Assembly (NCBI RefSeq): GCF_009695545.1
Contig: NZ_VUNS01000004.1
Location: 62,001-126,000 of the forward strand
DNA from: Victivallis lenta
Lineage (GTDB): Bacteria > Verrucomicrobiota > Lentisphaeria > Victivallales > Victivallaceae
DNA length: 64,000 nt
Direction of reading: 5' to 3'
Shown here: one piece after another, positions 1 to 64,000 of the stretch
Layout: each line of letters starts with the position of its first letter
Position numbering within the stretch: the stretch's first letter is position 1
Notes under the pieces: model-generated
Told to the model about the DNA's origin: nothing
Database searches by the model: none
What the model saw: the letters and a program-made list of their open reading frames with translations, nothing else
Position numbers and translations under genes: made by a program

Positions 1-621
1 CGCGATCTCGTCCGCATGACGGTCGAGCAGCTCCGCCATCGGCGCAAATTCCGATTCGTCCCACGCATCGTCGAAACCGAGACGCGGCTGCGGCAGAAAC
101 ACATTCCGCTGAAGATAGCCGTGAAAGACCTGATGCATGCCGTCCGGGTCGCAGAGCGCCATCGCGCCTGCCGTATCGCCGTGATAGCCGCCGCGCAGCG
201 CGGCGAGCCGGCAGCGCCCCGGCTTCCCGGCGGCGAACTGGTACTGAACTGCCATCTTCGCCGCACACTCGACCGCAACGGAGCCGGAATCCGCGTAGAA
301 CACCTTATCCACTCCGGCCGGCGTATGTTTCACCAGCTCCGCCGCAAGCTCGATTGCGGGCTCGTGCGTGAACCCGGCAAACATGACCTGCGCGAACTTT
401 CCGGCCTGTTCGCGGATCGCCGCGACGATATCGGGGTGGTTGTGCCCGTGCGCCATGCACCACCAGCTTGAAATTCCGTCGATGAGCTCGAGCCCGTCGT
501 CGAGACGGATGTGCGTCCCCTTTGCCGCGACGGCGAGATTCACGGGCGGCGGCGCGGAGATCGACGCATACGGGTGCCAGAGGTGCTTGCGGTCGAAGGC
601 GAGCAGTTCTTCCCGGTTCAT
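1..621 (-). CDS. bioA: Adenosylmethionine-8-amino-7-oxononanoate aminotransferase, C-terminus cut by window edge
   Basis: PLP enzyme that transfers the amino group of SAM to 8-amino-7-oxononanoate to give diaminopelargonate, a cytoplasmic step of biotin synthesis. The 207 visible codons begin MNREELLAFDRKHLWHPYAS and contain the BioA-typical HLWHPY, GISSWW, MAHGHNHP and FYADSGSVAVE stretches plus the GGYHGDT motif that contacts the cofactor. The catalytic lysine lies beyond the window. The ATG at 619-621 overlaps the bioD stop as ATGA, so the two genes are translationally coupled. It is the last visible gene of the minus-strand biotin operon. Identification rests on motifs and on operon context, and I am confident of it. 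Confidence 0.93.
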   Translation of the reverse strand, partial: MNREELLAFDRKHLWHPYASISAPPPVNLAVAAKGTHIRLDDGLELIDGISSWWCMAHGHNHPDIVAAIREQAGKFAQVMFAGFTHEPAIELAAELVKHTPAGVDKVFYADSGSVAVECAAKMAVQYQFAAGKPGRCRLAALRGGYHGDTAGAMALCDPDGMHQVFHGYLQRNVFLPQPRLGFDDAWDESEFAPMAELLDRHADEIA

Positions 622-1304
622 TGCGCAGTCTCCCCGAAGATCGCCGAGAAGTCGACGTCCGGCAGCGGCTCTCCGACCTTCGGCAGCTCGACCAGGACTT
701 CCGGCATACGGTGCCGCTTCAGGTATTTGCGGATCATGCGCGGCGAATCCGCATCGATGGTCGGGTCAGCGGCCGGATAACGGTTGTAAACGGTTCCCGC
801 GACGACCATCCCGCGGCTCGCGGCCGCTTCGATCGACAGGATCGTATGGTTCAAACTGCCGAGCCGTCCGGAAGTCACGAGGATCAGCGGACAGCCGAGT
901 TCCGCCGCGAAATCGACGGTCAGCAGCTCCTCGGTCAGCGGAACAGCGAGGCCGCCCGCCCCTTCAAGCAGGACCACGTCGTAACGCTTCGACACCTCCG
1001 TCACCGCACGGCGGATCGCGTCAAGGTCGAGTTCGCGCTTTTCGAGCAGCGCCGCCAGATGCGGCGAAGCCGGAAAGCGGAAGATCTGCGGCGCAGTCAG
1101 CCCGGCTTTGTCCTCCGGAAACGGAGGCACTCCCATCATGGCCCGATGCTTGTCGAGATCCTCGGAGAATCCGTCGTTGCCGGTCTGGACAAGCTTCATG
1201 GTGATGACCCGCACGCCGCGCCGGTGGAGGTCGCGCGCCATCATGCCGACCGCGACGCTTTTGCCGATGTCGGTATCGATTCCGGAGATGAAATAGACGC
1301 TCAT
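618..1304 (-). CDS. bioD: Dethiobiotin synthetase
   Basis: ATP-dependent carboxylase that closes the ureido ring of dethiobiotin from diaminopelargonate and CO2. The 228-residue protein starts MSVYFISGIDTDIGKS; residues 8-16 form the P-loop GIDTDIGKS, slightly divergent from the usual GTDTxVGKT. Later family signatures are TMKLVQTG and LLEGAGGLAVPL. I prefer the ATG at 1304 over an in-frame ATG eight codons upstream, because 1304 places the P-loop at its usual position and leaves one base between it and the bioC stop. It overlaps bioA by four bases. Length is normal for the family. Confidence 0.94.
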   Translation of the reverse strand: MSVYFISGIDTDIGKSVAVGMMARDLHRRGVRVITMKLVQTGNDGFSEDLDKHRAMMGVPPFPEDKAGLTAPQIFRFPASPHLAALLEKRELDLDAIRRAVTEVSKRYDVVLLEGAGGLAVPLTEELLTVDFAAELGCPLILVTSGRLGSLNHTILSIEAAASRGMVVAGTVYNRYPAADPTIDADSPRMIRKYLKRHRMPEVLVELPKVGEPLPDVDFSAIFGETAQ

Positions 1305-1305
1305 G

Positions 1306-2070
1306 TCACTGCTTCTTTCCCGCCACAAGGGCGATCGGATGATAGGTCAGCGGTACTTTTCCGTTCGGAAGCCGGAAGTTCCCGGTATATGCTTCGCTGA
1401 ATGCCGCCAGCCGCCGGCGGCTCCACGGTTCGGCCGGGGAGACGGCGGTGACCCCGGTCGCCTTCAGGCTCTTCAATACGTCGAGCGGGGAATCGAACTC
1501 CGGGGTCAGCAGCTCTTCGCGCGCCGCGAGAACCTCGAAGCCGTTCGCTTCGAGCAGGACGTTCAGCTCCTTCGCGGTCCGGTAGGCGAGCCCGCCGCCG
1601 GTCAGGGCGGAAACCTCGCGCAGCGTCTCCGGCCCGAAGGTCGTGAAGGCGAGGTATCCGCCGCGGTTCAGCTTCTCCGCGATCCGCCCGAAGAGCCGGC
1701 CCGGATCGGCCGCCCACTGAAAAACCGCGTTCGAAAGAAAAAGGCCGGATTCCGGCAGGTCGATTTCCTCGATATCACCCGCCAGAAAATGCGCGTTCGA
1801 CCGGTGTTCGTGAAATTGCGCGCACTCCGGCACGAGGTCGATCAGGGTCAGCCGGGCGTAATCGAACCGCTCCGGGATGAGGTCGGTCAGGATTCCTGCG
1901 CCGCAGCCGAGTTCGGTGATTTCCGCGAACTGCCGTTCAAGCGTCGCCGAGGTAAAGAGATCGAGCAGCGTCCCGGCCATTTCACGCTGAACCGCGGCCG
2001 CGCCGTTATAGGTTGCCAGGCTGCGGCCGAACCGTTTCCGCACAGCGTTTTTATCGATTTCGCCCGGCAT
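1306..2070 (-). CDS. bioC: Malonyl-ACP O-methyltransferase
   Basis: SAM-dependent methyltransferase that methylates the free carboxyl of malonyl-ACP, so that fatty acid synthesis can build the pimeloyl chain. The 254-residue protein begins MPGEIDKNAVRKRFGRSLATYN, the usual BioC N-terminus (K-x-x-V-x-x-x-F-x-x-x-x-x-x-Y). SAM motif I is ELGCGAG at residues 53-59, and motif-II-like acidic and FLSNAVFQW segments follow. Its first 20 bases overlap the end of bioG. A longer in-frame reading extends to 2583 but runs through bioG in another frame and has no BioC character, so the ATG at 2070 is preferred. Confidence 0.93.
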   Translation of the reverse strand: MPGEIDKNAVRKRFGRSLATYNGAAAVQREMAGTLLDLFTSATLERQFAEITELGCGAGILTDLIPERFDYARLTLIDLVPECAQFHEHRSNAHFLAGDIEEIDLPESGLFLSNAVFQWAADPGRLFGRIAEKLNRGGYLAFTTFGPETLREVSALTGGGLAYRTAKELNVLLEANGFEVLAAREELLTPEFDSPLDVLKSLKATGVTAVSPAEPWSRRRLAAFSEAYTGNFRLPNGKVPLTYHPIALVAGKKQ

Positions 2071-2707
2071 CGATGAGCTCCTCGAACGAATGAATGTTGC
2101 GGAACGGGAAATGCGGCGCCTCCGGCTCTTCGATGATCGAAACGGCCTCTCCGCTCCAGAAACTCCGCTGCGCCGCCGCCGGAATGATCCGGTCGCGGCC
2201 GCCGATCCGCGCGGTTTTGAACACATTGGCCGGAACCGGCGCGGAGAGAATATGCTTTTCGAGCGCGGCAAGCTCCGCCTGCTGCGACTCCGGACTGCGC
2301 TGCGGCAACCGGAATTCCGCGGTTCCGGCGAGCCGGCGGTAGAAGCGGGCGCGGGCGCGTTCGTCGCCCCAGTTCGCAACGGTTCCCGAAAACACGGCCG
2401 GTTCGATGCCGTATTCCGGATCGACCGGGCGCAGCGTTCCGTTGAACGCGGCCGCGCTTTCAAAGCGGTACGGCGCGCCGGCGAGCAGCTCCGCCGCGAT
2501 CCGCACGCCGAGCGACCAGGCGGCGAGATGGAGTTCCGTATAAGGCGAAAGGTCCGGCAGCGCTTCCGGCGCAGTGTAGTCATGCACGGTCATGACGTTG
2601 AAACCGGGATTTTCCCAGCCCTCGAAAAGCGTGTCGTCCATGCTCCAGCCGTTGAAGAACAGCAGGAGTTTCCCGTTTTCGGCGCGATGGAGCAGACGGA
2701 CGGTCAC
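2051..2707 (-). CDS. bioG: Pimeloyl-ACP methyl ester esterase, BioG type
   Basis: Alpha/beta hydrolase that removes the BioC-added methyl ester from pimeloyl-ACP methyl ester, ending chain building. The 218-residue protein starts with GTG inside a GTGA overlap with the bioF stop, and reads TVRLLHRAENGKLLLFFNGW. The FNGWSMD stretch and the AWSLGV nucleophile elbow (serine near residue 65) are typical of the DUF452/BioG family rather than BioH. HFPF near the C-terminus probably carries the catalytic histidine. It lies between bioF and bioC, the arrangement known from BioG-using bacteria. The esterase role is inferred from family and position. Confidence 0.88.
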   Translation of the reverse strand: MTVRLLHRAENGKLLLFFNGWSMDDTLFEGWENPGFNVMTVHDYTAPEALPDLSPYTELHLAAWSLGVRIAAELLAGAPYRFESAAAFNGTLRPVDPEYGIEPAVFSGTVANWGDERARARFYRRLAGTAEFRLPQRSPESQQAELAALEKHILSAPVPANVFKTARIGGRDRIIPAAAQRSFWSGEAVSIIEEPEAPHFPFRNIHSFEELIDAGRNR

Positions 2708-3858
2708 ACCAGCCTCCGCAGTTCGGCGACGGACTCCTCCGGCAGCGCCGCGGAGAGCGAGAAGCGCAGCCGCGCCCCGTTCGGCGGCACGGTCGGCGGA
2801 CGGATCGCAAAGACAAGAACGCCGTGCCGCTGGAAAAGCTCCGCCCTTTCGACCGACTCGCGGTCGTTCCCGATCAGGAACGGCACGATCTGCGAATCGC
2901 CCGGAACGGTCTTCTCTCCGAAGAGCCGGCGCAGTTCGCACCCCATCCGGCGCAGTTTCGCGCGCTCGGCATCCATTTTCGCACAGCGGTCGAGCACGAA
3001 GCAGCTCCAGTTCAGCACTGCCGGGGGCAGCCCGGTCGTGAAGATCAGCGGGCGCATGTGATTGACGAGATACGTGCGCACCTCGGGCTCCATGATCGCG
3101 TAGGCTCCGGTCGAACCGAAGGCTTTGCCGAAGGTCCCGATCAGGATATCGATGTCATCCGCAACGCCGAGCTCGGCGGAGAGGCCGGTCCCGTTCGGAC
3201 CGCGGACGCCGACCGAATGGGCCTCGTCCACGACGAGGATGCAGTCGTATTTCTTCTTGAGCCCGACGAGCTTTTTCAGGTCCGCCGCATCGCCGTCCAT
3301 GCTGAAGACCGATTCGGTCACGAGGAACACCCGGCGGTATGCGGCGCGCCTGTCGGCCAGGATCTTCTCAAGCTGTTCGCAGTCGAGGTGGCGGTAGCGG
3401 CGGAACTCCGCATCCGCAAGACGCATCCCGTCGATGATGCTCGCGTGGTTCAGCTTGTCCGAAAGAATCAGGTCCCTGTCGGACGACAGAGCGGGCAGGA
3501 TGCCGATATTCGCGTGGTAGCCGCTGTTGAAAACAAGTGCCGCCCGGCGGTTGTAAAGGGCGCTGAGCTTCTCCTCGAGCCGGACATAAGCCGGCGTGTT
3601 GCCGGTCAGCAGCCGGCTCGACGCGCTCGACAGAGCGAGTTCCGGCGTGGCGGCATCGGGATACTGCGCGTAGAATTCGCGCCGCAGCTCCGCATCGGCC
3701 GCGATGCCCATATAATCGTTGCTTGAGAAATTCAGGAATTCCCGGCCGTCATAGCGGCAGAGCCCGTGCCCTTCCGGCGCGATTTCGCGCAGAATCCGCA
3801 ACCGGCCGTTTTCCTCAAGCGCCGCCGCATCGGCGGCGAGTTCTTCCCGGAATCCCAT
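2704..3858 (-). CDS. bioF: 8-amino-7-oxononanoate synthase
   Basis: PLP-dependent alpha-oxoamine synthase condensing pimeloyl-ACP (or -CoA) with L-alanine, releasing CO2. The 384-residue length is standard. Visible motifs are NFSSNDYMG near residues 43-51, NSGYHANIG at 111-119, the VVDEAHSVG aspartate/histidine pair near 209-217 that holds the pyridine ring, and GTFGKAFGSTGAY with the Schiff-base lysine at about 245. Two bases separate its ATG from the bioB stop and its own stop overlaps the bioG GTG, so B-F-G are tightly coupled. Confidence 0.95.
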   Translation of the reverse strand: MGFREELAADAAALEENGRLRILREIAPEGHGLCRYDGREFLNFSSNDYMGIAADAELRREFYAQYPDAATPELALSSASSRLLTGNTPAYVRLEEKLSALYNRRAALVFNSGYHANIGILPALSSDRDLILSDKLNHASIIDGMRLADAEFRRYRHLDCEQLEKILADRRAAYRRVFLVTESVFSMDGDAADLKKLVGLKKKYDCILVVDEAHSVGVRGPNGTGLSAELGVADDIDILIGTFGKAFGSTGAYAIMEPEVRTYLVNHMRPLIFTTGLPPAVLNWSCFVLDRCAKMDAERAKLRRMGCELRRLFGEKTVPGDSQIVPFLIGNDRESVERAELFQRHGVLVFAIRPPTVPPNGARLRFSLSAALPEESVAELRRLV

Positions 3859-3860
3859 TT

Positions 3861-4841
3861 CTAAAACCTGTTCAGCTGTTCGATGAATTTCACGTCGTCT
3901 TCGACGCTGCGGCCGCGGGTGGTCAGATATCCGCCGGTGATCATGCTGTTGAGCCCGGAGAGCATCAGGAGCCCCTGGAAATCCTTCATGACCGTTTCGC
4001 GGCCCGCCGCGAACTTGATCATCCCGGCCGGATTCACGAGCCGGAAAATCGCGAATGCCTTCGCAACATCGGCCGGCGCCATGATTTCACGCCCTTCGAG
4101 CGGCGTCCCCTTGATCGGCAGCAGAACGTTGAGCGGAGTCCCCTCCACATTGAGGTCGCGGATCACAAACGCCATGTCGACGCGGTCCTCCCAGTTCTCA
4201 CCGAGGCCGAAAATGCCGCCGGTGCAGTTGGTGACGCCGAACTCCTGCAGATATTTGATCGTTGCAATCTTGTCTTCGATGGTGTGGGTGTCCGCAATCA
4301 GCTCGGCGTAACGCTTCGGGCTGGTCTGCAGGTTCATATTGTAGCGCCAGGCGTGGTGTTCGGCCAGCAGCTTCGCGGTTTCACGCGAAAGGATGCCGAT
4401 CGACACGCAGATTTTGAGTTCCGGCAGCTCTTTGTGCAGCAGATCGAGCGTGTCGAGGATCTGCCGGAACTCGGGCGTGACCGTTTTGTAGCCGTAGCCG
4501 CTGGTGACGTAACCGAAAGCGCGGACTCCGGCATCATACGCCTTCCGCGCGGCTTCGAGCACCTCCTCCGCCGGGAGGAGATCATAGGTTTCGATCCCGG
4601 TATTGTGATGCCGGCTCTGGGCGCAGAACCGGCAGTTCTGGGCGCAGACGCCGGATTTTGCGTTCAGAATCGAGCACGGCGCGATTTCGCGCGCGAATTT
4701 TTTCCGCACCTTGTTGGCGAGCGATACGAGGTCGAGGATATCCTCCCCGTCGATTTTTTCCGCGATTTCAAGCGCTTCTTCGCGGGTCAGGACTCCGCCG
4801 TCGAGCACCTTGTAGGCGTTTTCAATGATCGGATTCAGCAC
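3861..4841 (-). CDS. bioB: Biotin synthase
   Basis: Radical-SAM enzyme inserting sulfur into dethiobiotin, the final step of the pathway. The 326-residue protein carries the radical-SAM cysteines as CAQNCRFC (C66, C70, C73), followed by SRHHNTGIETY. The Y-x-M-N-L-x-T-S-P and GGIFGLGE segments are also characteristic. The start codon is GTG at 4841, with AAAGGA about 8 bases upstream; no better start is visible. It is the first gene of the six-gene operon. I could not find a strong promoter in the minus direction in the 150 bases upstream. A TATATT hexamer lies about 40 bases before the start, but no good -35 is spaced correctly. Confidence 0.95.
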   Translation of the reverse strand: MLNPIIENAYKVLDGGVLTREEALEIAEKIDGEDILDLVSLANKVRKKFAREIAPCSILNAKSGVCAQNCRFCAQSRHHNTGIETYDLLPAEEVLEAARKAYDAGVRAFGYVTSGYGYKTVTPEFRQILDTLDLLHKELPELKICVSIGILSRETAKLLAEHHAWRYNMNLQTSPKRYAELIADTHTIEDKIATIKYLQEFGVTNCTGGIFGLGENWEDRVDMAFVIRDLNVEGTPLNVLLPIKGTPLEGREIMAPADVAKAFAIFRLVNPAGMIKFAAGRETVMKDFQGLLMLSGLNSMITGGYLTTRGRSVEDDVKFIEQLNRF

Positions 4842-4914
4842 TGGATTTGTCCTTTACTTGATTGGCATTCCAATTAATATAGCACGGCAACCCGAAAAAA
4901 TCGAATCAAATCCC

Positions 4915-4943
4915 TTGCAATCATGTTGACAGAGTGGTATTTT
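4915..4943 (+). promoter_or_regulatory. Probable promoter of the Gfo/Idh gene
   Basis: TTGCAA (4915-4920), a 17-base spacer, then TATTTT (4938-4943). A TTGACA at 4926 is an alternative -35, but no good -10 follows it at 16-18 bases. TTGCAA/TTGCAT with a 17-base spacer recurs at other promoters in this window, which supports the first choice. Confidence 0.5.
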
Positions 4944-4948
4944 ATATA

Positions 4949-4967
4949 TTGTTAACTGATTTAACAA
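4949..4967. promoter_or_regulatory. Palindromic operator candidate between bioB and the divergent oxidoreductase gene
   Basis: TTGTTA, seven bases, TAACAA: a perfect 6-bp inverted repeat placed about where transcription of the plus-strand gene should begin. It resembles a repressor operator. It also lies between two divergent genes, so it could serve the biotin operon. BirA sites are usually longer with 15-16-base spacers, so I do not assign it to BirA. Confidence 0.4.
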
Positions 4968-4992
4968 AGTTGCATACAGGAGGGTTTTCGAT

Positions 4993-6156
4993 ATGGATAA
5001 GGTCAGAATCGGCATCATCGGCGTGGGCAATATGGGCACGTCGCACATCACGAGCGTTCAGAACATTCCGCAGGCGGAGCTTGCAGCGATCTGCGACCGG
5101 GACAGGGCGCGCGCGGATGAGAAGGTGAAGCTGGCTCCGGCGGGCTGCAGGGTGTTCTACTCGGTCGACGACCTTCTGGACTCCGGCACGGTCGACGCGG
5201 TCATCATTTCGGTGCCGCACTACGACCACACGCCGATTGCGATCCAGGCGTTCGAAAAGGGAATCCACGTGCTCTGCGAGAAGCCGGTCGCGGTGACCAA
5301 GAGCCGGGCGCAGAAGATGATTGACGCGCACGCGAAGCACCCCGAACTCCGTTTCGCCCTCATGTTCAACCAGCGCACCCGCCAGGCGCACAGGAAGATC
5401 AAGCAGATGATCGAAAACGGCGAATTCGGCAAAATCGTCCGGGTCAACTGGACCGTCACCGACTGGTTCCGTTCCCAGAGCTATTACGACAGCGGTTCTT
5501 GGCGCGCGACCTGGGCCGGAGAGGGCGGCGGCGTGCTGCTGAACCAGTGTCCGCACCACCTCGACCTCTTCCAGTGGTTCTTCGGGCTGCCGGTCAAGGT
5601 CCGCAGCACGGTTTCGATCGGTAAATACCACGATATCGAGGTTGAGGACGATGTGAACACCTATTGCGAATTCGCCGACGGTTCGACCGGCAACTTCATC
5701 ACCTCGACCGGAGAATTCCCCGGCACCAACCGGCTCGAAATCTCCGGCACCCGCGGCCGCATGGTCTTCGAGGACGGCGTGATCAAGTTCAAGCGCACCG
5801 AAGTCGACGTGAACGAGTTCTGCCGGAGCACTCCGGAATCGTTCCCGAGCATGGACACCTGGAACATCGTCGTTCCGACCCGCAAGGACACCGGCCATGA
5901 GCATCAGGATGTGATTGAAGCGTTCGTCAAGGCGGTTCTCGATCCGAAGGCGAAACTGGTGGCTGAGGGTGAAGAGGGCATCCGCTCGGTCGAATTCGGC
6001 AATGCGATGCTCTACTCCGGCCTGAAGGGCGAGGAGGTTTCGATCCCGATGGATACCGTGAAATTCGACGCGATGCTCGACGATCTGATCAAAAATTCGA
6101 AATTTCAGAAGAAAGAGGTCAAGGAAGCCATCGTCGATATGGGGAACTCGTTCTGA
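4993..6156 (+). CDS. Gfo/Idh/MocA-family oxidoreductase
   Basis: NAD(P)-dependent sugar or inositol dehydrogenase family. The 387-residue protein opens with a Rossmann fold GIIGVGNMGTSH, then the family CEKPVAVT motif near residue 97, and the substrate/catalytic GGGVLLNQCPHHLDLFQWFFG segment near 180-200, where H-x-x-D is the usual catalytic pair. An AGGAGG ribosome binding site precedes the ATG. It is cytoplasmic, with no signal peptide. It overlaps the next gene by one base (TGATG). Substrate is not recognisable from sequence. A second, more distant paralogue sits at 51328-52386. Confidence 0.9.
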   Translation: MDKVRIGIIGVGNMGTSHITSVQNIPQAELAAICDRDRARADEKVKLAPAGCRVFYSVDDLLDSGTVDAVIISVPHYDHTPIAIQAFEKGIHVLCEKPVAVTKSRAQKMIDAHAKHPELRFALMFNQRTRQAHRKIKQMIENGEFGKIVRVNWTVTDWFRSQSYYDSGSWRATWAGEGGGVLLNQCPHHLDLFQWFFGLPVKVRSTVSIGKYHDIEVEDDVNTYCEFADGSTGNFITSTGEFPGTNRLEISGTRGRMVFEDGVIKFKRTEVDVNEFCRSTPESFPSMDTWNIVVPTRKDTGHEHQDVIEAFVKAVLDPKAKLVAEGEEGIRSVEFGNAMLYSGLKGEEVSIPMDTVKFDAMLDDLIKNSKFQKKEVKEAIVDMGNSF

Positions 6157-6641
6157 TGCGGCGCGCGGAGCGGGAGGTTGCCGGCGTGGCCGCCCTGGCC
6201 GGAATTCTCGACCGGGCGGCATATGCAACTCTCTCGTTCCTCGACAGCGGAGCTCCCGCCGCCGTCCCGGTCTCGTTCGGATACCGGGTCGAGGGCGGGA
6301 TTTTTGTCTTCTACATCCACTCCGCCGGCGAAGGGCATAAGATGGAATGCCTGCAAAACGATCCGCGGGCCGTGCTGTCCGCCGTGGGCGACAACCGCAT
6401 TGTCCTGGCCGAACCGGCCTGCCGTTCGACCTGTTTCTACGAAAGTGTCATTGCGTCGGGCGAGGTTGAATTCGTAACTGCGCCCGAAGAGAAGCGCGCA
6501 GCCCTCGACTGCATCATGCATCACTGCGGCGGCGCCGGAACCTACGATTATCCCGAGGCCATGCTTGAACGCACTGCCATCCTGCGGCTCTCCGCCCGCA
6601 GCATCTCCGGGAAGAGCAACACAGCGGAAATGAAACGCTGA
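6156..6641 (+). CDS. NimA-like pyridoxamine 5'-phosphate oxidase-fold flavin protein
   Basis: The 161-residue protein has the split-barrel pattern of the PNPOx/nitroimidazole-reductase family: AYATLSFLDSGAPAAVPVSFGYRVEGGIFVFYIHSAGEGHKMECL, then LAEPACRSTCFYESVIASGEVEFV. The H-S-A-x-x-G-x-K-x-x-x-L run matches the flavin-binding loop of NimA-like proteins. It is probably an FMN-binding oxidoreductase. Its ATG overlaps the stop of the upstream oxidoreductase, so both are cotranscribed. Its substrate is unknown. The 287/288-bp repeat array starts about 25 bases after its stop. Confidence 0.8.
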   Translation: MRRAEREVAGVAALAGILDRAAYATLSFLDSGAPAAVPVSFGYRVEGGIFVFYIHSAGEGHKMECLQNDPRAVLSAVGDNRIVLAEPACRSTCFYESVIASGEVEFVTAPEEKRAALDCIMHHCGGAGTYDYPEAMLERTAILRLSARSISGKSNTAEMKR

Positions 6642-6665
6642 AGGCCGGAGCTGAGGCGGCGCACG

Positions 6666-7473
6666 CCTGCACACCCGTCAAGGCGGCGGAGCCGCCGCCG
6701 CCGCCGGTACCTTGCCGGTCGGGGGGTCCGGGGGCGACGCGCCCCGGCCGCCGGAGGCGATCTGCGGGCGGAACGACCGGCTCACAAACCGAATCGAAGA
6801 TTCGGACGGGGAGCACGCACGGTCTGCTGCGCGAACGCGCAGTAAGACCGCGCCCCGGAAGGGGCGCGCCTCCCCCAAGTCATGACATTGACCGGGCGCA
6901 GTTTAACGTGGTGAACTGTTCCCGGCCGCTGTTGCGTGAAGTGGGCCAATCCGCCTGCACACCCGTCAAGGCGGCGGAGCCGCCGCCGGCGCCGGCACCT
7001 TGCCGGTCGGGGGTCCGGGGGCGACGCGCCCCGGCCGCAGGAGGCGATCTGCGGGCGGAACGACCGGCTCACAAACCGAATCGAAGATTCGGACGGGGAG
7101 CACGCACGGTCTGCTGCGCGAACGCGCAGTAAGACCGCGCCCCGGAAGGGGCGCGCATCCCCCAAGTCATGACATTGACCGGGCGCAGTTTAACGTGGTG
7201 AGCTGTTCCCGGCCGCTGTTGCGTGAAGTGGGCCAATCCGCCTGCACACCCGTCAAGGCGGCGGAGCCGCCGCCGGCGCCGGCACCTTGCCGGTCGGGAG
7301 TCCGGGGGCGACGCGCCCCGGCCGCCGGAGGCGATCTGCGGGCGGAACGACCGGCTCACAAACCGAATCGAAGATTCGGACGGGGAGCACGCACGGTCTG
7401 CTGCGCGAACGCGCAGAAAGACCGCGCCCCGGAAGAGGCGCGCCTCCCCCAGCCATGACATTGACCGGGCGCA
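6666..7473. repeat. Tandem array, 2.8 copies of a 287/288-bp multi-hairpin unit
   Basis: Unit 1 spans 6666-6953 (288 bp), unit 2 6954-7240 (287 bp), and partial unit 3 7241-7473. Copies are nearly identical. Each unit holds a row of short perfect hairpins. In unit 2: GGCGGC-GGA-GCCGCC (6970-6984), CCGGCA-CCT-TGCCGG (6992-7006), GGGGCG-ACG-CGCCCC (7018-7032), CCGAATC-GAA-GATTCGG (7076-7092), a longer arm GGTCT...AGACC around CTGCGC-GAAC-GCGCAG (7108-7136), and GCGCCCC-GGAA-GGGGCGC with a GNRA loop (7137-7154). Unit 1 has T at 6708 where units 2 and 3 have C, turning a C-G pair into a U-G wobble and keeping the stem. The one-base length difference breaks any reading frame across units. No coding function is supported. 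Confidence 0.9.
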
Positions 7474-7596
7474 CTCTCATACCGTATGCGGTTCCCCGAA
7501 CACGATTTCCCGGCCTCCTGGCGGCGGCAATGCCTTGAGTGCACGTACCGGCCGCATATCGCGCTTTTTCGCCGGACAGCGACGCTGCACCGGGTT
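7474..7596. other. Intergenic tail after the repeat array
   Basis: Unit 3 diverges abruptly from units 1 and 2 at about 7474. The remaining bases up to the end of the ABC ATPase gene show no gene, no U-tract terminator and no further repeat copy. I see nothing convincing here. Confidence 0.5.
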
Positions 7597-8505
7597 TTAT
7601 CCGGCTGCGTCTTCCTGCCGCGGCTCCTGTTTCTCCGTCCAGGCGAGGAAAATTTCCTCGAGCGGCAGCGGCTCCAATTCGAACGCGAGACCCGGAATCC
7701 GGCTCAATTCCGCGCCGGTCTCCTCTTCATCTCCCCGGATGGTCAGGAGCAGCTCCGGACCGCAGCTCTTCCGCCGCAGCACATCGAGTTCCGGCAACTG
7801 CGGTTCCATACCGGCCGGAATTCGCAGCAGCCGGGTCCGTTCCAGAAGCGCCGCCGCGTCTTCCTCCGCCACGAGCCGGCCGTTCTTCAGGATGCCGACC
7901 CGGTCCACAATTCCGGCAGCCTCCGGAATCAGGTGGGTGGAGAGGAACACCGTACAACCGAACCCGGTCAGCGAATCGACCAGCATCTCCATGAAATTCC
8001 GGCGCGACGCCGTGTCGAGCCCGAGGCACGGATCGTCGAGAATCAGCAGCTCCGGTTCCCGGCAAAGCGCGGCGGCGAGAACGCTCTTCGCATACATGCC
8101 GCGCGAAAAGCTTCCGAGCTTCCGGTCCAGCGGCAGCCCGAAGCCGCGGGTGAGCCTGATGAATGCATCCTCGTTCCAGTTCGAGTAGAACGGCTTCAGA
8201 AAATCATGAAGTTCCGCGAGCGTCATCCAGTCGTAAACCTTCATCAGTTCGGCGACATAGGCAAAACGTTCCCTGACCCGCACTCCGTCACGGACCGGGT
8301 CGAGGCCGAATACCCGGACCGCGCCGGCGTCCGGCTCCATCTGCCCGGCGGCCATTTTGATCGCCGTCGTCTTGCCCTCGCCGTTTTCACCGAGAAGCGC
8401 ATAAACATTGCCGCGGAATACGGTCAGGTCGAACCCCTTCAGCACTCTCCGGCTGCCGTAGGACTTGGCGACACCGGAAAATTCGATTACTTTATCCCTG
8501 CTCAT
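7597..8505 (-). CDS. ABC transporter ATP-binding protein (YtrB-like)
   Basis: Cytoplasmic ATPase partner of the adjacent permease. The 302-residue protein has Walker A GENGEGKTT near residues 39-47, a Q-loop region around YVAELMKVYDW, a degenerate signature FSRGMYAKS in place of LSGGQ, Walker B LLILDDPCLGLD, and the H-loop STHLIPE. In Walker B the usual catalytic glutamate is aspartate (LDDP rather than LDEP). The ATG at 8505 has AAAGGG upstream; an in-frame GTG at 8511, overlapping the permease stop, is possible. It is the last gene of a GntR-permease-ATPase operon. The substrate is unknown; related operons respond to cell-envelope stress. Confidence 0.88.
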   Translation of the reverse strand: MSRDKVIEFSGVAKSYGSRRVLKGFDLTVFRGNVYALLGENGEGKTTAIKMAAGQMEPDAGAVRVFGLDPVRDGVRVRERFAYVAELMKVYDWMTLAELHDFLKPFYSNWNEDAFIRLTRGFGLPLDRKLGSFSRGMYAKSVLAAALCREPELLILDDPCLGLDTASRRNFMEMLVDSLTGFGCTVFLSTHLIPEAAGIVDRVGILKNGRLVAEEDAAALLERTRLLRIPAGMEPQLPELDVLRRKSCGPELLLTIRGDEEETGAELSRIPGLAFELEPLPLEEIFLAWTEKQEPRQEDAAG

Positions 8506-8507
8506 GA

Positions 8508-10085
8508 TCACCGCCCTTTCATCGAACCGGCCCGCTCCGGAACCGGATAACTCAAAACCGTCATTCCTTTTTTGCCGACGAACCGGAAGCCGTTCCGCGT
8601 CCGCTCATACCGGAACGGCAGCCCGATATCAAGTGTTTCGGGCAAAGCGCCGGTCCGGTACAGCTCCAGCTTCAGCTTCAATGCTTCGGCGTACAACTTG
8701 AACCACTTCCGCACCTCGCGCTCCCGCAGAACCAGGCCGTATAAGCGCGATGCCTCAAGCCGGGCGGGTCGCCTCAGATGTGCAGCCAGCTCATCGCCGT
8801 TCATTGCCCGAATCCGGGCAATATCGCGGAATGCGGCCGTTTCGCGCCTCAGAAAGCGGGCTTCGGCCCCTTTACGGCCGGGCGCCATGAGAAAGCTGTC
8901 CCGCTTTCCGAAAAGAGGCCGGACCTCCTGCCATGCATCGCGGATACTCACGGCATACCGATGTGAAAAATCGTACTTCTGCGCCCGTTCGAGCTGCCCG
9001 ATCAGCGCCTCGAGCGTTTTGCCGTACTTCTCGAGGCTGCCGCCGTCGTACAGAATCCGGCCGAGCGCGACATAACCGCAAAACACGCCCGCATTGACAT
9101 CCCGCCGCAGGTTTTCAATATCGTTCGCCCGGTAGTCCCGCTGAAGCTGCTCCGCCACAGCACCGGTCACAAACTTTGAAATCTGTTTCCTCGTCCGGCG
9201 GCTTTCGACCGGCACGCAGTAAAACGGTTCCTCGTCCGGCGAATATCCGAACTGCGCCAGATAGTCGTCGAGATCGGCTCGGGTGAATGAATCGAACTCC
9301 CGGAAAAGTCGCTTCGGCTCCACCAGAATAATTCCGGCCTCCCGCGCTTCCTGCTTCGCAACGGCGAGGGAAACCGATCCCGCCAGCCACGCGCCGCCCC
9401 ATTCGATCCACGGAACCAGAACGATCGCCAGACTCCAGAATATCAGCGCCCGCCGCACCGGCCGGTTCAGCACCCGCTTCCTCCACAACACATATCCGCC
9501 CGCCGCAAGCAGCACGGTCAGTTGAACCGCCGGATACGCGAGTACCCGGAACTCATTGCTGCCGAAACTCTCCACCGCCGCGATCGCCGGCAGCTGCGCC
9601 GGAACCAGAACCAGCATTCCGATGATCGCCCCCATCAGGAGACCGAGCCCGTTCTGCACCGGGGCGAGAAACACGAAAAACGCGGCGATGGCCAGATTCT
9701 CAAGCAGCACGATCGGCAAAACCTGCAGGAAAGCCATCGTAATGCCCTCCTCCAGCAGCAGCACGCCGGTCAGGGAAAAAAGCGAGACCGCCGGCAGCAG
9801 AATCAACACCCGCAGCAGCAGCCGGAGCAGGAAAAGCTTCGAAGCGGGGTACGGCAGCCCGAGCAGGAACGGCCACTCGCCGCGGTCCGCCGCCAGCGAA
9901 CCGAACAGGGCCGGAACCAGCAGAGCCGGAACCGCCACAATCACGATGCCGACCAACCGCATGCTTTTCTCTCCCGGCCACAGCCCGGCCGCGGCAAACA
10001 GCAGAACCAGAATGCCGCAGGCCGCAAGCAGCGACCAGCGAATCCGTTTCCACTCAAACAGGATCATTGCCATCGTCGAATCCAT
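8508..10085 (-). CDS. ABC transporter permease with large extracytoplasmic insertion
   Basis: The 525-residue membrane protein has about six hydrophobic segments in its first half (for example near residues 15-35, 45-65, 90-115, 120-150 and 175-200) and one near 215-235. About 290 mostly polar residues follow, beginning IEWGGAWLAGSVSLAVAKQEAREAG. Its ATG follows the GntR stop by three bases, with GGAGAGGTGA as binding site, and it overlaps or abuts the ATPase gene. The long soluble C-terminal half has no motif I recognise. The permease call rests on topology and on the ATPase partner. Confidence 0.8.
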   Translation of the reverse strand: MDSTMAMILFEWKRIRWSLLAACGILVLLFAAAGLWPGEKSMRLVGIVIVAVPALLVPALFGSLAADRGEWPFLLGLPYPASKLFLLRLLLRVLILLPAVSLFSLTGVLLLEEGITMAFLQVLPIVLLENLAIAAFFVFLAPVQNGLGLLMGAIIGMLVLVPAQLPAIAAVESFGSNEFRVLAYPAVQLTVLLAAGGYVLWRKRVLNRPVRRALIFWSLAIVLVPWIEWGGAWLAGSVSLAVAKQEAREAGIILVEPKRLFREFDSFTRADLDDYLAQFGYSPDEEPFYCVPVESRRTRKQISKFVTGAVAEQLQRDYRANDIENLRRDVNAGVFCGYVALGRILYDGGSLEKYGKTLEALIGQLERAQKYDFSHRYAVSIRDAWQEVRPLFGKRDSFLMAPGRKGAEARFLRRETAAFRDIARIRAMNGDELAAHLRRPARLEASRLYGLVLREREVRKWFKLYAEALKLKLELYRTGALPETLDIGLPFRYERTRNGFRFVGKKGMTVLSYPVPERAGSMKGR

Positions 10086-10088
10086 ACT

Positions 10089-10484
10089 TCACCTCTCCAT
10101 TCCATGTTGATCGCCAGCCGGCCGTTTCCATGCATCGTCAAGAAGCTCGCGGAGCCGTTCCGGCCCGATGTCGAACGCCTTTGCCTTCGCAACCAGCCTG
10201 CCGAGCTGCGCCGCGATGGCCTCCTCCCGTTCCCGGCGCAGCGAAAACGCCTCCGGAACCGCGATGAAGGTGCCTCCGCCCGGCCGGCTGACCAGCAGCC
10301 CCTCGTCCTGCATGAGCCGGTACGCCTTCGCAACCGTGTTCGGGTTGACCCGGAGCTGAACCGCCAGCTCCCGCACCGGCAGCACCCGGTCCCCGTCGCG
10401 GTACCGTCCGCTGAGAACCGCCGTCTTCAGCTCGTCGATGATCTGCAGATAAATCGGCGTGCCGCTGTCGGGATCGATTTTCAT
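10089..10484 (-). CDS. GntR-family regulator, YtrA subfamily
   Basis: The 131-residue repressor is short, as expected of the YtrA group. An N-terminal winged helix starts PIYLQIIDELKTAVLSGRYRDGDRVLPVRELAVQLRVNPNTVAKAYRLMQDEGLL, the wing is SRPGGGTFIA, and a roughly 50-residue helical dimerisation tail follows. GntR regulators of this type normally sit first in an operon with an ABC transporter and repress it, which is the layout here. An AAAGGAGG site lies just before the ATG. Confidence 0.93.
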   Translation of the reverse strand: MKIDPDSGTPIYLQIIDELKTAVLSGRYRDGDRVLPVRELAVQLRVNPNTVAKAYRLMQDEGLLVSRPGGGTFIAVPEAFSLRREREEAIAAQLGRLVAKAKAFDIGPERLRELLDDAWKRPAGDQHGMER

Positions 10485-10517
10485 GCCGCCTCCTTTCCGT
10501 ACTGCCTTACTGATACT

Positions 10518-10546
10518 ATTGTACTATTGATATAATACAATTTCAA
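10518..10546 (-). promoter_or_regulatory. Promoter and overlapping operator of the GntR-ABC operon
   Basis: On the minus strand, TTGAAA (10541-10546), 17 bases, TACAAT (10518-10523). The sequence between and around these hexamers is AT-rich and symmetric: ATTGTA and TACAAT form a 6-bp inverted repeat spaced by 12 bases that covers the -10 and spacer. TACTATTG also occurs twice in tandem at about 10514-10528. This is a natural place for autorepression by the GntR protein. Confidence 0.7.
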
Positions 10547-10624
10547 GCCGAAAAATGAAAAAAAAGCGATTTTTCCGGAAGACCGGACCGAAAGCGGAAA
10601 GCGTGTTTCGGTGAAACAGCGCCG

Positions 10625-10996
10625 TCACCCTCCGCCGATGTTGCAGAAGGCCACCGGCAGAATCAAGGTCTTGATCGTGAATTTGACCGGCGCCGTAAAG
10701 CCGGCGACAATGTTGTTCAATCCTCCCTTGAGCTGCCCGAACGGAATTCCGGCCGTGACCTGCAGGAAACCGAGCGGAAGCCGGAAGAAGTTGATGAGGT
10801 CGTAACCCATCGACACCATATGCCGCGCTCCGCTGGCCAGCCCGCGCATGACATACGGCGCAGCGACCTGCGCCCCCTTGATCGCAATCGGGGTCAGGAT
10901 CGCGATGGTCACCGGGTCCATCGCCTGCGCCTCCCGCACGAACGGCGGCGCGGCGAAGCAGAACAAAATCAGCAGAATCAGGATTCCTCGTTTCAT
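10625..10996 (-). CDS. Small exported protein at the end of the T2SS operon, unknown function
   Basis: The 123-residue protein begins MKRGILILLILFCFAAPPFV with a clear signal peptide, probably cleaved near AQA. The mature part MDPVTIAILTPIAIKGAQVAAPYVMRGLASGARHMV has alternating hydrophobic and glycine-rich segments and ends CNIGGG. AAGGAG lies 9 bases before the ATG. It follows gspK by only 14 bases, so it is very likely cotranscribed with the secretion genes. I recognise no family. It could be a periplasmic or membrane accessory of the T2SS. The 100 bases downstream carry an imperfect hairpin and a later T-run, a weak terminator at best. Confidence 0.75.
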   Translation of the reverse strand: MKRGILILLILFCFAAPPFVREAQAMDPVTIAILTPIAIKGAQVAAPYVMRGLASGARHMVSMGYDLINFFRLPLGFLQVTAGIPFGQLKGGLNNIVAGFTAPVKFTIKTLILPVAFCNIGGG

Positions 10997-11010
10997 GGCG
11001 CATGTTCTCC

Positions 11011-12087
11011 TTAATGGAACATCCATTCCAAATATTGTACCTTGTTGTCCGACGGGCCGCCGCTGTCGAACCCCGGATAGGTGAAGGTCAGCCGGGTGGA
11101 CGGGCTGCGCTGCGCCGGCAGCCCGACGGCGGAAACGGCGCTCTCTCCCGCGTCCGCAGCGGCGATCGTCTCCGGCAGCTGCGTCATGCGCGGCCCGACG
11201 GTGACGGTGTAGATGCCGCTCTCCTCCCATGAGAGCCCGTTCAGCCGCGGCGTCAGCAGCGCATCCAGCTGATCCGAAAGCAGAATCCGCTCCCGGCGGT
11301 AAACCTCAAGCGCGGCGAGCACCTGCTCGATCTCCTCGTCCTCGAGCCCCTGGCAGTAGGTCTGAAGCAAAAGCCGGTCGGCGGTGAAAATGCTGGGCGA
11401 CCCGTTCGGAATGGTCATCCCGTCCGGCGGAATCAGCCGGAGCGCGCTGAGCCGGCCGCTTCCGTCCGCCGGAAACATCTCCGTCACGCCCGGAATCCAT
11501 GCGAGCTCCTCGCGAAACTGCATCGCCGCGTTGCGCGGCAGCGGCGACATGCCGAACGCCTCGTAGTCGGCCTCCTCGAAGCCGTCGGTCGTAACCGTAT
11601 CGTCGGCATCGACATAGTCGGCAATCCGGGCTTTGAGCCGTTCGGTGGTATCGTAAAGTTCCGTATCAAGCTGATCGGAGCCGGCGACATTGGTCAGCGT
11701 GCTGTTGTACTGCGCGGCACTGAGATCGAACCCGCTGCGGGCATCGGTGATCGTGAATTCGACCGGCGTGCCGTAATAGTCCATCACATGAATCACGCCG
11801 TCCGCGAAAAAGCGGTCGGTGTCGTAGTCGGCGTACTCGGTCTCCCCGAGCTGCACGTTCGCATAGAGCGAACGGTCGGCCGCAATGAGATACTGAATCC
11901 GGGCTGCCGCCCCTTCGTTGACGTACATCGATTTCTGAAGCGCAAGGTGCGCCGCCATCGTGAAGCTGCCGTACTTCGACATGGCCAGCACGGCTCCGGC
12001 CAGCAGCCCGGCCATAAACACCAGACAGAGCACCGCGACAAGCGCGGAACCCGATTCCGACGAGCGTTCGTTGCGTCCTGCCATCAT
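11011..12087 (-). CDS. gspK: Type II secretion minor pseudopilin GspK
   Basis: Large minor pseudopilin that caps the tip of the T2SS pseudopilus. The 358-residue protein has a short polar leader ESG followed by SALVAVLCLVFMAGLLAGAVLAM, the GspK-type hydrophobic helix, which lacks the usual +5 glutamate, as is normal for this subunit. A long globular part follows, with the acidic segment DARSGFDLSAAQYNST that corresponds to the conserved D-x-x-G-x-x-N region of GspK. Among the nine pilin-like leaders in this window it is the only one retaining glycine before the cleavage point. One base separates its start from the gspJ stop. Confidence 0.85.
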   Translation of the reverse strand: MMAGRNERSSESGSALVAVLCLVFMAGLLAGAVLAMSKYGSFTMAAHLALQKSMYVNEGAAARIQYLIAADRSLYANVQLGETEYADYDTDRFFADGVIHVMDYYGTPVEFTITDARSGFDLSAAQYNSTLTNVAGSDQLDTELYDTTERLKARIADYVDADDTVTTDGFEEADYEAFGMSPLPRNAAMQFREELAWIPGVTEMFPADGSGRLSALRLIPPDGMTIPNGSPSIFTADRLLLQTYCQGLEDEEIEQVLAALEVYRRERILLSDQLDALLTPRLNGLSWEESGIYTVTVGPRMTQLPETIAAADAGESAVSAVGLPAQRSPSTRLTFTYPGFDSGGPSDNKVQYLEWMFH

Positions 12088-12088
12088 C

Positions 12089-12724
12089 TTACAACCCCGA
12101 AGTCTGCCGATTGCCGAAAGTGCTGTTCGAGCCGGAGCCGGCGGTGCGGCGCAGCCAGCGCTCGCTGGTTCCGTCGTTCCACTCGACGGTCATCTGGATT
12201 GCGAGCGGAGGCGCTTCGTGGTCATCCTCCTCCCAGGTATCCTCGAACTCGATCTCCTCATCGACCTCCTCGGCGTAGAGGAAGCGGATGCTGCGGACAT
12301 TTTTCGCAATCACCTCGCGCGCATACTCCTGTTTGCCCTCGTCCTCCCACGGCAGCCTCGGATAGCTCGAATATTCGGCGACGAGTTCGCCGTCCTCGAC
12401 CCGGAGCCGGACGAACAGCAGCGCGCCGCGGTCGTTTCCATAGGTGCGGCGGAGCGTCACAAAATGGAGCGAATCGGTTTTCCCCTCGAAGACGAGGCGC
12501 GACTCCTCCAGCTCGTCGCTCCAGCGGAACGGGATCAGGTTCCGGATATTCTGATCCATGATCCGGTCGATCGCCAGATACGCCTTGAGCTGTTCGGTGA
12601 CCTTCGCCGAGCGCCGGTAGCCGTTGTAGAACGTGGCCGAGGCAGTGCCGATGATGAGCGCGACAACGACCAGAATCGCCATCGCAATCGCCATCTCCAC
12701 CAATGTGAAGTTGTGTCTACTCAC
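12089..12724 (-). CDS. gspJ: Type II secretion minor pseudopilin GspJ-like
   Basis: About 211 residues with the pilin leader VSRHN followed by FTLVEMAIAMAILVVVALIIG; glutamate +5 is present and the -1 residue is asparagine. The rest is a mostly beta globular domain with many acidic residues (EEVDEEIEFEDTWEEDDHE). I chose the GTG at 12724, which overlaps the gspI stop (GTGAGTAG), because it gives a short leader; ATGs at 12742 and 12760 are in-frame alternatives. Position between gspI and gspK supports the J assignment; sequence alone would only say minor pseudopilin. Confidence 0.78.
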   Translation of the reverse strand: MSRHNFTLVEMAIAMAILVVVALIIGTASATFYNGYRRSAKVTEQLKAYLAIDRIMDQNIRNLIPFRWSDELEESRLVFEGKTDSLHFVTLRRTYGNDRGALLFVRLRVEDGELVAEYSSYPRLPWEDEGKQEYAREVIAKNVRSIRFLYAEEVDEEIEFEDTWEEDDHEAPPLAIQMTVEWNDGTSERWLRRTAGSGSNSTFGNRQTSGL

Positions 12725-13124
12725 CCTGTACGGTCGACTCATAGCTGAATTTATCCACAATGATTGAATCCACGGTTTTTCCGTCCCGCTGCCGGACCAG
12801 CTCGATCTCGCAGGCTTTCAGCGGAATCTGTCCGACGATGTTCGTATAGGTCTCCGGCAGATTTTCGGCGTCGCGGAACGTGCAGTTCGCCGTATAGCCG
12901 TCGTACGGAAAAAAATCGACCGGCACCGAACCGGGGTCCTCCCCCTTCTGGAGCAGGCAGTACTCCGCCGCCTGAATGAGCATGTGCGTCTCGCGCCACT
13001 TCTCCATCGTGCGGGCTAGCCGCCCCTGCGAGGCGGTCAGCAGCTGCAGCAGCCCGGCCAGCGCCAGCGCCAGGATGCCGAGGGCGACCACAACCTCGAT
13101 CAGCGTGAATGCTCCCCTTCTCAC
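12717..13124 (-). CDS. gspI: Type II secretion minor pseudopilin GspI
   Basis: The 135-residue protein starts MRRGA followed by FTLIEVVVALGILALALAGL, the strongly conserved GspI N-terminus. It has +5 glutamate and alanine, not glycine, at -1. A compact globular domain follows. It is coupled to gspH by a four-base ATGA overlap and overlaps gspJ. In known systems GspI forms the tip complex with J and K, and the order H-I-J-K is kept here. Confidence 0.88.
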   Translation of the reverse strand: MRRGAFTLIEVVVALGILALALAGLLQLLTASQGRLARTMEKWRETHMLIQAAEYCLLQKGEDPGSVPVDFFPYDGYTANCTFRDAENLPETYTNIVGQIPLKACEIELVRQRDGKTVDSIIVDKFSYESTVQGE

Positions 13125-13621
13125 AGCACGGCCTCCTCCTCCTTCGCCAGCAGCAGCCCGGTCAGCGGCGAAACCGCAAAGCGGCGCTGCAGCTTCCGAA
13201 ACCGCAGAATGAATTCGCGCGAAGCATTCGCACTGCCGTCCGAAAAAAAACGGAACACTTCAACCGTGCCGTTTTCGCCGGTTTCGGCGTTCAGCATTTC
13301 GGTGTCGAGCTCAAAATCGGCGGGCAGCTCCCAGACAAACGGCGGCCGCCCGTCTCCGGAAAAAGTGTTCTCCGCCGGCAATTCCGGCTCTTCCGCCGTG
13401 AACCGGCGCGCCGCCGGATCGAAGGCGACGACGCGGTCGGAACCGTTCTCCATCGCCGCATAACGCACCCGCGCGCAGTACGCCTCGAAACCGAGCGAGG
13501 CGTTCCGGAGCTTCTGCGCCGGGGATTCGCCGCGGAAGGTCGACACCGCAAGCGTGGTGGTGATCGCGATGATCGCAATCACCACCATCAGCTCAAGCAG
13601 CGTAAACCTCCGGCACACCAT
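13121..13621 (-). CDS. gspH: Type II secretion minor pseudopilin GspH
   Basis: The 166-residue minor pseudopilin starts MVCRR followed by [21 protein letters not shown], with +5 glutamate and arginine at -1. The globular part contains the RVVAFDPAARRF strand pair and the late FRFFSDGSA segment typical of GspH/FimT proteins. Its ATG shares one base with the gspG stop (TAATG), and its stop overlaps the gspI start. An upstream in-frame extension runs into gspG in another frame and is not used. Confidence 0.87.
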   Translation of the reverse strand: MVCRRFTLLELMVVIAIIAITTTLAVSTFRGESPAQKLRNASLGFEAYCARVRYAAMENGSDRVVAFDPAARRFTAEEPELPAENTFSGDGRPPFVWELPADFELDTEMLNAETGENGTVEVFRFFSDGSANASREFILRFRKLQRRFAVSPLTGLLLAKEEEAVL

Positions 13622-14049
13622 TATTTTTCCACGTAATTCGTGATGTCGGCGTTTTCTCCGGTGCCGCCCGGCTGGCCGTCGGCGCCGTAGCTGACCAGAT
13701 CGAAGTCGCCGTGTTCGCCGGGGCTGGTGTAAACGTAATCGTTGCCCCACGGGTCCTTCGGAACCGCCGGCTTGATGTACGGCCCGTCCCACTTCTCGTT
13801 CTGATCGACATTCTCGACCAGCGCGCGCAGGCCGGTCGCCGTATCCGGGTAGCTGCCGATGTCGAGCTTGTAGCCGGTCAGCGCGTCTTCGAGCAGTTTG
13901 ACCTGCGTCGTCGCCGCGCCGACGTTGGCCTTCTTCACGTAGTTCAGGTAGATCGGCGTGGCGATCGAAGCGAGCGTGACCAGAATGATGATCACGACCA
14001 CAACTTCGATCAGGGTGAAACGGCTTCTCTTGAAACAATGCTTTCTCAT
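13621..14049 (-). CDS. gspG: Type II secretion major pseudopilin GspG
   Basis: Main subunit of the T2SS pseudopilus. The 142-residue protein has a leader MRKHCFKRSR followed by FTLIEVVVVIIILVTLASIA; +5 glutamate is present, while -1 is arginine instead of the expected glycine. The C-terminal half has the family hallmark: DPWGNDYVYTSPGEHGDFDL and the SYGADGQPGGTGENADITN calcium-site loop. This is the clearest T2SS marker in the operon and separates it from a type IV pilus system. Confidence 0.96.
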   Translation of the reverse strand: MRKHCFKRSRFTLIEVVVVIIILVTLASIATPIYLNYVKKANVGAATTQVKLLEDALTGYKLDIGSYPDTATGLRALVENVDQNEKWDGPYIKPAVPKDPWGNDYVYTSPGEHGDFDLVSYGADGQPGGTGENADITNYVEK

Positions 14050-15260
14050 ATCGCAGGTCCTCCTTGACTGATTGAGTTGATTTCCATCATGGCGACAAAG
14101 ATCGAAACGACCACGACCAGCACGATGAGGGCGAGAAAAATGATCACCGCCGGCTCGAACAAACTGAGCAGCCGCTTGATTTTAAGTTTCGTATCGTTCT
14201 CGAGATGCGACGCGATCTTCGAGAGCATCTCGCCGACCGTGCCGGACTCCTCGCCGACCCGCAGCATCGGCACCATGCCGGCCGGAATGAACCGGTTCCC
14301 GGCCAGCGCGGCCGAGAGTTTGTCCCCTCCCTTGAGCTTGCGGTCGATCTCCGCGAATCCGGCCGACACGGTCGGGTTCGAGATGATCTTCCCCGAAATG
14401 CGGACGGTGCGGATGATCTCGACATGGTTCGCAATCAGAATCGCAAGCGTGCGGATGTATTTGCACATCTCGAGATCGACCACGATCCGCCCGAAAAGCG
14501 GCAGCTTCAGGACGAGCCGCGACAGCGCGATTTTGAGCTCCCGCTCGCCCATGATCTTCTTCAGCAGCAGCCAGCCGCCGATGCAGCAGAGCGGAATCAG
14601 CCACCAGGCCCAGGAGAAGAAAGAGCTCATCGCAAGCAGGAACTCCATCGACGGCGGCATCTCGCGCCCCATATCGATGAAAATCTTCGCAAAACGCGGC
14701 ACGAACACCGTGAAAAGCACGACCGTGACGATCATCGTGACCGTCAGGATCGCCAGCGGATAGATCGAGCTCGACACGATGAAGTCCTTCAGCTCCTTGC
14801 TCTCCCCCATGAACTTGTGCAGCTCGTTCACGACCTCCGGCAGACAGCCGGTCTCCTCGCCGGACTCGATCAGGTTCGCATAGTAACCCGGAAAGAGCGT
14901 CCCGTGGCTTCGGGCCAGCTCCGAAAATTTCTTGCCCTCGTGCAGCCCCTGGCGCAGCGCGTTCACGAAATCGCGCTGTTCCGCTTCGGTCGAACTGTCC
15001 GCAATGATCGCCAGCGCCCGTTCGAGCGGGATGTGCGAATCGAGCAGCGGCGCGAGCTGCCGCGTGAATTCGTAGGTGTTCACCTTGCTGCGGCGCAACG
15101 TGAACCTGCCGCCGGAAACGGTCGCCTCCCCGCAGTAACGCACGGGAACGATCTTCCGGCTGCGCAGTTTGCTTTGCGCCTCCGCGATGCTGTCGGCTTC
15201 GATCAGGATCTCGTGCGGCGCTTCGCCTTTCGCGGCAGCAAGGTATTTATAGAGTCCCAT
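14046..15260 (-). CDS. gspF: Type II secretion inner-membrane platform protein GspF
   Basis: Polytopic platform protein linking the ATPase to the pseudopilus. The 404 residues contain two repeated GspF domains: the first with FTRQLAPLLDSHIPLERALAII and GYYANLIESGEETGCLPEVV, the second with EMCKYIRTLAILIANHVEIIRTV and GMVPMLRVGEESGTVGEML. Membrane spans lie near 170-190, 215-240 and 375-395. It overlaps gspG by four bases and is three bases from gspE. Confidence 0.95.
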   Translation of the reverse strand: MGLYKYLAAAKGEAPHEILIEADSIAEAQSKLRSRKIVPVRYCGEATVSGGRFTLRRSKVNTYEFTRQLAPLLDSHIPLERALAIIADSSTEAEQRDFVNALRQGLHEGKKFSELARSHGTLFPGYYANLIESGEETGCLPEVVNELHKFMGESKELKDFIVSSSIYPLAILTVTMIVTVVLFTVFVPRFAKIFIDMGREMPPSMEFLLAMSSFFSWAWWLIPLCCIGGWLLLKKIMGERELKIALSRLVLKLPLFGRIVVDLEMCKYIRTLAILIANHVEIIRTVRISGKIISNPTVSAGFAEIDRKLKGGDKLSAALAGNRFIPAGMVPMLRVGEESGTVGEMLSKIASHLENDTKLKIKRLLSLFEPAVIIFLALIVLVVVVSIFVAMMEINSISQGGPAI

Positions 15261-15263
15261 TGT

Positions 15264-16862
15264 CTACAACTCCGCCGTGGAACGGTTCAGCTCTTCCGGG
15301 GTGGTAATGCCGGCCCGGACCTTCGCCAGGCCGTCCTCCTGCAGCGTCACCATGCCCTCCCTGACCGCAATCGCTTCCAGCTCCGAACTCGACGCGCTGC
15401 GGTTGATCGCCGCGCGCAGTTCGTCGCTGACCGTCAGCAGCTCGAAAATGCCGCAGCGCCCCTTGTAGCCGGAGCCGTTGCATCTGCGGCACCTGTTCCC
15501 GGCCGCATCGGTCGTCTTCCCGTGGCAGACCGGGCAGATTTTGCGGACCAGCCGCTGCGAAAGCACGCCGAACAGCGCCGACGAAACCAGGAAGTTCTCG
15601 ACGCCCATATCGAGCAGGCGGGTCACCGCGCCGACCGCGTCGTTCGTGTGCAGCGTCGAAAGCACGAGGTGGCCGGTCAGCGCCGCGTTGATCGCGATGT
15701 CGGCGGTTTCGCGGTCGCGGATCTCGCCGACCAGAATGATGTCGGGGTCCTGCCGCACAATGCTGCGCAGTCCGGTCGCAAAGGTCACGCCGATCTTCGA
15801 ATTGACCTGCATCTGGCAGAGCCCGGCCATTTTGTATTCGACCGGGTCCTCGACCGTGATGATCTTCTTGCGATTGTCGTTCAGCTGGTTGATCACGCTG
15901 TACAGCGTGGTCGTCTTGCCGCTGCCGGTCGGACCGACCACGAGAATGATGCCGTGCGGAATCTGGATCAGCTTTCTGAACTGCGCGAGATGGGTCGGCG
16001 ACATGCCGAGGATGCCGAGGTCGAATGAAATCGCCTCCTGGTTCAGCAGCCGCAGCACGATGCTTTCGCCGGTCAGGATCGGAATCGTCGAGATGCGCAT
16101 GTCGAGCTCCTGCCGGCCGAGCTGGATATTCGTGCGGCCGTCCTGCGGCAACCGGCTCTCGGCGATGTTGAGCCCGCCGAGCAGCTTGATGCGCGACGCG
16201 ATGGCCGGAAACTGCGAAAGCGGCGTGCTGATGATCTCGGTCAGAACACCGTCCACCCGGCATCGGACCGCGACGTTCTCTTCGCCGGGCTCGATGTGGA
16301 TGTCCGACGCGCCGAGCTCAATCGCGCGCGTGAAAATGTCGTTCACAAGCCGGACGATCCGCGCCTCGCCCGCCATCGAACGGAGCGTGTTCTCATCCTC
16401 GAGCTCCATCACCTCGTTTTCTTCTTCAAGGCTCTGGAGCTTGCTCGAAAGCCGCTCGAGGAAGGTACGGCGGACGAAACGGAACTTCGCGCCGGTCTTC
16501 CAGGTGCGGCGGACGAGGAACGTCAGCTGCTCGAGGTCGTACGGATCGACGACGAGAAACGTGATCGCATCGGCGTCCCACTCGGCCGGCAGGCAGCCGT
16601 TCGCGTTGAAAAAGTCGTACGGCGCATCCGGAAACGGCTCCGGCGTCCGGAACTCCTCCTCCTCGACCGGCTCCGTCCCGTAGGCGGCGGCATAGAGCGC
16701 GACCAGCTGTGACTCGGAGAGCGCGCCGGACTGGATCAACGCGCGGTCGGCCGCCCTGACCTCCTCGCGGGAGGGGGAAGCCGGGTAGTCCGGACTCTTC
16801 TCCGCCAGCATCCCGCGCAGCCGTTTCCGGGCGGCGGCGAAATCGTATCCGTCCGCACTCAT
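15264..16862 (-). CDS. gspE: Type II secretion ATPase GspE
   Basis: Cytoplasmic hexameric ATPase powering pseudopilus assembly. The 532 residues include the N-terminal GspL-binding domain, SDIHIEP near 186-192, Walker A GPTGSGKTT at 310-318, an Asp box around EDPVEYKMAGLCQMQVN, Walker B DIILVGEIRD at 374-383 and the His box LSTLHTNDA. The four-cysteine zinc motif specific to GspE/PilB is intact (C443, C446, C458, C461). It overlaps gspD by four bases. Confidence 0.96.
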   Translation of the reverse strand: MSADGYDFAAARKRLRGMLAEKSPDYPASPSREEVRAADRALIQSGALSESQLVALYAAAYGTEPVEEEEFRTPEPFPDAPYDFFNANGCLPAEWDADAITFLVVDPYDLEQLTFLVRRTWKTGAKFRFVRRTFLERLSSKLQSLEEENEVMELEDENTLRSMAGEARIVRLVNDIFTRAIELGASDIHIEPGEENVAVRCRVDGVLTEIISTPLSQFPAIASRIKLLGGLNIAESRLPQDGRTNIQLGRQELDMRISTIPILTGESIVLRLLNQEAISFDLGILGMSPTHLAQFRKLIQIPHGIILVVGPTGSGKTTTLYSVINQLNDNRKKIITVEDPVEYKMAGLCQMQVNSKIGVTFATGLRSIVRQDPDIILVGEIRDRETADIAINAALTGHLVLSTLHTNDAVGAVTRLLDMGVENFLVSSALFGVLSQRLVRKICPVCHGKTTDAAGNRCRRCNGSGYKGRCGIFELLTVSDELRAAINRSASSSELEAIAVREGMVTLQEDGLAKVRAGITTPEELNRSTAEL

Positions 16863-19150
16863 CGCCAGAACTCCGAACTGTCGAATTTATTGGCCCCCTT
16901 GCGCGGCTTCGCCTTGTCGCCGATCGTCTGGTCGAAGTCGTTCAGGCTCGAAAGCGCCTCGTTGTAACGCTTGATCAGCTCTTCGACCGGGCTGCGTTCA
17001 TCCACAATGTAGCCGGTGATCAGAACGAGGATCTCGGAGCGCTCAACCTTCGCCTCGGTGCTGCCGAAGAGCCGCCGCAGGAACGGGATGTCGTTCACGA
17101 ACGGAACGGACTGCAGTTCGTCGTTGCGCTTTTCCTGAATCAGCCCGCCGATGACCATGGTGCGGCCGTTGGCGATGGTCATGCCGGTCTCGATCTCCCG
17201 GACCGTGAGCTCCGGCGAATCGATCGTGGAGCTCGTGGTGTTCTTGATTGCGTCCGACAGCGTCTGCGTGACGTCAAGCGTGATGAGGTCGGTGCTCGTG
17301 ATCTGCGGCGTCAGCGTGAGGATGATGCCGGTATCCTCGTATTTATAAGTCTGCGTCACGCGTCCCTCGGAGGAGGAGTCCGTGATGCCGCCGGTGATGA
17401 CCGGCACCCGGCTGCCGACCTGAATCCGCGCCTCGGTATGGCTCGCAACCAGCAGCTGCGGGCTCGAAATGACCTTGATCGCATTGTTCCCGGCCAGCGC
17501 CCGGATATAGCCGAACTTGTTCTCGGGGTTGTTCGGGTCGTTCAGCAGGAAGGTGAAGCCCTCCTGCTTGCTCTCGCCGAACGGCGTCAGGTTCTCGTAA
17601 TTCGTGCCGAGCATGGAGTTCAGGCCGCTGCCGCTGCCCTTGGCCGCAAACTCGAGCCCGAACTTCGTCGACTCGGTCAGCGTGACCTCGACCACGAGCA
17701 CCTGCAGCAGCACCTGGGCCGGAACCACGTCGAGCCGGTCGAGCAGCGCCTTGATGCTCGCGTAGGTGCGCGGCGTGGTGCGGACCACGAGACGGTTCAG
17801 CATTCCGTCCGCGAAGATGCGGACCGGCGTATCGAAGAGGCTCGAACTCAGGTCGGTCTGCGTACTGTTGGAGAGCGTCGATCCGGTATTCGCGTTCCGG
17901 TTGTTGTTCTGCGCGGTGTTCCGGTTCGAGGAGGAGACCGTGCTCAGCGTATCGGTGCGGATGGTTCCGGTCGAGGTATCGATGGTCTGGGTCGCGCCCT
18001 GCGTGTTGTAGATGATCGAGAGCGCCTGCGCCAGCTGCGCCGCGCGGTTGTGGCTGACTTTGTAGACGAAAACGCGCTCCTGGTCGATCGAATCGGCGCT
18101 GTCGAAAATGTCGATCCACTTCTGGATCTCCTCGATCGCATCCTGCGTCGCGGCCGAAACCACGATCATCTGGAGCCGGTCGATGCCGACCAGCTGGATC
18201 GCTCCGGGCAGCTCGGTCTTGTCGGTGGTCTGCGTCACCGTGAAACCGAGCACGGGCAGGACATTCTGCAGCTCCTCGACCACCTTGGTCGGCAGGATGT
18301 TGCGGCACGGCACCGGCATGCGGGGCCAGTTGCGGCGCGCGCTCTGGTCGATGACTTCGAGAATCTGGCGCAGCTTCGCGATATTGCCCGCATCGTCGCA
18401 GATCAGGATCGCGTTCGGCCGGGTCAGTTCGACACAGACGCTGTCTTTGCCGAGAAACGGCTTGAGCTGCGTCACAACGTCTTTGGCGGTCGAATTCTTG
18501 AGCGGATAGTAGAAGATCTCGCTGCCGACTCGCGCGCCGGGCTGCTGGGCGAGCTTCGGCAGCGCCATGATCTTCAGGAGCGAATCCTCGACGGTCACGC
18601 CGGCGCCGGCCAGATTCAGCATGCGGTCGAAGGTGTTCCAGAGCTCCCGCCGGGTCATGTTCGAATTCAGATTCAGCGTCACGACGCCCTTGAGGTCGCT
18701 GTCCGCCACAAAGTTGAAGCCGAGCACATCGGCGAAGGCCGGCAGGACGTCGAGCAGCGGCGCGCTGTTGAACACGAGCGACACCGGAATCTCCTCGTCC
18801 CCGTTCATCAGCAGGAAGTCATCGTAAAAATGCGGCGTATCCTCCGCCTTCGGCGCCTCCGGCGGCGCGGGCTTCCCGCCTTTGTAGCTCAGCGCCTCGA
18901 GCTTCTTCTTCCCAAGCTCCCCCTCCCCGGCCGGTTTCGGAAGAACCTGTTCCTCTTCGATCGACTCGGGTTTGGCCGCCTCCCGGGGCTGCCGCTCGCT
19001 GCGCAGGAATTCGAAGCGGTCTTTCTTCTTTGCGTCCTCCTCCTCTTCGGGGCGGAACATCGCACAGGAGGAGAGCAGCAGCCCGGAGAGCACGACGGCG
19101 ACCGGCGTTCCGATACGCGGCAGAAGGTGTGTCATTCTTTTTCTTCTCAT
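16859..19150 (-). CDS. gspD: Type II secretion outer-membrane secretin GspD, lipoprotein-like leader
   Basis: Forms the outer-membrane export channel. The 763-residue protein begins with a signal peptide ending LLSSC (cysteine 29), a lipobox, so it may be lipid-anchored without a separate pilotin. A charged linker (roughly 30-110) precedes the N0 domain (PVSLVFNSAPLLDVLPAFADVLGFNFVAD) and N1-N3 repeats. A low-complexity Asn/Thr/Ser insertion around 400-440 (NRNTAQNNNRNANTGST) sits in N3, and the secretin core includes VPVITGGITDSSSEG and EDTGIILTLTPQI. An ATG at 19135 is an equally possible start. The gene is 59 bases from the gspC-like gene. Confidence 0.94.
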   Translation of the reverse strand: MRRKRMTHLLPRIGTPVAVVLSGLLLSSCAMFRPEEEEDAKKKDRFEFLRSERQPREAAKPESIEEEQVLPKPAGEGELGKKKLEALSYKGGKPAPPEAPKAEDTPHFYDDFLLMNGDEEIPVSLVFNSAPLLDVLPAFADVLGFNFVADSDLKGVVTLNLNSNMTRRELWNTFDRMLNLAGAGVTVEDSLLKIMALPKLAQQPGARVGSEIFYYPLKNSTAKDVVTQLKPFLGKDSVCVELTRPNAILICDDAGNIAKLRQILEVIDQSARRNWPRMPVPCRNILPTKVVEELQNVLPVLGFTVTQTTDKTELPGAIQLVGIDRLQMIVVSAATQDAIEEIQKWIDIFDSADSIDQERVFVYKVSHNRAAQLAQALSIIYNTQGATQTIDTSTGTIRTDTLSTVSSSNRNTAQNNNRNANTGSTLSNSTQTDLSSSLFDTPVRIFADGMLNRLVVRTTPRTYASIKALLDRLDVVPAQVLLQVLVVEVTLTESTKFGLEFAAKGSGSGLNSMLGTNYENLTPFGESKQEGFTFLLNDPNNPENKFGYIRALAGNNAIKVISSPQLLVASHTEARIQVGSRVPVITGGITDSSSEGRVTQTYKYEDTGIILTLTPQITSTDLITLDVTQTLSDAIKNTTSSTIDSPELTVREIETGMTIANGRTMVIGGLIQEKRNDELQSVPFVNDIPFLRRLFGSTEAKVERSEILVLITGYIVDERSPVEELIKRYNEALSSLNDFDQTIGDKAKPRKGANKFDSSEFWR

Positions 19151-19209
19151 TATTATTTACCGGTTTCTTTCTATTTCAGAAATTTCATAAAAAACAATCC
19201 GCCGGATTC

Positions 19210-20085
19210 TCACCGTCCGGGCGGCGGGCCGCCGGGCCCGCCGCCTGCATTGCCGCCGCGGTTGCCGCCCGGATTCCGGTTCTGGTTCTGATTCCGCACG
19301 GTATCGCGCATCATCCGCATCATCTGGAAGTTCTGCATCATCTGCATCTGCTGCATCTGCTGCATCTGCTGGAAGAAGTTGCCGCGCCGGTTGTTGTTCG
19401 TGCCGGTCGAAGCCTTCGCCTGGTTTTTCGACGGCTCCTGCAGCTCAAGTTCCATTTTGTCGCTGCCGCGGGTCAGCACGGCGCCGGTACGGGTGATCTC
19501 GGTCAGCGTGTAACCGTTGGCCAGCGTCTCCCCGATCCGCACATACTGCCTGAGCGCGCCGATCTGCGTGGAGGAAGCATTGTTGCCGCTGCCGCCGGCG
19601 CCGGCGCGGTTCCAGCTGCCGAAACGGTTCCGGGCCGCCCCCGGCGCGGCGCCCAGATTCCCGGGAGGCATCGGGGGCCCGCCCGGGAAACCGCCGAAGC
19701 CGCCCGGCCCCCCCATCATGCCGGGGAAGTTCCGGTTGTTCGACGCGCTCTTCTGCAGAATAATCGCCCCTTTGCAGTCGCCGATCTCGAAGGTCCCGAC
19801 CAGAGAAAGTTCGACACGATTCGAGCGGCCGCGGCCGAACACCGCGTTCGGACAGCGGTCCGGGTTGAAAATATTGTTGTCCACAATCGTCGCCAGAAGC
19901 GAACCGACCGACTCCGGCGGAGCCGTTTTCACCGTATTCCCCGGCGTTGCGGCCGTGCTCTTTTTCGGGCTGCGCGCCTTCACCGTCAACGTCTCTTCGG
20001 CTTTGCCGCCCGTGAAACGCCCGACCACGACGGCCAGCAGCCAGACCGCCAGCAGGAGATTGACCAGTATGAGGACGATTCTCAT
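19210..20085 (-). CDS. gspC: GspC-like inner-membrane protein with Met/Gln/Gly-rich tail
   Basis: The 291 residues start MRIVLILVNLLLAVWLLAVVVGRF, a single N-terminal membrane helix as in GspC. A short linker leads to VGSLLATIVDNNIFNPDR, matching the start of the HR domain that binds secretin, and to a beta domain with VELSLVGTFEIGDCKGAIIL. A Gly/Pro/Asn-rich loop (about 130-190) and a C-terminal tail with FFQQMQQMQQMQMMQNFQMM and NQNQNRNPGGNRGG are unusual. Start chosen at the ATGA overlap with the upstream gene. The GspC call relies on topology, motif and position between M and D. Confidence 0.75.
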   Translation of the reverse strand: MRIVLILVNLLLAVWLLAVVVGRFTGGKAEETLTVKARSPKKSTAATPGNTVKTAPPESVGSLLATIVDNNIFNPDRCPNAVFGRGRSNRVELSLVGTFEIGDCKGAIILQKSASNNRNFPGMMGGPGGFGGFPGGPPMPPGNLGAAPGAARNRFGSWNRAGAGGSGNNASSTQIGALRQYVRIGETLANGYTLTEITRTGAVLTRGSDKMELELQEPSKNQAKASTGTNNNRRGNFFQQMQQMQQMQMMQNFQMMRMMRDTVRNQNQNRNPGGNRGGNAGGGPGGPPPGR

Positions 20086-20711
20086 TTTCCGCCGCCTCCG
20101 TTTTCCGCCGCGTCGCCGTCGAAGCCGATGACCCGGATCGCGCCGTTGAAGTTCAGGTTCTGGACCACGGTTCCGGCGGAGGAGGCATTCTGGCCGCGCA
20201 CCGGTTCCGGCCGCAGGTCGAACCGCCGCCACGAAACGAGCGGGCTCTTCTCCCGCAGCTTCGCCAGAAACGCCGTGATCGCCTCGAGCGTGCCGACGGT
20301 CGACAGGTCGATCTCGGCGTAATAAAGTTCATTGTTGATCCGGCTCGTCCGCACCGAACCGAGACTGTTCAGCTTGAGCTCGACATCACGCGCGGCCTGC
20401 TGAATCCGGTTGCGCAGCTCGGTATCGACCACGCCGTCGCGCTCCTCGCGCCAATAGCTGCCGAGCTGCTTTCCGTACCGCGTCCTGAGCTCCCCGGCAG
20501 CTTTCTGCCGGGCTTTCAGCGCCGCATTCTGCTGCCGCAGCTCCCTGACCTCGCGCTCGACCGCGCCGATGCGCTCCGCCGCCGGCATCAGGTCGCCGAT
20601 CGACCCGCTGAACTGCCAGAGCAGGAAAATCCAGCTCAGCGCGAGACAGCCCAGCGCAACGGTCAGCTTGCCGCGGCCGGTCTTGACGAACTCCCTGAAT
20701 TTCGCGTTCAT
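20082..20711 (-). CDS. gspM: GspM-like inner-membrane protein
   Basis: The 209-residue bitopic protein has a short cytoplasmic N-terminus, a membrane helix near 17-36 (LTVALGCLALSWIFLLWQF), a coiled coil (IGAVEREVRELRQQNAALKARQKA, split by a helix break) and a ferredoxin-like periplasmic domain with the FLAKLREKSPLVSWRRFDLRP segment seen in GspM/PilO folds. It overlaps both neighbours by four bases. The assignment is structural and positional: L-M-C order upstream of the secretin. Confidence 0.75.
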   Translation of the reverse strand: MNAKFREFVKTGRGKLTVALGCLALSWIFLLWQFSGSIGDLMPAAERIGAVEREVRELRQQNAALKARQKAAGELRTRYGKQLGSYWREERDGVVDTELRNRIQQAARDVELKLNSLGSVRTSRINNELYYAEIDLSTVGTLEAITAFLAKLREKSPLVSWRRFDLRPEPVRGQNASSAGTVVQNLNFNGAIRVIGFDGDAAENGGGGK

Positions 20712-21928
20712 TTCGACGCCTCCCCGGCCGGCACGAGCTTCAGGGTGATCATGGTCACCGTGTCGCCCATCCGCCGCTGCTGGAGCTGGCCGATCTTCCA
20801 GTATGGAATCCGGCGGAACAGCGAGGGCAGATCGAGGTTGTCCGCCTCGCTCTGCAACATGAGGTCGACGCTCGACTCGCTCCAGCGCAAACTCGAAACC
20901 ATGACGTTGGAGGGCAGGATCGACGTCAGCGCCGCGAGCTTCGGCAGGACATCCGGCTCCCCGGCCGCGAGGCTGACCACCCGGTTCAGCTCCCGCTGCT
21001 CCTTTTCGAAGCTGCGCAGCTTCGCCGTCAGCGAGGAGTTCTCGGCCTTGATGCGGTCGCGCTCCCCGGCCAGGCGGCTGAACGTCTGATAATTCTGCCG
21101 GTAGCTGCCGGCTGCCGACCAGAGATAGTTCCCGGCGATCAGCAGAACCAGAAGCGCGGTGATCCTGAGCTGGTTCCGGTAACGGCGCGGACGAAGTTCA
21201 GCCGGGAGCAGCCGGAGCGCGCGCTCCTGCTGGCCGAACGACGGCGAAACAACCAGCCGCGCGGCCAGCAGGCACTCGAAAAAATCCCCGACGCGGAATC
21301 CGCCGTCGGCGGGCAATTTGAATTCGGACGAAAAAATCGTCAGCCACGGACGGAAATCCGGCTCCGGCGGGCTCGGCCGCCATTCGCCGTCCTCGAAACC
21401 GAAATCCGGATCGGTCCGCGGCAGATCGGCCGGAGGGTCCCCGGCCCGGACGGCGAGCAGCGGATACAGGAACTCGTCCGCCCGCCCCCCCGCCTGGGTC
21501 AGCATGGCGGCCGGGTGCTCAAGCGCGCTCCCCGGAATCACATAGACATTGACCGGAACGTTTCCCTCCGCATCGGTTTCGCCGGCAAAAAACTGGAACC
21601 GGCAGTTATCGGGAACCGTCAGCATCCGCTGCGGCAGCTCGAGTTCCAGCGCTTCGCGCCGGGCGCGCGGCGGCAGATCGATCGACAGGAAACGGAAGAA
21701 GATGCCGCCGGCAAGCGCCCCGGTCAGGAAGAGCGGACACTCCCTGCCCCGGCCCAGGCGCCGCAGTACCCGGCGCCACGCCTCGGCCGGATCGTGCGCC
21801 TCGATCGATTCGACGACGCTGCGCTCGACCGCATACTGCGCACCGCGGCGGCGGAACTGGCAGCCCCGCACCGACGCGGCATCGAACGCCAGCACCGAAA
21901 ACTCCCGAAAGTGACTGTTCCTCATCAT
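20708..21928 (-). CDS. gspL: GspL-like inner-membrane protein
   Basis: About 406 residues. The first about 250 form an ASKHA/actin-like cytoplasmic domain (FSVLAFDAASVRGCQFRRRG at the start, FFRFLSIDLPPRARREALELELP, then FLYPLLAVRAG), followed by a membrane helix near 258-275 (ITALLVLLIAGNYLWSA) and a coiled-coil plus periplasmic domain ending TMITLKLVP. This is the GspL/PilM-N architecture that recruits GspE. I start at the ATG at 21928, 20 bases after the upstream stop. An in-frame start at 21976 would overlap the upstream gene by 29 bases. Confidence 0.8.
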   Translation of the reverse strand: MMRNSHFREFSVLAFDAASVRGCQFRRRGAQYAVERSVVESIEAHDPAEAWRRVLRRLGRGRECPLFLTGALAGGIFFRFLSIDLPPRARREALELELPQRMLTVPDNCRFQFFAGETDAEGNVPVNVYVIPGSALEHPAAMLTQAGGRADEFLYPLLAVRAGDPPADLPRTDPDFGFEDGEWRPSPPEPDFRPWLTIFSSEFKLPADGGFRVGDFFECLLAARLVVSPSFGQQERALRLLPAELRPRRYRNQLRITALLVLLIAGNYLWSAAGSYRQNYQTFSRLAGERDRIKAENSSLTAKLRSFEKEQRELNRVVSLAAGEPDVLPKLAALTSILPSNVMVSSLRWSESSVDLMLQSEADNLDLPSLFRRIPYWKIGQLQQRRMGDTVTMITLKLVPAGEASK

Positions 21929-21947
21929 TTTCCGCAGGCGTCCCCGG

Positions 21948-22622
21948 TTACGGCCGGGCCGGCCGATCGGCTTCAAGCTGCTTGATCAGCTCCTGCATTT
22001 TCGCGCGCGCGGCCGCCGGATCGGTCCGGCGCAGCTCTTCGACTTCGGCCATCTCCTTCGGGAACTTCTGCCGGAGCTGCCGGAGCTGCTGCATCGGGTT
22101 GGCGCGCATCCGCGGCGCATCCTCGCCCGGAACGTCCCCGCGGCCGCCCATGCGTCCGGGACCCTGTCCGGGACGGCCGAAAGGAAGGGCGATCCCGGCC
22201 TTTTCGGCAAGTTCGCGCATTTTGCGGAAGGCGGCCATGCGGTCGGTTTTCTGGAGCTCTTCGATCTCGGCCATCTCCTTCGGATATTTCTCCTTCAGCT
22301 CGGCCATCTGCTCGGCGAACGTTTTCGGAATCTCGATGCCGGCCTTTTTCGCCAGTTCACGGAGTTTCGCATCGGCTTCGGCGCGCAGCTTCTCGATTTC
22401 GGCATACTCCGCCGGGAATTTCTCCTTGATCTGCGCTTCGGCCTCGGCGCGCGGGTCTCCGCGCCGCTCCATGCCGTCGCGGCCGGGGCGGAACCGGCGG
22501 CCGCCGTCGCGGCTCTCATCGGTCCGGCTGCCGCCCGGCACGGCGGGGGCATCCGCGGCGGCCGCGGAAAAGAGGATCAGCGCCGAAGCGAGAGTTCCAA
22601 GAAAAAAAGCAGTCTGTTTCAT
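21948..22622 (-). CDS. Exported triple-repeat coiled-coil protein, first gene of the T2SS operon
   Basis: The 224-residue protein has a signal peptide (MKQTAFFLGTLASALILFSA) and an arginine/glycine-rich linker. Three copies of a roughly 45-residue helical repeat with core K-F/Y-P-x-E-M/Y-A-E-I/V-E-x-L follow, near residues 65, 105 and 185, each followed by a basic/acidic helix and, in the first two, by KAGIxxP. A GGGAG site precedes the ATG; an upstream in-frame start lacks one. It is probably periplasmic. I recognise no family. Its place directly before gspL suggests a role in secretion or a cotranscribed substrate or chaperone. Confidence 0.75.
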   Translation of the reverse strand: MKQTAFFLGTLASALILFSAAAADAPAVPGGSRTDESRDGGRRFRPGRDGMERRGDPRAEAEAQIKEKFPAEYAEIEKLRAEADAKLRELAKKAGIEIPKTFAEQMAELKEKYPKEMAEIEELQKTDRMAAFRKMRELAEKAGIALPFGRPGQGPGRMGGRGDVPGEDAPRMRANPMQQLRQLRQKFPKEMAEVEELRRTDPAAARAKMQELIKQLEADRPARP

Positions 22623-22724
22623 GGTCACGGCTCCCTGTTGTTGAGTCACTTCAGTTCCAGTTGAAAACCTGCATACACCCGTTTTAACGCAAAGCGCGCG
22701 CCGCTTATTGTGTCCTCCTCCGGT

Positions 22725-22752
22725 AAAATATCCCGAATTCCCTGAATTTCAA
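22725..22752 (-). promoter_or_regulatory. Probable promoter of the T2SS operon
   Basis: On the minus strand, TTGAAA (22747-22752), 16 bases, TATTTT (22725-22730), about 100 bases before the first gene's ATG. It is back-to-back with the plus-strand promoter at 22837. No terminator-like hairpin is visible between the operon's genes, so one transcript of about 12 kb is likely. Confidence 0.5.
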
Positions 22753-22836
22753 ACCTTCTCTCCTCAAACCGCATTCGTTTTCCTGACATTCCGGGTCATC
22801 CCGGCCTTCCTCCGCCGTCTTTCCGGCGCATTCCGC

Positions 22837-22865
22837 TTGACAAATCTCCGGGCAGCGTGTATGAT
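22837..22865 (+). promoter_or_regulatory. Promoter of the first LacI-type regulator
   Basis: TTGACA (22837-22842), exactly 17 bases, TATGAT (22860-22865). An ATG at 22857 lies inside this promoter, so the translation start must be further down, at 22914. Confidence 0.85.
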
Positions 22866-22913
22866 ATGCCGGTAATATACGTTGCATGTGAAATCCCCGG
22901 AGAGCAGGCTGCC

Positions 22914-24005
22914 ATGAACGGCAAAATCAATATCAACACGATCGCGAAAACGGCGAAGGTTTCGACCACCACGGTGTCGAACTTCATCAACGGCACCGAG
23001 GTCTTCCCGATCTCCCCGGATACGCGGACGAGGATCAAAGACGCGATGCGGCAGCTCAACTACCGCCCGCACATCGGCGGCATTCTCATGCGCCGCAACG
23101 CGCCGCGGCGCGGCCGGGTCGGCTTCGTGATGGGGGAGGACGTCACCTCGCCGGTCCTCCACACGGCCGGAATTCCGCTCGTGCAGCGGATTTTGTGCGA
23201 GCTCGAAAAAGCGCTCGACGAGCGGCTCGACATGAACCTTGAAATCCTGCGGATCAGGGACGAAGACTCCCGCTCCGAATGGAACGCGCGGCTGCTCGAC
23301 CTCGACTGCCTCGTCAACTACGGGCAGGTCAACAGCCTCATGTGCGACACGCTCTCCCGGCGCAACCTGCCGATGATCGAGGTCTATTCAGCCGAAACCT
23401 TCCGCCGCCACGGCGATTTCACCGGCGTCGACGAGGAGTTCGACTTCCTGTACTGGCGGAACGACCGGCAGATCGAAACGCTGTTCGACCACTTCCACCG
23501 GCGGGGAGCGCGGCGGTTCATCTTCGTGTCGAGCTGCAACGTCAGGGCGCTGCGGCCGGACTACTACGGTTACGACGCCGAAATGAAGCTCGAGGGCTTC
23601 AAGCGGGCGCTGGCCGCCCATCCGGACGCTTCCGGCACGATCCTCATGCCGCGCAATGTGGGGGATTTCAACATGTTCCGCGAATTCAAGCTGATCCGCG
23701 AGCTGCTCGAGCGCGAACAGAAAGCGCTCGCCGGAGCCGATGCCGTGATCTGCCACAACGATATCGTCGCGCAGGGAGCCGCCTCGATCGCGCTCGAACT
23801 GGGCCGGAAACCCGGCGCGGACCTCATGCTTTCCGGCGAAGGAGATTACCGCGAATTCCAGGAATGGCACCCGGCGGTCACGACCAGCAGCGTCGACTAC
23901 GCGGCCCTGACCGAACGGCTCTGCGAATTGATCGAGCTCCGAACCGCGGGCCGCGCCGGGAAGCTCCTCCGGATCGAACTGCCCACGCTGCTGCTCAGGC
24001 CGTAG
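22914..24005 (+). CDS. LacI-family transcriptional regulator (copy 1)
   Basis: The 363-residue repressor has an N-terminal helix-turn-helix ININTIAKTAKVSTTTVSNFINGTEVFPIS, a hinge-helix region LNYRPHIGGILMRRNAPRRG, and a periplasmic-binding-protein sensor domain (VGFVMGEDV, CHNDIVAQGAASIALELG, LSGEGDYREF). The ATG at 22914 has GGAGAGCAGG upstream and lies 49 bases after the promoter -10. It is strongly similar along its whole length to the regulator at 25882-26973; the two flank a pair of duplicated pseudopilin genes. The ligand is probably a sugar or oligosaccharide but cannot be named. Confidence 0.92.
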   Translation: MNGKININTIAKTAKVSTTTVSNFINGTEVFPISPDTRTRIKDAMRQLNYRPHIGGILMRRNAPRRGRVGFVMGEDVTSPVLHTAGIPLVQRILCELEKALDERLDMNLEILRIRDEDSRSEWNARLLDLDCLVNYGQVNSLMCDTLSRRNLPMIEVYSAETFRRHGDFTGVDEEFDFLYWRNDRQIETLFDHFHRRGARRFIFVSSCNVRALRPDYYGYDAEMKLEGFKRALAAHPDASGTILMPRNVGDFNMFREFKLIRELLEREQKALAGADAVICHNDIVAQGAASIALELGRKPGADLMLSGEGDYREFQEWHPAVTTSSVDYAALTERLCELIELRTAGRAGKLLRIELPTLLLRP

Positions 24006-24079
24006 CGGCGGCCGGGAGCGGCCCGTTCACCGGTTTCATCCGTTCGGCAGCTCCTCTGTATCCCGCAGCCGGAAACATG

Positions 24080-24100
24080 GCCGGCACTCCGGCATTTTTT
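24080..24100 (+). terminator. Rho-independent terminator after regulator 1
   Basis: GCCGG-CACT-CCGGC (24080-24093) followed by ATTTTTT, with a second T-run shortly after. It isolates the regulator from the pseudopilin gene, which has its own promoter. Confidence 0.75.
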
Positions 24101-24121
24101 CCATTTTTTTTCAATACCCTC

Positions 24122-24150
24122 TTGACAACCGCTTTTCGGTTTGGTATAAT
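24122..24150 (+). promoter_or_regulatory. Perfect-consensus promoter of the first pseudopilin gene
   Basis: TTGACA (24122-24127), 17 bases, TATAAT (24145-24150). It matches the sigma-70 consensus at all twelve positions, so basal expression could be very high unless repressed. The predicted leader is about 200 bases and A-rich. Confidence 0.85.
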
Positions 24151-24286
24151 TATATTGCAGGATATACGATCAACATACAATGTTCAACATATAACCATCA
24201 ACATCCGATATAAACGACAGGAGGTTCACAACAACGGAAATTTGAAGATGATCACAATGTGCGGCAAGGCGGAGCATGGGGAGCGT

Positions 24287-24397
24287 ATAATATGTACTAT
24301 GTTCAGCCGTGTCGAACAGAACACACAGGAAACGGAAAAACAGGGAAAGAAGAAAAATGAAAAAGAGGCACAAAATGCGTAACATAGTACATATTAT
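24287..24397 (+). repeat. 17-bp perfect inverted repeat bracketing the pseudopilin start codon
   Basis: Left arm 24287-24303 is ATAATATGTACTATGTT and right arm 24381-24397 is its exact complement. One U-G wobble and two C-G pairs extend it to about 20 pairs (24284-24400). The 77-base loop holds the ribosome binding site and the ATG at 24357. The right arm lies inside the coding sequence. In RNA this would put the translation start in the loop of a long stem. Alternatively, the two arms could bind a protein. Confidence 0.8.
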
Positions 24398-25070
24398 GCG
24401 TTTCCGCTTCACCTTGATCGAGCTTCTGGTTGTCATCGCGATCATCGCAATTCTGGCCTCGATGCTGCTGCCGGCGCTGAACCAGGCGCGGGAACGGGCC
24501 CGGGCCACCAGCTGTCAGAACAATCTCCGGCAGCTCGGGCTGCAGATTCAGCTCTACGCCGACAGCAACAGGGACCGGCTTCCGGAAGCGGATGCCAAAA
24601 GCTCGGGAGTCAGCTGGGAACACCGGCTTGTCAACAGTATGGTTCAGTATTCCGGCAAAGTGACCAAGCTGTTCAAATGCCCCAGCGACACGATCCCGCG
24701 CACCGCCGCCGCGCTGGCAGTCAACAACAACCCCAAGAGCTACCGCTGCAACGGTTACCTGTGGGGAAACGCCGATGGTTCCTGCATCGAAGGCGCTTAT
24801 CTGAGGACAAGAAATCGGCCTTCGCAACTGATCTCCCTCGTCTGCCAGCCGCATGAAGGAATGGTGTTCTACTCCGGGACCGCCGCATTTCAGTATGGTT
24901 TTTCCATGCCGAGCGCAACCAGTTCCGGCCAGTGGACGCACGGTTCCAAAGGCACCTACCTTTTTCTCGGGGGGAACGTCGGAAACGTCTCTTTCAATTC
25001 CGCGACGGTTTCGGACTCAACTCTGTCCAAACGCCACTGGCGGGCGAACAAGGCTGAATCCGAGCCCTGA
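24357..25070 (+). CDS. Pseudopilin-like secreted/surface protein (accessory pseudopilin 1)
   Basis: The 237-residue protein has a basic leader [17 protein letters not shown], then [20 protein letters not shown], the class III prepilin helix with +5 glutamate and arginine at -1. The globular part contains paired cysteines (C-Q-N-N near 42; C-P-S-D; C-N-G; C-I-E; C-Q-P) and ends [13 protein letters not shown]. The processing-associated H-X9-DG motif is degenerate ([15 protein letters not shown]). I chose ATG 24357 because the leader then aligns with its downstream paralogue; a GTG at 24309 and ATGs at 24375 and 24396 are possible. Likely a T2SS/T4P-like filament or surface protein; function inferred only. 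Confidence 0.85.
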
Positions 25071-25120
25071 TTCTCCCGTGCGATATCCTGAAAATACCCA
25101 AATTAAAGAAAAACAGAATC

Positions 25121-25804
25121 ATGAAGAACCGGAACAGAATACGTAATATCTTCACCGCCAGCCGTTTTCCATTCACCTTGATCGAACTTCTGGTTGTTAT
25201 TGCAATCATTGCGATCCTGGCCTCGATGCTGCTGCCGGCACTGAACCAGGCGCGGGAGAAAGCCCGGGAAACCACCTGCAAGGGAAACCTCAAGCAGATC
25301 GGGCTCCAGTGCCAGATGTACGCCGACGCCAACAAAGACCGCCTGCCGCAAGCCGACAGCGGCGTCGGCTGGGAGCACCGGCTTCTGGACGGCGGATACA
25401 TCCCGTATTCCGGCGGCGGCGTGAAACTGCTGCGCTGTCCGAGCGACCTCATCAAACGCACCACAACCGAACACAGCCCCAAAAGCTACCGGGCGAACGG
25501 ATATCTCTGGTCCGACGGCGACGCATCCTGCCTGAAGGGGGCAATCAACCGGGTGCGGAACCGGCCGTCCCAGCTGATCTCCCTGGTCTGCCAGCCGCAC
25601 GAGCAGATGACCTGTTACAGCGGCGCAGTCGCAACCCATTACCAGTTCTCGATTCCGACCCAGTGGACCCACGGCGGAACCAAAGGGACATTCCTCTTTC
25701 TGGGCGGCAATGTCGACAATATCATGATCAACAGCGCGAATGTCAGTGACGGAACCATGCACAAGCGCCACTGGCGGGCGAACAAGGCCGAATCCGAGCC
25801 TTAA
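25121..25804 (+). CDS. Pseudopilin-like protein (accessory pseudopilin 2), paralogue of copy 1
   Basis: The 227-residue protein begins [17 protein letters not shown], then [20 protein letters not shown]; +5 glutamate present, proline at -1. It shares the same order of features with the protein at 24357: Q-A-R-E-x-A-R, YADxNKDRLPxADS, GWEHRL, CPSDxI, KSYRxNGYLW, [16 protein letters not shown] and the ending [13 protein letters not shown]. It lies 50 bases after copy 1 without an obvious promoter or terminator, so the pair is probably one transcript. The similarity indicates tandem duplication. Confidence 0.87.
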
Positions 25805-25849
25805 TCACCGTTCCGACGGATTCCGCCCCGCCCCCCGGAACAACACGAC

Positions 25850-25869
25850 GGCGGCCGGTTTCGGCCGCC
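25850..25869 (+). promoter_or_regulatory. Strong GC hairpin before regulator 2
   Basis: GGCGGCCG-GTTT-CGGCCGCC, an 8-bp perfect stem 12 bases before the ATG at 25882. No U-tract follows, so it is not a classical terminator. It could hinder ribosome access or slow transcription from the pseudopilins into the regulator. Confidence 0.5.
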
Positions 25870-25881
25870 CGATGGAACATC

Positions 25882-26973
25882 ATGGACAACAAGATCAATA
25901 TCAACACCATAGCGAAAACGGCAAAGGTCTCCACCACCACGGTGTCGAACTTCATCAACGGCACCGAGGTCTTCCCGATCTCTTCCGACACCCGCGGCCG
26001 GGTCAAAAGCGCGATGCGCAAACTCAACTACCGGCCGCACATCGGCGGCGTCCTCATGCGGCGCAACGCGCCGCGCCGGGGCCGGGTCGGTTTCGTGATG
26101 GGGGAAGATGTCCGTTCGCCGATCCTCCATACCGCCGGGATTCCGATCGTGCAGCGAATCCTGTGCGAACTCGAAAAAGCGCTCGACGAGCGGCTCGACA
26201 TGAATCTCGAAATCCTGCGGATCAAGGACGAGGACTCCCGCGCCGAATGGAACGCGCGGCTGCTCGACCTCGACTGCGTCATCAACTTCGGGCAGGTCAA
26301 CAACCTGCTCTGCGATTCGCTCTCCCGGCGCAACCTGCCGATGATCGAGGTCTATTCGGCCGAAAGCCTCCGCCGCCACGGCGATTTCACCGGCGTGGAG
26401 GAGGAGTACGATTTCCTGTACTGGCGGAACGACCGGCAGATCGAACTGCTGTTCGAACACTTCCACCGGGCCGGCAGACGGAACTTCATCTTCGTGTCGA
26501 GCTGCAACATCAAAGCGCTCCGGCCCGATTATTACGGATACGACGCCGAAATGAAGCTCGAAGGCTTCAAGCGGGCGCTGGCAGCGCACCCGGACGCCTC
26601 CGGACTCGTGCTCTCCCCGCGCAATGCCGGGGACTTCAACATGTTCCGCGAATTCATGCTGACCCGCGAGCTGCTGACCCGCGAACGCGAGGCGCTGGCG
26701 GGAGCCGACGCAGTGATCTGTCACAACGACATCGTCGCGCAGGGCGCGGCGTCGACCGTGATCGAGCTCGGCCGCGTTCCCGGAAAGGACATCGCCCTTT
26801 CCGGCGAAGGCGACTACCGCGAATTCCAGCATTGGCACCCCGCGATCGTCACCAGCTGCGTCGATTACGCGAAGCTGACCGACCGGGTCTGTGACCTGAT
26901 CCGGCGCCGGACCGCCGACCGCACCGGCGCTCCCTGCCGGACCGAAATTCCAACTTTACTGATCGAACGATAA
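25882..26973 (+). CDS. LacI-family transcriptional regulator (copy 2)
   Basis: The 363-residue paralogue of the regulator at 22914 has the same helix-turn-helix (ININTIAKTAKVSTTTVSNF), hinge and sensor landmarks. The recognition helix appears identical in the two proteins, so they may bind the same operators, while the sensor domains differ at scattered positions. Only a weak binding site (GATGGAAC) precedes the ATG. It is followed after 14 bases by the gene for a 1234-residue secreted protein, so the two are probably cotranscribed and that protein is its likely target or partner. Confidence 0.92.
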   Translation: MDNKININTIAKTAKVSTTTVSNFINGTEVFPISSDTRGRVKSAMRKLNYRPHIGGVLMRRNAPRRGRVGFVMGEDVRSPILHTAGIPIVQRILCELEKALDERLDMNLEILRIKDEDSRAEWNARLLDLDCVINFGQVNNLLCDSLSRRNLPMIEVYSAESLRRHGDFTGVEEEYDFLYWRNDRQIELLFEHFHRAGRRNFIFVSSCNIKALRPDYYGYDAEMKLEGFKRALAAHPDASGLVLSPRNAGDFNMFREFMLTRELLTREREALAGADAVICHNDIVAQGAASTVIELGRVPGKDIALSGEGDYREFQHWHPAIVTSCVDYAKLTDRVCDLIRRRTADRTGAPCRTEIPTLLIER

Positions 26974-26987
26974 ACAAAAGGTATGCC

Positions 26988-29900
26988 ATGAAACGACTGT
27001 TCGCCGGTATTTCGGCACTGTTTGTGCTCGCCGCCTCCGGGGCTATGGTTCCGGACGGATTCCATTTTGAAAAGAACGACCATTTCCTGACCCCCTCCGA
27101 ATCGCTCAGCTTCACCTACCGGTTCCAGGACGGTGACGACAGCGCGCTGCGCGAAGGAGTCGACTACCGGATTTTCGACCTCGCCAACCGGCAGCTTGCC
27201 GCCGGTGTCGCCCGCGCCTTCGAAAAACAGGGCAGACTGGCCGTCTACCGGCTGCTGACGCCGAAGCAGGTTTCCGCGCTCAAGAGCGGCTGGCATACGC
27301 TTGAAATCAAGCCGGCAGCCGACAAACAGGCGGCTTATTTCCGGATGAAATTTTATGTCCGCAGCGGCAAATTCGCCCATCGGGTCGTCTATCTGCTCGA
27401 CAGCGTCACGCCGGAGGGATTCGCTTTCTGGATCAATGGAGACGGCAACCTGATCGAGCCGCTCCGCGATTTCCCGGAGCAGGGCAAGCCGGACTGCGTC
27501 GTGGTCTCAAGCTATGCCCCGCTGCCGGAATCGAAATTCGAAGCACTGAAATCGTACGTCGCAAACGGCGGAACCGCTCTTTTCTTCGGCGTCAACCATC
27601 CCCAGCTTGACGAGCTGAACCCGCTCAAGCTGAACCGCGGCTCCCTGTATCCCGCCGCGCCGAAGCGCGACCATGCGGGCAATCCCGCCTACCTGCTCAA
27701 CGCCTCGACGGCCGAAGATGCAAAGCTGCTGCAGGCCGCTTCCGACGGTTCTCCCGAAATCGCCGAAAAGCGGTTCGGCTCCGGCCGCGTCATCGCCTAC
27801 GCCGGAGCGCTGAAGCCGGGCGCCGGTTACGATGGAATGATCTATCCGTACGGTCTCGGACTCAAGGCCGAACGTCAGGCCCCGGCCGTGTTCCGCGCCG
27901 CCGCGCCCGACGCCGACGGCTTTCGCGAAGGGATCAGCCGCAACAACTTCGGGCGGTTCGGCTGGCTGAACGACGACCGGATCAACGCCATCAGCATCCG
28001 TCCGGAACAGACCTTCCGGATGTGGGACGTCGATCAGGATTACTTCGGCGTGAGCTTCTCCGGCAGCCACACGCCGGGCAAACTCGCGGCACTCAAAACC
28101 AGCTGGCTCGGCAAATCCATGCTCGGGACCGGCGGCCGCTGGGGACAGGGCACCGAAATCGTCTGGGGGCTCGGCACGCCCGGCGTCCTGCTGCGCAACC
28201 CCGATGCGGATAAAGTTTCGATCGAGAGCCCGATGTCGGCGACGCTGGCCTATCCGGTCAAAGGCGGGACCCGCGCGATTTCGCTGGAACCGGGCGCGAT
28301 GGTCGATCTCAAGGGACTCTCCTCCAACTGGTTCCTGGTCTGGAAGCGGACGGACAAATACGATGCGTGGCCGCTGCTCTTCACCTTCAGCCGTAAAATC
28401 TCCGCTGCCCGGATGAACGGCAAACACCTTGAAATCGATTTCGCGAAACGCGGCGTCGATCTCGCCGTCATGCCGCTGGCCGGCATCAAGCACTACACGC
28501 CCGCCGAAACCGTCGGCTGGGAACAGGCGCTCCCGGCGGACATCGCCGCCCGCTGCGCCCGCTGGAGCCGGATTCAGGCCGCGCGGACAGTCGGCTGCAC
28601 CGAACGCTACAAGCTCGACAAGAAGAACGGCACCGTCCTGATCCGCAACGACTTCGACTATCTGGTCATTCCGAACGACTGGGGCGTCGAGCCCGAATAC
28701 GTCGCTCCGGTTCCGCCGCTGCTGCCGCTCTATGCGAAGTCCGGCAACGTGAAGTTCGCCGACGGAACCGCCGACCTCGACTACGCGACTTTTCAGGGGC
28801 CGCTGCACGGAGTTTCCGGCAAACGTTCCGAATACACGCTCGCGATTCCGGAAGTCGATTATCCGCTGCCGGTGACGGCTGCCGATCCGCACCTCGAACT
28901 GCCGGTGAACAAAGCGCTGTTCGAACGGATCACCGAACACCTAGCGGAGCCGGGGCTCTCCTATATCCCCTCCGACTACGGCATTGTGGAACGCCGGGAA
29001 AAAACGGTCTACCCGGAACGCGAACTGCGCGAAGCGACCTCCATGAAACCCGGCCCCGAAGCGGCGGAATGGAACTACATCGACCTGCACCGCACGCTCG
29101 GCGGCGTGGCCGGCAACCTCATGTTCAAGCCGTATCTCGACGGCATCAGGGGATACGGCGACACCCGCGCCCGGCTCAACGCGAAGATCGCCCGGAATAT
29201 CCGGCGCGACATCGAATTCTTCCAGTACAAGACCTTCCTGCGTTACCGGCAGGAGCCGTTCACCGGCGCCTGGTACCTGATGGCGTTCATCGCCCCGGTC
29301 CGCTTCAACGACGGCTACTGGATGTTCCACGACATGAATGAGACGGCCGGCATCTTCCTCCAGACGCTCGGCCTTTACAGCCGCATCATGGGCGACCCGG
29401 TATTCTTCGCGTCGAACGAACCGTACATCGACCTCTTCATGAGCAATCTCCTGGTTTCGCACGACTGGTCCTGGATGGCCTCGAATGCGGTCGAATGGGG
29501 CATGGGCAACAACATCGACATGCTGAACGCCGAGCTTTCCGGCTGGGCCGGGATGGTCCGGATCAAGGAGTTCCTCGGCAAGCCGGACGAGGCCGACTTC
29601 GGCCGTTACATGGCCGCCAAAGCCGGCGCATCGACCGGGGCCCGGCTGCTGATGAGCGAATTCTATAACTCGCTGAACTTCCCGATTCCGCCGCACCTGG
29701 CGCCGGTTATCCACGAGATGGCCGACGTTGAACAGGCCGGACGCAAGGACGCCTACCTGCCGCTCGGCGTCTCACAGGGCTACGGCGAAGGATGGCCCTC
29801 GCTCTGGCCGACTTCGATCTCGAAGGGGCTGCTGAACCACTTCATCGACGGCAAGGACTTTTACAGCACGAGCAAGGGCGTTCCGGTCGAGCTGCTGGCC

Positions 29901-30692
29901 TTCTACCGCTCGAACGAGGCGCTGGCGGAACCGCTGCGGAAGTACGAAGCCGCCTTCCGCGACGCCGCATACGCCGCCAAAGCGCCCTATCTGTACAGCC
30001 GGACCGCCGGCAACGCCTACCTGAAGTCTCCGCGCGACCGCGCCGATCTCGAACGCATGCTCTACCGCACCTTCACCATGCCGGGCTGTTCGGCGAACGC
30101 GCTCGGCGCCGGGCTGGCCGACTGGGAGACGCCCGCGATGGTGATCCTGCTCGACCTGCTCCGCGAAAGCGCCGCCGAAGACCGGCGCGCCGGACAGCTC
30201 CCGTTCGGCGATGAACGGGCCGGAACCTTCCAATGGGAAACCGCCGGTCCGAAAAACGCCGCCTCCGCCTCGAAGGTCCGGACCGTTCGCGCCGCCGACG
30301 AGCCGGAGAACGTCGCGGACGGCGCCGTTTCGACCCGGATCGAGCTCGCCGCGCCGGCCGGCAGCGAGTCGCCGGCCGCCTTCACGCGGTTCGATGCGGC
30401 CGCGGCCGCCCGGAAGAAGTGCACGGCGGTCAGCTTCCGGTACAAGGCCGAAACGCCGGGTTCCCTGCGGATCGCGCTCCCGAACCGCGACTGGACGCGC
30501 CGCGCCGAAGCCGTGCTTCCGCTCGACGGGAACGCCGCCGGATGGCGCACTGTCAGGCTTGAATTCGAACGGGACTTCAAGTTCGGCAGGAACGGCATGA
30601 AGCCGGAGGAGCTGCGCGGCGAAATTTTCCTGTACAACGCCTCCGGCGCCCCCGTGAAGTTCATCATCGACGATCTCCGCCTCGAACCGTAA
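26988..30692 (+). CDS. Large secreted protein of unknown family, probably polysaccharide-active
   Basis: The 1234-residue protein has a signal peptide (MKRLFAGISALFVLAASGAM). An N-terminal beta domain (about 20-120) is followed by a Rossmann-like segment with VVVSSYAPLPESKFEALKSYVANGGTALFFG, resembling the glutamine-amidotransferase-like domain of some beta-galactosidases. A long middle beta region precedes a mainly helical region (about 650-1060, with IDLHRTLGGVAGNL, WYLMAFIAPVRFNDGYWMFHDMNETAGI and WSWMASNAVEWGMGNN) that could be an (alpha/alpha) toroid. The C-terminal about 150 residues look like a carbohydrate-binding beta sandwich ending FIIDDLRLEP. The AGGTATGCC context gives a weak binding site. 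No catalytic motif can be named. A terminator follows. Confidence 0.8.
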   Translation: MKRLFAGISALFVLAASGAMVPDGFHFEKNDHFLTPSESLSFTYRFQDGDDSALREGVDYRIFDLANRQLAAGVARAFEKQGRLAVYRLLTPKQVSALKSGWHTLEIKPAADKQAAYFRMKFYVRSGKFAHRVVYLLDSVTPEGFAFWINGDGNLIEPLRDFPEQGKPDCVVVSSYAPLPESKFEALKSYVANGGTALFFGVNHPQLDELNPLKLNRGSLYPAAPKRDHAGNPAYLLNASTAEDAKLLQAASDGSPEIAEKRFGSGRVIAYAGALKPGAGYDGMIYPYGLGLKAERQAPAVFRAAAPDADGFREGISRNNFGRFGWLNDDRINAISIRPEQTFRMWDVDQDYFGVSFSGSHTPGKLAALKTSWLGKSMLGTGGRWGQGTEIVWGLGTPGVLLRNPDADKVSIESPMSATLAYPVKGGTRAISLEPGAMVDLKGLSSNWFLVWKRTDKYDAWPLLFTFSRKISAARMNGKHLEIDFAKRGVDLAVMPLAGIKHYTPAETVGWEQALPADIAARCARWSRIQAARTVGCTERYKLDKKNGTVLIRNDFDYLVIPNDWGVEPEYVAPVPPLLPLYAKSGNVKFADGTADLDYATFQGPLHGVSGKRSEYTLAIPEVDYPLPVTAADPHLELPVNKALFERITEHLAEPGLSYIPSDYGIVERREKTVYPERELREATSMKPGPEAAEWNYIDLHRTLGGVAGNLMFKPYLDGIRGYGDTRARLNAKIARNIRRDIEFFQYKTFLRYRQEPFTGAWYLMAFIAPVRFNDGYWMFHDMNETAGIFLQTLGLYSRIMGDPVFFASNEPYIDLFMSNLLVSHDWSWMASNAVEWGMGNNIDMLNAELSGWAGMVRIKEFLGKPDEADFGRYMAAKAGASTGARLLMSEFYNSLNFPIPPHLAPVIHEMADVEQAGRKDAYLPLGVSQGYGEGWPSLWPTSISKGLLNHFIDGKDFYSTSKGVPVELLAFYRSNEALAEPLRKYEAAFRDAAYAAKAPYLYSRTAGNAYLKSPRDRADLERMLYRTFTMPGCSANALGAGLADWETPAMVILLDLLRESAAEDRRAGQLPFGDERAGTFQWETAGPKNAASASKVRTVRAADEPENVADGAVSTRIELAAPAGSESPAAFTRFDAAAAARKKCTAVSFRYKAETPGSLRIALPNRDWTRRAEAVLPLDGNAAGWRTVRLEFERDFKFGRNGMKPEELRGEIFLYNASGAPVKFIIDDLRLEP

Positions 30693-30717
30693 GGAGAGAC
30701 AGACCGGAATCCGCCAG

Positions 30718-30742
30718 GCCGAACTCAGGTTCGGCTTTTTTT
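30718..30742 (+). terminator. Rho-independent terminator after the large secreted protein
   Basis: GCCGAAC-TCAG-GTTCGGC followed by seven T. A textbook intrinsic terminator, 26 bases after the stop codon. Confidence 0.92.
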
Positions 30743-30753
30743 ATGCCGAAACT

Positions 30754-30782
30754 TTGCAAAACGCAGAAAGGCGGGCTATCTT
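30754..30782 (+). promoter_or_regulatory. Promoter of the lipoprotein-isomerase-galactosidase cluster
   Basis: TTGCAA (30754-30759), 17 bases, TATCTT (30777-30782). The ATG of the next gene begins only 8 bases after the -10, about where transcription should start. Confidence 0.65.
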
Positions 30783-30789
30783 ATAGGAT

Positions 30790-31398
30790 ATGAACAGACA
30801 ACATTTGCTTACAATCGCAGCAGTTCTCTGCCTGGCCGGAGGCGTCACGGGGTGCGGCAAAGCCCATCCTGCGCCGCCCGTTGAGCGCAATTCCCTGATT
30901 CTGCGCTTCTTCAACAGCATGACGACGGCGGATGCCGCAGCCGCTTCGGAACAGGGCGAAAAGCTTCGGCAGATGGACAATGCCAACGATTACATCATCA
31001 AGCTGGTCACGATCCAGCAGAGCAACGCCTACCTGCAGCGCGCCCAGGGTGAAATCAACGCCGGCAACATCGACAAGGCGCTGGAAATTCTGAATGAAGG
31101 GGTCAAGACGTATCCGGGCAACCGCGATCTGTCCCGCCAGCGCGGCCGGGTCCGCCAGCTCCGCAACGCGAAGATGCTGCTGAATGAGATGAAGGAGGCG
31201 AAAAACTCCGCGGCCATGTCGGCGGCGCTGACCGCCGCCTCGACCGGGCTCTCCGCGAACATGACGCCGAAGCTTCAGGCCTATTTCAACAGTTACAAGC
31301 TCAAAATCGATGAAACCGCCCGGGAAGAGGCGGCCAGGACCGCCACTCCCGAACCGACCGTGAACCCGGCGGCAACGCCCCCGGCCCCGGAAAAATAG
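30790..31398 (+). CDS. TPR-like periplasmic lipoprotein
   Basis: The 202-residue protein begins MNRQHLLTIAAVLCLAGGVTGC; the lipobox VTGC predicts lipid attachment near residue 22. The middle part has a helix pair AYLQRAQGEINAGNIDKALEILNEGVKTYPGNRDL typical of a tetratricopeptide unit. An alanine-rich helix and a Pro/Thr-rich tail follow. No binding site precedes the ATG and the promoter leaves almost no leader. It is followed after 14 bases by a peptidyl-prolyl isomerase gene, so an envelope-protein quality-control role is plausible but inferred. Confidence 0.85.
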   Translation: MNRQHLLTIAAVLCLAGGVTGCGKAHPAPPVERNSLILRFFNSMTTADAAAASEQGEKLRQMDNANDYIIKLVTIQQSNAYLQRAQGEINAGNIDKALEILNEGVKTYPGNRDLSRQRGRVRQLRNAKMLLNEMKEAKNSAAMSAALTAASTGLSANMTPKLQAYFNSYKLKIDETAREEAARTATPEPTVNPAATPPAPEK

Positions 31399-31412
31399 GA
31401 GCCGGCCGAAAA

Positions 31413-32309
31413 ATGCGGTTTCTGCCCGTCATGCTGCTGACAATGGCCGGCATTCTGCTCCCGGCTGCGGAATTCGATACGCTCCCTGCCATCGTCGCAA
31501 CCGTCGACGGCCATGCCGTGACCCGCGACGCGGTCGTCGCGCGCCTGAAAAACTCCGGAAAACTTTCACCGGAGGGTGGTCCCGCCGCCATGCGGGCCGC
31601 GGCGCGGCAGGCGGCGGAGACGGAGGTCTACTTTTTCCTGCTCGGCCGGCTGCTGGCGACCGAAAACATCACGCCGTCGGAGGAAGCCGCGGCACGGCAT
31701 CTCGCAGAGCTCGAGCGGCTGCTTCCGCACGGGCTGCCGACTCGCGAAAGCGGGGAAAAGGCCCGCATCGCCGCCTCCGAAAACTACCGCTGGAACGTCG
31801 CGCTGCAGGAGTTCCTGCGCCGGGCCGCTCCCGAGGTCATCGCGGTCAGCGACGCCGAAATCGAACAGGTCTACCGGCTGAATCAGGATCAGTTCCGGCT
31901 GCCGGAGCAATACCAGTTCGGCGTGATCCGCATTCCGAAGAGCCGGGCCGACGCCCGGGAGGCGGCCGAAACGGTCCGCGCCCGCCTGCGGCAGGGCGAG
32001 GATTTCGACCGGGTCGCAGCCGAGACCAACCCGTCCGGAGCGGAGCTCTCCGAAACGGACCTGCTCGGACTCCTGAAGCAGGGTGACCCGGCTCTGCCGG
32101 CCGGCAGCGTCAGCAGACTCCTTGAAAATCAGGAGGCCTATTTTCTGATCAAGGTCAAATCGAAAACGCCCGGACGCTACATTCCGCTCAAAGACGCCGC
32201 CCCGTACCTGCGGCTCCAGCTCCGGTCCGAAAAAACCGCAAAGGCGCTCGAAACGATTCTGCGCGGCGAACTCAAAAAAGCGAACGTTCAATTTTTCATC
32301 GACCAATAA
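31413..32309 (+). CDS. Periplasmic peptidyl-prolyl cis-trans isomerase, SurA/PpiC type
   Basis: The 298 residues start with a signal peptide (MRFLPVMLLTMAGILLPAAE). A SurA-like N-terminal helical region (VATVDGHAVTRDAVVARL and later helices) is followed by a parvulin domain from about 160: YRLNQDQFRLPEQYQFGVIRIP, AETVRARLRQGEDFDRVA, then a long loop and YFLIKVKSKTPGRYIPLKDAAPYLRLQL. The central G-x-x-G and F-A-L parvulin motifs are weak, so catalysis is uncertain; it may act only as a chaperone for outer-membrane or secreted proteins. Confidence 0.85.
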   Translation: MRFLPVMLLTMAGILLPAAEFDTLPAIVATVDGHAVTRDAVVARLKNSGKLSPEGGPAAMRAAARQAAETEVYFFLLGRLLATENITPSEEAAARHLAELERLLPHGLPTRESGEKARIAASENYRWNVALQEFLRRAAPEVIAVSDAEIEQVYRLNQDQFRLPEQYQFGVIRIPKSRADAREAAETVRARLRQGEDFDRVAAETNPSGAELSETDLLGLLKQGDPALPAGSVSRLLENQEAYFLIKVKSKTPGRYIPLKDAAPYLRLQLRSEKTAKALETILRGELKKANVQFFIDQ

Positions 32310-32324
32310 CGAAAGAGGTAACAC

Positions 32325-34079
32325 ATGGCCGGAGTCGAAATCTCAGGCGGCGCGATCCGGATCGCCGGAAAGCCGACGCAGATCATCTCGGGAACCATTC
32401 ACTATTTCCGCATCCGTCCCGAGCAGTGGCGCGACCGCATCGCCAAAGCGAAGATGATGGGCCTCAACGCGGTCGAAACCTATGTCTGTCACAATCTGCA
32501 CGAACCGAAACCGGGGCAGTTCGACTTCGCCGGCATGCTGGATCTCGAAGCGTTTCTCGACGAAATCCACCGGGCCGGACTCTATGCGATCGTCCGTCCC
32601 GGCCCGTACATCTGCGCCGAGTGGGAGAACGGCGGGCTGCCGGCCTGGCTCTCCGCCCGGCCCGGCGTCGAGTTCCGCTGCATGAACCCTGCTTTTCTCG
32701 CCGCGAACGACCGGTATCTGAACACGGTTCTGCCGCTCGTGAAAAAGCACCTGTACACGGCGGGCGGCCCGGTCATCATGCTGCAGATCGAAAACGAATA
32801 CGGCAGTTACGGCAACGACAAAGCCTATCTCAGGCATGTCCGGCAAATCTGCCTCGACAATGGAATCGACGTGCCGCTCTTCACTTCAGACGGGCCGGAC
32901 GACTGGATGCTCCAGGGCGGCACGATCCCCGAATGCTTCCAGACCGTGAACTTCGGCAGCCGTTCCGCCGAAGCGTTCGCCCAGAGCCGCAAATACCGGC
33001 CGGAAGGGCCGGATTTCTGCATGGAGTTCTGGAACGGCTGGTTCGACCACTGGGGAGAAGAGCACCACACCCGCGCCGCCGATGATGTGGCACAGGAGCT
33101 CGACGCGATGCTGAAAACCGGCGCCTCGGTCAATTTCTTCGTGTTCTGCGGCGGAACCAATTTCGGCTTCACCGCCGGCGCCAACGGCAACGGCGACCGG
33201 CCCGGCGACTACGCCCCGACCGTGACCAGCTACGATTACGACGGCCCGCTCACCGAATGGGGCGACCCGACACCGAAATTCTTCGCCTGCCAGGAGGTCA
33301 TCCGCAAATACCGCCCCGACGCGCCGTTCGGCACTCCCTCCCCGGTCCGCAAAGCCGCCTACGGCAAGGCGGAGCTGACCGAAAGCGCCCCGCTGCTCGA
33401 AGCGCTCGACCGGCTCGCCGCAAAGCATGAATCGGTGCGGCCGCCGACCATGGAGGCGTGCGGCCAGAACTTCGGCTTCATCCATTACCGCACGAAACTC
33501 TCCGGCCCGTTCGACAACCGGCTCTACTTTCCGGAAGTGCGCGACCGGGTCATGGCCTGGGCGGACGGGAGCTATCTCGGGACCGTCTACCGCAACGACG
33601 CCGACCGTTTCCTGCCGGTCAGAACCGGGCCGGCGGGAGCGGTGCTCGATCTGCTCGTCGAGAACACCGGACGCATCAACTACGGACCGCTCGTCGGGCG
33701 GGACTGCAAGGGACTGCCGCTCGGCGTCGGCATAACCTGGCAGATGCTGAGCAACTTCGAAGTGTGGAACCTTGAGCTCGACGACCTGAGCGGCCTCGTT
33801 TACGGACCGTTTTCGGCGGAAGAGAACCGGCCGGCCTTCCATCGCGGCAGCTTCGATGTCACCGAGACGGCCGAGACCTTCCTCGAATTCCCGGGCGTCA
33901 AGGGCGTGGTCTGGATCAACGGCTTCAACATCGGCCGTTACTGGAACATCGGCCCCGGCAATACGCTCTACATCCCCGCGCCGCTGCTGCGCAAAGGGAA
34001 AAATGAGATTGTCGTCCTTGAACTGCACAAGCTGAACGCTCCGTCGGTCACGCTGACCGACCGGCCCCGGCTGGACTGA
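32325..34079 (+). CDS. GH35 beta-galactosidase, cytoplasmic
   Basis: The 584-residue retaining glycosidase has the GH35 TIM barrel start QIISGTIHYFRIRPEQWRDR, LNAVETYVCHNLHEP, RPGPYICAEWENGGLP, acid/base glutamate 158 in QIENEYGSYG, and nucleophile glutamate 234 in MEFWNGWFDHWG. Two C-terminal beta domains follow, the last with GVVWINGFNIGRYWNIGPGNTLYIP. There is no signal peptide, unlike the other large glycosidases here, so it probably cleaves imported galactosides. It lies 15 bases after the isomerase gene with GAAAGAGG as binding site. Confidence 0.95.
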   Translation: MAGVEISGGAIRIAGKPTQIISGTIHYFRIRPEQWRDRIAKAKMMGLNAVETYVCHNLHEPKPGQFDFAGMLDLEAFLDEIHRAGLYAIVRPGPYICAEWENGGLPAWLSARPGVEFRCMNPAFLAANDRYLNTVLPLVKKHLYTAGGPVIMLQIENEYGSYGNDKAYLRHVRQICLDNGIDVPLFTSDGPDDWMLQGGTIPECFQTVNFGSRSAEAFAQSRKYRPEGPDFCMEFWNGWFDHWGEEHHTRAADDVAQELDAMLKTGASVNFFVFCGGTNFGFTAGANGNGDRPGDYAPTVTSYDYDGPLTEWGDPTPKFFACQEVIRKYRPDAPFGTPSPVRKAAYGKAELTESAPLLEALDRLAAKHESVRPPTMEACGQNFGFIHYRTKLSGPFDNRLYFPEVRDRVMAWADGSYLGTVYRNDADRFLPVRTGPAGAVLDLLVENTGRINYGPLVGRDCKGLPLGVGITWQMLSNFEVWNLELDDLSGLVYGPFSAEENRPAFHRGSFDVTETAETFLEFPGVKGVVWINGFNIGRYWNIGPGNTLYIPAPLLRKGKNEIVVLELHKLNAPSVTLTDRPRLD

Positions 34080-34359
34080 ACGGTTCCGGCGGAGCCTCGC
34101 GTTTCAGGAGCTCCGCAGCGGCCCCCGCTGCCGGATTCAGAGAAATTGCGCCGCGCCCCGGAGGGCGGGCCATTTTCCCCTGAGGAATGAAACGGGCCGG
34201 ATACCCGGCAAAGTCTGAAAAACACGAGAAATTTTGTTTTTCAAGGCAGTAAAAAGTTAAATCCGGGTGTATAGTATGATGATAGTACCTGCAATTTTCG
34301 AAGAAACCCGGATGAATGGACGACAGAAACAGCATTATCCCGCGGAGGAGTATTGATTG
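34080..34359. other. Intergenic region with hairpin element, upstream of exopolysaccharide genes
   Basis: About 280 bases without a gene. At 34088-34105 is an 18-base motif, GGCGGAGCCTCGCGTTTC, identical to one at 59558-59575. It is followed by GCAGCGG-CCC-CCGCTGC (about 34116-34132) and by a GC hairpin CGCCC-CGGA-GGGCG. The last 100 bases turn AT-rich and probably contain the promoter of the next operon. A TTGTTT/TTAAAT pair with 17-base spacing is only a weak candidate. No U-tract terminator for the GH35 gene was seen. Confidence 0.6.
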
Positions 34360-35865
34360 ATGAGACGGATGGAGGAAATCGATTTCTTTTTCTTTTGGAG
34401 AAACCTGCGGAAACATTATCTGTGGATCGTGCTGGCGGGCGTCCTCTGCGGCGTCTCCGCCTATCTGGTCTGCCGTTACCTGGTTCCTCCCACCTATAAG
34501 GCCGAAATCTCTCTTTTCGCCTGGGGCGGCAATCCGAAATATGAAAACGAGAACCATCTGCTGCCGTCCGCCGGACCGGCGGCAGACGATGCCGACGACG
34601 CCCGGAAACCGCGCGAACTGACCCAGCAGGATATCATATTCGGCAATCTGCTCGTGAACGACTACAAGGAACTGCTCGGCAGCCGCAACGTGAGCAATGA
34701 AGCGCGCCGGCGGCTCAATCTGGAATATCCGGAGCTGGCCGAGGTGCCGTACCGGTTCGAGGCGCTGGTTCTGAACAAGACGCGGTTCATCAAGGTCTCC
34801 GTCTTCAGCCAGTCGACGGTCAAAGCCGAGAAAGCGGCGCAGGTCATCGCCGAGGTATTTTCCGAGTCCGTCGAAAAGTTCATGAAGATCAAGCGGGTGC
34901 AGGTCGTGGATTCCCCGCAGGTGCTCGGCAAGGTGAGTCCGAAAACGGCGCGCGTCACCGTGATCGCGTTCCTGCTCGGCGCCGGTTTCGTCTTCGGGCT
35001 CTTCTGTCTGTACGATTTCTTCCGGTACACGCTGCGCAACTCGGATATCGTCAAGGCGGAGCTCGACCTGCCGACCATCGGCATGATCGGAACCTGCTCC
35101 GAAAAGCAGAATGCGAATCTCGCCTGCCTGACGGAAAAAAGCGACAGCTACTGCTTCAATCATATCCTCGAAGATTTCCTGCTGCTGCAGACCAATCTGC
35201 AATACTCCCTGCCGAAAAAGAACAGGGCGCAGATTCTGGTCCTCACCAGCGCGTTTCCGAAGGACGGCAAAAGCTTCACCTCGCTGAATCTGGCCCTGAC
35301 GCTGTGCGGCAACTCGAAGCGCGTGCTGCTGATCAACTGCGATCTGCGCAAGGCGGAGTACGACTATCTGGATCTGCCGCGCCAGCCGGGACTCGTGAAC
35401 TTCCTGCTGGGTGAAAAGAAGATCGACGAGGTCATCCACAAGAACGTGCTCGGGACCCCGCTCTCGGTGATCCGCAGCGGCCCGATTCCGCCGAACCCGA
35501 CGCGGCTGCTTGAAATCTTCCAGACCTCCGGCATTCTGGATGAGCTGGCGACCCGGTACGACTATATCATTCTCGACTCGCCGCCCTGCATGAACATGGC
35601 CGATCCGCTGCTGCTGAGCAAGCTGGCCGACGGAACGATTCTCGTGGTCAACAGCAGGCGCACACCGGTCGATGCGGTCCGGCAGGTCGTCGACCAGCTG
35701 CGCAAATTCGATGTGAATATCCTCGGCGTCGTCCTCAACCGTTATTCGGCCCAGACCGCCGGATACGGGTATGGTTACGGATACGGCTACGGCTACGGTT
35801 ACGGATACGGCGAAAGCAAGAGTTCCCGGAAAGAAAAAGCGAAAGAGAAGAAGGAAGAGGCCTGA
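34360..35865 (+). CDS. Exopolysaccharide chain-length regulator/BY-type tyrosine kinase
   Basis: The 501-residue fused Wzz-kinase has membrane helices near 20-42 and 199-221 flanking a periplasmic chain-length domain. A cytoplasmic bacterial tyrosine kinase domain follows: Walker A SAFPKDGKS at 297-305 (divergent from the usual S-x-x-P-G-E-G-K-S), Walker A' VLLINCDLRK at 322-331 and Walker B YIILDSPP near 402. The tail is a run of alternating Tyr-Gly (about 469-484, eight tyrosines), the expected autophosphorylation cluster, then a lysine/glutamate end. GGAGGAG lies 9 bases before the ATG; a TTG one codon earlier is less likely. It overlaps the phosphatase gene by one base. Confidence 0.93.
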   Translation: MRRMEEIDFFFFWRNLRKHYLWIVLAGVLCGVSAYLVCRYLVPPTYKAEISLFAWGGNPKYENENHLLPSAGPAADDADDARKPRELTQQDIIFGNLLVNDYKELLGSRNVSNEARRRLNLEYPELAEVPYRFEALVLNKTRFIKVSVFSQSTVKAEKAAQVIAEVFSESVEKFMKIKRVQVVDSPQVLGKVSPKTARVTVIAFLLGAGFVFGLFCLYDFFRYTLRNSDIVKAELDLPTIGMIGTCSEKQNANLACLTEKSDSYCFNHILEDFLLLQTNLQYSLPKKNRAQILVLTSAFPKDGKSFTSLNLALTLCGNSKRVLLINCDLRKAEYDYLDLPRQPGLVNFLLGEKKIDEVIHKNVLGTPLSVIRSGPIPPNPTRLLEIFQTSGILDELATRYDYIILDSPPCMNMADPLLLSKLADGTILVVNSRRTPVDAVRQVVDQLRKFDVNILGVVLNRYSAQTAGYGYGYGYGYGYGYGYGESKSSRKEKAKEKKEEA

Positions 35866-36623
35866 TGGTCGATATTCACTGCCACATCCTTCCGGGGATG
35901 GATGACGGTGCATCGGATTTCAAAACTGCGGAGCAGATGCTGCAGACGGCGGCAGAAGACGGTATCGACACGCTGATCTGCACTCCGCACTATTCGCCGA
36001 AGGCGTACCGTGACTGCCCCCGGGTCCTTGAGAAGCTTGCCGGCAGCGCAAAAGCCGCGGGCATCCGTCTGCTGCCGGGTATGGAGTATTCGTTCGCCCG
36101 GCTCGATGCGGAGATCGAAAATCTGCGGCCGCTCGGAGAAAGCTCATTTGTCCTGATCGATCTGGGCGTTCCGAACCTGCCTCCGTCCATCGAGGAGCTG
36201 TTTTTTCTTCTGGGCCGGAACAATATGCAGATCATCATCGCCCACCCGGAGCGGTACCTGACGGAAGTGGAGTCCGCCCTGGAGCTGTCGCGGCTCGGCG
36301 CCTTTTTCCAGCTCAACGCCGACAGCATCCTCGGCGGCAACGGCCCGCGCTGCCGCCGCATGGCCGCGCGCCTGATCCGCAGCGGCTGCTGCCACTACGT
36401 CGCGTCGGACGCCCACGGCAGGCACCGGACCTTCCGCCTGAGCCGCTGTCGCGCCCATCTCGAGCAGCGCTGCGGGAAGGCGTACGCCGGAACGATCATG
36501 GATACGAATCCCGAACGGCTGTTGAAAAACCTCCCGCCGGTGAGCCTCCGGCCCGAGGAGAACGGCAACTGGCTTCTCCGGCTGCTGAAAGGCCGGAGGC
36601 CTCAGCGGAAAGCGAGTGTCTGA
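35865..36623 (+). CDS. Tyrosine-protein phosphatase, CpsB/YwqE (PHP) family
   Basis: The 252-residue metal-dependent phosphatase begins MVDIHCHILPGMDDGASDF, the metal-binding H-x-H and D-D-G-A motif of CpsB/Wzb-like PHP enzymes. CTPHYSP, IIAHPERY and ASDAHGR supply further histidine/aspartate ligands. It would dephosphorylate the tyrosine tail of the kinase, whose stop codon it overlaps (TGATG). The kinase-phosphatase pair indicates controlled capsule or exopolysaccharide export. Confidence 0.93.
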   Translation: MVDIHCHILPGMDDGASDFKTAEQMLQTAAEDGIDTLICTPHYSPKAYRDCPRVLEKLAGSAKAAGIRLLPGMEYSFARLDAEIENLRPLGESSFVLIDLGVPNLPPSIEELFFLLGRNNMQIIIAHPERYLTEVESALELSRLGAFFQLNADSILGGNGPRCRRMAARLIRSGCCHYVASDAHGRHRTFRLSRCRAHLEQRCGKAYAGTIMDTNPERLLKNLPPVSLRPEENGNWLLRLLKGRRPQRKASV

Positions 36624-36625
36624 CG

Positions 36626-38497
36626 ATGCTGGAATTTCTTCAATACTATGCGAATTGGATCGTGTATCCGGGAGCGGCGGCGGTGTTCTCCGCGTTCTTC
36701 ACGTTTTTTGCGATCCGCCTGCTGCCGCGCCTCGGCTATGTGGACAAGCCCGGCGGCCGCCATATCCATCAGCGGATCGTGCCCCGCGGCGGCGGGATCG
36801 CGATCATCCTCTCCTTTTTCCTCGTGCTCGGCATCCTGGCGCTGGAGCAGTCCGGGCCGGTGGCGGAACTCTGGAAGCGGCTGCTGCCGCCTTCGCTCCT
36901 GCTCGGCGGCCTCGGCATGGTCGACGACCGTTTCGAGCTGAGTTCCTGGATCAAGCTTTTCGTCCAGCTTCTCGTGGCGCTGATCGTCTGGAGCATGGGG
37001 GCGCAGACCTACAGCGTGTTCGGCTGGCCGGTCCCCTGGTATCTGTCGCTCACCTTCACGGCGGTCTGGATCATCATTATTCTGAACTCATTCAACCTGA
37101 TCGACGGGCTCGACGGACTCGCTTCGGGACTCGCGATCGTCTCAGGCGGCTGCATGACGATCTGGTTCCTGCTGATCGGCGGACACGACGCGGAGGCGGT
37201 CACCATGCTGGTTCTGGCCGGCGCCTGCCTCGGATTCCTGCGTTACAACTTCTATCCGGCCCGGATTTTTCTCGGCGACACCGGCAGCACGTTTCTCGGA
37301 CTGATCTTCGCGGTCATCGGCCTCTCGACGATCGACCATGCCGTGACCGCGACCTCGCTGCTGCTGCCGCTGCTGGCCATCGGCGTGCCGCTTTTCGACG
37401 TGATCCTCGCGATCTGGCGGCGCAGCATGCGCAAGCTGCTCGACCCGCATGCCGGCGGAATCATGGACGGCGACCAGGACCACCTGCACCATCGCCTGTT
37501 CAAAAAGACGCACAAGCAGGCGACGACGGCGCTCATCATGTACCTGCTCGGCTGCGGATTCGCGGCCGGCGTTCTGCTGCTGCTGGTCTTCCGCACTGCG
37601 GCGGCGATCGCGTACATCATCCTGCTGCTCGCGGTGCTGCTGGCCATCCGCCAGCTGGCGGGCGTCGAACTCAGCGATTCGGCGCGCCTGATCCAGAACG
37701 GCCTGTCGAAACCGCGCCGCGGGCTGCTGATCAACCTCGTACACCCGTTCATCGACTTTGCGCTGATCGGCATTGCCTTCCTGACCGCCCACTGGTGTGC
37801 GACCGAAGAAATCGGCAACCTCAAAATCTTCGTTTACTGCTTCTGTCCGCTCGCGCTGGTGCTCTGTTTTTCGGGAATCTACCGGGTCTACTGGCTCCGC
37901 GCCGGCGTGAACGACTACTGCCGACTCGCCCTGCTTATCCTGTCCGGGACCATCCTTTCGAGTCTGCTGCTGTTCTGCGGCAGCTACGAGTACATCGCCG
38001 ATTCCTTCGGGGTCGGCATCCGGCAGTTCGTCACGGGAAGCCTGCTCTTCATCACGCTCGCCACGCTGCTGATCGTCTCGGAGCGGCTCATCATCCACTA
38101 CGCGGGCTGGTTCTGGTTTCACGAGCTGTACGTGCAGCGCCAGCCGCCGGAACTGCAGCGGAAACTCGTCATTTACGGCGGCGGCCTGAAATGCCGGGTA
38201 TACATCAACTGCCTCTACTGCGCCAAAAAGGCGGACAATCCCGAGCGGATCGTCGGGATCATCGATGACGACCCCGCGCTGCACGGGCTGCACATCTACG
38301 GCTTCCGCGTGTTCGGCGGAAGCGACCGCCTCGAGCAGATCCATGCGCGGCACCCGTTCGGCAAGCTCCTGGTCACGGCGCATACCGGGAACCGCGAACG
38401 GATGAGCCGCCTCGAAACGTTCTGCCGGGAACGCGGCATCGAGCTCCGCTATCTCCGCATCGACGAGAGCGCGGAAGATCCGGGCGCGACCGCCTGA
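36626..38497 (+). CDS. WecA/MraY-like sugar-1-P transferase fused to a CapD/PglF-like N-terminal module
   Basis: The 623-residue membrane protein has two parts. Residues 1-345 are a polyprenyl-phosphate N-acetylhexosamine-1-P transferase: DKPGGRHIHQ, DD at 100-101, NLIDGLDGLA near 157-166, NFYPARIFLGDTGS near 208-221, and HLHHR at 286-290 (the WecA-type HIHH site). Residues 365-500 add four more helices, and from about 512 a Rossmann-like start LVIYGGGLKCRVYINCL with GIIDDDPALHGLHIYGFRVFGG, resembling the N-terminal region of CapD/FlaA1-type dehydratases. The catalytic dehydratase domain is absent. It probably starts exopolysaccharide repeat-unit assembly. Downstream is a convergent AraC gene 15 bases away. 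Confidence 0.88.
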   Translation: MLEFLQYYANWIVYPGAAAVFSAFFTFFAIRLLPRLGYVDKPGGRHIHQRIVPRGGGIAIILSFFLVLGILALEQSGPVAELWKRLLPPSLLLGGLGMVDDRFELSSWIKLFVQLLVALIVWSMGAQTYSVFGWPVPWYLSLTFTAVWIIIILNSFNLIDGLDGLASGLAIVSGGCMTIWFLLIGGHDAEAVTMLVLAGACLGFLRYNFYPARIFLGDTGSTFLGLIFAVIGLSTIDHAVTATSLLLPLLAIGVPLFDVILAIWRRSMRKLLDPHAGGIMDGDQDHLHHRLFKKTHKQATTALIMYLLGCGFAAGVLLLLVFRTAAAIAYIILLLAVLLAIRQLAGVELSDSARLIQNGLSKPRRGLLINLVHPFIDFALIGIAFLTAHWCATEEIGNLKIFVYCFCPLALVLCFSGIYRVYWLRAGVNDYCRLALLILSGTILSSLLLFCGSYEYIADSFGVGIRQFVTGSLLFITLATLLIVSERLIIHYAGWFWFHELYVQRQPPELQRKLVIYGGGLKCRVYINCLYCAKKADNPERIVGIIDDDPALHGLHIYGFRVFGGSDRLEQIHARHPFGKLLVTAHTGNRERMSRLETFCRERGIELRYLRIDESAEDPGATA

Positions 38498-38512
38498 GCA
38501 GCGAGCCCGGGA

Positions 38513-39382
38513 TCACCGGAACCGGCGTCGGAACCGCCCCGGCGGCATGCCGTGGCAGTTCCGGAATACCGCGGAGAAGAAAGTCGTGCTGCGGTAGCCG
38601 CAGCGGAATGCGACTTCATCGACGAGAAGCTCCGTTTCGCGCAGCAGCATCGCGGCATACGCCATGCGGATCTCGAGCAGCGTCTCCGAAAAACCGCGCT
38701 CTCCGTGCTCTGCGAAGAGGCGCGAAAGATAACCGGGATTCAGGCCGAACAGCCGCGCGACCCGCGCCCGGTCCGTCTCCACACCGAAATTTTCTTCGAG
38801 ATGGAGGCGGATTTTCTCATAGGTGATTCGCGCCTTGCCGGGGGGCTCCGCCTGGTCTTCGGCCAGCGCCGCCCGGCTCATCCGGAACAGGGCGCGGACC
38901 AGGTCGCACCTCGCCTCGTCCGGCGCCGCAGCGAGACAGCCGGCAACCTTGCGGACCGTGTCGGAGGGCGGCAGCGCCGTATGGAAAAAGCAGCCGCAGA
39001 CCGGGCGCCCGCCGGAACCGGCATCAACGTAGGTGATCCGGATGCACTCCGGCCGGAAAACGAGGCAGCAGAGCTCGTGCGGCCGGTCCCACAGCGGCAG
39101 CTTCCAGGCGAAAGGCTCCGAAAACAGAACTTCGCCGGGATGAAGTTCCAGCTCCGCAACGCCGTCTCCGTCGCCGCAGCGCAGGTGTTTGCCGCCGGTG
39201 AGCGGCACATCGAAGACCGGATAAGCGTAGAGCTCGACCGACACGCCAGACGGCGGCGGCGGCATCCGCCTGCCCGCATGAACCCGCGCCGGCGGAATCT
39301 GTTCCAGCACAAAATCGACAAGCCGCAGGAATCCTTCCCGCGACAGATGTTCAAGTCCGAGTTCCCGGCCGACCGGTCCCAT
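38513..39382 (-). CDS. AraC-family transcriptional regulator
   Basis: The 289-residue protein has an N-terminal cupin-like sensor (SVELYAYPVFDVPLTGGKHLRC, ELELHPGEVLFSEPFAWKLPLWDRPHE) and a C-terminal double helix-turn-helix: VARLFGLNPGYLSRLFAEHGERGFSETLLEIRMAYAAMLL and VDEVAFRCGYRSTTFFSAVFRNCHGMPPGRFRR. GGAGGAG precedes the ATG at 39382. It is divergent from the glycosidase-transporter operon and is its probable activator. A longer reading upstream overlaps that operon and is rejected. Confidence 0.92.
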   Translation of the reverse strand: MGPVGRELGLEHLSREGFLRLVDFVLEQIPPARVHAGRRMPPPPSGVSVELYAYPVFDVPLTGGKHLRCGDGDGVAELELHPGEVLFSEPFAWKLPLWDRPHELCCLVFRPECIRITYVDAGSGGRPVCGCFFHTALPPSDTVRKVAGCLAAAPDEARCDLVRALFRMSRAALAEDQAEPPGKARITYEKIRLHLEENFGVETDRARVARLFGLNPGYLSRLFAEHGERGFSETLLEIRMAYAAMLLRETELLVDEVAFRCGYRSTTFFSAVFRNCHGMPPGRFRRRFR

Positions 39383-39440
39383 CCGGCTCCTCCGTTTTTC
39401 AAAAGGTGACGATTCAAGAAGTAATATAACAGTTCCGCTC

Positions 39441-39469
39441 TTGTGTTTCAAGCCGGAACCGGCTATAAT
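39441..39469 (+). promoter_or_regulatory. Probable promoter of the glycosidase-transporter operon
   Basis: TATAAT (39464-39469) preceded at 17 bases by TTGTGT (39441-39446). The weak -35 next to a perfect -10 fits an activator-dependent promoter, as expected beside an AraC gene. Confidence 0.55.
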
Positions 39470-39508
39470 AAAGAGCAGTGTACGAAACCAATCCAGGAGG
39501 AAATTCCA

Positions 39509-41134
39509 GTGTTCAGCCGGATCGAAGGCAGTTTCATCGCCACAGCCAACATTCCCGATGCCGCCACGGCCTTTCACGGGGAGCCGCTCTCGCTGCTCTT
39601 CGGCATGTGCGCCGGGGCAATGGAGTTCAACAACCGCGTGTTCCTCTACCGGCACGACGAACCGGTCCGGGTCAACCTGAACTGGATACGCGATTATATC
39701 CTGACGCTCAAGGGATTCCGCTACACCGAGCGCGACATCCGCTCGTTTCCGGACCTGCTGCTCGAGCGCCAGCACGAAAAAGGCTTTTTCTACGAAATCG
39801 TCGCCCCGCTGACCGATATGCACTCCGGCGCTCCGTTCCGGCACGACGGCCGGGAGTACCGGATCACTTCCGAAGAGTGCGCGCTGCGGGAGCCGGGTTC
39901 GCGCTTCGGCCTCTGCCGCCTCGAACTCGAGGCCGACATCGAGTACCTGATGGCCGAAGGCGTCCACATGATCTGGCAGGCGACCGGCGACGACGAATGG
40001 CTCCAACGCAACCTGCCCCGTGTCGAAAAGGGCCTCCGCTACATCATGACCGATCCGCTGCGCTGGGATGCGGAGCATCAGCTGGCCAAGCGTCCGCGCA
40101 CGCTCGACACCTGGGACTTTCTCGACCGGGAGGACTCCAGCTGGGACCGGGCCGTGCGTCCGGACGACCCGATGGGCATCTTCCACGGTGACAACACCGG
40201 GCTTTACAACGCCAAGCTGCTGCTGGCGAAGCTGTACCGCCATCTGAACGACGAGGCCGCCGCCGCACGCCATGAGGAGGAGGCCGCCGCGCTGCGCGAA
40301 CGGATCATGAAGCATCTCTGGAACGGCAGCTTTTTCCGCCATTTCCTGCCGCTGGACCCGGTGAATTACGGCGTGGACGAAACGTGCCAGATGAGCCTTT
40401 CGAACGCCTACGCGCTGAACCGCAATATCCTGAACTTCGACGAACGCCGGAGCGTCATCGACGCCTATCGGGCGATGCGGGAGAAATACCGGGGCGAACT
40501 CGACGACTTCCGCAATCTCGAGCCCCCCTACCCCTGCTTCAAGGGGATGAAACCGGGGGCTTACGTCAACGGCGCGATCGCTCCCTTCGTCGCCGGACAG
40601 CTTGCGCTCGGCGCTTTCGAAACCGGCATGGAGGAGTACGGCGTGGACATCCTCAAGCGCATGGGCCGCAAGATGCTCCGCGACGGCAAGATCGCCTTCC
40701 TCTACGACTGGGAGGGGCGCGACATCGGCGGCGGTCCGCGCTGCTGGTGCGGAGCGGAGATTATGCATGCCGAATGCGCCGGGCTCGCCGGCGTGGTTGA
40801 CAACGACAGGCTTTTCCGCGACGTCACCCTCTCGCCGCGCTTCGCCGCGGCCCGGGAGCCGGAGGCGCACGTGCGGCTCGAATACGCCGCCTCGGGCGCG
40901 GCGGCCGAATATCATTTCACCGCCGATTACGATAAGAAACAACTCGGTTTCGAACTGCTCTCACGGCACGATCATGCGAAGCTGCGGCTGTTCGTGCCGG
41001 AAGAGGCCGGAGAACTCAGGGTCTCCCGAAACGGAGAACCGGCCGATTTCCGTGAAGAGCGGGTCGGCGCCGGCCGCTACGCGGTCGTCGACGCGGTCAT
41101 ACCGCAGGAGCGCGTGGAGATCACATACGCATGA
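39509..41134 (+). CDS. Cytoplasmic (alpha/alpha)-barrel glycoside hydrolase-like protein
   Basis: About 541 residues, predominantly helical with repeated W/D-rich turns: LNWIRDYILTLKGFRYTERD, LEADIEYLMAEGVHMIWQATGDDEWL, TLDTWDFLDREDSSWDRAV, HGDNTGLYNAKLLLAKLYRHL, VDETCQMSLSNAYALN, ending with a small beta domain. This resembles the catalytic toroid of glycogen-debranching or trehalase-like enzymes, but I cannot fix a GH family. I start at GTG 39509, which has AGGAGG 8 bases upstream; the longer reading begins inside the promoter. There is no signal peptide. It overlaps the transporter gene (ATGA). Confidence 0.75.
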   Translation: MFSRIEGSFIATANIPDAATAFHGEPLSLLFGMCAGAMEFNNRVFLYRHDEPVRVNLNWIRDYILTLKGFRYTERDIRSFPDLLLERQHEKGFFYEIVAPLTDMHSGAPFRHDGREYRITSEECALREPGSRFGLCRLELEADIEYLMAEGVHMIWQATGDDEWLQRNLPRVEKGLRYIMTDPLRWDAEHQLAKRPRTLDTWDFLDREDSSWDRAVRPDDPMGIFHGDNTGLYNAKLLLAKLYRHLNDEAAAARHEEEAAALRERIMKHLWNGSFFRHFLPLDPVNYGVDETCQMSLSNAYALNRNILNFDERRSVIDAYRAMREKYRGELDDFRNLEPPYPCFKGMKPGAYVNGAIAPFVAGQLALGAFETGMEEYGVDILKRMGRKMLRDGKIAFLYDWEGRDIGGGPRCWCGAEIMHAECAGLAGVVDNDRLFRDVTLSPRFAAAREPEAHVRLEYAASGAAAEYHFTADYDKKQLGFELLSRHDHAKLRLFVPEEAGELRVSRNGEPADFREERVGAGRYAVVDAVIPQERVEITYA

Positions 41135-42000
41135 TTCACGGCACCCTGCTTCTCGTCGCAACCGGCCTCTGCTGGGTGCTGATCGCGGTTGTGATCAGCA
41201 CGGCCGCGCGGCGGCGGCTCGACCTCGACTTCATCCAGGCCGGCGCCGCGCTGCTGACCGCCGCCGCGGCGGGAGGCGCGCTCCTGTTCCAGAGAAGCGC
41301 CACGATCCCCCTTCCGCTCCAGCTGGCCGTATTCGGCGCCGGAGTCGGCAACTACCTGATGATCAAGCTTATGAATGCCGGGATGGCGCGCGGTCACAAC
41401 GGTGCGGTCTGGGGAATCACCCAGAGCGCGCTCGTCTTTCCGTTCACGATGGGAATGCTGTTCTTCGGCGTCGCCCCGACCGTCAGCCGCCTGGCCGGGC
41501 TGGCGCTGATCCTGGCGGCGATCGTTCTTTTCAGCTTCTCGAAGGAGAAAAAACCGGGAACTTCGGGCAACTGGCTCCTTCCGACGCTCGGCGCTTTTTT
41601 TTTTGCCGGAATCTCGCAATGCTGCGCGAATCTGCCCTCTTACCTCGGCGCCGGCGACATGCCGAGCACGCGCCGGGCACTGCTGGTCCAGCTCGGCGTG
41701 CTCGCCTCGTTCGGCGTGAACGCCGGGTTGGCCCGGAGCCGGTGGAGAGCACGCGGCACACTGCTGCCGCTGGTCACGCTCGGCTGCGTAAACATCGTTT
41801 CGCTGTTCTTCCTTTTTTACCGCGGACTCAATATCCTCGCGTCCCTCGGCTGCGGCTCGATCGGCTACCCGGTCGCCATGGGCTCCTGCATTGCAGGATT
41901 CCTGATTTACAGCCGCGCGATTCTGCGGGAAAAGGCCGGTTTCGCGGCGGCGGCGGCATTCCTCGCGGTTCTCTCCGGCATCCTCGTCATTTCGCTGTGA
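41131..42000 (+). CDS. DMT-superfamily (RhaT-like) sugar transporter
   Basis: The 289-residue protein has about ten hydrophobic helices, starting MIHGTLLLVATGLCWVLIAVV and ending AAAAAFLAVLSGILVISL. Features such as GVGNYLMIKLMNAGMARGHNGAVWGITQSALVFPF and the late GCGSIGYPVAMGSCIAGFLIYSR resemble the drug/metabolite and rhamnose-transporter group. It is coupled to the upstream glycosidase, so it probably imports the sugar that the enzyme handles. The substrate is not known. Confidence 0.8.
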   Translation: MIHGTLLLVATGLCWVLIAVVISTAARRRLDLDFIQAGAALLTAAAAGGALLFQRSATIPLPLQLAVFGAGVGNYLMIKLMNAGMARGHNGAVWGITQSALVFPFTMGMLFFGVAPTVSRLAGLALILAAIVLFSFSKEKKPGTSGNWLLPTLGAFFFAGISQCCANLPSYLGAGDMPSTRRALLVQLGVLASFGVNAGLARSRWRARGTLLPLVTLGCVNIVSLFFLFYRGLNILASLGCGSIGYPVAMGSCIAGFLIYSRAILREKAGFAAAAAFLAVLSGILVISL

Positions 42001-42021
42001 CCGCCGCCCTGTCCTAGCCGT

Positions 42022-42039
42022 CTGTCATGATTCTGTCAT
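42022..42039 (+). promoter_or_regulatory. Pho-box-like direct repeat upstream of pseudopilin-glycosidase operon
   Basis: CTGTCAT-GATT-CTGTCAT: two 7-base direct repeats with an 11-base period, matching the layout of the PhoB box (CTGTCAT plus four AT-rich bases plus CTGTCAY). It lies about 30 bases upstream of the -35 hexamer at 42069, an activator-type position. Confidence 0.5.
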
Positions 42040-42068
42040 GAATGATTCCGGAAAAAGATTGCGGGTTA

Positions 42069-42097
42069 TTGACATGGCCGCCGTTCTCCGGTATAAT
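42069..42097 (+). promoter_or_regulatory. Perfect-consensus promoter of the pseudopilin-glycosidase operon
   Basis: TTGACA (42069-42074), 17 bases, TATAAT (42092-42097). It excludes translation from any ATG much before 42106 and supports the SD-preceded ATG at 42136. Confidence 0.88.
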
Positions 42098-42135
42098 TTA
42101 AACAGATGCTCAACCAACCCAACGGAGACAATGCC

Positions 42136-42858
42136 ATGAAACGGAATTTCACCTTGATCGAACTTCTTGTCGTTATTGCGATCATCGCGATCCTCGCCTC
42201 GATGCTGCTGCCCGCGCTGAATCAGGCAAGAGAACGCGCCCGCTCCACATCGTGTACCGGAAATCTGAAGCAAATCATGACCGGTTTTCAATTCTACGCG
42301 GACGATTACGACGGAATCGTCATGCGCTATTCGAAGGCGGCCGGCAACAAATCGTGGTCCGAATTCATAATCGGCCGCACCGGGGGTAATGCCTATCTGC
42401 CGGACACCAGACAAAATAAGCTGCTGGTCTGTCCTTCGAGTCTATCGGCCGGAAAAGATTATTTTCTGTATCAGACCTACGGAGCCTTCGACAATCGCTA
42501 CAACGGAAGCGATACCACCCGCTACGAGGCGAAGATCAAGGAAACTGGGCCGTATTTTCACAAGTTCGACAACAATAACAACGGCTATTCCTTCAAGAAA
42601 ATGAAAACTCCATCGCAGATTCTTCTGGTGATGGATACCGAATACCGCGGAACTCACTCGAACGCGGGGAAGATGCTCTGGTTCTTCCAACCGAATGTTG
42701 ATGGCGAAGGGGGCGCGTCGATCCGGCACAACAACCGTGCAAATACCGCATTTGCAGACGGCCATGTCGCCTCGCTGGGCAAGAAGGAACTATATCGGTC
42801 GTCCGCCACCATCGAACAGGTCGTCAGGAACGGCGTTCCTGTCGCGACGCAGGAATGA
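42136..42858 (+). CDS. Pseudopilin-like protein with H-X9-DG motif (accessory pseudopilin 3)
   Basis: The 240-residue protein has a short leader MKRN, then [20 protein letters not shown]; +5 glutamate is present and asparagine is at -1. The globular domain ends with an intact processing-associated H-X9-DG motif ([17 protein letters not shown]). Earlier are CTGNLKQI and CPSSLSAG, the usual cysteine pair. ACGGAG precedes the ATG; an in-frame ATG at 42106 lies at the predicted transcription start and is less likely. Six bases separate its stop from the glycosidase start, so they form a two-gene unit. Confidence 0.92.
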
Positions 42859-42863
42859 TTGCC

Positions 42864-45836
42864 ATGAAACTGTCACTTTTCTGCATATCGTTTGCATTGA
42901 TATCCATAACTGCCGCCGCTCCATTGCCGGTCCATTGGTCAGCTTCGGCAGTTCAGGCAAAAAGCCGCCGCCATTCGGCGATCAGCGCGACTTTGCCGGA
43001 CGGTTCTCCGGGAATCCGGTTCTGCTGGGAATCCGGCAATACTCCGTATGGGGAATTCGTCTTTACGAAACCAATCCGGCTCGGTCGTTTCGAACCGTGT
43101 GTGCTACGAGCCGCCCTGCATGGGAAATTGACAGAAAACTTCGACCGGATTCGAATTCGTCTCACCGACTCATCTGGCGAAACGTTTCAGTTCGATACCC
43201 GGAAACGCGGTTTTCACGACAGTGTCGAATTTGAAATCACACAGGAAAAAATCCGTGATTTCTGGGGCGGTGACAAAAACGGACGCATCGATGGAGAAGT
43301 CACAATCACCGGATTCGCCATCGGATTCCGTGGTACGGGAAAACGCGGCGAGTTCACAATAGGACGTATCGAAAAATTTTCACTCGCAGCCATTGAAGCG
43401 AAAGTCGACACCGGAGATCCGCTGTACCTGATCCGTCCCGGCGAAGAGTCGAAACTCGCCGTTGTTTTCACCAACTGCGGCGACCGTGAATTCGACGGAA
43501 GAGCCTCCTGTCGCTTTGAAGACTTCTACGGCCGACATTTCCGACTTGAACGGTCATTATCACTGCCACCGGGAGGAACGATGCGCCTGCCGCTTAACCG
43601 TCCGCTTCCCGCGCCGGGACATTGGCAGATTTTCTGGACAGTACAGGGAAATAAGGAAGGAGCGGAGCACGGCGGAACCCTGCAATTCGCCAGCCTGGAA
43701 CCATCCGGACCAACTCCGAATCGTACTTCCGGTTTCCTGTTCGGTGTCCATTCGCATCCCTACCGCTGGAGTAAACAGGACCGCGAGCTTGAAGCGCGGG
43801 CCGCCGGCTTGGCTGGCATCAAGGTTCTGCGGCTCGATATTCACTGGCGCGCACTCCAGCCGCAACCGGGTGGAGACTGGGACTTCAGCTATCCCGATTC
43901 CGTGCTGCGTCTCTACGAATCGCATGGAATCGAATTCGAAGCTCTGCTCGGTGCGCCGCCACGCTGGGCTGTAACTCCGGGATACGTACCGGTGCGTTCC
44001 GACATCAGGGGTGAGATTCGACCGCAGACCGCCCTTTACCGGGAATATATCCGCCGAGTCGCCGAGCGCTATCGCGGCAAAATCCGCTTCTACGAGCAGT
44101 TCAACGAACCGGACCTTGCTGCCTTCTACAACTTCGGAGCAGAGGATTACATCGAGCTTTTCCGTGCCGGAGCGGAAGAGCTACGCAAGGCTGATCCGGC
44201 CGCCGTGATCCTGACCGGCGGCTTTGCCACGATGCTGCAGGTGGCGAGCTCCCACGCTCCCGGTTATATCGAAAAAGCGTTGGCGGGAACCAACGGCACG
44301 TTCGACATTCATGCGCATCACGAGCACGGTCCTTTCGAAGCGTATTGCCGGATCATCGACGAACAATTTCTGCCGATGCGACGCCGGCTCGGCATAGCTG
44401 CCCCGTGGTATGCGAATGAGACCGCACTCACTGCGGCCGGGGGCCGTGAAAAGCGTCAGGCGGCCGCTCTCTGGAAAAAACTATTATTCGCCTGGAGCCG
44501 CGGCGCGGTCGGCTACAACTGGTACGATCTCAGGAACGACGGATTCGACCCGGATAACGGCGAACACAATTACGGATTGCTCACCAACGATTTTCAGCCC
44601 AAACCGGTCTATGTCGCGTATAACACGCTGACCGGGCTTTTCCGTACGAAAAAATTCCTCCGGCAGCTTCCCGCACCTGACGGAATCTGGCTGTTTGAAT
44701 TCGCCGATCATCAGAAACGGCTGCTGGCAGCATGGAGTGAGGTCGATACGCCCCCCGCAACGCTGCTCTTTCAGACGAGTGCCGCAGGAACGGTCCCGGA
44801 GCTTGTCGACCTGATGGGAAACCGGAGACCGATTCCGACAGTTGGCGGCTGTTTCCCGCTTGAAGCCTCCGAGTATCCTGTCGCGGTTGAACTTCCGGTC
44901 TCGACAGATATCGAACCGGCTGGCCAACTATTCAAAGCCGTCTTTTCCGGAGCGGCAGTCGCAGGGAAAACATTCGCTTTTCAGTTCACAGCAAACAATC
45001 CCCTGCCGAAACCGGAGAATTTTGTTCTTCGATTTTCGCCCCCTCCCGGCATCCGCCTCATCTGCCCGGAACTCCGCATCTCTCTCGCCGCCGGGGAATC
45101 GCGGTGCATTCCAATTGAGGCTCAGGTCGACGCAAAATTCCGCCTGCCATCCGGCGTCCGAGATTTCATCAAAGTGGAATGGCACGGAATCAATTCCGGC
45201 TGGACTGGCTGTTTTAAACTGCCCGTATTGTCCGCGACCGTGATTCCCGCGAAGCGGAACGACGGCGCGCCGGATTTTCTGCTGAACCGGCGTGAGCAAG
45301 TTCACAGCCTGATCGGCGCCGATCCGAGCAGGGAACATCTGAACTGGAAGGGGCCGGAAGACCTGAGCGCGACCGCCCGCCTGAGCCAAGATGGACAGAA
45401 CTTCATCCTGGCCGTGGATGTGACTGACGACCGCCATTGCCAGCCGTTCTCCGGTTCCGGCGTCTGGCAGGGAGACTGTGTACAGTTTGCCATCGCTGTT
45501 CCGGAACATTCCGGCCTGTGGGAAATCGGTCTGACCCGGCGTGACGACGGAAAAAACGAAGTATTCTGCTGGAGTACTCCGGATGGACTTGATCCGGCGC
45601 CAGTAATGAAAACCGCGGTTCTGAAGACTGAGCGGGACGGCAACCGAACCTCCTATCAGGTATCGATCCCCCTTACTGCGCTCAAGCTGTCGCCGAAGCT
45701 GCTGCGGCAAGGATTCCGGTTCAATCTCCTGATTAACGACAACGACGGCGAAGGACGCGAAAATTGGATTCACATTGTTCCCGGCATCGGAGAATCCAAA
45801 ACACCGGAGCAATATCCGCTCGTAGTGTTTGAATAA
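42864..45836 (+). CDS. Secreted clan-A glycoside hydrolase with C-terminal CBM9-like domain
   Basis: About 990 residues with a signal peptide (MKLSLFCISFALISITAAAP). An N-terminal beta sandwich (to about 180) and an Ig-like domain lead to a TIM barrel from about 290: GFLFGVHSHPYRW, VLRLDIHWRALQPQPG, acid/base glutamate near 415 in RFYEQFNEPDLA and probable nucleophile near 519 in WYANETALT. This is the GH5/GH39-like clan-A pattern. Two further beta domains follow, the last (about 795-985) with SATARLSQDGQNFILAVDVTDD and QGDCVQFAIA, like CBM9 domains. AGGA lies 9 bases before the ATG at 42864; an ATG at 42855 overlaps the upstream stop. Codon choice looks more AT-rich than neighbours by eye. 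Confidence 0.87.
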   Translation: MKLSLFCISFALISITAAAPLPVHWSASAVQAKSRRHSAISATLPDGSPGIRFCWESGNTPYGEFVFTKPIRLGRFEPCVLRAALHGKLTENFDRIRIRLTDSSGETFQFDTRKRGFHDSVEFEITQEKIRDFWGGDKNGRIDGEVTITGFAIGFRGTGKRGEFTIGRIEKFSLAAIEAKVDTGDPLYLIRPGEESKLAVVFTNCGDREFDGRASCRFEDFYGRHFRLERSLSLPPGGTMRLPLNRPLPAPGHWQIFWTVQGNKEGAEHGGTLQFASLEPSGPTPNRTSGFLFGVHSHPYRWSKQDRELEARAAGLAGIKVLRLDIHWRALQPQPGGDWDFSYPDSVLRLYESHGIEFEALLGAPPRWAVTPGYVPVRSDIRGEIRPQTALYREYIRRVAERYRGKIRFYEQFNEPDLAAFYNFGAEDYIELFRAGAEELRKADPAAVILTGGFATMLQVASSHAPGYIEKALAGTNGTFDIHAHHEHGPFEAYCRIIDEQFLPMRRRLGIAAPWYANETALTAAGGREKRQAAALWKKLLFAWSRGAVGYNWYDLRNDGFDPDNGEHNYGLLTNDFQPKPVYVAYNTLTGLFRTKKFLRQLPAPDGIWLFEFADHQKRLLAAWSEVDTPPATLLFQTSAAGTVPELVDLMGNRRPIPTVGGCFPLEASEYPVAVELPVSTDIEPAGQLFKAVFSGAAVAGKTFAFQFTANNPLPKPENFVLRFSPPPGIRLICPELRISLAAGESRCIPIEAQVDAKFRLPSGVRDFIKVEWHGINSGWTGCFKLPVLSATVIPAKRNDGAPDFLLNRREQVHSLIGADPSREHLNWKGPEDLSATARLSQDGQNFILAVDVTDDRHCQPFSGSGVWQGDCVQFAIAVPEHSGLWEIGLTRRDDGKNEVFCWSTPDGLDPAPVMKTAVLKTERDGNRTSYQVSIPLTALKLSPKLLRQGFRFNLLINDNDGEGRENWIHIVPGIGESKTPEQYPLVVFE

Positions 45837-45845
45837 CGGGTCTGC

Positions 45846-45874
45846 TTGCATTTATATGACGAAAACGGTATATT
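45846..45874 (+). promoter_or_regulatory. Promoter of the GntR/LacI hybrid regulator
   Basis: TTGCAT (45846-45851), 17 bases, TATATT (45869-45874), beginning right after the glycosidase stop. No terminator-like hairpin separates the two transcripts. Confidence 0.7.
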
Positions 45875-45897
45875 GACGACACGGAGAAATATCTGTT

Positions 45898-47013
45898 TTG
45901 AGAAACAAAGTTCATGAGGTGCGGCAGAAGATCCTGCGCCATATCGTCGACCGGGGGACGCCGGAGCGGCAGTACCTGCCCTCGATCCGGACCTTCGAAC
46001 AGACGACCGGGTGCAGCCGCCAGACCGTCCATCTGGCGCTGCGCGAACTGGTCGACGCCGAAGTGCTCACTGCCGTTCCGCGCGGCGGCTTCCGGGTCTG
46101 CAACGTCGAGCAGGCCGAAAAACTGCTCGGTCCCGTGACCGACCTGCCGGTCGCCTTCGTCATGCCGCGCTGGATCGAACGCGGCATCATCTCCCCGCTC
46201 TTCGCCGAAATCCTGTTCGGCGCGGAGTCGGCCGCCGGTCCCGGCAGCGGCATCCGCCCGGTCTGCCTGACGCTGCCGTGGGAGGCGGACGAAAAACGTT
46301 TTTCGCTGTCGCGCCTCGCCTTCCGCACCCGCGGCATCGCCGGCGCGATGCTGGTCGGCCCGACCCCGGATTTCATCGCCGAAAAATTCATCGAGAAGTG
46401 CCAGGTTCCGGTCGTCCTCGTCGACAACGTGACCGACCTGCCCGGCGTAACCTGCGTCAGCAAGGACAACCTCTCCGGCGCTGCCCGGGCGGTGCGCTAC
46501 CTGATCGAGCGCGGCCATCGCCGGATCGGCATGATCTCGGTCCGTCCCCGCAAAATGCGGCTGAACGAACGCTGGGCCGGATTCCATGCCGAAATGCACC
46601 GGCATGGACTGCTCTCCGAAATCGCCTTCGTCGAAGAGGCCGGGTGGGACGCCGACACCGTCTCCGGCGGGGCCGCCGCGGCGGCCTCCCTGCTGCGCAA
46701 GGGCCTCAACGGCGCCACCGCGCTGCTGGCGCTGAACGACAATATGGCGCTCGGAGCGATTCAGGTGTTTCAGGAGAACAAGATCCGCATCCCCGAGCAG
46801 CTTTCCGTCATCGGCATCGGCAACGACTCGCGCGTGACCGAACTCTGCCGCCCGGCCCTGACCACGATGGCGCTCGACAACCGGCGGCTCGGTCAGCTCG
46901 CCATGCGGGCGCTGCTCGACGTCATGCGTCACCCGAAAGCGGGCGGCAACGCGGTCACCCTTCTGCCGATGACCCTCTGCGAAGGAGAAAGCGTCTGCGA
47001 CGGTCCGTTCTGA
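45898..47013 (+). CDS. GntR-HTH/LacI-sensor hybrid regulator (AraR type)
   Basis: The 371-residue protein has a GntR winged helix at the N-terminus (VRQKILRHIVDRGTPERQYLPSIRTFEQTTGCSRQTVHLALRELVDAEVLTAVPRGGFRV) and a LacI/periplasmic-binding-protein sensor (PVVLVDNV, VRYLIERGHRRIGMI, TALLALNDNMALGAIQVFQENKIRIPEQLSVIGIGND). This is the AraR-type domain combination. The start is TTG at 45898, with GGAG 11 bases upstream. It probably responds to a sugar released by the neighbouring glycosidase. It converges with the NAD synthetase gene, 18 bases apart. Confidence 0.92.
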   Translation: MRNKVHEVRQKILRHIVDRGTPERQYLPSIRTFEQTTGCSRQTVHLALRELVDAEVLTAVPRGGFRVCNVEQAEKLLGPVTDLPVAFVMPRWIERGIISPLFAEILFGAESAAGPGSGIRPVCLTLPWEADEKRFSLSRLAFRTRGIAGAMLVGPTPDFIAEKFIEKCQVPVVLVDNVTDLPGVTCVSKDNLSGAARAVRYLIERGHRRIGMISVRPRKMRLNERWAGFHAEMHRHGLLSEIAFVEEAGWDADTVSGGAAAAASLLRKGLNGATALLALNDNMALGAIQVFQENKIRIPEQLSVIGIGNDSRVTELCRPALTTMALDNRRLGQLAMRALLDVMRHPKAGGNAVTLLPMTLCEGESVCDGPF

Positions 47014-47031
47014 ACGGGAACAGGCCGCTTC

Positions 47032-48939
47032 TCAGCAGTTCCAGGCCGCGTCGCTCGCGTCGCTCGGCATGCGCCAGTCGCCGCGCGGCGAAAGCGCGAT
47101 CGTACCGACCTTCGGACCGTCCGGCACGCAGCTGCGCTTGAACTGCTGGCGGAAAAATCTCCGCACGAACAACGCAAACCAGCGGCCGATCACGTCGGGC
47201 GGATAAGTTCCGGCGAACGCGTTTTCGGCCAGACAACGGATCTTCTCCGGCTCCGCGCCGTATTTGATGAAGTGATAGAGGAAGAAATCGTGCAGCTCGT
47301 AGGGACCGATCAGCTCCTCGGTCTTCTGGTTGATCGCGCCGTCGCCGTCCGCCGGCAGAAGCTCGGGACTGACCGGAGTATCGATCACATCGCGCAGGAC
47401 CGCCGCCAGTTCCGGCGTCTCCCGCTCCGCCGTGGTTTCGATCAGAAAGCGGATCAGCGTCTTCGGGATTGAACAGTTCACGGCATACATCGACATGTGG
47501 TCGCCGTTGTAGGTGCTCCACCCGAGCGCGATTTCGGAAAGGTCGCCGGTGCCGACCACCAGCCCGCCGGTCTTGTTCGCGACATCCATCAGAATCTGGG
47601 TGCGCTCGCGCGCCTGCACATTCTCATATGCCGTATCGCAGATCGCCGGATCGTGCCCGATGTCGCTGAAATGCTGCAGGCAGGCGGCTTTGATATCGAC
47701 TTCGCGGAAGGTCGTTCCAAGCAGCCGGCAGAGGGTCACGGCGTTGTTGTAGGTCCTTCCGGTCGTGCCGAACCCCGGCAGCGTGAAAGCGATGATATCG
47801 GAGGCGGGGCGGCCGAGCAGGCGGCAGCATTCGGCCGCGACCAGCAGCGCAAGCGTCGAATCGAGCCCGCCCGAAATTCCGATCACCATCGTCTTCGCCC
47901 GCGTATGCTCGATCCGCTTGGCGAGCCCCGCACACTGGATATCGAAGATTTCCCGGCAGCGCTCCCGGCGGCCGGCTGCGTTCTCCGGCACAAACGGATG
48001 ACGCGGAATCGAGGCGTGCCGGAGATCCGGAGAACCTGCCGCCTCCGGCAGCCGGACCCGGCGGAAACGCATTCCCTCCGGCAGCGGATTGTCGTTGAAC
48101 GAGCTCTCCGAGAGCCGCGCCGCGCCGAGCCGTTCGAAATCAACGTCGGCGTACGTCAGGCTCGACTCCCGGTCGAAACGGCGGTTTTCCGCCGCCAGGC
48201 GGCCGTTGTCAGCGATGATCGCGTGTCCGCCGAACACCAGGTCGGTCGTCGACTCATGGACTCCGGCCCCGGCCAGCACATAAGCCGCGAGGCAGCGGGC
48301 GCTCTGCTGCGTCACCAGTTCCCGGCGGTAATCGGCCTTGCCCGCCAGTTCGTTGCCAGCGGAAAGGTTGAACACCGCCCGGGCCCCGCCGAGCGCCAGG
48401 TACAGCGACGGCGGCAGCACGCACCAGAGGTCTTCGCAGATTTCAACGCCGAAACGGAACCCGGCACCGCCGTCGAAAATGAGGTCGGCGCCGAACGGCA
48501 CCTCCCGGCCGCCGATGCACGCAGTCGCGTCCGTTATGCCGCGCCCGGAGTGGAAATGCCGCTTCTCGTAAAATTCCCGGTAGTTCGGCAGCACGCACTT
48601 CGGCACGATTCCGCGGATCGCTCCGTCCGCGGCGACGGCGGCGGCGTTGAAAAGCACGTCGCCGCGGCGGAACGGCAGGCCGATGACGGCGACCGTCCGG
48701 CTGCCGGCCGTCCGCGCCGCAAAATCAACGGCGGCAGCTTCGGCCGCCGCCAGCAGCCGTTCCTGGAAAAACAGATCGCCGCAGGAGTAACCGGTCACGC
48801 AGAGCTCAGGGAAGACAACCGCGTCGGCGCCGTTCTCCGCGGCCTGCCGGAAACAGCGCCGAAGCTCCTCCGTATTGAACGCCGCATCGGCCACCTTCAG
48901 CTTCGGGACCGCCGCCGCAAGACGATAAAATCCAAACAT
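47032..48939 (-). CDS. nadE: Glutamine-dependent NAD+ synthetase
   Basis: Converts deamido-NAD to NAD using glutamine-derived ammonia. The 635-residue two-domain enzyme has an N-terminal nitrilase-type glutaminase with Glu45 (FPELCVTGYSCGDLF), Lys114 (VPKCVLPNYREFYEKR) and Cys168 (VEICEDLW), and a C-terminal synthetase with the PP-loop SGGLDS at 356-361 and GTGDLSEIALGWSTYNGDHMSMY. The ATG at 48939 has a strong GGAGGAAGGAG site; an in-frame start at 48987 lacks it. It follows the antiporter gene by 23 bases in one operon. Confidence 0.96.
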   Translation of the reverse strand: MFGFYRLAAAVPKLKVADAAFNTEELRRCFRQAAENGADAVVFPELCVTGYSCGDLFFQERLLAAAEAAAVDFAARTAGSRTVAVIGLPFRRGDVLFNAAAVAADGAIRGIVPKCVLPNYREFYEKRHFHSGRGITDATACIGGREVPFGADLIFDGGAGFRFGVEICEDLWCVLPPSLYLALGGARAVFNLSAGNELAGKADYRRELVTQQSARCLAAYVLAGAGVHESTTDLVFGGHAIIADNGRLAAENRRFDRESSLTYADVDFERLGAARLSESSFNDNPLPEGMRFRRVRLPEAAGSPDLRHASIPRHPFVPENAAGRRERCREIFDIQCAGLAKRIEHTRAKTMVIGISGGLDSTLALLVAAECCRLLGRPASDIIAFTLPGFGTTGRTYNNAVTLCRLLGTTFREVDIKAACLQHFSDIGHDPAICDTAYENVQARERTQILMDVANKTGGLVVGTGDLSEIALGWSTYNGDHMSMYAVNCSIPKTLIRFLIETTAERETPELAAVLRDVIDTPVSPELLPADGDGAINQKTEELIGPYELHDFFLYHFIKYGAEPEKIRCLAENAFAGTYPPDVIGRWFALFVRRFFRQQFKRSCVPDGPKVGTIALSPRGDWRMPSDASDAAWNC

Positions 48940-48962
48940 GATGTCGTGCTCCTTCCTCCGAA

Positions 48963-50375
48963 TTACAGAATCATTCCGGCGATCCACCCGGCCGCCAGAA
49001 GCGGCAGATTGTAGTGCAGAAAGGTCGGAATCGTCGAGTCGTAAATATGATCGTGCTGCCCGTCGGCGTTGAGCCCGGCGGTCGGACCGAGCACCGATTC
49101 GGACACCGGGGAGCCGGCGTCTCCGAGCGCTCCGGCCGAGCCGACGATCGCGATCGTCGCCAGCGGAGAGATGCCGAGCGCCGCACAGAGCGGCACATAG
49201 ATTGCGGCGATCAGCGGCACCGTCGAGAAGGAAGAACCGATTCCCATCGTGATAATCAGCCCGATCAGCAGCATCGCAAAGACCGTCACCCCCCTGTAGT
49301 GAACGGCGACGCCCTTCACGAGCTCGACCAGCTCAGCCACGCCGCCGGTGTCCTTCATCACGTTCGCAAACCCGGCGGCGGCGATCATGACGATGCCGAT
49401 TCCGCCCATCAGGTGAACGCCCTGCACGAAAACATCCTGCGTGTCGCGCAGGCGGATGACCCGCGCCGCGACAAACACCATGACCGCGAGCAGCGAACCG
49501 ATCAGCAGCGAATCGAGAAATATCTGCACGAAAAGCGCCATCAGGATCGCCGCAACGCCGACCGCCACATTGAACGGCCTGATCTCGACCGGCTCAGTCG
49601 CTTCCACCATGAGCTCGGTTTTGACCGGATTATACGCACGCGGACGGCGATAGCTCAGGAACACCGCGATCAGCAGCCCCGCCACCATGCCGAGCGCCGG
49701 AATCAACATGGCCGGGGAGGCCTGCGCGGCGGCCACCTCCATGCCGTTGCGCCGGATATTGTCGAGCAGAATCGTGTTGAGATAAATTTTCCCGAAGCCG
49801 ACCGGCAGCACCATGTACGGTGTGATAAGCCCGAAGGTCAGCACGCAGGCCACCGCGCGCCGGTCGAGCCGGAGCCGGTCGAACACCGGCAGCAGCGGCG
49901 GAATCAGGACCGGAATGAAAGCGATGTGCATCGGAATCAGATTCTGCGACGAAACCGCCGTGAGCGTGAGGATGCCGAGCAGCGCGTATTTGAAACAGAA
50001 CAGCTTCTTCGCGGTCATTTCACAGCCGATCCACTGAAAGAGCTTCCGCGCGATGAGTTCCGTGACGCCGGAGCGCGAAATCGCGATCGAGAAGGTTCCG
50101 AGCATGACATAGTTGATCGCGAGCACCGCGCCGTTGTCGAGGCTGCTCTGGAACGATTTCATCGTCGAACCGAACACCGAAACGGCGCTCTTCCAGAACT
50201 CCGTGAATTCGCCGCTGCCGAGCAGCGCGAACGCCTCGCCGTCGAGTCCTCCCAGCATGCCGCCGACCGCCGCAGCCGAAATCAGTGCGAATACGACATT
50301 CATGCGCAGCGCGGCGAGCGCGAGCAGCACCGCGACCGAAACCAGCACCGGGTTCGACAAAAGCTCCCAGACCAT
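48963..50375 (-). CDS. Na+/H+ antiporter family transporter (NhaC/YuiF-like)
   Basis: The 470-residue polytopic protein has 11-12 hydrophobic spans beginning MVWELLSNPVLVSVAVLLALAALRMNVVFALISAA. Characteristic segments are FGLITPYMVLPVGFGKIYLNTIL, GLIITMGIGSSFSTVPLIAAIYVPLCAALG and IVGSAGALGDAGSPVSESVLGPT, as in putative amino-acid or sodium/proton antiporters. AGGAAAGG precedes the ATG at 50375. The ion and any cosubstrate are inferred from family only. It shares an operon with NAD synthetase. Confidence 0.85.
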   Translation of the reverse strand: MVWELLSNPVLVSVAVLLALAALRMNVVFALISAAAVGGMLGGLDGEAFALLGSGEFTEFWKSAVSVFGSTMKSFQSSLDNGAVLAINYVMLGTFSIAISRSGVTELIARKLFQWIGCEMTAKKLFCFKYALLGILTLTAVSSQNLIPMHIAFIPVLIPPLLPVFDRLRLDRRAVACVLTFGLITPYMVLPVGFGKIYLNTILLDNIRRNGMEVAAAQASPAMLIPALGMVAGLLIAVFLSYRRPRAYNPVKTELMVEATEPVEIRPFNVAVGVAAILMALFVQIFLDSLLIGSLLAVMVFVAARVIRLRDTQDVFVQGVHLMGGIGIVMIAAAGFANVMKDTGGVAELVELVKGVAVHYRGVTVFAMLLIGLIITMGIGSSFSTVPLIAAIYVPLCAALGISPLATIAIVGSAGALGDAGSPVSESVLGPTAGLNADGQHDHIYDSTIPTFLHYNLPLLAAGWIAGMIL

Positions 50376-50468
50376 CCGTAAACCTTTCCTGTGTGCAAAT
50401 GCTTTAAAATACCACGCCCGGAAGCGGCTTTCAAGCCGGAGGCCGGAAAAAGCGCCGCCCGGACACAC

Positions 50469-50499
50469 AAAAAAGCGGGCATGCAAACCGCACGCCCGC
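50469..50499 (-). terminator. Rho-independent terminator of the isomerase-oxidoreductase operon
   Basis: On the minus strand, GCGGGCGTGC-GGTTT-GCATGCCCGC followed by six T: ten pairs with one G-U wobble. On the plus strand the wobble is an A-C mismatch and no T-run follows, so it works only for minus-strand transcripts ending at 50524. Confidence 0.92.
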
Positions 50500-50523
50500 C
50501 TTTCTCCCGTAGACCGGACGGAA

Positions 50524-51309
50524 TTACTTCACGCCCATCGCCTTCAGGTTGTCGAAGGAGATTTTGATCGACTCGAAAATGTCGCGGTCGCGGAACAGCG
50601 AATCCTGTTCGATCGAATACCAGCGCACCCCCTCTTCGCGGCAGGCCTGGATGATCGCCGGCCAGTCGAGGTTGCCTTCGCCGATCTCGCAGAAGACCGG
50701 AGTGCCGCCGTCGATGATCGCGAAATCCTTGAAGTGGATCACCGGCATGCGCTTGCCGACCTTGTGAATCCAGTTCACGGGATTCTGGCCGCCGCGCGTG
50801 ACCCAGTGAACGTCGATCTCGGCCGCCACAAGCTCCGGATTGCTGTTCTCATAGAAGTAGTCGAGCATGATCTGCCGGGTGCCGGGCAGCCGCTCGAACT
50901 CGAAATGGTGGTTATGGTAGCCGAGACGGATTCCCTTTTCGCGCAGCTTGCCGCCCATCGTTTCGAAAATGCGGATCAGTTCATCGACCATCTTCACGTC
51001 CTGCCGGTACTCCGGCGGGGGCGCGCCGAGCGCGGTGAAATCGCATTCGAGCGTCTGGAGCCGGTCGATCAGCGCGGCGGGATCGCCTTTGAGCGTGTCG
51101 AGCCCCTCATGGGTTGCACAGCAGTAGAGGTTATGGCTGTCGAGCTGTTTTCTGATCACATCGGCCGGGAGCGGCGTCCCGGAGACCTGAACCGCGCGGT
51201 AACCGATATCGCAGACCTTGTCGAGCGTCTTGTCGAGGTCGCTTTCGGTTTTGCAGTAATCGCGCAGGTTGTAGAGGGTCACTGCAATCTGACTGTCCGG
51301 AGCTTTCAT
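50524..51309 (-). CDS. Sugar phosphate isomerase/epimerase (AP endonuclease 2-like TIM barrel)
   Basis: The 261-residue protein of the xylose-isomerase-like TIM-barrel superfamily has VTLYNLRDYCKTESDLDKTLDKVCDIGYRAVQVSG at the N-terminus. Metal ligands are in GYHNHHFEF, AEIDVHWVTRGG and PVIHFKDFA, with a late CEIGEGNLDW. It is cytoplasmic. It follows a Gfo/Idh/MocA dehydrogenase gene by 18 bases; this pairing is common in inositol or keto-sugar conversion, so the two probably act in sequence. A strong terminator follows. Confidence 0.88.
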   Translation of the reverse strand: MKAPDSQIAVTLYNLRDYCKTESDLDKTLDKVCDIGYRAVQVSGTPLPADVIRKQLDSHNLYCCATHEGLDTLKGDPAALIDRLQTLECDFTALGAPPPEYRQDVKMVDELIRIFETMGGKLREKGIRLGYHNHHFEFERLPGTRQIMLDYFYENSNPELVAAEIDVHWVTRGGQNPVNWIHKVGKRMPVIHFKDFAIIDGGTPVFCEIGEGNLDWPAIIQACREEGVRWYSIEQDSLFRDRDIFESIKISFDNLKAMGVK

Positions 51310-51327
51310 GGTTCTGTTTCCTTATCG

Positions 51328-52386
51328 TTAACGGACGTCGCGAATCGGCGTCTTTTTGACCCGGTCGATGACCCGGACCACTTCGACGGCCTCGGCCATC
51401 GTGATCGGATACGGTTCACCGCAGCGGATCGCCTTGTACAGATATTTCCAGATCTTCTCCGGCTGGTCGCCGTTCGACGGGGCGACGCCGAGATCGTCTT
51501 CGACCCAGACCGGGCTGACCTGGCCGCCGAATCCGCCTTCGAGCGGCGGGTTGCCGGGCGAAGCGGGAGTGTCGCACTCCGGATAGCCCGGTGCGAGATA
51601 CTTGAGCTTCAGCCGCTTCTCATCCCAGCTCATCAGCGTGCCGCGGCTGCCGCGGACCGCATAGACCGGGTCGCCGAGCGAAGCGCCGCCGGAAATTTCA
51701 ACATCCACCACCCGGCCGTTTTCACCTTTGAACACGATCTTGACATGGTCTTCGGCATCGCCGCGGGAAGCGACGATCGCCAGGTCGCTCCAGAGCTCCT
51801 TAACCGGGCATTCGAGAAACTGCAGCGCATGGTCGACAAGGTGCGGCCCCCAGTTCAGCAGCTGGCCGCCGCCGCAGTCGAGGATGGTCTGCCAGTCAGC
51901 GCGCCACTGGTAATTGTGACGGCAGAGCTTGATTTCGAAAATGTGGCCGAGCTTGCCGGACCTGATGATTTCGCGGATATGCGAGAAGGCCGCCTCAAAA
52001 CGGCGGTTGTGGCGCACGAAAACCCGGCCGGGATTCGCGTCGGCGACCTTCTGCAGCTCGAGCGCATCCTCGATGCGGCAGGCCATCGGCTTTTCGACCA
52101 TGACCATCTTGCCGGCTTCGACCGCCTGGATCGCATGCTTCACATGGTCGGGGGAGCGGGTCGCAACCGAAACGAGCTCGACGTTCGGATCCTTCAGCAG
52201 CTCCTCGCCCTTTTCATAAACCGGCCGGCCCGGCAGCTTCTTCGCCGCGGCTTCCCGCCGCGCCGGATCCCAGTCGCAGCCGGCGACGATTTCAAACATG
52301 TCCGGATACAGCCCGAGCTCATGAATGTGCATGCCATTCCCGGCGCGGCCGAGCCCCCAGATTCCGACCCGAATTTTCCCTGCCAT
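51328..52386 (-). CDS. Gfo/Idh/MocA-family oxidoreductase, second paralogue
   Basis: The 352-residue NAD(P)-dependent dehydrogenase has Rossmann start RVGIWGLGRAGNGMHIHELG, family motif VEKPMACRIEDALEL near residue 92, and the catalytic-domain segment DCGGGQLLNWGPHLVDHALQFLE, which carries the usual H-x-x-D pair. The true start is the ATG at 52386, with GAGGG before it; a TTG two codons earlier is less likely. First gene of a two-gene operon with the sugar isomerase. Confidence 0.9.
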   Translation of the reverse strand: MAGKIRVGIWGLGRAGNGMHIHELGLYPDMFEIVAGCDWDPARREAAAKKLPGRPVYEKGEELLKDPNVELVSVATRSPDHVKHAIQAVEAGKMVMVEKPMACRIEDALELQKVADANPGRVFVRHNRRFEAAFSHIREIIRSGKLGHIFEIKLCRHNYQWRADWQTILDCGGGQLLNWGPHLVDHALQFLECPVKELWSDLAIVASRGDAEDHVKIVFKGENGRVVDVEISGGASLGDPVYAVRGSRGTLMSWDEKRLKLKYLAPGYPECDTPASPGNPPLEGGFGGQVSPVWVEDDLGVAPSNGDQPEKIWKYLYKAIRCGEPYPITMAEAVEVVRVIDRVKKTPIRDVR

Positions 52387-52415
52387 TGACAATCCCTCAC
52401 TATCGCGTTAGAAAA

Positions 52416-52426
52416 GAAACGGTTTC
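52416..52426. promoter_or_regulatory. LacI-type operator candidate
   Basis: GAAAC-G-GTTTC, a perfect palindrome typical of LacI/GalR-family operators, located about 15 bases downstream of the minus-strand -10. The position suits repression of the oxidoreductase-isomerase operon by a LacI-type protein. Which regulator is unknown. Confidence 0.5.
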
Positions 52427-52440
52427 ACAACATTGCATAT

Positions 52441-52469
52441 AATATATCGTTCCTCCGTTCCGATTGCAA
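52441..52469 (-). promoter_or_regulatory. Promoter of the oxidoreductase-isomerase operon
   Basis: On the minus strand, TTGCAA (52464-52469), 17 bases, TATATT (52441-52446). Confidence 0.75.
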
Positions 52470-52739
52470 TTCGTCCGCCGAAAATAACCCGATTTTGCCT
52501 CTCCCGCCCCGGCCGGGCGGATGCAGGGATTTTCGGCCGCTGCGGTTATACGGAGACCGGGACAGAGGTCCGGCAGCCCGTCACCGGAAGAACCACTTCA
52601 CGGTTCCCGCCCGCTCCTGCTTTGCGGAGTTCCCGCGCTCTTTTTTCCGGCCGGCGTTCCTTTCCCCGAACCGGCAGGGAGGACGGCACCGGCGGCAATT
52701 CCGCCGCTGTTACGCACGTGCAGAGACTCCGGCCTCCTT
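52470..52739. other. GC-rich intergenic stretch without a gene
   Basis: Lies between the oxidoreductase promoter and the 3' end of the YeiH-type gene, both on the minus strand. It contains small inverted repeats such as CGGCGG-CAATT-CCGCCG (about 52690-52706) but no U-tract and no reading frame with protein-like composition. I looked for cobalamin-riboswitch features in both orientations and did not find them. Confidence 0.5.
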
Positions 52740-53753
52740 TCAGCGGACGATGCCGAAGTGGATCGCCCCGCACCAGATTCCGGCCAGGATCACCCAGAGG
52801 ATCACCCCGTGGACCACCGGCTTCACGCCGAGCTCCTTCAGCTTGCCCCGGTTCAGGTTCGCTCCGATCAGGAACAGCGTCACGATCATCAGGTATTTCG
52901 AGAGCTCTTTCAGGAAGGAACCCGGTTCCGCCGTCACCGGCACCCAGGTGACCAGCGCCGAAGCCGCCAGGAATCCCGGAATGAACCACGGAATCCGGAA
53001 CCGGATTTTCCGCTTTTCCCCCTCCCCGGCCGGAGCCACGCACATCGACAGAAACAGCGTGACCGGCACAATCCAGAGCGCGCGGGCCAGCTTCACGGTC
53101 GTCCCGACCTCAAGCGCCTCCGGCCCGAAGGCCATTGTCGCACCGACCACGGAGCTCGTGTCGTGAATGCCGAGCGCCGACCAGTAACCGAACTGGTACT
53201 GGCTCATGCCGAGCGCGTGGCCGACCGCCGGAAAAACCAGCAGCGCAACCGCGTTCAGCGTGAACACCACCGCCGAAGCGATCGCAATATCGTGCGCCTT
53301 CGCTTTCAGGACCGGCGCCGCGGCCGCAATCGCACTGCCGCCGCAGATCGAGGTGCCGATGCTGATCAGGTACATCGTATTCTTCTGAAGTCCGAGCCGT
53401 CTGCCGAGAACGATGCCGAGCCCGAGGCCGAGCGAGATTCCGGCCAGCGTATAGATCATGCCGTGCGCGCCGGCCCGCAGCACTTCGGCGAGGTTCATGC
53501 CGAACCCCATGCCGACGATCGCCGCGCCGAGCAGCGGGGAAGTCAGCTTCGCCGTCACCGCCTCATACGGATTCCCCCAGAGAACCGCAAACGCGACGCC
53601 GCAGAGCACAGCAACTCCCGGCGCGTGGTTGCGCACTGCCGGAAAAATCCACGGCAGCAGAAAAAACGCGGCGGCGAGCACAAGAAAAATCACCTGTTTC
53701 ACACGCATTGTCCCGATGGCCGGAGCGGCTTCGACGGTCGGATTCAGTTCCAT
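52740..53753 (-). CDS. YeiH/UPF0324-family membrane transporter (putative sulfite/sulfate exporter)
   Basis: The 337-residue protein has about ten membrane spans. Family landmarks are LLGAAIVGMGFGMNL, the GISLGLGLGIVLGRRLGL segment, SIGTSICGGSAIAAAAPVLKAK, the GYWSALGIHDTSSVVGATMAFG loop and the C-terminal KYLMIVTLFLIGANLNRGKLKELG. The CGGSAI and HDTSSVVGA motifs are diagnostic of YeiH. It is divergent from a LysR regulator, as in the yeiE-yeiH pair. The substrate is a family-level inference. Confidence 0.9.
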   Translation of the reverse strand: MELNPTVEAAPAIGTMRVKQVIFLVLAAAFFLLPWIFPAVRNHAPGVAVLCGVAFAVLWGNPYEAVTAKLTSPLLGAAIVGMGFGMNLAEVLRAGAHGMIYTLAGISLGLGLGIVLGRRLGLQKNTMYLISIGTSICGGSAIAAAAPVLKAKAHDIAIASAVVFTLNAVALLVFPAVGHALGMSQYQFGYWSALGIHDTSSVVGATMAFGPEALEVGTTVKLARALWIVPVTLFLSMCVAPAGEGEKRKIRFRIPWFIPGFLAASALVTWVPVTAEPGSFLKELSKYLMIVTLFLIGANLNRGKLKELGVKPVVHGVILWVILAGIWCGAIHFGIVR

Positions 53754-53828
53754 ATTCCATTCCCTTTCGGTTGTTGAAAAGCTGGATTAATATAAATCCG
53801 GCTTGAATAAAATAAAAATTATTGTAGA

Positions 53829-53855
53829 TTATCGATTGATAAATTATAATTATAA
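53829..53855. promoter_or_regulatory. LysR-type operator region between yeiH-like gene and regulator
   Basis: The AT-rich divergent intergenic region contains TTATC-GATT-GATAA (53829-53842) and the perfect 12-bp palindrome TTATAATTATAA (53844-53855), side by side. Such dyads are expected for the recognition and activation sites of a LysR regulator. Confidence 0.5.
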
Positions 53856-53888
53856 CCATATCCCAACACTCCGGGAAGGAAGCAAAAC

Positions 53889-54782
53889 ATGATCGACCGG
53901 AAACTGACGATTTTCCGCACGGCGGCGGCGCTGCGGAACTTCACGGAAACCGCCGCCGCGCTCGGCATGACCCAGCCGAACGTGACGCACCAGCTCGCCC
54001 GGCTCGAGGAGGAGCTCGGAGTGCGGCTGTTCCTCCGCGACGGACGGCGGGTCGTCCTGACGGCGGCGGGGAAGGCACTTGAAGCGGAGTGCGGCCGGCT
54101 TTTCGCAGATTCGGCGCGGATCGTCCGTTCGGTGCAGTGCGCCGCCGCAGAGATGAAGGTTTTTCATATCGGCGGGACCCTGACGGCCGGGGGATATCTG
54201 CTGCCGGACCTGGCGGGCTCCTATATGAAGCGCCATCCGGACCGGATTCTGGAGCTGAAAGTGGCCAATACAAATGGAATCGAGGAGATGATTTCGGCGC
54301 GGAAGCTCGATGTGGCTCTGGTCGAAGGACCGTTCGAACAGAAATACTTCCTGTCGGAACCGTTCATTCCCGACGAACTGCTTCCGGCGTTCGCCCCGGG
54401 GCATTGCGCGGAGGCGTTTTCACTGGAGGAGTACATTCGATGCGGGGGACGGCTGATCCTGCGGGAGCGCGGCTCGGGGACCAGGTACTACTTCGACCGT
54501 TTTCTGCAAACGCGCAAACTGCCGGAGCCACCCCCGCGCAATATACTGGAAGTGAACAGCTTCGATGCCTTGAAACGGTTCGTCCGGCAGGGACTCGGCA
54601 TCACGGTCATCTCGAAGCTGGCGATCGGGGACGAGCTCGCGGCGGGAACGTTGGCGACAGGGAGATTCACGGAAGGGGAAATTGTCCGCCGGATGAATTT
54701 CATCTACCTGCCGGGCGGGGAACTCAAGTTCGCGGAAACGTTCATCGCCTACTGCAAAGCGAACACGCCCGCACACGCATAA
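53889..54782 (+). CDS. LysR-family regulator, YeiE-like
   Basis: The 297-residue protein has an N-terminal helix-turn-helix LTIFRTAAALRNFTETAAALGMTQPNVTHQLARLEEELGVRLFLRDGRRVVLTAAGKAL and a type-2 periplasmic-binding-fold effector domain (FHIGGTLTAGGYLLPDLAGSYMKRHP, LILRERGSGTRYYFDRFL, LGITVISKLA). GGAAGGA precedes the ATG. Divergence from a YeiH-type exporter matches enterobacterial yeiE-yeiH, where YeiE regulates the neighbour. The regulatory link here is inference. Confidence 0.92.
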   Translation: MIDRKLTIFRTAAALRNFTETAAALGMTQPNVTHQLARLEEELGVRLFLRDGRRVVLTAAGKALEAECGRLFADSARIVRSVQCAAAEMKVFHIGGTLTAGGYLLPDLAGSYMKRHPDRILELKVANTNGIEEMISARKLDVALVEGPFEQKYFLSEPFIPDELLPAFAPGHCAEAFSLEEYIRCGGRLILRERGSGTRYYFDRFLQTRKLPEPPPRNILEVNSFDALKRFVRQGLGITVISKLAIGDELAAGTLATGRFTEGEIVRRMNFIYLPGGELKFAETFIAYCKANTPAHA

Positions 54783-54861
54783 AAGCGATGGAATCGCCGG
54801 CAGCGCCACACGGGCAATCAGTTTGCAGTGCGGCAGAGCCGGCTCAGCGGCCAATGCCGGT

Positions 54862-57800
54862 TTACAAAGGGTCCGGCAAGGTCAATTCCCCGAACTGGGT
54901 GGAATCACGTTCGCGGCCGATTCCCGAACTCCATTGCAGGAACCCCTGACGGCCGCTGCCGCTGTTCTGATTGACCAGGAGCGAAAAGCCGAGTTTCATT
55001 CCCGGTTTCAGAATCAACTGCGGATGAATCGTTTCGACCGGAATGGCAGCTTCATAGATCGTCTCTTCCCCCTTCCGGGTGATCTTGCAGCTTACGCCCG
55101 CCGGGGATGGCCCGAGTTTGTAGGTACTGACGATATCCGCCGCCGGAATCACCGAATGGCGAAAGGTGATCGCCTTGCCGTCGATCAGAGCGAAACCGAA
55201 TTGCGCAGTGGGGCTCTTCACGGTACCGTCTCCCAGATCAAAATCGACCTGGATGCTGTCTCCCGTGTAAAGCTCATCCGGGTTTCCTCCGGCATGGATG
55301 GGATCGTGAACTTTCACGCCGATGTAAATGGTTCCCGGGTCAGCCGCTACCGCGAAGGAGGCCCGCAGCTCCTCCGGCCCGGAAAGCATGGTCCGGTCGA
55401 TCACGTCACGGTACAGCTCTTTCCGGAAACCGGTCAACTCGCCGTCAAATACCGGTTTCCCCGCCGATGCTTCCACCTTGCAGAGCTGCCGGTTCAGAGG
55501 CAAATCGTTGTGCAGCCGGAGAAAGGAGCTGTTGAGAATCTCAAAGTTTCCGATTGTGTTGAATTCATAGAAATGAAATCCCAGCTTAACGATGTCGTCG
55601 GGACAAACCCATTCACGCCGGAACGTTTTAAAGCCTGCCGACAGCTTTTCGGAAAGCAGATTGTGCGTCAGCTCCCGCGGCTTCCCGGCACGGTCCGTGC
55701 CGACCAGCATCACCCGGAGAGTTCCGGAACCTCTGGCGCTGAAATCAAGCAGATAACGGCAACCGGGAATCACATCGACGGGATTCCGGGTGGTGATCGC
55801 TCCTGCACCTTCGGCGGAGTCGATGCTTACCACGGCACGCCCTTCCGGATAACTCGCATTGCCTTTTCCCCAATGCATCCAGTTCTGCACATGGAACGGA
55901 GCAAGGAGGTTGCTGCCGGGAGCCTTCTCCTCCACAACGTATTCACAGAATCGGGTAACCGGGAGTTTGCGTTCGCCGGTCTCGATCTCTCCCGAAATTT
56001 TCAGCGTGACGACGGAGTGCGACAGCTCCCGTCCCACCGGCATCCGGACAGTGTGCCGCTCGCCGCCGGCAAGGCGCACGCTTTCCTCCCGGCCGTCGGA
56101 GCAGTTCAGGGTGAAACGGCCCTCCGCCGCCTCTTCCGGCAAAGAGAGTTCCACCTCAATGGCTTCCCCGGGACGCAGCGAGCCTTTGCCGCCCGAGATT
56201 TTCAGCTTTGAAAGCGCCGCAAGCGCCGCGCGGTCGATTCCGGCCAGCATCACCGGCTCCGCGCCGACATCGACCGTGACGATGCGTCCGGGAGCCGCGA
56301 GGCTCATTTCGTTGTCCATGATGTCGATCCGGCGACAGCTTTCCGCAAGCGAGGGGAGCATCAGCGTCTCCGATTCCGCGCCGCTGCTGCAGAGGATGGC
56401 CAGATACTCGCCGCCGTTCGTCCGGGCCCGTTCCGGAGAAGTGTAGCGGTAGAGGAAGAGCTCCAGGCTTCCGGAAAGGCGGCTGTAAGAGTCGAATTCC
56501 GCCCCGGCGGTGCGGTTGATCAGCGTTTTGAATACGGAGAAGGTGAATTTCGGCGTTTCGTCCGGCCCCATCAGCCCCCACTTCCGCCAGGTGGCGCCGA
56601 AAAGCAGGAAGTTGTAGATGCGCCTGACCCCCTGTGCATTGTGGTGAAAATAGTTGCGCACCATCATCTGCGCCGCCCGGATGCGCGAGGCGTCATCCAC
56701 CTGGCCGAGCGGATTGCCGGCGGCTTCCGTATGGGTTTCATTGTCGATCAGGATGCCGCCGGGTACATATTTCTCCAGCATTTCCCTGGATTGGGCAATG
56801 CGCAGGTCATTCATATAGTGGTCGGCGTGAATATCGACGTATCCGGCGATTCCGAGCCGGAAAATCTCGTGGATGAAGTCATTCTGCCGCGGCCACAGGG
56901 TTTCCGCCACGATTTTCGCTTCGGGATGCACCGCCTTGATCGCCTCCGATGCGTTTTTCACCAGCTCGAAAAACTGTTCTGCATTGCCTTCCGGCCAGAA
57001 AATGGATTGTTCCGATACTTCGTTCCATATTTCGAACTCCTTGACCGAATCCCCGTAGCGCCGGGCCACCAGAGTGCAATATTCGCGCCATTTCTCCATA
57101 TCCGGCACAGGGGCGAAAATGCTGTCGTAAAGGTGCCGGTACTCTTTACCGGGAAAGTGGCGGTCCAGCAGCCAGCGAGGGGTGCCCAGCAGCGTCAGCT
57201 GGATATGGATGTCATTCTCTTTCAGGAGTTCGATCATCCGGTCCCAGGTTTCCCAATGGTACTGATGCTCGGCGGGCTCGACGAACTGCCAGGGGAGAGA
57301 GTGAATCCGTTCGTGGCGGAACTGGAGAAGCTTCTGCAAACGGGCGTATCTCTCGAATTTTTCCGTGTTTTCCGGTTCGAAGAGGGAAGACGGATCTATG
57401 CCGGAGAGGCCGATGAAGCTCTGTTCCACCTCCCGGTCGTTCAACGGGGCAATCTCCCGGATTCCGGCTATGCGGGTCTCCGCCAGTTTCTCTTTCCGCT
57501 CTTCCAGAAAGGCGCGCAAACGGAAATGGCCGCTCCGGTTTTCCGGCACATCGACCTCGGTCCGGGCGAATCCGTCCCGGTCCGGATGCAGCTCCAGAGG
57601 ACGCGACAGCACGGTTTTCCCGAGATAATCGATGAAGTCAACCCTCGCTTTCACGGGGCGGCCCGGTTCCAGATTGTGGAATGCGACTCCGGCCTTCGCC
57701 CGGTCTCCCACCCGGTAGACTGCGGGAGCAGCAAAATTCCGGTGGCCTCCGAACTCAGCATAGGGAACCGGACGGCGGTCGGAGTCGAGCGCCGTCAGCT

Positions 57801-58410
57801 TCAGATAATCGAAATGAAACACACGCCCGTAGGAATTGCCGCTCGTTTCGGACAGCTCAATGGAGTTCTCTCCCGCTTTTACCGGGAAGGCGATTTTTAC
57901 GACCAGCGGTCCATTGTTTTTTTCGAGGTAACGTTCCACATCATAGGGGACGTATTGGAACGCCATCCGCCTGCCCGGAGCCGCGATCCTGACGCCGCAG
58001 GGAGCCCAGTCCGTCGAGTCCAGATCCATATTCTCATTCGGGGTGATTCGATGTGATCTGTAATCGCGGTCGGCGGCGTAAAGGATGCGAAATTCAAACT
58101 CCCGGAATCCGGCCTCCTTCTCGGTCCAGAGCAGCCGCAGCTTACGTATCGGCGTCCGGTTTCCCGCGGTTCCCCCTGTGAGGCCCGGAGGAATGGCGGA
58201 GGCGTCCTGCTTTCCCCCGCCGGAGATGCGGCAGGTGAAACAGCCGTCCTTGTAGCCGGGTGAATTCAATAACTGTCGGGAGGTCTGAAACTCCAGGCTG
58301 GAATAAGGAAGAAACTCCCGGCTGGAACCGTCTTCCACGCCGAGCTGCCAGACCGGGGCGCAAATTACCGTTGCAGACGCCGTAAGCAAAAGGAGCAGAA
58401 GGTATTTCAT
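54862..58410 (-). CDS. Secreted clan-A glycoside hydrolase, multidomain, with C-terminal CBM9-like domain
   Basis: About 1182 residues with a signal peptide (MKYLLLLLLTASATVICAPV). N-terminal beta domains (to about 320) precede a TIM barrel, with the start region HERIHSLPWQFVEPAEHQYHWETWDRM, acid/base glutamate near 464 in EFEIWNEVSEQS, and probable nucleophile near 558 in ILIDNETHTEAAGN. This is a GH39/GH5-like arrangement. Beta-sandwich domains follow, then a CBM9-like end (ELRASFAVAADPGTIYIGVKVHD, GDSIQVDFDLGDG). AGGGA precedes the ATG at 58410; a longer in-frame start at 58473 overlaps the pseudopilin gene. It is 19 bases after accessory pseudopilin 4, repeating the 42136-45836 gene pair. 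Confidence 0.87.
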   Translation of the reverse strand: MKYLLLLLLTASATVICAPVWQLGVEDGSSREFLPYSSLEFQTSRQLLNSPGYKDGCFTCRISGGGKQDASAIPPGLTGGTAGNRTPIRKLRLLWTEKEAGFREFEFRILYAADRDYRSHRITPNENMDLDSTDWAPCGVRIAAPGRRMAFQYVPYDVERYLEKNNGPLVVKIAFPVKAGENSIELSETSGNSYGRVFHFDYLKLTALDSDRRPVPYAEFGGHRNFAAPAVYRVGDRAKAGVAFHNLEPGRPVKARVDFIDYLGKTVLSRPLELHPDRDGFARTEVDVPENRSGHFRLRAFLEERKEKLAETRIAGIREIAPLNDREVEQSFIGLSGIDPSSLFEPENTEKFERYARLQKLLQFRHERIHSLPWQFVEPAEHQYHWETWDRMIELLKENDIHIQLTLLGTPRWLLDRHFPGKEYRHLYDSIFAPVPDMEKWREYCTLVARRYGDSVKEFEIWNEVSEQSIFWPEGNAEQFFELVKNASEAIKAVHPEAKIVAETLWPRQNDFIHEIFRLGIAGYVDIHADHYMNDLRIAQSREMLEKYVPGGILIDNETHTEAAGNPLGQVDDASRIRAAQMMVRNYFHHNAQGVRRIYNFLLFGATWRKWGLMGPDETPKFTFSVFKTLINRTAGAEFDSYSRLSGSLELFLYRYTSPERARTNGGEYLAILCSSGAESETLMLPSLAESCRRIDIMDNEMSLAAPGRIVTVDVGAEPVMLAGIDRAALAALSKLKISGGKGSLRPGEAIEVELSLPEEAAEGRFTLNCSDGREESVRLAGGERHTVRMPVGRELSHSVVTLKISGEIETGERKLPVTRFCEYVVEEKAPGSNLLAPFHVQNWMHWGKGNASYPEGRAVVSIDSAEGAGAITTRNPVDVIPGCRYLLDFSARGSGTLRVMLVGTDRAGKPRELTHNLLSEKLSAGFKTFRREWVCPDDIVKLGFHFYEFNTIGNFEILNSSFLRLHNDLPLNRQLCKVEASAGKPVFDGELTGFRKELYRDVIDRTMLSGPEELRASFAVAADPGTIYIGVKVHDPIHAGGNPDELYTGDSIQVDFDLGDGTVKSPTAQFGFALIDGKAITFRHSVIPAADIVSTYKLGPSPAGVSCKITRKGEETIYEAAIPVETIHPQLILKPGMKLGFSLLVNQNSGSGRQGFLQWSSGIGRERDSTQFGELTLPDPL

Positions 58411-58429
58411 ATAACATTCCCTTCGACGG

Positions 58430-59152
58430 TCAATCTTTGGAGAGATGTTCCCAACCATAACCGGTGGAGGCATCGAACTCGGGGCAGGTCGTATGCGGCA
58501 TCAGGTCCGAACGGACTTTCAACCCCGAAACATGCCAGTCGAACCAAAGCGTGTTGACCGTGAGATTGTGCCGGCCGGCGGGACAGCCGTAATCTTTATT
58601 CGTGTAATTGCCGTTGTAGACAGAGTGGGGGGCGAAGCGGAAAAAACCCTTGGTGATATCGGGCTGCTTTTTGCCGGTGTCCGTTCCCCAGGTATCCACG
58701 ACCGCGATTTTGGTGGAAGCCTTTTTCAGCCTGGTCAGCTTGAGGCCGCCCAGATCGGAGACGCAATGATTATTGATGCCGTAATGCGGTGTATACTCCC
58801 ACCAGTTGATGGAGGTATTGGCTTCCGGCTGTGAAGGACAGCGGAATTGGGCAACGGTGAGGTAACCGCCCTGTGCTTTGTCCGGCCGGCCCGTATTCCG
58901 GGTCGTCCCCAGCAGAGCATCCGTCCAGAGCGGCGTTGTGTAATTCGGCAGGGCGGGCGGCACCATGTCCTGATAATCGTTTGCATAAAGGGCGAATGCG
59001 CTGCCGATCTGCTTGAGATTGTTGACGCAGCTGGAAGCCTGCGCCCTGGCACGCGCCTGGTTCAGCGCCGGCAACAGCATCGAAGCCAGAATCGCGATGA
59101 TCGCAATCACCACCAGCAGTTCCACCAAGGTAAACCTTCTCACCCCGTCCAT
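58430..59152 (-). CDS. Pseudopilin-like protein (accessory pseudopilin 4)
   Basis: The 240 residues have leader MDGVRR, then [20 protein letters not shown]; +5 glutamate present, arginine at -1. The globular domain carries [25 protein letters not shown] and an H-X9-DG-like motif in which DG has become DW ([17 protein letters not shown]). It is the first gene of a two-gene unit with the secreted glycosidase downstream. A likely binding site, GGAGG, lies about 10 bases before the ATG. Confidence 0.92.
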
Positions 59153-59308
59153 TTTTCAGCCTCCTGTGTTCCCAAAAAAGTTGCCGTCCTTCCTCCTTCG
59201 CCGAGGCTGCGGAGGACAAGTCGGGCTTATCATCCACAACGCTTGCGCGGCGGATGGTACTTCCCGGGGGCCCCGCTCTTTGAAGAGAAAGGCACGGTTA
59301 ATATTTCG

Positions 59309-59381
59309 ATGGTATTAACATACCATCTCCTTTGTGATCGGAATTCGCATTCCTCATATCCGCCCGGAAATATCTGAACAA
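59309..59381 (-). promoter_or_regulatory. Promoter and palindromic operator upstream of pseudopilin 4
   Basis: On the minus strand, TTGTTC (59376-59381), 17 bases, TATGAG (59353-59358) is a weak promoter candidate. About 30 bases downstream is ATGGTAT-TAAC-ATACCAT (59309-59326), a perfect 7-bp inverted repeat suited to a dimeric repressor. It differs from the GAAACGGTTTC palindrome at 52416, so a different regulator is likely. Confidence 0.5.
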
Positions 59382-59515
59382 CTCATCGCTTCGATAAAAT
59401 TCAACCGGGAAATCGTCAGAAGACCAAATGTTTCATTTCCATAAAAAATATTATGGTGTAAAAAATTCGATTTGTCAAGAGAGCATGAGAAAAATCATCG
59501 ATTTTCCGGCGGAAC

Positions 59516-59712
59516 GGCCGGATGCGTGCGGCTCCCCATTCCATACGCGGAGTGCGAGGCGGAGCCTCGCGTTTCGGCGAGTTCCGTATCCGGCCCGGAG
59601 ATTCAGGAAAGGTGGTATTACGCCTCAACAAGTTTCCAAGCCGAAGCCCCTGAAGATCGCGGACGGCAAACCGTCCGCGATTACGGAAACCTGCACACGG
59701 CGTCTTCGGCTT
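59516..59712. repeat. Two nested-hairpin structured elements in a 618-bp gene-free gap
   Basis: Between the protease operon end (59771) and the pseudopilin start there is no gene. Element A (59516-59595) is closed by GGCCGGAT/ATCCGGCC and contains GCGAGGC-GGA-GCCTCGC (59554-59570). It includes the 18-base motif also present at 34088-34105. Element B (59638-59712) is closed by AAGCCGAAG/CTTCGGCTT and contains ATCGCGGACGG-CAAA-CCGTCCGCGAT (59656-59681), an 11-bp perfect stem. Neither hairpin is followed by a T-run on either strand, so they are not standard terminators. Confidence 0.7.
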
Positions 59713-59770
59713 CAGCGCTTCCGGACGCTTCACCCTCCCTCACCCCCGCGGCACGGCAGCGGGAAGAGGG

Positions 59771-61945
59771 TCACTCTTCTTCCGCCGGAGCGGCAGAGGC
59801 AACCGGACCGACCGGAGCGGCGATGGTGACGATGCGGGTTACGGCGAGACGGCGCACGCCGATCCGCAATTCACTTCTGCCTTCGACCAGTTTCCTGAAA
59901 CTTTCGAGGTTCTTCACGGGTTCGCCGTCAACAGTGGTGACGATCTCATACGGCTTGATGCCGGCCACGGCGGCACGGCCGCCCGCCTTGACCTTCGCAA
60001 CCAGGACGCCGGTATCCTCCGGCTTGAGCTGGAAGTAGTTGCGGACCTCGTAGGTCAGGTCGCAGACGCTCATGCCGAGCTTGGAGTCATTGAATTTCTC
60101 AGCGGTTTCGAAACTTTCCGGCGCGGCGGTCACCGTGAACGGATACTCATGGATCCTGCCGTCCGATACGACCGCCAGCTTTGCTTTGCCGCCGATGCCG
60201 ATGCCGCCGAGCAGCCTGTTGAGGGCGTTCCGGGTAGTGCCCCACGGAGCCGGAATCTGGTCATAGTACTGGGGCGGAACCTGATCGTAGCGGTCCCACG
60301 GGAATTGATCCATTTCCGAGCCGAACTGATAGCCTTCGAATTTGACCGGGGCGGCGCTGCCGTCCGGCGTGACCGACAGCAGGATATCACCGGTCTTGAT
60401 GCCGAGCCGCGCGGCAGGAGAATCCGGATAGACGTAAGTGACGAGCAGTCCATTCTTGCCGTCTTCGGTGAATTCGGCGGCTTTGTTCGCCCGGGCGAGC
60501 TCGGGGCCGAGCTGCTGGAATTCAATGCCGAGCCAGGCGATCTTTTCCTCTCCCTCCTGCGGCACGTTGGCGGGGTCGAAGTTTCCGGCAAGCGCCAGCA
60601 CCATCGATGCGGCGACCGCCTCGGTCGAGGCGTAATCGCGGTCGAGCTTGCGCCTTTCGAGCGGCAGCGACACAAGCTCGCCGTTCTCGGTGAATACGTA
60701 TCCCTGCCGCAGCAGCCGGCCGGCCGGAACGATCATGCCGCGGAAGCCGACGTCGAAGCTCTCGAGCTTCTGGGGAAACACACGCAGTTCGAGTTTGTCG
60801 CCGAAACTTTTCAACTGCGCGTCGTAGACCGACGCTCCGCTGAGCTTCCCGGCGTCTCCCCGGTAAAACGCGATGCCGCCGCCCGGCAGCGGCTGTTCGG
60901 GTTCCGCGACGAGGGCGCCGAAAAACTGCAGCGAACCGACGAACCGGGCCGGAATCTCCTTGCCGTCCACCGTCAGCACGATGCGCGACAGCCGGGCCGT
61001 TTCCGCCGGGGAAAGCGAAGCGGCGATCAGCACCTTGCCGTCTTTCATGCGGATTGCGATGCCGTCCGCCTCATTGCGGTTCTCGCTCCTTCTCTGATAA
61101 TGTGCGGCGAATCCGGTCAGCGGCTTCTGCGGCTTGAGCCGGATGCGGACCGGGTAGAGGTTCTTCTCCAGCATGGCTTTGAATTCCGCCAGCTTTCTGC
61201 CGTGTTCGGCGGCGGAGACCTGCTTCCAGGCCGACGGAACCGCCTCGGCCGGAGCGGTTCCGACATCGAGCCTGTCATTCATCGACAGCGCGGCGACTTC
61301 GCCCTTCTCGTTGACGACGAGCACGTTGGCAGCCGTTTTGACGTAAGTTTCTCCGTTCCCGAGGTTGCGGACGACCGTCGCCGGAGCCCACGGAGCGGTA
61401 AACGCATGCTCGACTCCGGACTCTTCGCTGCGGGAGAAGCCGAACCGTTTCCCTTCCGCTTTCGGGTTGAACGCCAGCGGAACGACGCCCGGAACCGGCG
61501 ATGCCGTTTTCAGCAGTACGCTCTTCTGAGCCGGATAGTAGGCGACGACCTTCGCCGGATAACGCTTGCCGCCGAATACGAGGTCGAGCGACTCGATCCA
61601 TTCGGGGAGCGCGCCGATATCCGACGAGATGAACTCGTCCGGCGCGACGGCGTAACCCGGCACCTTGAACGGCCGCTGGTCTTCGATCAGGCTGTCGGCC
61701 GAACCGGAGTGCATGCTCCGGCAGCCCGGACAATAGTATTGGACCGTGAATTCAGGTCGTTTGCCGTTCTCGTCCGGCCGGAAGAAATATTCCACGTCGA
61801 CCAGGGACGCAGAGAGCTTGTCGAGCAGTTTTACGCTCAGCTCCCGCAGCTCCGCCGCGTCGGGAGCTTTTTCCGTTTCGGCGGCGGCGGCGGCGAATGC
61901 GCCGGAAAGCAGGATCGCCAGGAACACATTTCGGCTTTTTTTCAT
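59771..61945 (-). CDS. HtrA-like PDZ protein with apparently dead protease domain
   Basis: The 724-residue exported protein has signal peptide MKKSRNVFLAILLSGAFAAA. The N-terminal part has two trypsin-fold-like halves (for example SLDLVFGGKRYPAKVVAYYPAQKSVLLKTASPVPGV and GVASYD-like segments), but I find no G-N-S-G-G serine motif and no His-Val/Asp pair. Two PDZ domains follow: one near 485-600 (GLLVTYVYPDSPAARLGIKTGDILLSV, with an insertion of F-P-W-D-R-Y-D-Q-V-P-P-Q-Y-Y-D-Q) and one near 625-700 (GVLVAKVKAGGRAAVAGIKPYEIVTTVDGEPV). A C-P-G-C pair lies near residue 73. It is four bases after the DegP-like gene, so probably a non-proteolytic partner or substrate adaptor. Confidence 0.82.
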   Translation of the reverse strand: MKKSRNVFLAILLSGAFAAAAAETEKAPDAAELRELSVKLLDKLSASLVDVEYFFRPDENGKRPEFTVQYYCPGCRSMHSGSADSLIEDQRPFKVPGYAVAPDEFISSDIGALPEWIESLDLVFGGKRYPAKVVAYYPAQKSVLLKTASPVPGVVPLAFNPKAEGKRFGFSRSEESGVEHAFTAPWAPATVVRNLGNGETYVKTAANVLVVNEKGEVAALSMNDRLDVGTAPAEAVPSAWKQVSAAEHGRKLAEFKAMLEKNLYPVRIRLKPQKPLTGFAAHYQRRSENRNEADGIAIRMKDGKVLIAASLSPAETARLSRIVLTVDGKEIPARFVGSLQFFGALVAEPEQPLPGGGIAFYRGDAGKLSGASVYDAQLKSFGDKLELRVFPQKLESFDVGFRGMIVPAGRLLRQGYVFTENGELVSLPLERRKLDRDYASTEAVAASMVLALAGNFDPANVPQEGEEKIAWLGIEFQQLGPELARANKAAEFTEDGKNGLLVTYVYPDSPAARLGIKTGDILLSVTPDGSAAPVKFEGYQFGSEMDQFPWDRYDQVPPQYYDQIPAPWGTTRNALNRLLGGIGIGGKAKLAVVSDGRIHEYPFTVTAAPESFETAEKFNDSKLGMSVCDLTYEVRNYFQLKPEDTGVLVAKVKAGGRAAVAGIKPYEIVTTVDGEPVKNLESFRKLVEGRSELRIGVRRLAVTRIVTIAAPVGPVASAAPAEEE

Positions 61946-61949
61946 TTCC

Positions 61950-63308
61950 TCACTCCTTCTCGTAATCGTTGGAAAAGTCCATGACGCGCTGGATCATGCG
62001 TCCGTTGCGAAGCACGGCGAACGTCGCCTTCGGATTCGTATCGAGCCGCTCCATCGCTTTCCTGTAGAGCGTTTCGAGTTCGGCGGGGGTATTGACCGGT
62101 TCCCCGTCGATCGAAACGAGAATGTCGTTCGGCCGCAGCTCGGCCTGCGCCGCATTGCCGAAATCCGAAACGCCGTAGATATAGACGCCGGAATTACGGT
62201 AGTAATGGAGATTCGGCGTGTCGAAACGGTTGATCGCCTTGGCGGTGAATCCCCAGCGCGGGCAGGAGACCTCTTCGCCTTCAACCTCGCCTTTGGCGAC
62301 CGGGGCGGCGTCGATCACAACCGTTTCCCCCTCGCGGACGACGGTGAAGGCGACCGGCTTGCCGAACGGCAGGAGACCGAGCATGCGGCGGAATCCCGGC
62401 ATCTCCTCGTTGGTGCCGACCGTGACCGGCTTGCCGTCGATCGCCACGATGCGGTCGTTCGGCAGAAAACCGGCCTTCCGGGCCGGGCTGCCGGGTTCGG
62501 TGCCGGAAACGATGACGCCGTCCGGAAAATCGAAGTAAATGTCCCGGTTGAAATCGCGCAGCGGCTGAAGCTGAAAACCGAGCCAGGCCCAGTTGACCTT
62601 GCCGTATTCGCGCAGCCGGGGCAGAGCGTCGCGGATGGTCGGCGCCGGAATCGAGAAACCGACCGTGCCGCCCATCAGCATGCCGAGCGTGTTGATGCCG
62701 ACCACCTTTCCGTCGGTGTTGACCAGCGGACCGCCGGAATTGCCGGGCGAAATCGAAGCGTCGGTCTGATACCAGAGGCTGTAGGTTCCCTCCGGCAGAT
62801 AGCGCGAGGCGCACGAAACGATGCCGATCGAAACCGAACGGTTGAGCCCCCACGGCGCTCCCATCGCCATAACGAAGTCCCCTTCGGTCAGACGGTCTTC
62901 GTAATCGATCGCGGCATACGGCAGCGGCGGCGTGCCTTCCGGCAGATCGAGTTTCAGCAGCGACAGGTCGAGGTCCTTGTCGAGCCCGACCACTTTAGCC
63001 GTGAATGCCCGGCCGTCATTCAGCAGGCAGCGGATGCTCTGCGCCTTGTCGACCACATGCCAGTTCGAAAGCAGCTCCCCGTCCGGCGTGATGAGGACGC
63101 CGGAACCGGAAACCACATCGTTCTGGGCCCGGCCGCTTTTGAGATTGCCGGTCACGACCTGAATGTAGACGACGGCCGGGAACACCTTGCCGCCCGCCTC
63201 CGACACAATCTGCTGGAACCCCGGCGCCGGAGCTGCGTTCTGAGCGGCGCAGCCGGCGAACAGCAGCGCGCCGGCCGCGAGACCGGGCAAAAAGATACGT
63301 TGAATCAT
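61950..63308 (-). CDS. DegP/HtrA-type serine protease, lipoprotein, two PDZ domains
   Basis: The 452-residue periplasmic protease or chaperone has lipobox FAGC (cysteine 20). The catalytic triad is visible: His84 in LSNWHVVDKA, Asp114 in DLDLSLLKL, Ser191 in DASISPGNSGGPLVN. PDZ domains follow near 265-345 (VIVSGTEPGSPARKAGFLPNDRIVAIDGKPV) and 375-440 (YIYGVSDFGNAAQAELRPNDILVSIDGEPV). Lipid anchoring of an HtrA protease is less common than a soluble form. It is first in a two-gene operon with its protease-dead relative. Confidence 0.94.
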   Translation of the reverse strand: MIQRIFLPGLAAGALLFAGCAAQNAAPAPGFQQIVSEAGGKVFPAVVYIQVVTGNLKSGRAQNDVVSGSGVLITPDGELLSNWHVVDKAQSIRCLLNDGRAFTAKVVGLDKDLDLSLLKLDLPEGTPPLPYAAIDYEDRLTEGDFVMAMGAPWGLNRSVSIGIVSCASRYLPEGTYSLWYQTDASISPGNSGGPLVNTDGKVVGINTLGMLMGGTVGFSIPAPTIRDALPRLREYGKVNWAWLGFQLQPLRDFNRDIYFDFPDGVIVSGTEPGSPARKAGFLPNDRIVAIDGKPVTVGTNEEMPGFRRMLGLLPFGKPVAFTVVREGETVVIDAAPVAKGEVEGEEVSCPRWGFTAKAINRFDTPNLHYYRNSGVYIYGVSDFGNAAQAELRPNDILVSIDGEPVNTPAELETLYRKAMERLDTNPKATFAVLRNGRMIQRVMDFSNDYEKE

Positions 63309-63468
63309 AAAATCCTCTGCAATTAAGGGTTGTTTATTCCTTCATGCAAGTTATATTAAAAAACGCCGGAATGCAAGTCCGGACCCAAAAAATAAATCCG
63401 GAATCGTTCATCCGGCTTTGTTTCTTGAGACGATCCGAATCACTGAAATCTTATCGGAGATGACGAAA

Positions 63469-64000
63469 ATGAGCCAAACCGCATCAAAAGAGAGTTTCGA
63501 TATCCTGGTCGCCGGGGCCGGAACCGCCGGCGTCTGCGCGGCGATCCAGGCCGCGCGGGCGGGAGCTTCGGTCTGTCTGGTCGAAAAAAACGGGATCCCG
63601 GGCGGAACCATCACGGCCGCGGGAATCGCCTACCCCGGCATCTTCCACGCCTGGGGGAAGCAGGTCATCGCCGGCATCGGCTGGGAGCTTGTGGAGCGCA
63701 CCCGGCAGGAGAGCCGCGATCCGCTGCCGAATCTCTGCGACACGAATCTCAACGAGCATTGGCGGTACCAGGTTCAGATCGATCCGGTCATCTTCGCGGC
63801 CCTCTGCGACGAAGAGTTTGAAAAGGCCGGAGTGACGGTCAAATACCATACGATGATCGGCGCGGCGGAGACGGCCGCGGACGGTGTCGGGCTGACGCTC
63901 TGCGGCAAGGACGGTCTTTATCCGGTTTTCGCCCGGCGGGTGATCGACTGCACCGGGGACGCGAATCTTTCGAAGCTGCTCGGCGCCGAGCTCCGCACCT
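63469..64000 (+). CDS. FAD-dependent oxidoreductase, C-terminus beyond window
   Basis: The first 177 residues are visible. After MSQTASKESF comes the dinucleotide-binding start DILVAGAGTAGVCAAIQAARAGASVCLVEKN, then GGTITAAGIAYPGIF, and ARRVIDCTGDANLSKLLGAE, the typical second FAD-contact block. This matches the FAD-dependent oxidoreductase family often found in sugar or dicarboxylate loci of these bacteria. The ATG at 63469 has GGAG 9 bases upstream; an ATG at 63460 touches that site and is less likely. The substrate is unknown. Confidence 0.85.
   Translation, partial: MSQTASKESFDILVAGAGTAGVCAAIQAARAGASVCLVEKNGIPGGTITAAGIAYPGIFHAWGKQVIAGIGWELVERTRQESRDPLPNLCDTNLNEHWRYQVQIDPVIFAALCDEEFEKAGVTVKYHTMIGAAETAADGVGLTLCGKDGLYPVFARRVIDCTGDANLSKLLGAELRT

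Follow-up and report, generated by a model that had tools for sequence, protein, structure and literature searches.

A tandem array of an interspersed, structured non-coding repeat in Victivallis lenta, built on a head found in several families of the order Victivallales

Introduction

Structured repeats between genes are a common feature of bacterial genomes. Among the described types, REPs favour co-directional and convergent gaps between genes (PMC3733652), and BIMEs bind gyrase (PMC2817692). ERIC and BOX elements are interspersed intergenic repeats with a common fold, confined to one lineage and likely co-transcribed with their neighbours (PMC2267715, PMC3049150). A stable fold directly after stop codons is, furthermore, a general tendency of mRNA folding (PMC7518266), and hairpins can arise and be kept up through template switching during replication (PMC8794818).

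Here we describe an array of hairpin-rich units in a stretch of 64,000 nucleotides (hereafter the window), i.e. positions 62001-126000 of contig C4 of the 5.5 Mb Victivallis lenta genome. Neither the window nor nine element loci gave a match to Rfam 15 above the gathering threshold, the weak matches being sub-threshold. No description of the family was found in the searchable literature, and the one paper retrieved on Victivallis repeats deals with reverse-complement triplets and mentions V. vadensis but makes no reference to the elements described here. The statement in the initial annotation that no known element has such a layout consequently holds for Rfam and the searchable literature, but the kind itself is well known, and the best reading is an undescribed family within it, i.e. 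among the interspersed structured intergenic repeats.

Results

The array and its neighbours

By running TRF on the window, we found one tandem array at 6664-7473 (period 287, 2.8 copies, 97% matches), in agreement with the near-identical tandem non-coding units of 287/288 bp that had been annotated at 6666-7473. The three copies lie head-to-tail, are 97-98% alike and start at 6665, 6953 and 7240 (boundaries in the list are one base lower). The array sits between two converging genes, with its start some 25 bp past the stop codon of the upstream one.

6156-6641, plus strand: pyridoxamine 5'-phosphate oxidase family gene, upstream (Pfam PF12900)
about 6664-6951, plus strand: unit 1 of the array, 288 bp (TRF, BLAST, copy comparison)
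about 6952-7238, plus strand: unit 2 of the array, 287 bp (TRF, BLAST, copy comparison)
about 7239-7473, plus strand: unit 3 of the array, shortened, about 234 bp (TRF, BLAST, copy comparison)
7163-7252, plus strand: linker between X cores 2 and 3 (sequence)
7597-8511, minus strand: ABC transporter ATPase gene, downstream, converging on the array (Pfam PF00005)

Between copies 1 and 2 there are five substitutions and a length difference of one base. Three details read from the letters at the outset were borne out: T6708, a C in the other units, still pairs, as U-G, within the first GC hairpin, an A for G in unit 3 disrupts a C-G pair, and the one-base length difference shifts the frame between units, so that no common frame exists. 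Elsewhere in the window, TRF reported two short tandem repeats, at 19308-19371 (GCATCATCT-like) and 35760-35811 (CGGATA/CGGCTA-like), and inspection by eye suggested biotin synthesis genes at 618-4841 and a type II secretion/pseudopilin cluster at 13621-16862.

Fold of the unit

The unit has a minimum free energy of -162 kcal/mol, compared with -137 +/- 5.5 for dinucleotide shuffles (z -4.5, none of 200 shuffles being as good), while the opposite strand gives a z of -2.4. Six copies of one variant and a hand-drawn structure served to build a covariance model, R1; the other variants were aligned to it because MAFFT on all variants shifted the GCTC/GAGC stem by one base. R1 matches all three copies in full, over what we term the X core.

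6699-6875 (C4:68699-68875), plus strand: X core, copy 1 (R1 176/176, E 2.4e-33)
6987-7162 (C4:68987-69162), plus strand: X core, copy 2 (R1 176/176, E 4.9e-35; this copy is in the R1 seed)
7274-7449 (C4:69274-69449), plus strand: X core, copy 3 (R1 176/176, E 2.3e-34)
6970-6984, plus strand: hairpin A of copy 2, GGCGGC-GGA-GCCGCC, preceding the head (sequence, alignment)
6987-7050 (C4:68987-69050), plus strand: order-wide head of copy 2 (model R3, covariation)
6992-7006, 7015-7034 and 7037-7045, plus strand: head hairpins B, C and D of copy 2 (model R3)
7050-7106, plus strand: branched helix E of copy 2 (R1 structure, covariation)
7108-7154, plus strand: hairpin F and end hairpin of copy 2 (R1 structure, covariation)

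In copy 2, helix E encloses an inner stem GCTC/GAGC and the hairpin CCGAATC-GAA-GATTCGG. Hairpin F is GGTCT..AGACC with an inner CTGCGC..GCGCAG, and the end hairpin is GCGCCCC-GGAA-GGGGCGC. Variation among copies of hairpin A is mostly confined to the loop. The unit had been described as a row of simple hairpins; stable hairpins are indeed present, but the comparison between species places some of those stems within the branched helix E.

Copies in V. lenta and a second cassette

The unit is a dispersed cassette family that recurs far outside the window locus, with 42 places in its own genome by BLAST of the unit and 36 by R1. Copy number is probably underestimated, because several V. lenta contigs end in or near repeats (C49:1, the end of C20, C7:450, C14:137, C18:132 and the end of C3). 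An odd run of G and C was also seen on C20 near 110800.

At other loci of this genome, X alternates via a common linker with a second hairpin cassette of about 180 bp, Y, in orders such as X-Y-X-Y-X-Y on C8, X-X-Y-Y-Y-Y on C16 and X-X-Y-Y on C20.

V. lenta C8:160019-161690: Y cassette locus
V. lenta C16:29523-31108: Y cassette locus
locus L005, 1790-1990: Y cassette locus

The cassettes of a mixed array share one orientation, with X first, often partial, and Y last, adjoining in most cases the stop codon of the opposing gene. Consensus energies of -81 and -69, each strand being taken by its own best fold, give a hint that Y might fold in the sense of that opposing gene. The window array consists of X cassettes only, without Y, and, as judged by eye, its linker at 7163-7252 resembles the one joining X and Y elsewhere. 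The tandem layout looks like a product of recombination, as the copies are about 98% alike and other loci differ from the window in copy number and cassette order.

A second species and covariation

In Victivallis vadensis DSM 14823, R1 finds many full-length places, with E down to 5e-21. This genome holds some 60 or more near-complete copies with other letters and the same fold, and R2, a model from both species, gives at least 71 candidates, most of which span the whole model. No match to R1 was found in seven other genomes of the genus.

The intergenic homologues with covarying stems that the initial annotation named as support were thus found. In an alignment of 41 elements, about 20 each from V. 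lenta and V. vadensis, 97.6% of the pair cells are standard pairs. Two-sided changes occur in 32 of the 50 pairs and 300 cells, against 19.3 pairs and 106 cells in shuffles and at most 12 pairs in slid controls, and the covariation score reaches 0.382, where shuffling gives 0.147 and sliding no more than 0.085; since the alignment was fitted to the structure, these counts lean toward it, and one row is a contig-end artefact. RNAalifold, given the same alignment and no structure, recovers much the same helices and adds a closing GGG/CCC pairing. The swaps in helix E, i.e. UGCGG/CCGCA, UGUAC/GUACA and UGUGC/GCACA, are clear and independent of the fitting. Whole stems are also swapped among copies with unchanged neighbours, e.g. 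CCGAATC/GATTCGG, GCAAAAT/ATTTTGC and CCTGATT/AATCAGG. Because of these homologues and the order-wide head described below, we conclude that the fold is maintained and that the shape matters while the letters change.

The order-wide head

Weak matches elsewhere that covered hairpins B, C and D only prompted a model, R3, of the 63-nt head, which consists of these three hairpins followed by GGCGAAA or a near variant. Among 388 genomes of the phylum, R3 matches 32, mostly with several copies each. All lie within Victivallales and no head was found outside this order in the set; in family f4 the E-values are mostly weak. For 55 heads from other genera, 98.8% of the cells pair, with a score of 0.266 (0.065 when shuffled) and two-sided change in 10 of 15 pairs (4.3 in shuffles), where some of the genomes also supplied R3 seeds. 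Within the GTDB species set, from which records near V. lenta were possibly omitted, V. vadensis and one Lentisphaeria MAG alone contain an exact head pattern; viral contigs gave no match to the pattern.

A third genome of the genus (G006) shows weak head-like repeats after stop codons, including a repeat, rich in hairpins and at least about 210 bp long, with a B-C-D-like start directly past stops (L230 and L234, 1480-1760). In two further genomes (G002 and G003), hairpin B (CCGGCACCTTGCCGG) lies just upstream of prepilin-like coding sequences, apparently in the leader, at many of the loci L034, L035, L040, L041, L043, L044, L046, L049, L052 and L053.

Position relative to genes

Gene context in V. 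lenta was counted in a sample of 794 kb that was picked partly around copies, with genes called by a home-made hexamer score, so the counts are approximate. After removal of two short intragenic matches, 20 clusters remained, of which 10 are in convergent, seven in co-directional and none in divergent gaps, the other three being at contig ends. Gaps of at least 250 bp in the same sample, element loci included, comprise 18 convergent, 26 divergent and 60 co-directional ones. The divergent setting thereby accounts for 0 of 17 classifiable clusters and 26 of 104 long gaps (Fisher p 0.02).

In 15 of 17 V. lenta cases (read from the table of contexts), X follows a gene and shares its sense, mostly within 60 bp of the stop, and the same applies to 15 of 17 cases in V. 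vadensis, where the gaps are larger. For both species combined (30 of 34), the p-value is 6e-6 under random orientation. Heads in other genera, with contexts assigned by a simple ORF rule, are mostly beside a gene end (14 ++, 12 +-, 11 -- and 2 -+).

Mobility and palindromic forms

Copies occupy unrelated places. Four congeneric genomes have an ortholog of the upstream gene with no element behind it; in two of these a short hairpin takes its place, which in one of them has a clear U-run. The right neighbours appear different in those genomes, and the site therefore does not count as an exact empty one; the comparison suggests that the element behind the upstream gene may be a lineage-specific gain.

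Heads in V. vadensis also occur as inverted pairs ending palindromic elements of about 680-960 bp, with the ends GGGATTTCG...CGAAATCCC. The loci sampled hold 28 non-redundant elements of this form (e.g. L137, L138, L139 and L143). A few of them lie inside locus-specific inverted repeats, of 34 bp at L169 and 18 bp at L161, possibly a locus-specific hairpin such as a terminator. Inspection by eye of 24 palindromic elements for which both edges were located showed no consistent target-site duplication.

No match to Y1_Tnp (RAYT-type) was found in V. vadensis, where copies are most numerous; a RAYT was therefore rejected as the mobiliser. A recurrent transposase-like ORF was not found near the V. 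vadensis heads; large ORF clusters at these loci appear to be frames running through the repeats themselves, and the one member tested of an eight-locus ORF family is DUF1559/prepilin-like. V. lenta has one borderline RAYT-like Y1 gene (L075 1294-1839) and one IS200-like gene (L074 1390-1854), and no X copies were seen beside either.

Discussion

What the fold may do

The family is dispersed, multi-copy and intergenic, lies just behind genes with the same orientation as the gene it follows, and keeps its pairs by two-sided changes. With moderate confidence, we read the array as an interspersed, non-coding, structured Victivallis repeat on an order-wide head, present here in three tandem copies, with a REP/BIME-like role at the 3' end of the transcript from the upstream gene. 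As placement and fold suggest, the element would be carried on that 3' end, and the compact fold would shield the transcript end and separate the converging genes; a folded transcript end between them is probable. Tandem copies would have come from unequal recombination, and the family may have spread as a non-autonomous element, mobilised by a putative enzyme. A more elaborate version, which we offer tentatively, makes the head, with hairpins B, C, D and its conserved joints, a motif for a putative protein. X and Y would then be paired cassettes folding on two converging transcripts, and the arrays two-way gene boundaries spread by a putative hairpin-recognising mechanism.

The evidence shows that pairing is kept; the acting molecule may be RNA or DNA, because G-U pairs are almost missing and a protein reading folded DNA would likewise demand strict pairing. 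G-U makes up 1.4% of the pair cells of X in the 41 elements, the heads show no one-sided change in 782 cells, and in MFE folds the G-U share is 3.6% for X, 7.5% for nine V. lenta tRNAs and 9.4% for shuffled X. Folding energy is uninformative as a strand test for X, as both strands fold equally well (means of -97.0 in sense and -97.7 in antisense). The excess of G-U over A-C cells in X, 24 to 5, is a weak hint of one-strand use. Of the three natures initially considered, i.e. structured RNA, protein-binding DNA or recombination product, a maintained fold and a recombinational look of the layout have thereby gained ground, with either RNA or DNA as the possible carrier of the fold.

It is possible, if rather unlikely, that the fold acts as single-stranded or cruciform DNA, the head being a hairpin site for a putative transposase or a nucleoid or topoisomerase protein, as in BIMEs, and the 3' placement a tolerated insertion. 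The near-strict Watson-Crick pairing would suit such a role, as would the V. vadensis heads that end palindromic elements as inverted pairs, a few of them within the locus-specific inverted repeats at L169 and L161. However, the lack of Y1/RAYT in V. vadensis and of a recurrent transposase-like ORF near heads speaks against it, as does, weakly, the G-U excess, and the orientation bias is unexpected for a symmetric DNA function.

We judge it unlikely that the family is a parasitic repeat without host function, whose hairpins are made and kept perfect by replication template switching, with one arm copied onto the other, and whose copy number shifts by recombination. The swapping of whole stems between otherwise unchanged neighbours and the scarcity of one-sided intermediates fit this mechanism, which has been described for RNA hairpins (PMC8794818), and the pneumococcal BOX, RUP and SPRITE repeats were judged likely parasitic (PMC3049150). 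Template switching nevertheless suits local hairpins better than the long-range helix E, and it leaves the conserved joints and hairpin order across many genera unexplained.

That the array is a series of classical intrinsic terminators is very improbable, despite its 3' position, the converging genes and the GC-rich hairpins. An intrinsic terminator scan found no hairpin with a U-tract on the sense strand of the array. The array has a single terminator-like match, which falls on the minus strand, the region has 2 matches where shuffles give 1.2, and other convergent gaps in V. lenta do, by eye, have a hairpin and U-run. A repeated peptide, finally, can practically be dismissed: open frames cross the array, but the frame shift between units and the lack of a Pfam match among the array ORFs tested rule out a coding explanation, and the two-sided base-pair changes also speak against it.

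The preferred reading, a repeat that would fold at transcript ends, concerns a family in which stems clearly covary on both sides across genera, polarity toward gene ends is fixed and G-U pairs are almost missing. Two species supply many complete copies and about 30 genomes supply heads, which makes the family a good test case for RNA selection versus DNA hairpin function versus template switching. Transcript ends can be measured in V. vadensis, a type strain that is in culture.

Comparison with known systems

Like REPs and BIMEs, the elements are intergenic, multi-copy and palindromic, form mosaic arrays and lie mainly in co-directional and convergent gaps (PMC3733652), and by analogy the family may work like them. 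REPs are, however, palindromes of 20-40 bp, whereas a 63-nt head and a 176-nt branched core are found here. Membership in the REPs is ruled out, since no REP tag (GTAG or CGTC) is conserved, by eye, in the aligned copies or heads, and the genome-encoded RAYT flanked by repeats that accompanies REPs is missing from V. vadensis.

The palindromic form in V. vadensis, about 700 bp with long inverted ends, resembles MITEs, but form X of the window is not palindromic overall, and neither a related transposase nor evident target duplications were found. With ERIC and BOX the family shares being dispersed, multi-copy, intergenic, non-coding, of a common fold and taxonomically narrow. It differs in that a relation in sequence is not established, the head is common to several families of the order, and X and Y cassettes alternate with fixed polarity. 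Ribosome termination structures likewise place a stable fold right after stop codons; those reflect a tendency of mRNA, whereas the fold described here belongs to a repeat family.

Follow-up and report, generated by a model that had tools for sequence, protein, structure and literature searches.

Pilins of the class Lentisphaeria depart from Gly or Ala at the last position of the leader (position -1, or P1), and this departure is a trait of the whole class, not of the locus in the window (the whole 64,000-nucleotide stretch of DNA that was analysed). Comparison of the sequences suggests that the prepilin peptidase (PilD) of the class probably cuts before Phe+1 and recognizes the FTLxE motif on the mature side with P1 left free, and that a P1 Gly is needed where this motif is missing, as in GspK.

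The minus strand of the window carries an operon for type II secretion comprising GspD, E, F, G, H, I, J and K, with H and I assigned by position and leader. Pfam matches identify the GspD secretin (16859-19150; PF00263), the GspE ATPase (15264-16862; PF00437), GspF (14046-15260; PF00482), GspJ (12089-12742; PF11612) and GspK (11011-12087; PF21687), and the major pseudopilin GspG (13621-14049; PF08334, E 4.8e-40) has the C-terminal T2SSG domain and lies in one operon with these components. The GspG leader, MRKHCFKRSR/FTL (the slash marks the boundary between positions -1 and +1), ends in Arg (codon 14020-14022) directly before Phe+1 at 14019. The GspH-position pseudopilin (13121-13621), assigned by position and its FTLLEL leader and without a match in the Pfam search, also has Arg at -1 (MVCRR/FTL; codon 13607-13609). 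The GspI-position pseudopilin (12717-13124, GTG start), assigned by position, leader and the Pfam N-methyl motif, has Ala at -1 (13110-13112) and Gly at -2 (MRRGA/FTL), and the GspJ leader ends in Asn (MSRPYRVSRHN/FTL; codon 12710-12712). GspK carries Gly at -1 (...SSESG/SALVAVL; 12049-12051) and has neither Phe+1 nor Glu+5. Four accessory DUF1559-type pilins complete the set, with Arg (24357-25070, plus strand; codon 24405-24407), Pro (25121-25804, plus strand; 25169-25171), Asn (42136-42858, plus strand; 42145-42147) and Arg (58430-59152, minus strand; 59135-59137) at -1.

The initial annotation had read R, R, A, N, R, P, N and R before the eight FTL starts and Gly at -1 in GspK alone among the nine leaders, and re-reading gave identical residues. 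Its count of eight departures among nine leaders becomes seven, since Ala is accepted in ordinary bacteria and the GspI leader is therefore regular. It ascribed to prepilin peptidases a preference for Gly, but ordinary bacteria tolerate Ala too, as stated in a passage of a review (PMC10191384) and as seen in 275 of 1119 sites outside the class. Revised start sites that would place Gly before Phe, which it had named as a possible refutation, are ruled out because the reading frame determines the -1 codon.

Very large ORFs lie next to the accessory pilins. The pilin at 42136 overlaps a downstream ORF of 993 aa (42855-45836, plus strand) and the one starting at 59152 on the minus strand overlaps a downstream ORF of 1203 aa (54862-58473, minus strand), both with weak glycosyl-hydrolase 39/42 matches, and downstream of the pair at 24357 and 25121 come a LacI-type regulator and an ORF of 1234 aa without Pfam match (26988-30692, plus strand). 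Such neighbours, in view of the more than 200 pilin sites per genome, are a hint that pilins may be paired with cargo proteins.

The extent of the trait was assessed by counting the DNA pattern FTL-x-E-x-x-V preceded by any residue, by Gly or by Ala in 288 genomes of the phylum. The window's own genome (5.5 Mb) contains 229 such sites compared with one for the reversed pattern, and these sites are thus not due to chance; nine are preceded by Gly and ten by Ala. The same genome has at least 150 matches to PF07963 (150 of 283 candidates were scored), and among 44 pilins read in 800 kb of this genome and in the window, none has Gly and four have Ala at -1. In 98 sampled genomes of the Lentisphaeria, a class assignment inferred from named relatives, 921 of 6296 sites have Gly (357) or Ala (564) at -1, and the remaining 5375 (85.4%) have another residue; these counts cover FTL-x-E starts only and some class tallies include decoy repeats. 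In the rest of the phylum (190 genomes, 172 of which contain a site), Gly (834) or Ala (275) precedes 1109 of 1119 sites, leaving 10 others (0.9%). Where a genome has three or more sites, the share of sites without Gly or Ala ranges from 0.49 to 1.00 in the class (median 0.88; 95 genomes) and from 0 to 0.25 outside it (median 0; 149 genomes), with no overlap between the two ranges; as sites are paralogs and genomes are related, test values for these comparisons are descriptive.

A scan of named genomes yielded 80 PilD loci, and site counts cover 42 of these genomes. Ten that fall into the class PilD clade, labelled Victivallaceae, Victivallales, Lentisphaeria, Lentisphaerae or Victivallis, have Gly at 44 of 340 sites, and the 32 others, which according to their record titles include Desulfobacterota, Nitrospirota, Kiritimatiellota, Omnitrophota, Acidobacteria and more, have Gly at 115 of 142 sites, five of them being without any site. 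In the Kiritimatiellota genome B12222, all 14 fetched non-Gly sites have Ala. One record titled Lentisphaerae (L170) falls outside the class, and its genome has the same sites as G225. Two MAG records titled Klebsiella pneumoniae (L183) and Victivallis vadensis (L160) encode PilDs 40% and 45% identical to that of the window's genome, and their titles look doubtful.

Individual class genomes show further peculiarities. G284, of the window's family, has Gly at 49 of 148 sites compared with 4 of 133 in its congener G202, which has a very similar PilD, perhaps owing to a lineage-specific burst of paralogs. At two loci (L299 in G269 and L301 in G002), a second in-frame FTLIELLV lies 64 or 113 codons upstream of the real pilin start and leads into polar sequence (KTCQ or KTRQ). 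In L299, approximately 180-200 bp around this extra motif recur (with 83% identity within L299 and 81% in L284), as if the 5' end of a pilin gene had been copied in part and repeated; the Ala richness of some class genomes may be owed to such decoy repeats.

GspG orthologs, identified by their C-terminal domain and excluding matches that fell short of GspG residue 70, have Gly at -1 in 2 and Ala in 3 of 28 class sequences, the remainder being R, N, W, K, L, D, P, S, Y, F or C, whereas outside the class 19 of 21 have Gly and 2 have Ala. Pilins located near PilD or GspG outside the class have 42 Gly and 8 Ala among 50, and all 22 outside sites fetched as non-Gly have Ala (one Gly pilin was also in this set). 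Among 156 class pilins to which a start was assigned, a set from which decoy ORFs beginning with a particular 21-residue sequence were removed, R, K or H occupies -1 in 31%, S, T, C, N or P in 29%, an aromatic residue in 14%, Gly or Ala in 17% and an acidic residue in 3%, with R, K, S, N, Y, F, P, H, L, C, D, V and W among the residues seen. Positions -2 and -3 are R, K or H in 62-64%, and leaders are mostly short and basic, with a mean net charge of +3.2 in the 130 without Gly or Ala at -1. Gly or Ala is mildly more frequent at -1 than at -2 (26 compared with 11 of 156).

The mature side of the same pilins is strongly conserved. Glu+5 is present in all 88 class pilins in which the search left this position free, and Phe+1 in 146 of 148 class pilins without Gly or Ala at -1; six non-pilin matches (enzymes and PilD itself; four from the class, two from outside) were excluded by eye, two of them from this group. 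One class GspI (L105) has Leu+1 following Pro-1, and Phe+1 itself is thus not the whole signal. The hydrophilic leader, the hydrophobic tract and Glu+5 of class III signal peptides are all present, and the leader-terminal Gly or Ala is missing, in 7 of 9 window leaders and at 5375 of 6296 class sites. With this one stated defining feature absent and the other testable ones retained, the class pilins represent a variant of the class III signal peptide.

The window's own genome encodes one full PilD (locus L001) with the A24_N and A24 domains (PF06750 and PF01478). It also contains a short A24 homologue, Tad-type by size (G000:C45:1688-1993, in a 204 aa frame), and, within an 894 aa frame, a match to A24 below the threshold (G000:C2:291815-291970). 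A second A24 peptidase was ruled out as a general cause and is not needed, since three genomes with a single A24 match (G006, G202 and G235) still show the trait. Locating PilD and comparing its active-site surroundings, as the initial annotation had proposed, revealed intact catalytic Asp and Zn-binding Cys residues and changes at other positions. The first catalytic Asp (D146) is conserved in 36 of 36 class PilDs and the second (D218) in 35, the exception (L078) ending at a contig end, and every complete class PilD has both together with the GxGD motif; the Zn-binding Cys residues of the methyltransferase domain (C65, C68, C90 and C93) are present in all 36. Omitting the truncated L078 from the tree and the position comparison, class PilDs form one clade (35 tips, support 0.895) in a tree of 126 sequences.

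Several positions that are near-invariant in the 91 PilDs from outside the class are altered throughout the class. Position 119 is aromatic or His in 81 of 91 outside PilDs and in none of 35 class PilDs, which have small residues there, and position 143, one turn before D146, is Thr or Ser in 84 of 91 compared with 4 of 35. Likewise, Trp, Tyr or Phe at 199 (75 of 91 compared with 6 of 35), Trp at 231 (69 of 91 compared with 2 of 35) and Val or Ile at 234 (78 of 91 compared with 3 of 35) are largely lost, and positions 190, 194, 214 and 221 are changed mainly in the window's order; Fisher values for the PilD and -1 comparisons are not to be read as probabilities, the sequences being related. 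Several of the changed positions (119, 123, 231 and 234) may be remote from the active site, and the differences could reflect phylogenetic drift unrelated to specificity. Mean PilD identity is 0.38 within the class and 0.44 within the outside set, and faster overall evolution of class PilDs is thus partly true, which makes the PilD changes supportive only. An S1-pocket assignment from an AlphaFold2 model of PilD (pLDDT 90.2) was dropped, as Foldseek gave just a weak match to FlaK (3s0x; probability 0.82, E 2.2), and a PDB search with the PilD sequence returned pentatricopeptide-repeat artefacts and nothing else.

GspK, which starts without the FTLxE motif, serves as an internal control. The first class set contained 30 loci, of which 27 were readable (L302, L316 and L321 were not), with 25 Gly and 2 Asn (L307 and L309) at -1. 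The second set gave Gly in 13 of 13, with L341 and L347 unread and L346, which is without its N-terminus, left out. The Gly of the window's GspK is thus no odd survivor, as 38 of 40 class GspK sequences share it; two further class GspKs outside this count (L138 and L140) also have Gly. Four large proteins with GspK-like starts (L348-L351) were excluded, among them very large ORFs in G080 (L348, 908 aa frame) and G002 (L350, 1115 aa frame) with GspK-like leaders ending in Gly (QRG/SALLLTL and QRG/VALLFAL). Apart from cleavage, there is little reason for a residue that is removed along with the leader to be conserved, and PilD is therefore probably working in the class, with Gly still mattering where FTLxE is absent.

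The retention of Gly in 38 of 40 GspKs alongside its loss in other pilins can also be read as PilD needing Gly and the other pilins remaining uncut. PilD would then be kept for GspK-type Gly substrates, and the FTLxE pilins, many of which have leaders of just four residues, would function or serve as membrane anchors with the leader attached. This reading appears unlikely, given that Phe+1 and Glu+5 are fixed in the pilins read and that leader removal is required for assembly in other bacteria, according to passages of two articles (PMC4471445 and PMC8546353). It is weakened further by one genome (G058, 98% complete) that has an intact PilD and 68 FTLxE sites, none with Gly or Ala, and in which a substrate search covering T2SSG and GspK returned no match to either; the GspK profile used there found GspK in 16 of 20 genomes.

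A peptidase other than those of family A24 that removes the leaders, with PilD specificity unchanged, would account for the free -1 and the GspK Gly together, but no candidate was seen and PilD itself is remodelled, making this explanation improbable. We hold it to be just as improbable that PilD has loosened its P1 preference for all substrates alike and that the GspK Gly was kept by chance or shared descent: the broad -1 spectrum and the two GspKs with Asn agree with such relaxation, but the Gly is kept across the orders sampled and, lying outside mature GspK if the cut is made after it, has no other evident role. Cleavage elsewhere, for instance by PilD at a shifted site or by signal peptidase I downstream of the helix, is very improbable: no supporting evidence was found for either, one 16-residue mature start occurs unchanged within the class and outside it (52 of 156 class and 2 of 73 outside pilins), and a shifted site with a canonical residue nearby was rejected, just 13 of the 130 leaders without Gly or Ala at -1 having one of them at -2 or -3.

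Altered peptidase specificity and unprocessed pseudopilins had been offered side by side in the initial annotation; the former fits best, indirectly, with the class-wide pattern, the intact and remodelled PilD and the GspK Gly, and the latter is its main rival. Under altered specificity, the leaders of class FTLxE pilins would still be removed by PilD directly before Phe+1, which PilD may methylate. Recognition would be supplied by the mature side (Phe/Tyr-T-L-x-E) instead of a P1 Gly or Ala, and we propose that the last leader residue drifts for this reason, while substrates lacking the motif would retain the ancestral P1 Gly and the sequence changes in PilD would cause the shift. We lean towards a class-wide move of recognition of this kind, in which pilins with an aromatic +1 residue accept any P1 and GspK-type substrates need Gly.

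The class system resembles the canonical one of GspG and PilA in its short basic leader, Phe+1, Glu+5 and approximately 20 hydrophobic residues, as well as in the presence of PilD, the GspG domain and a type II secretion operon, but differs in that almost any residue can occur at -1. Its PilD likewise shares the PF06750 and PF01478 pair, both catalytic Asp residues, GxGD and the Zn Cys-Cys pairs with PilD/GspO of MEROPS family A24, but differs at positions near-invariant elsewhere (class-wide at 119, 143, 199, 231 and 234), and its pilins have mature starts near-identical to those of sister groups in the phylum, including the shared 16-residue start, but not their Gly or Ala at -1. In archaea, class III signal peptides are processed by different peptidases, namely FlaK, PibD and EppA. 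They too show many exceptions to Gly, as noted in a passage of PMC4471445. The same article calls the final leader residue, Gly, absolutely critical, and according to the review cited above (PMC10191384), the leader "invariably" has Gly or Ala as its last residue. No report on -1 residues in Lentisphaeria pilins was found in the open-access PMC literature.

Bacterial prepilins are generally taken to follow the Gly/Ala rule, and prediction programs rely on it: PilFind requires the pattern [GAS]-x4-[DE] (PMC3244431), which most class pilins do not match. With their clear contrast to sister groups, GspK as internal control and a short list of candidate PilD positions, the Lentisphaeria offer a natural experiment in P1 choice by a membrane protease of the GxGD type. 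If true, the proposed shift would mean that a protease of this type, acting on up to hundreds of substrates per genome, has switched its specificity in nature.
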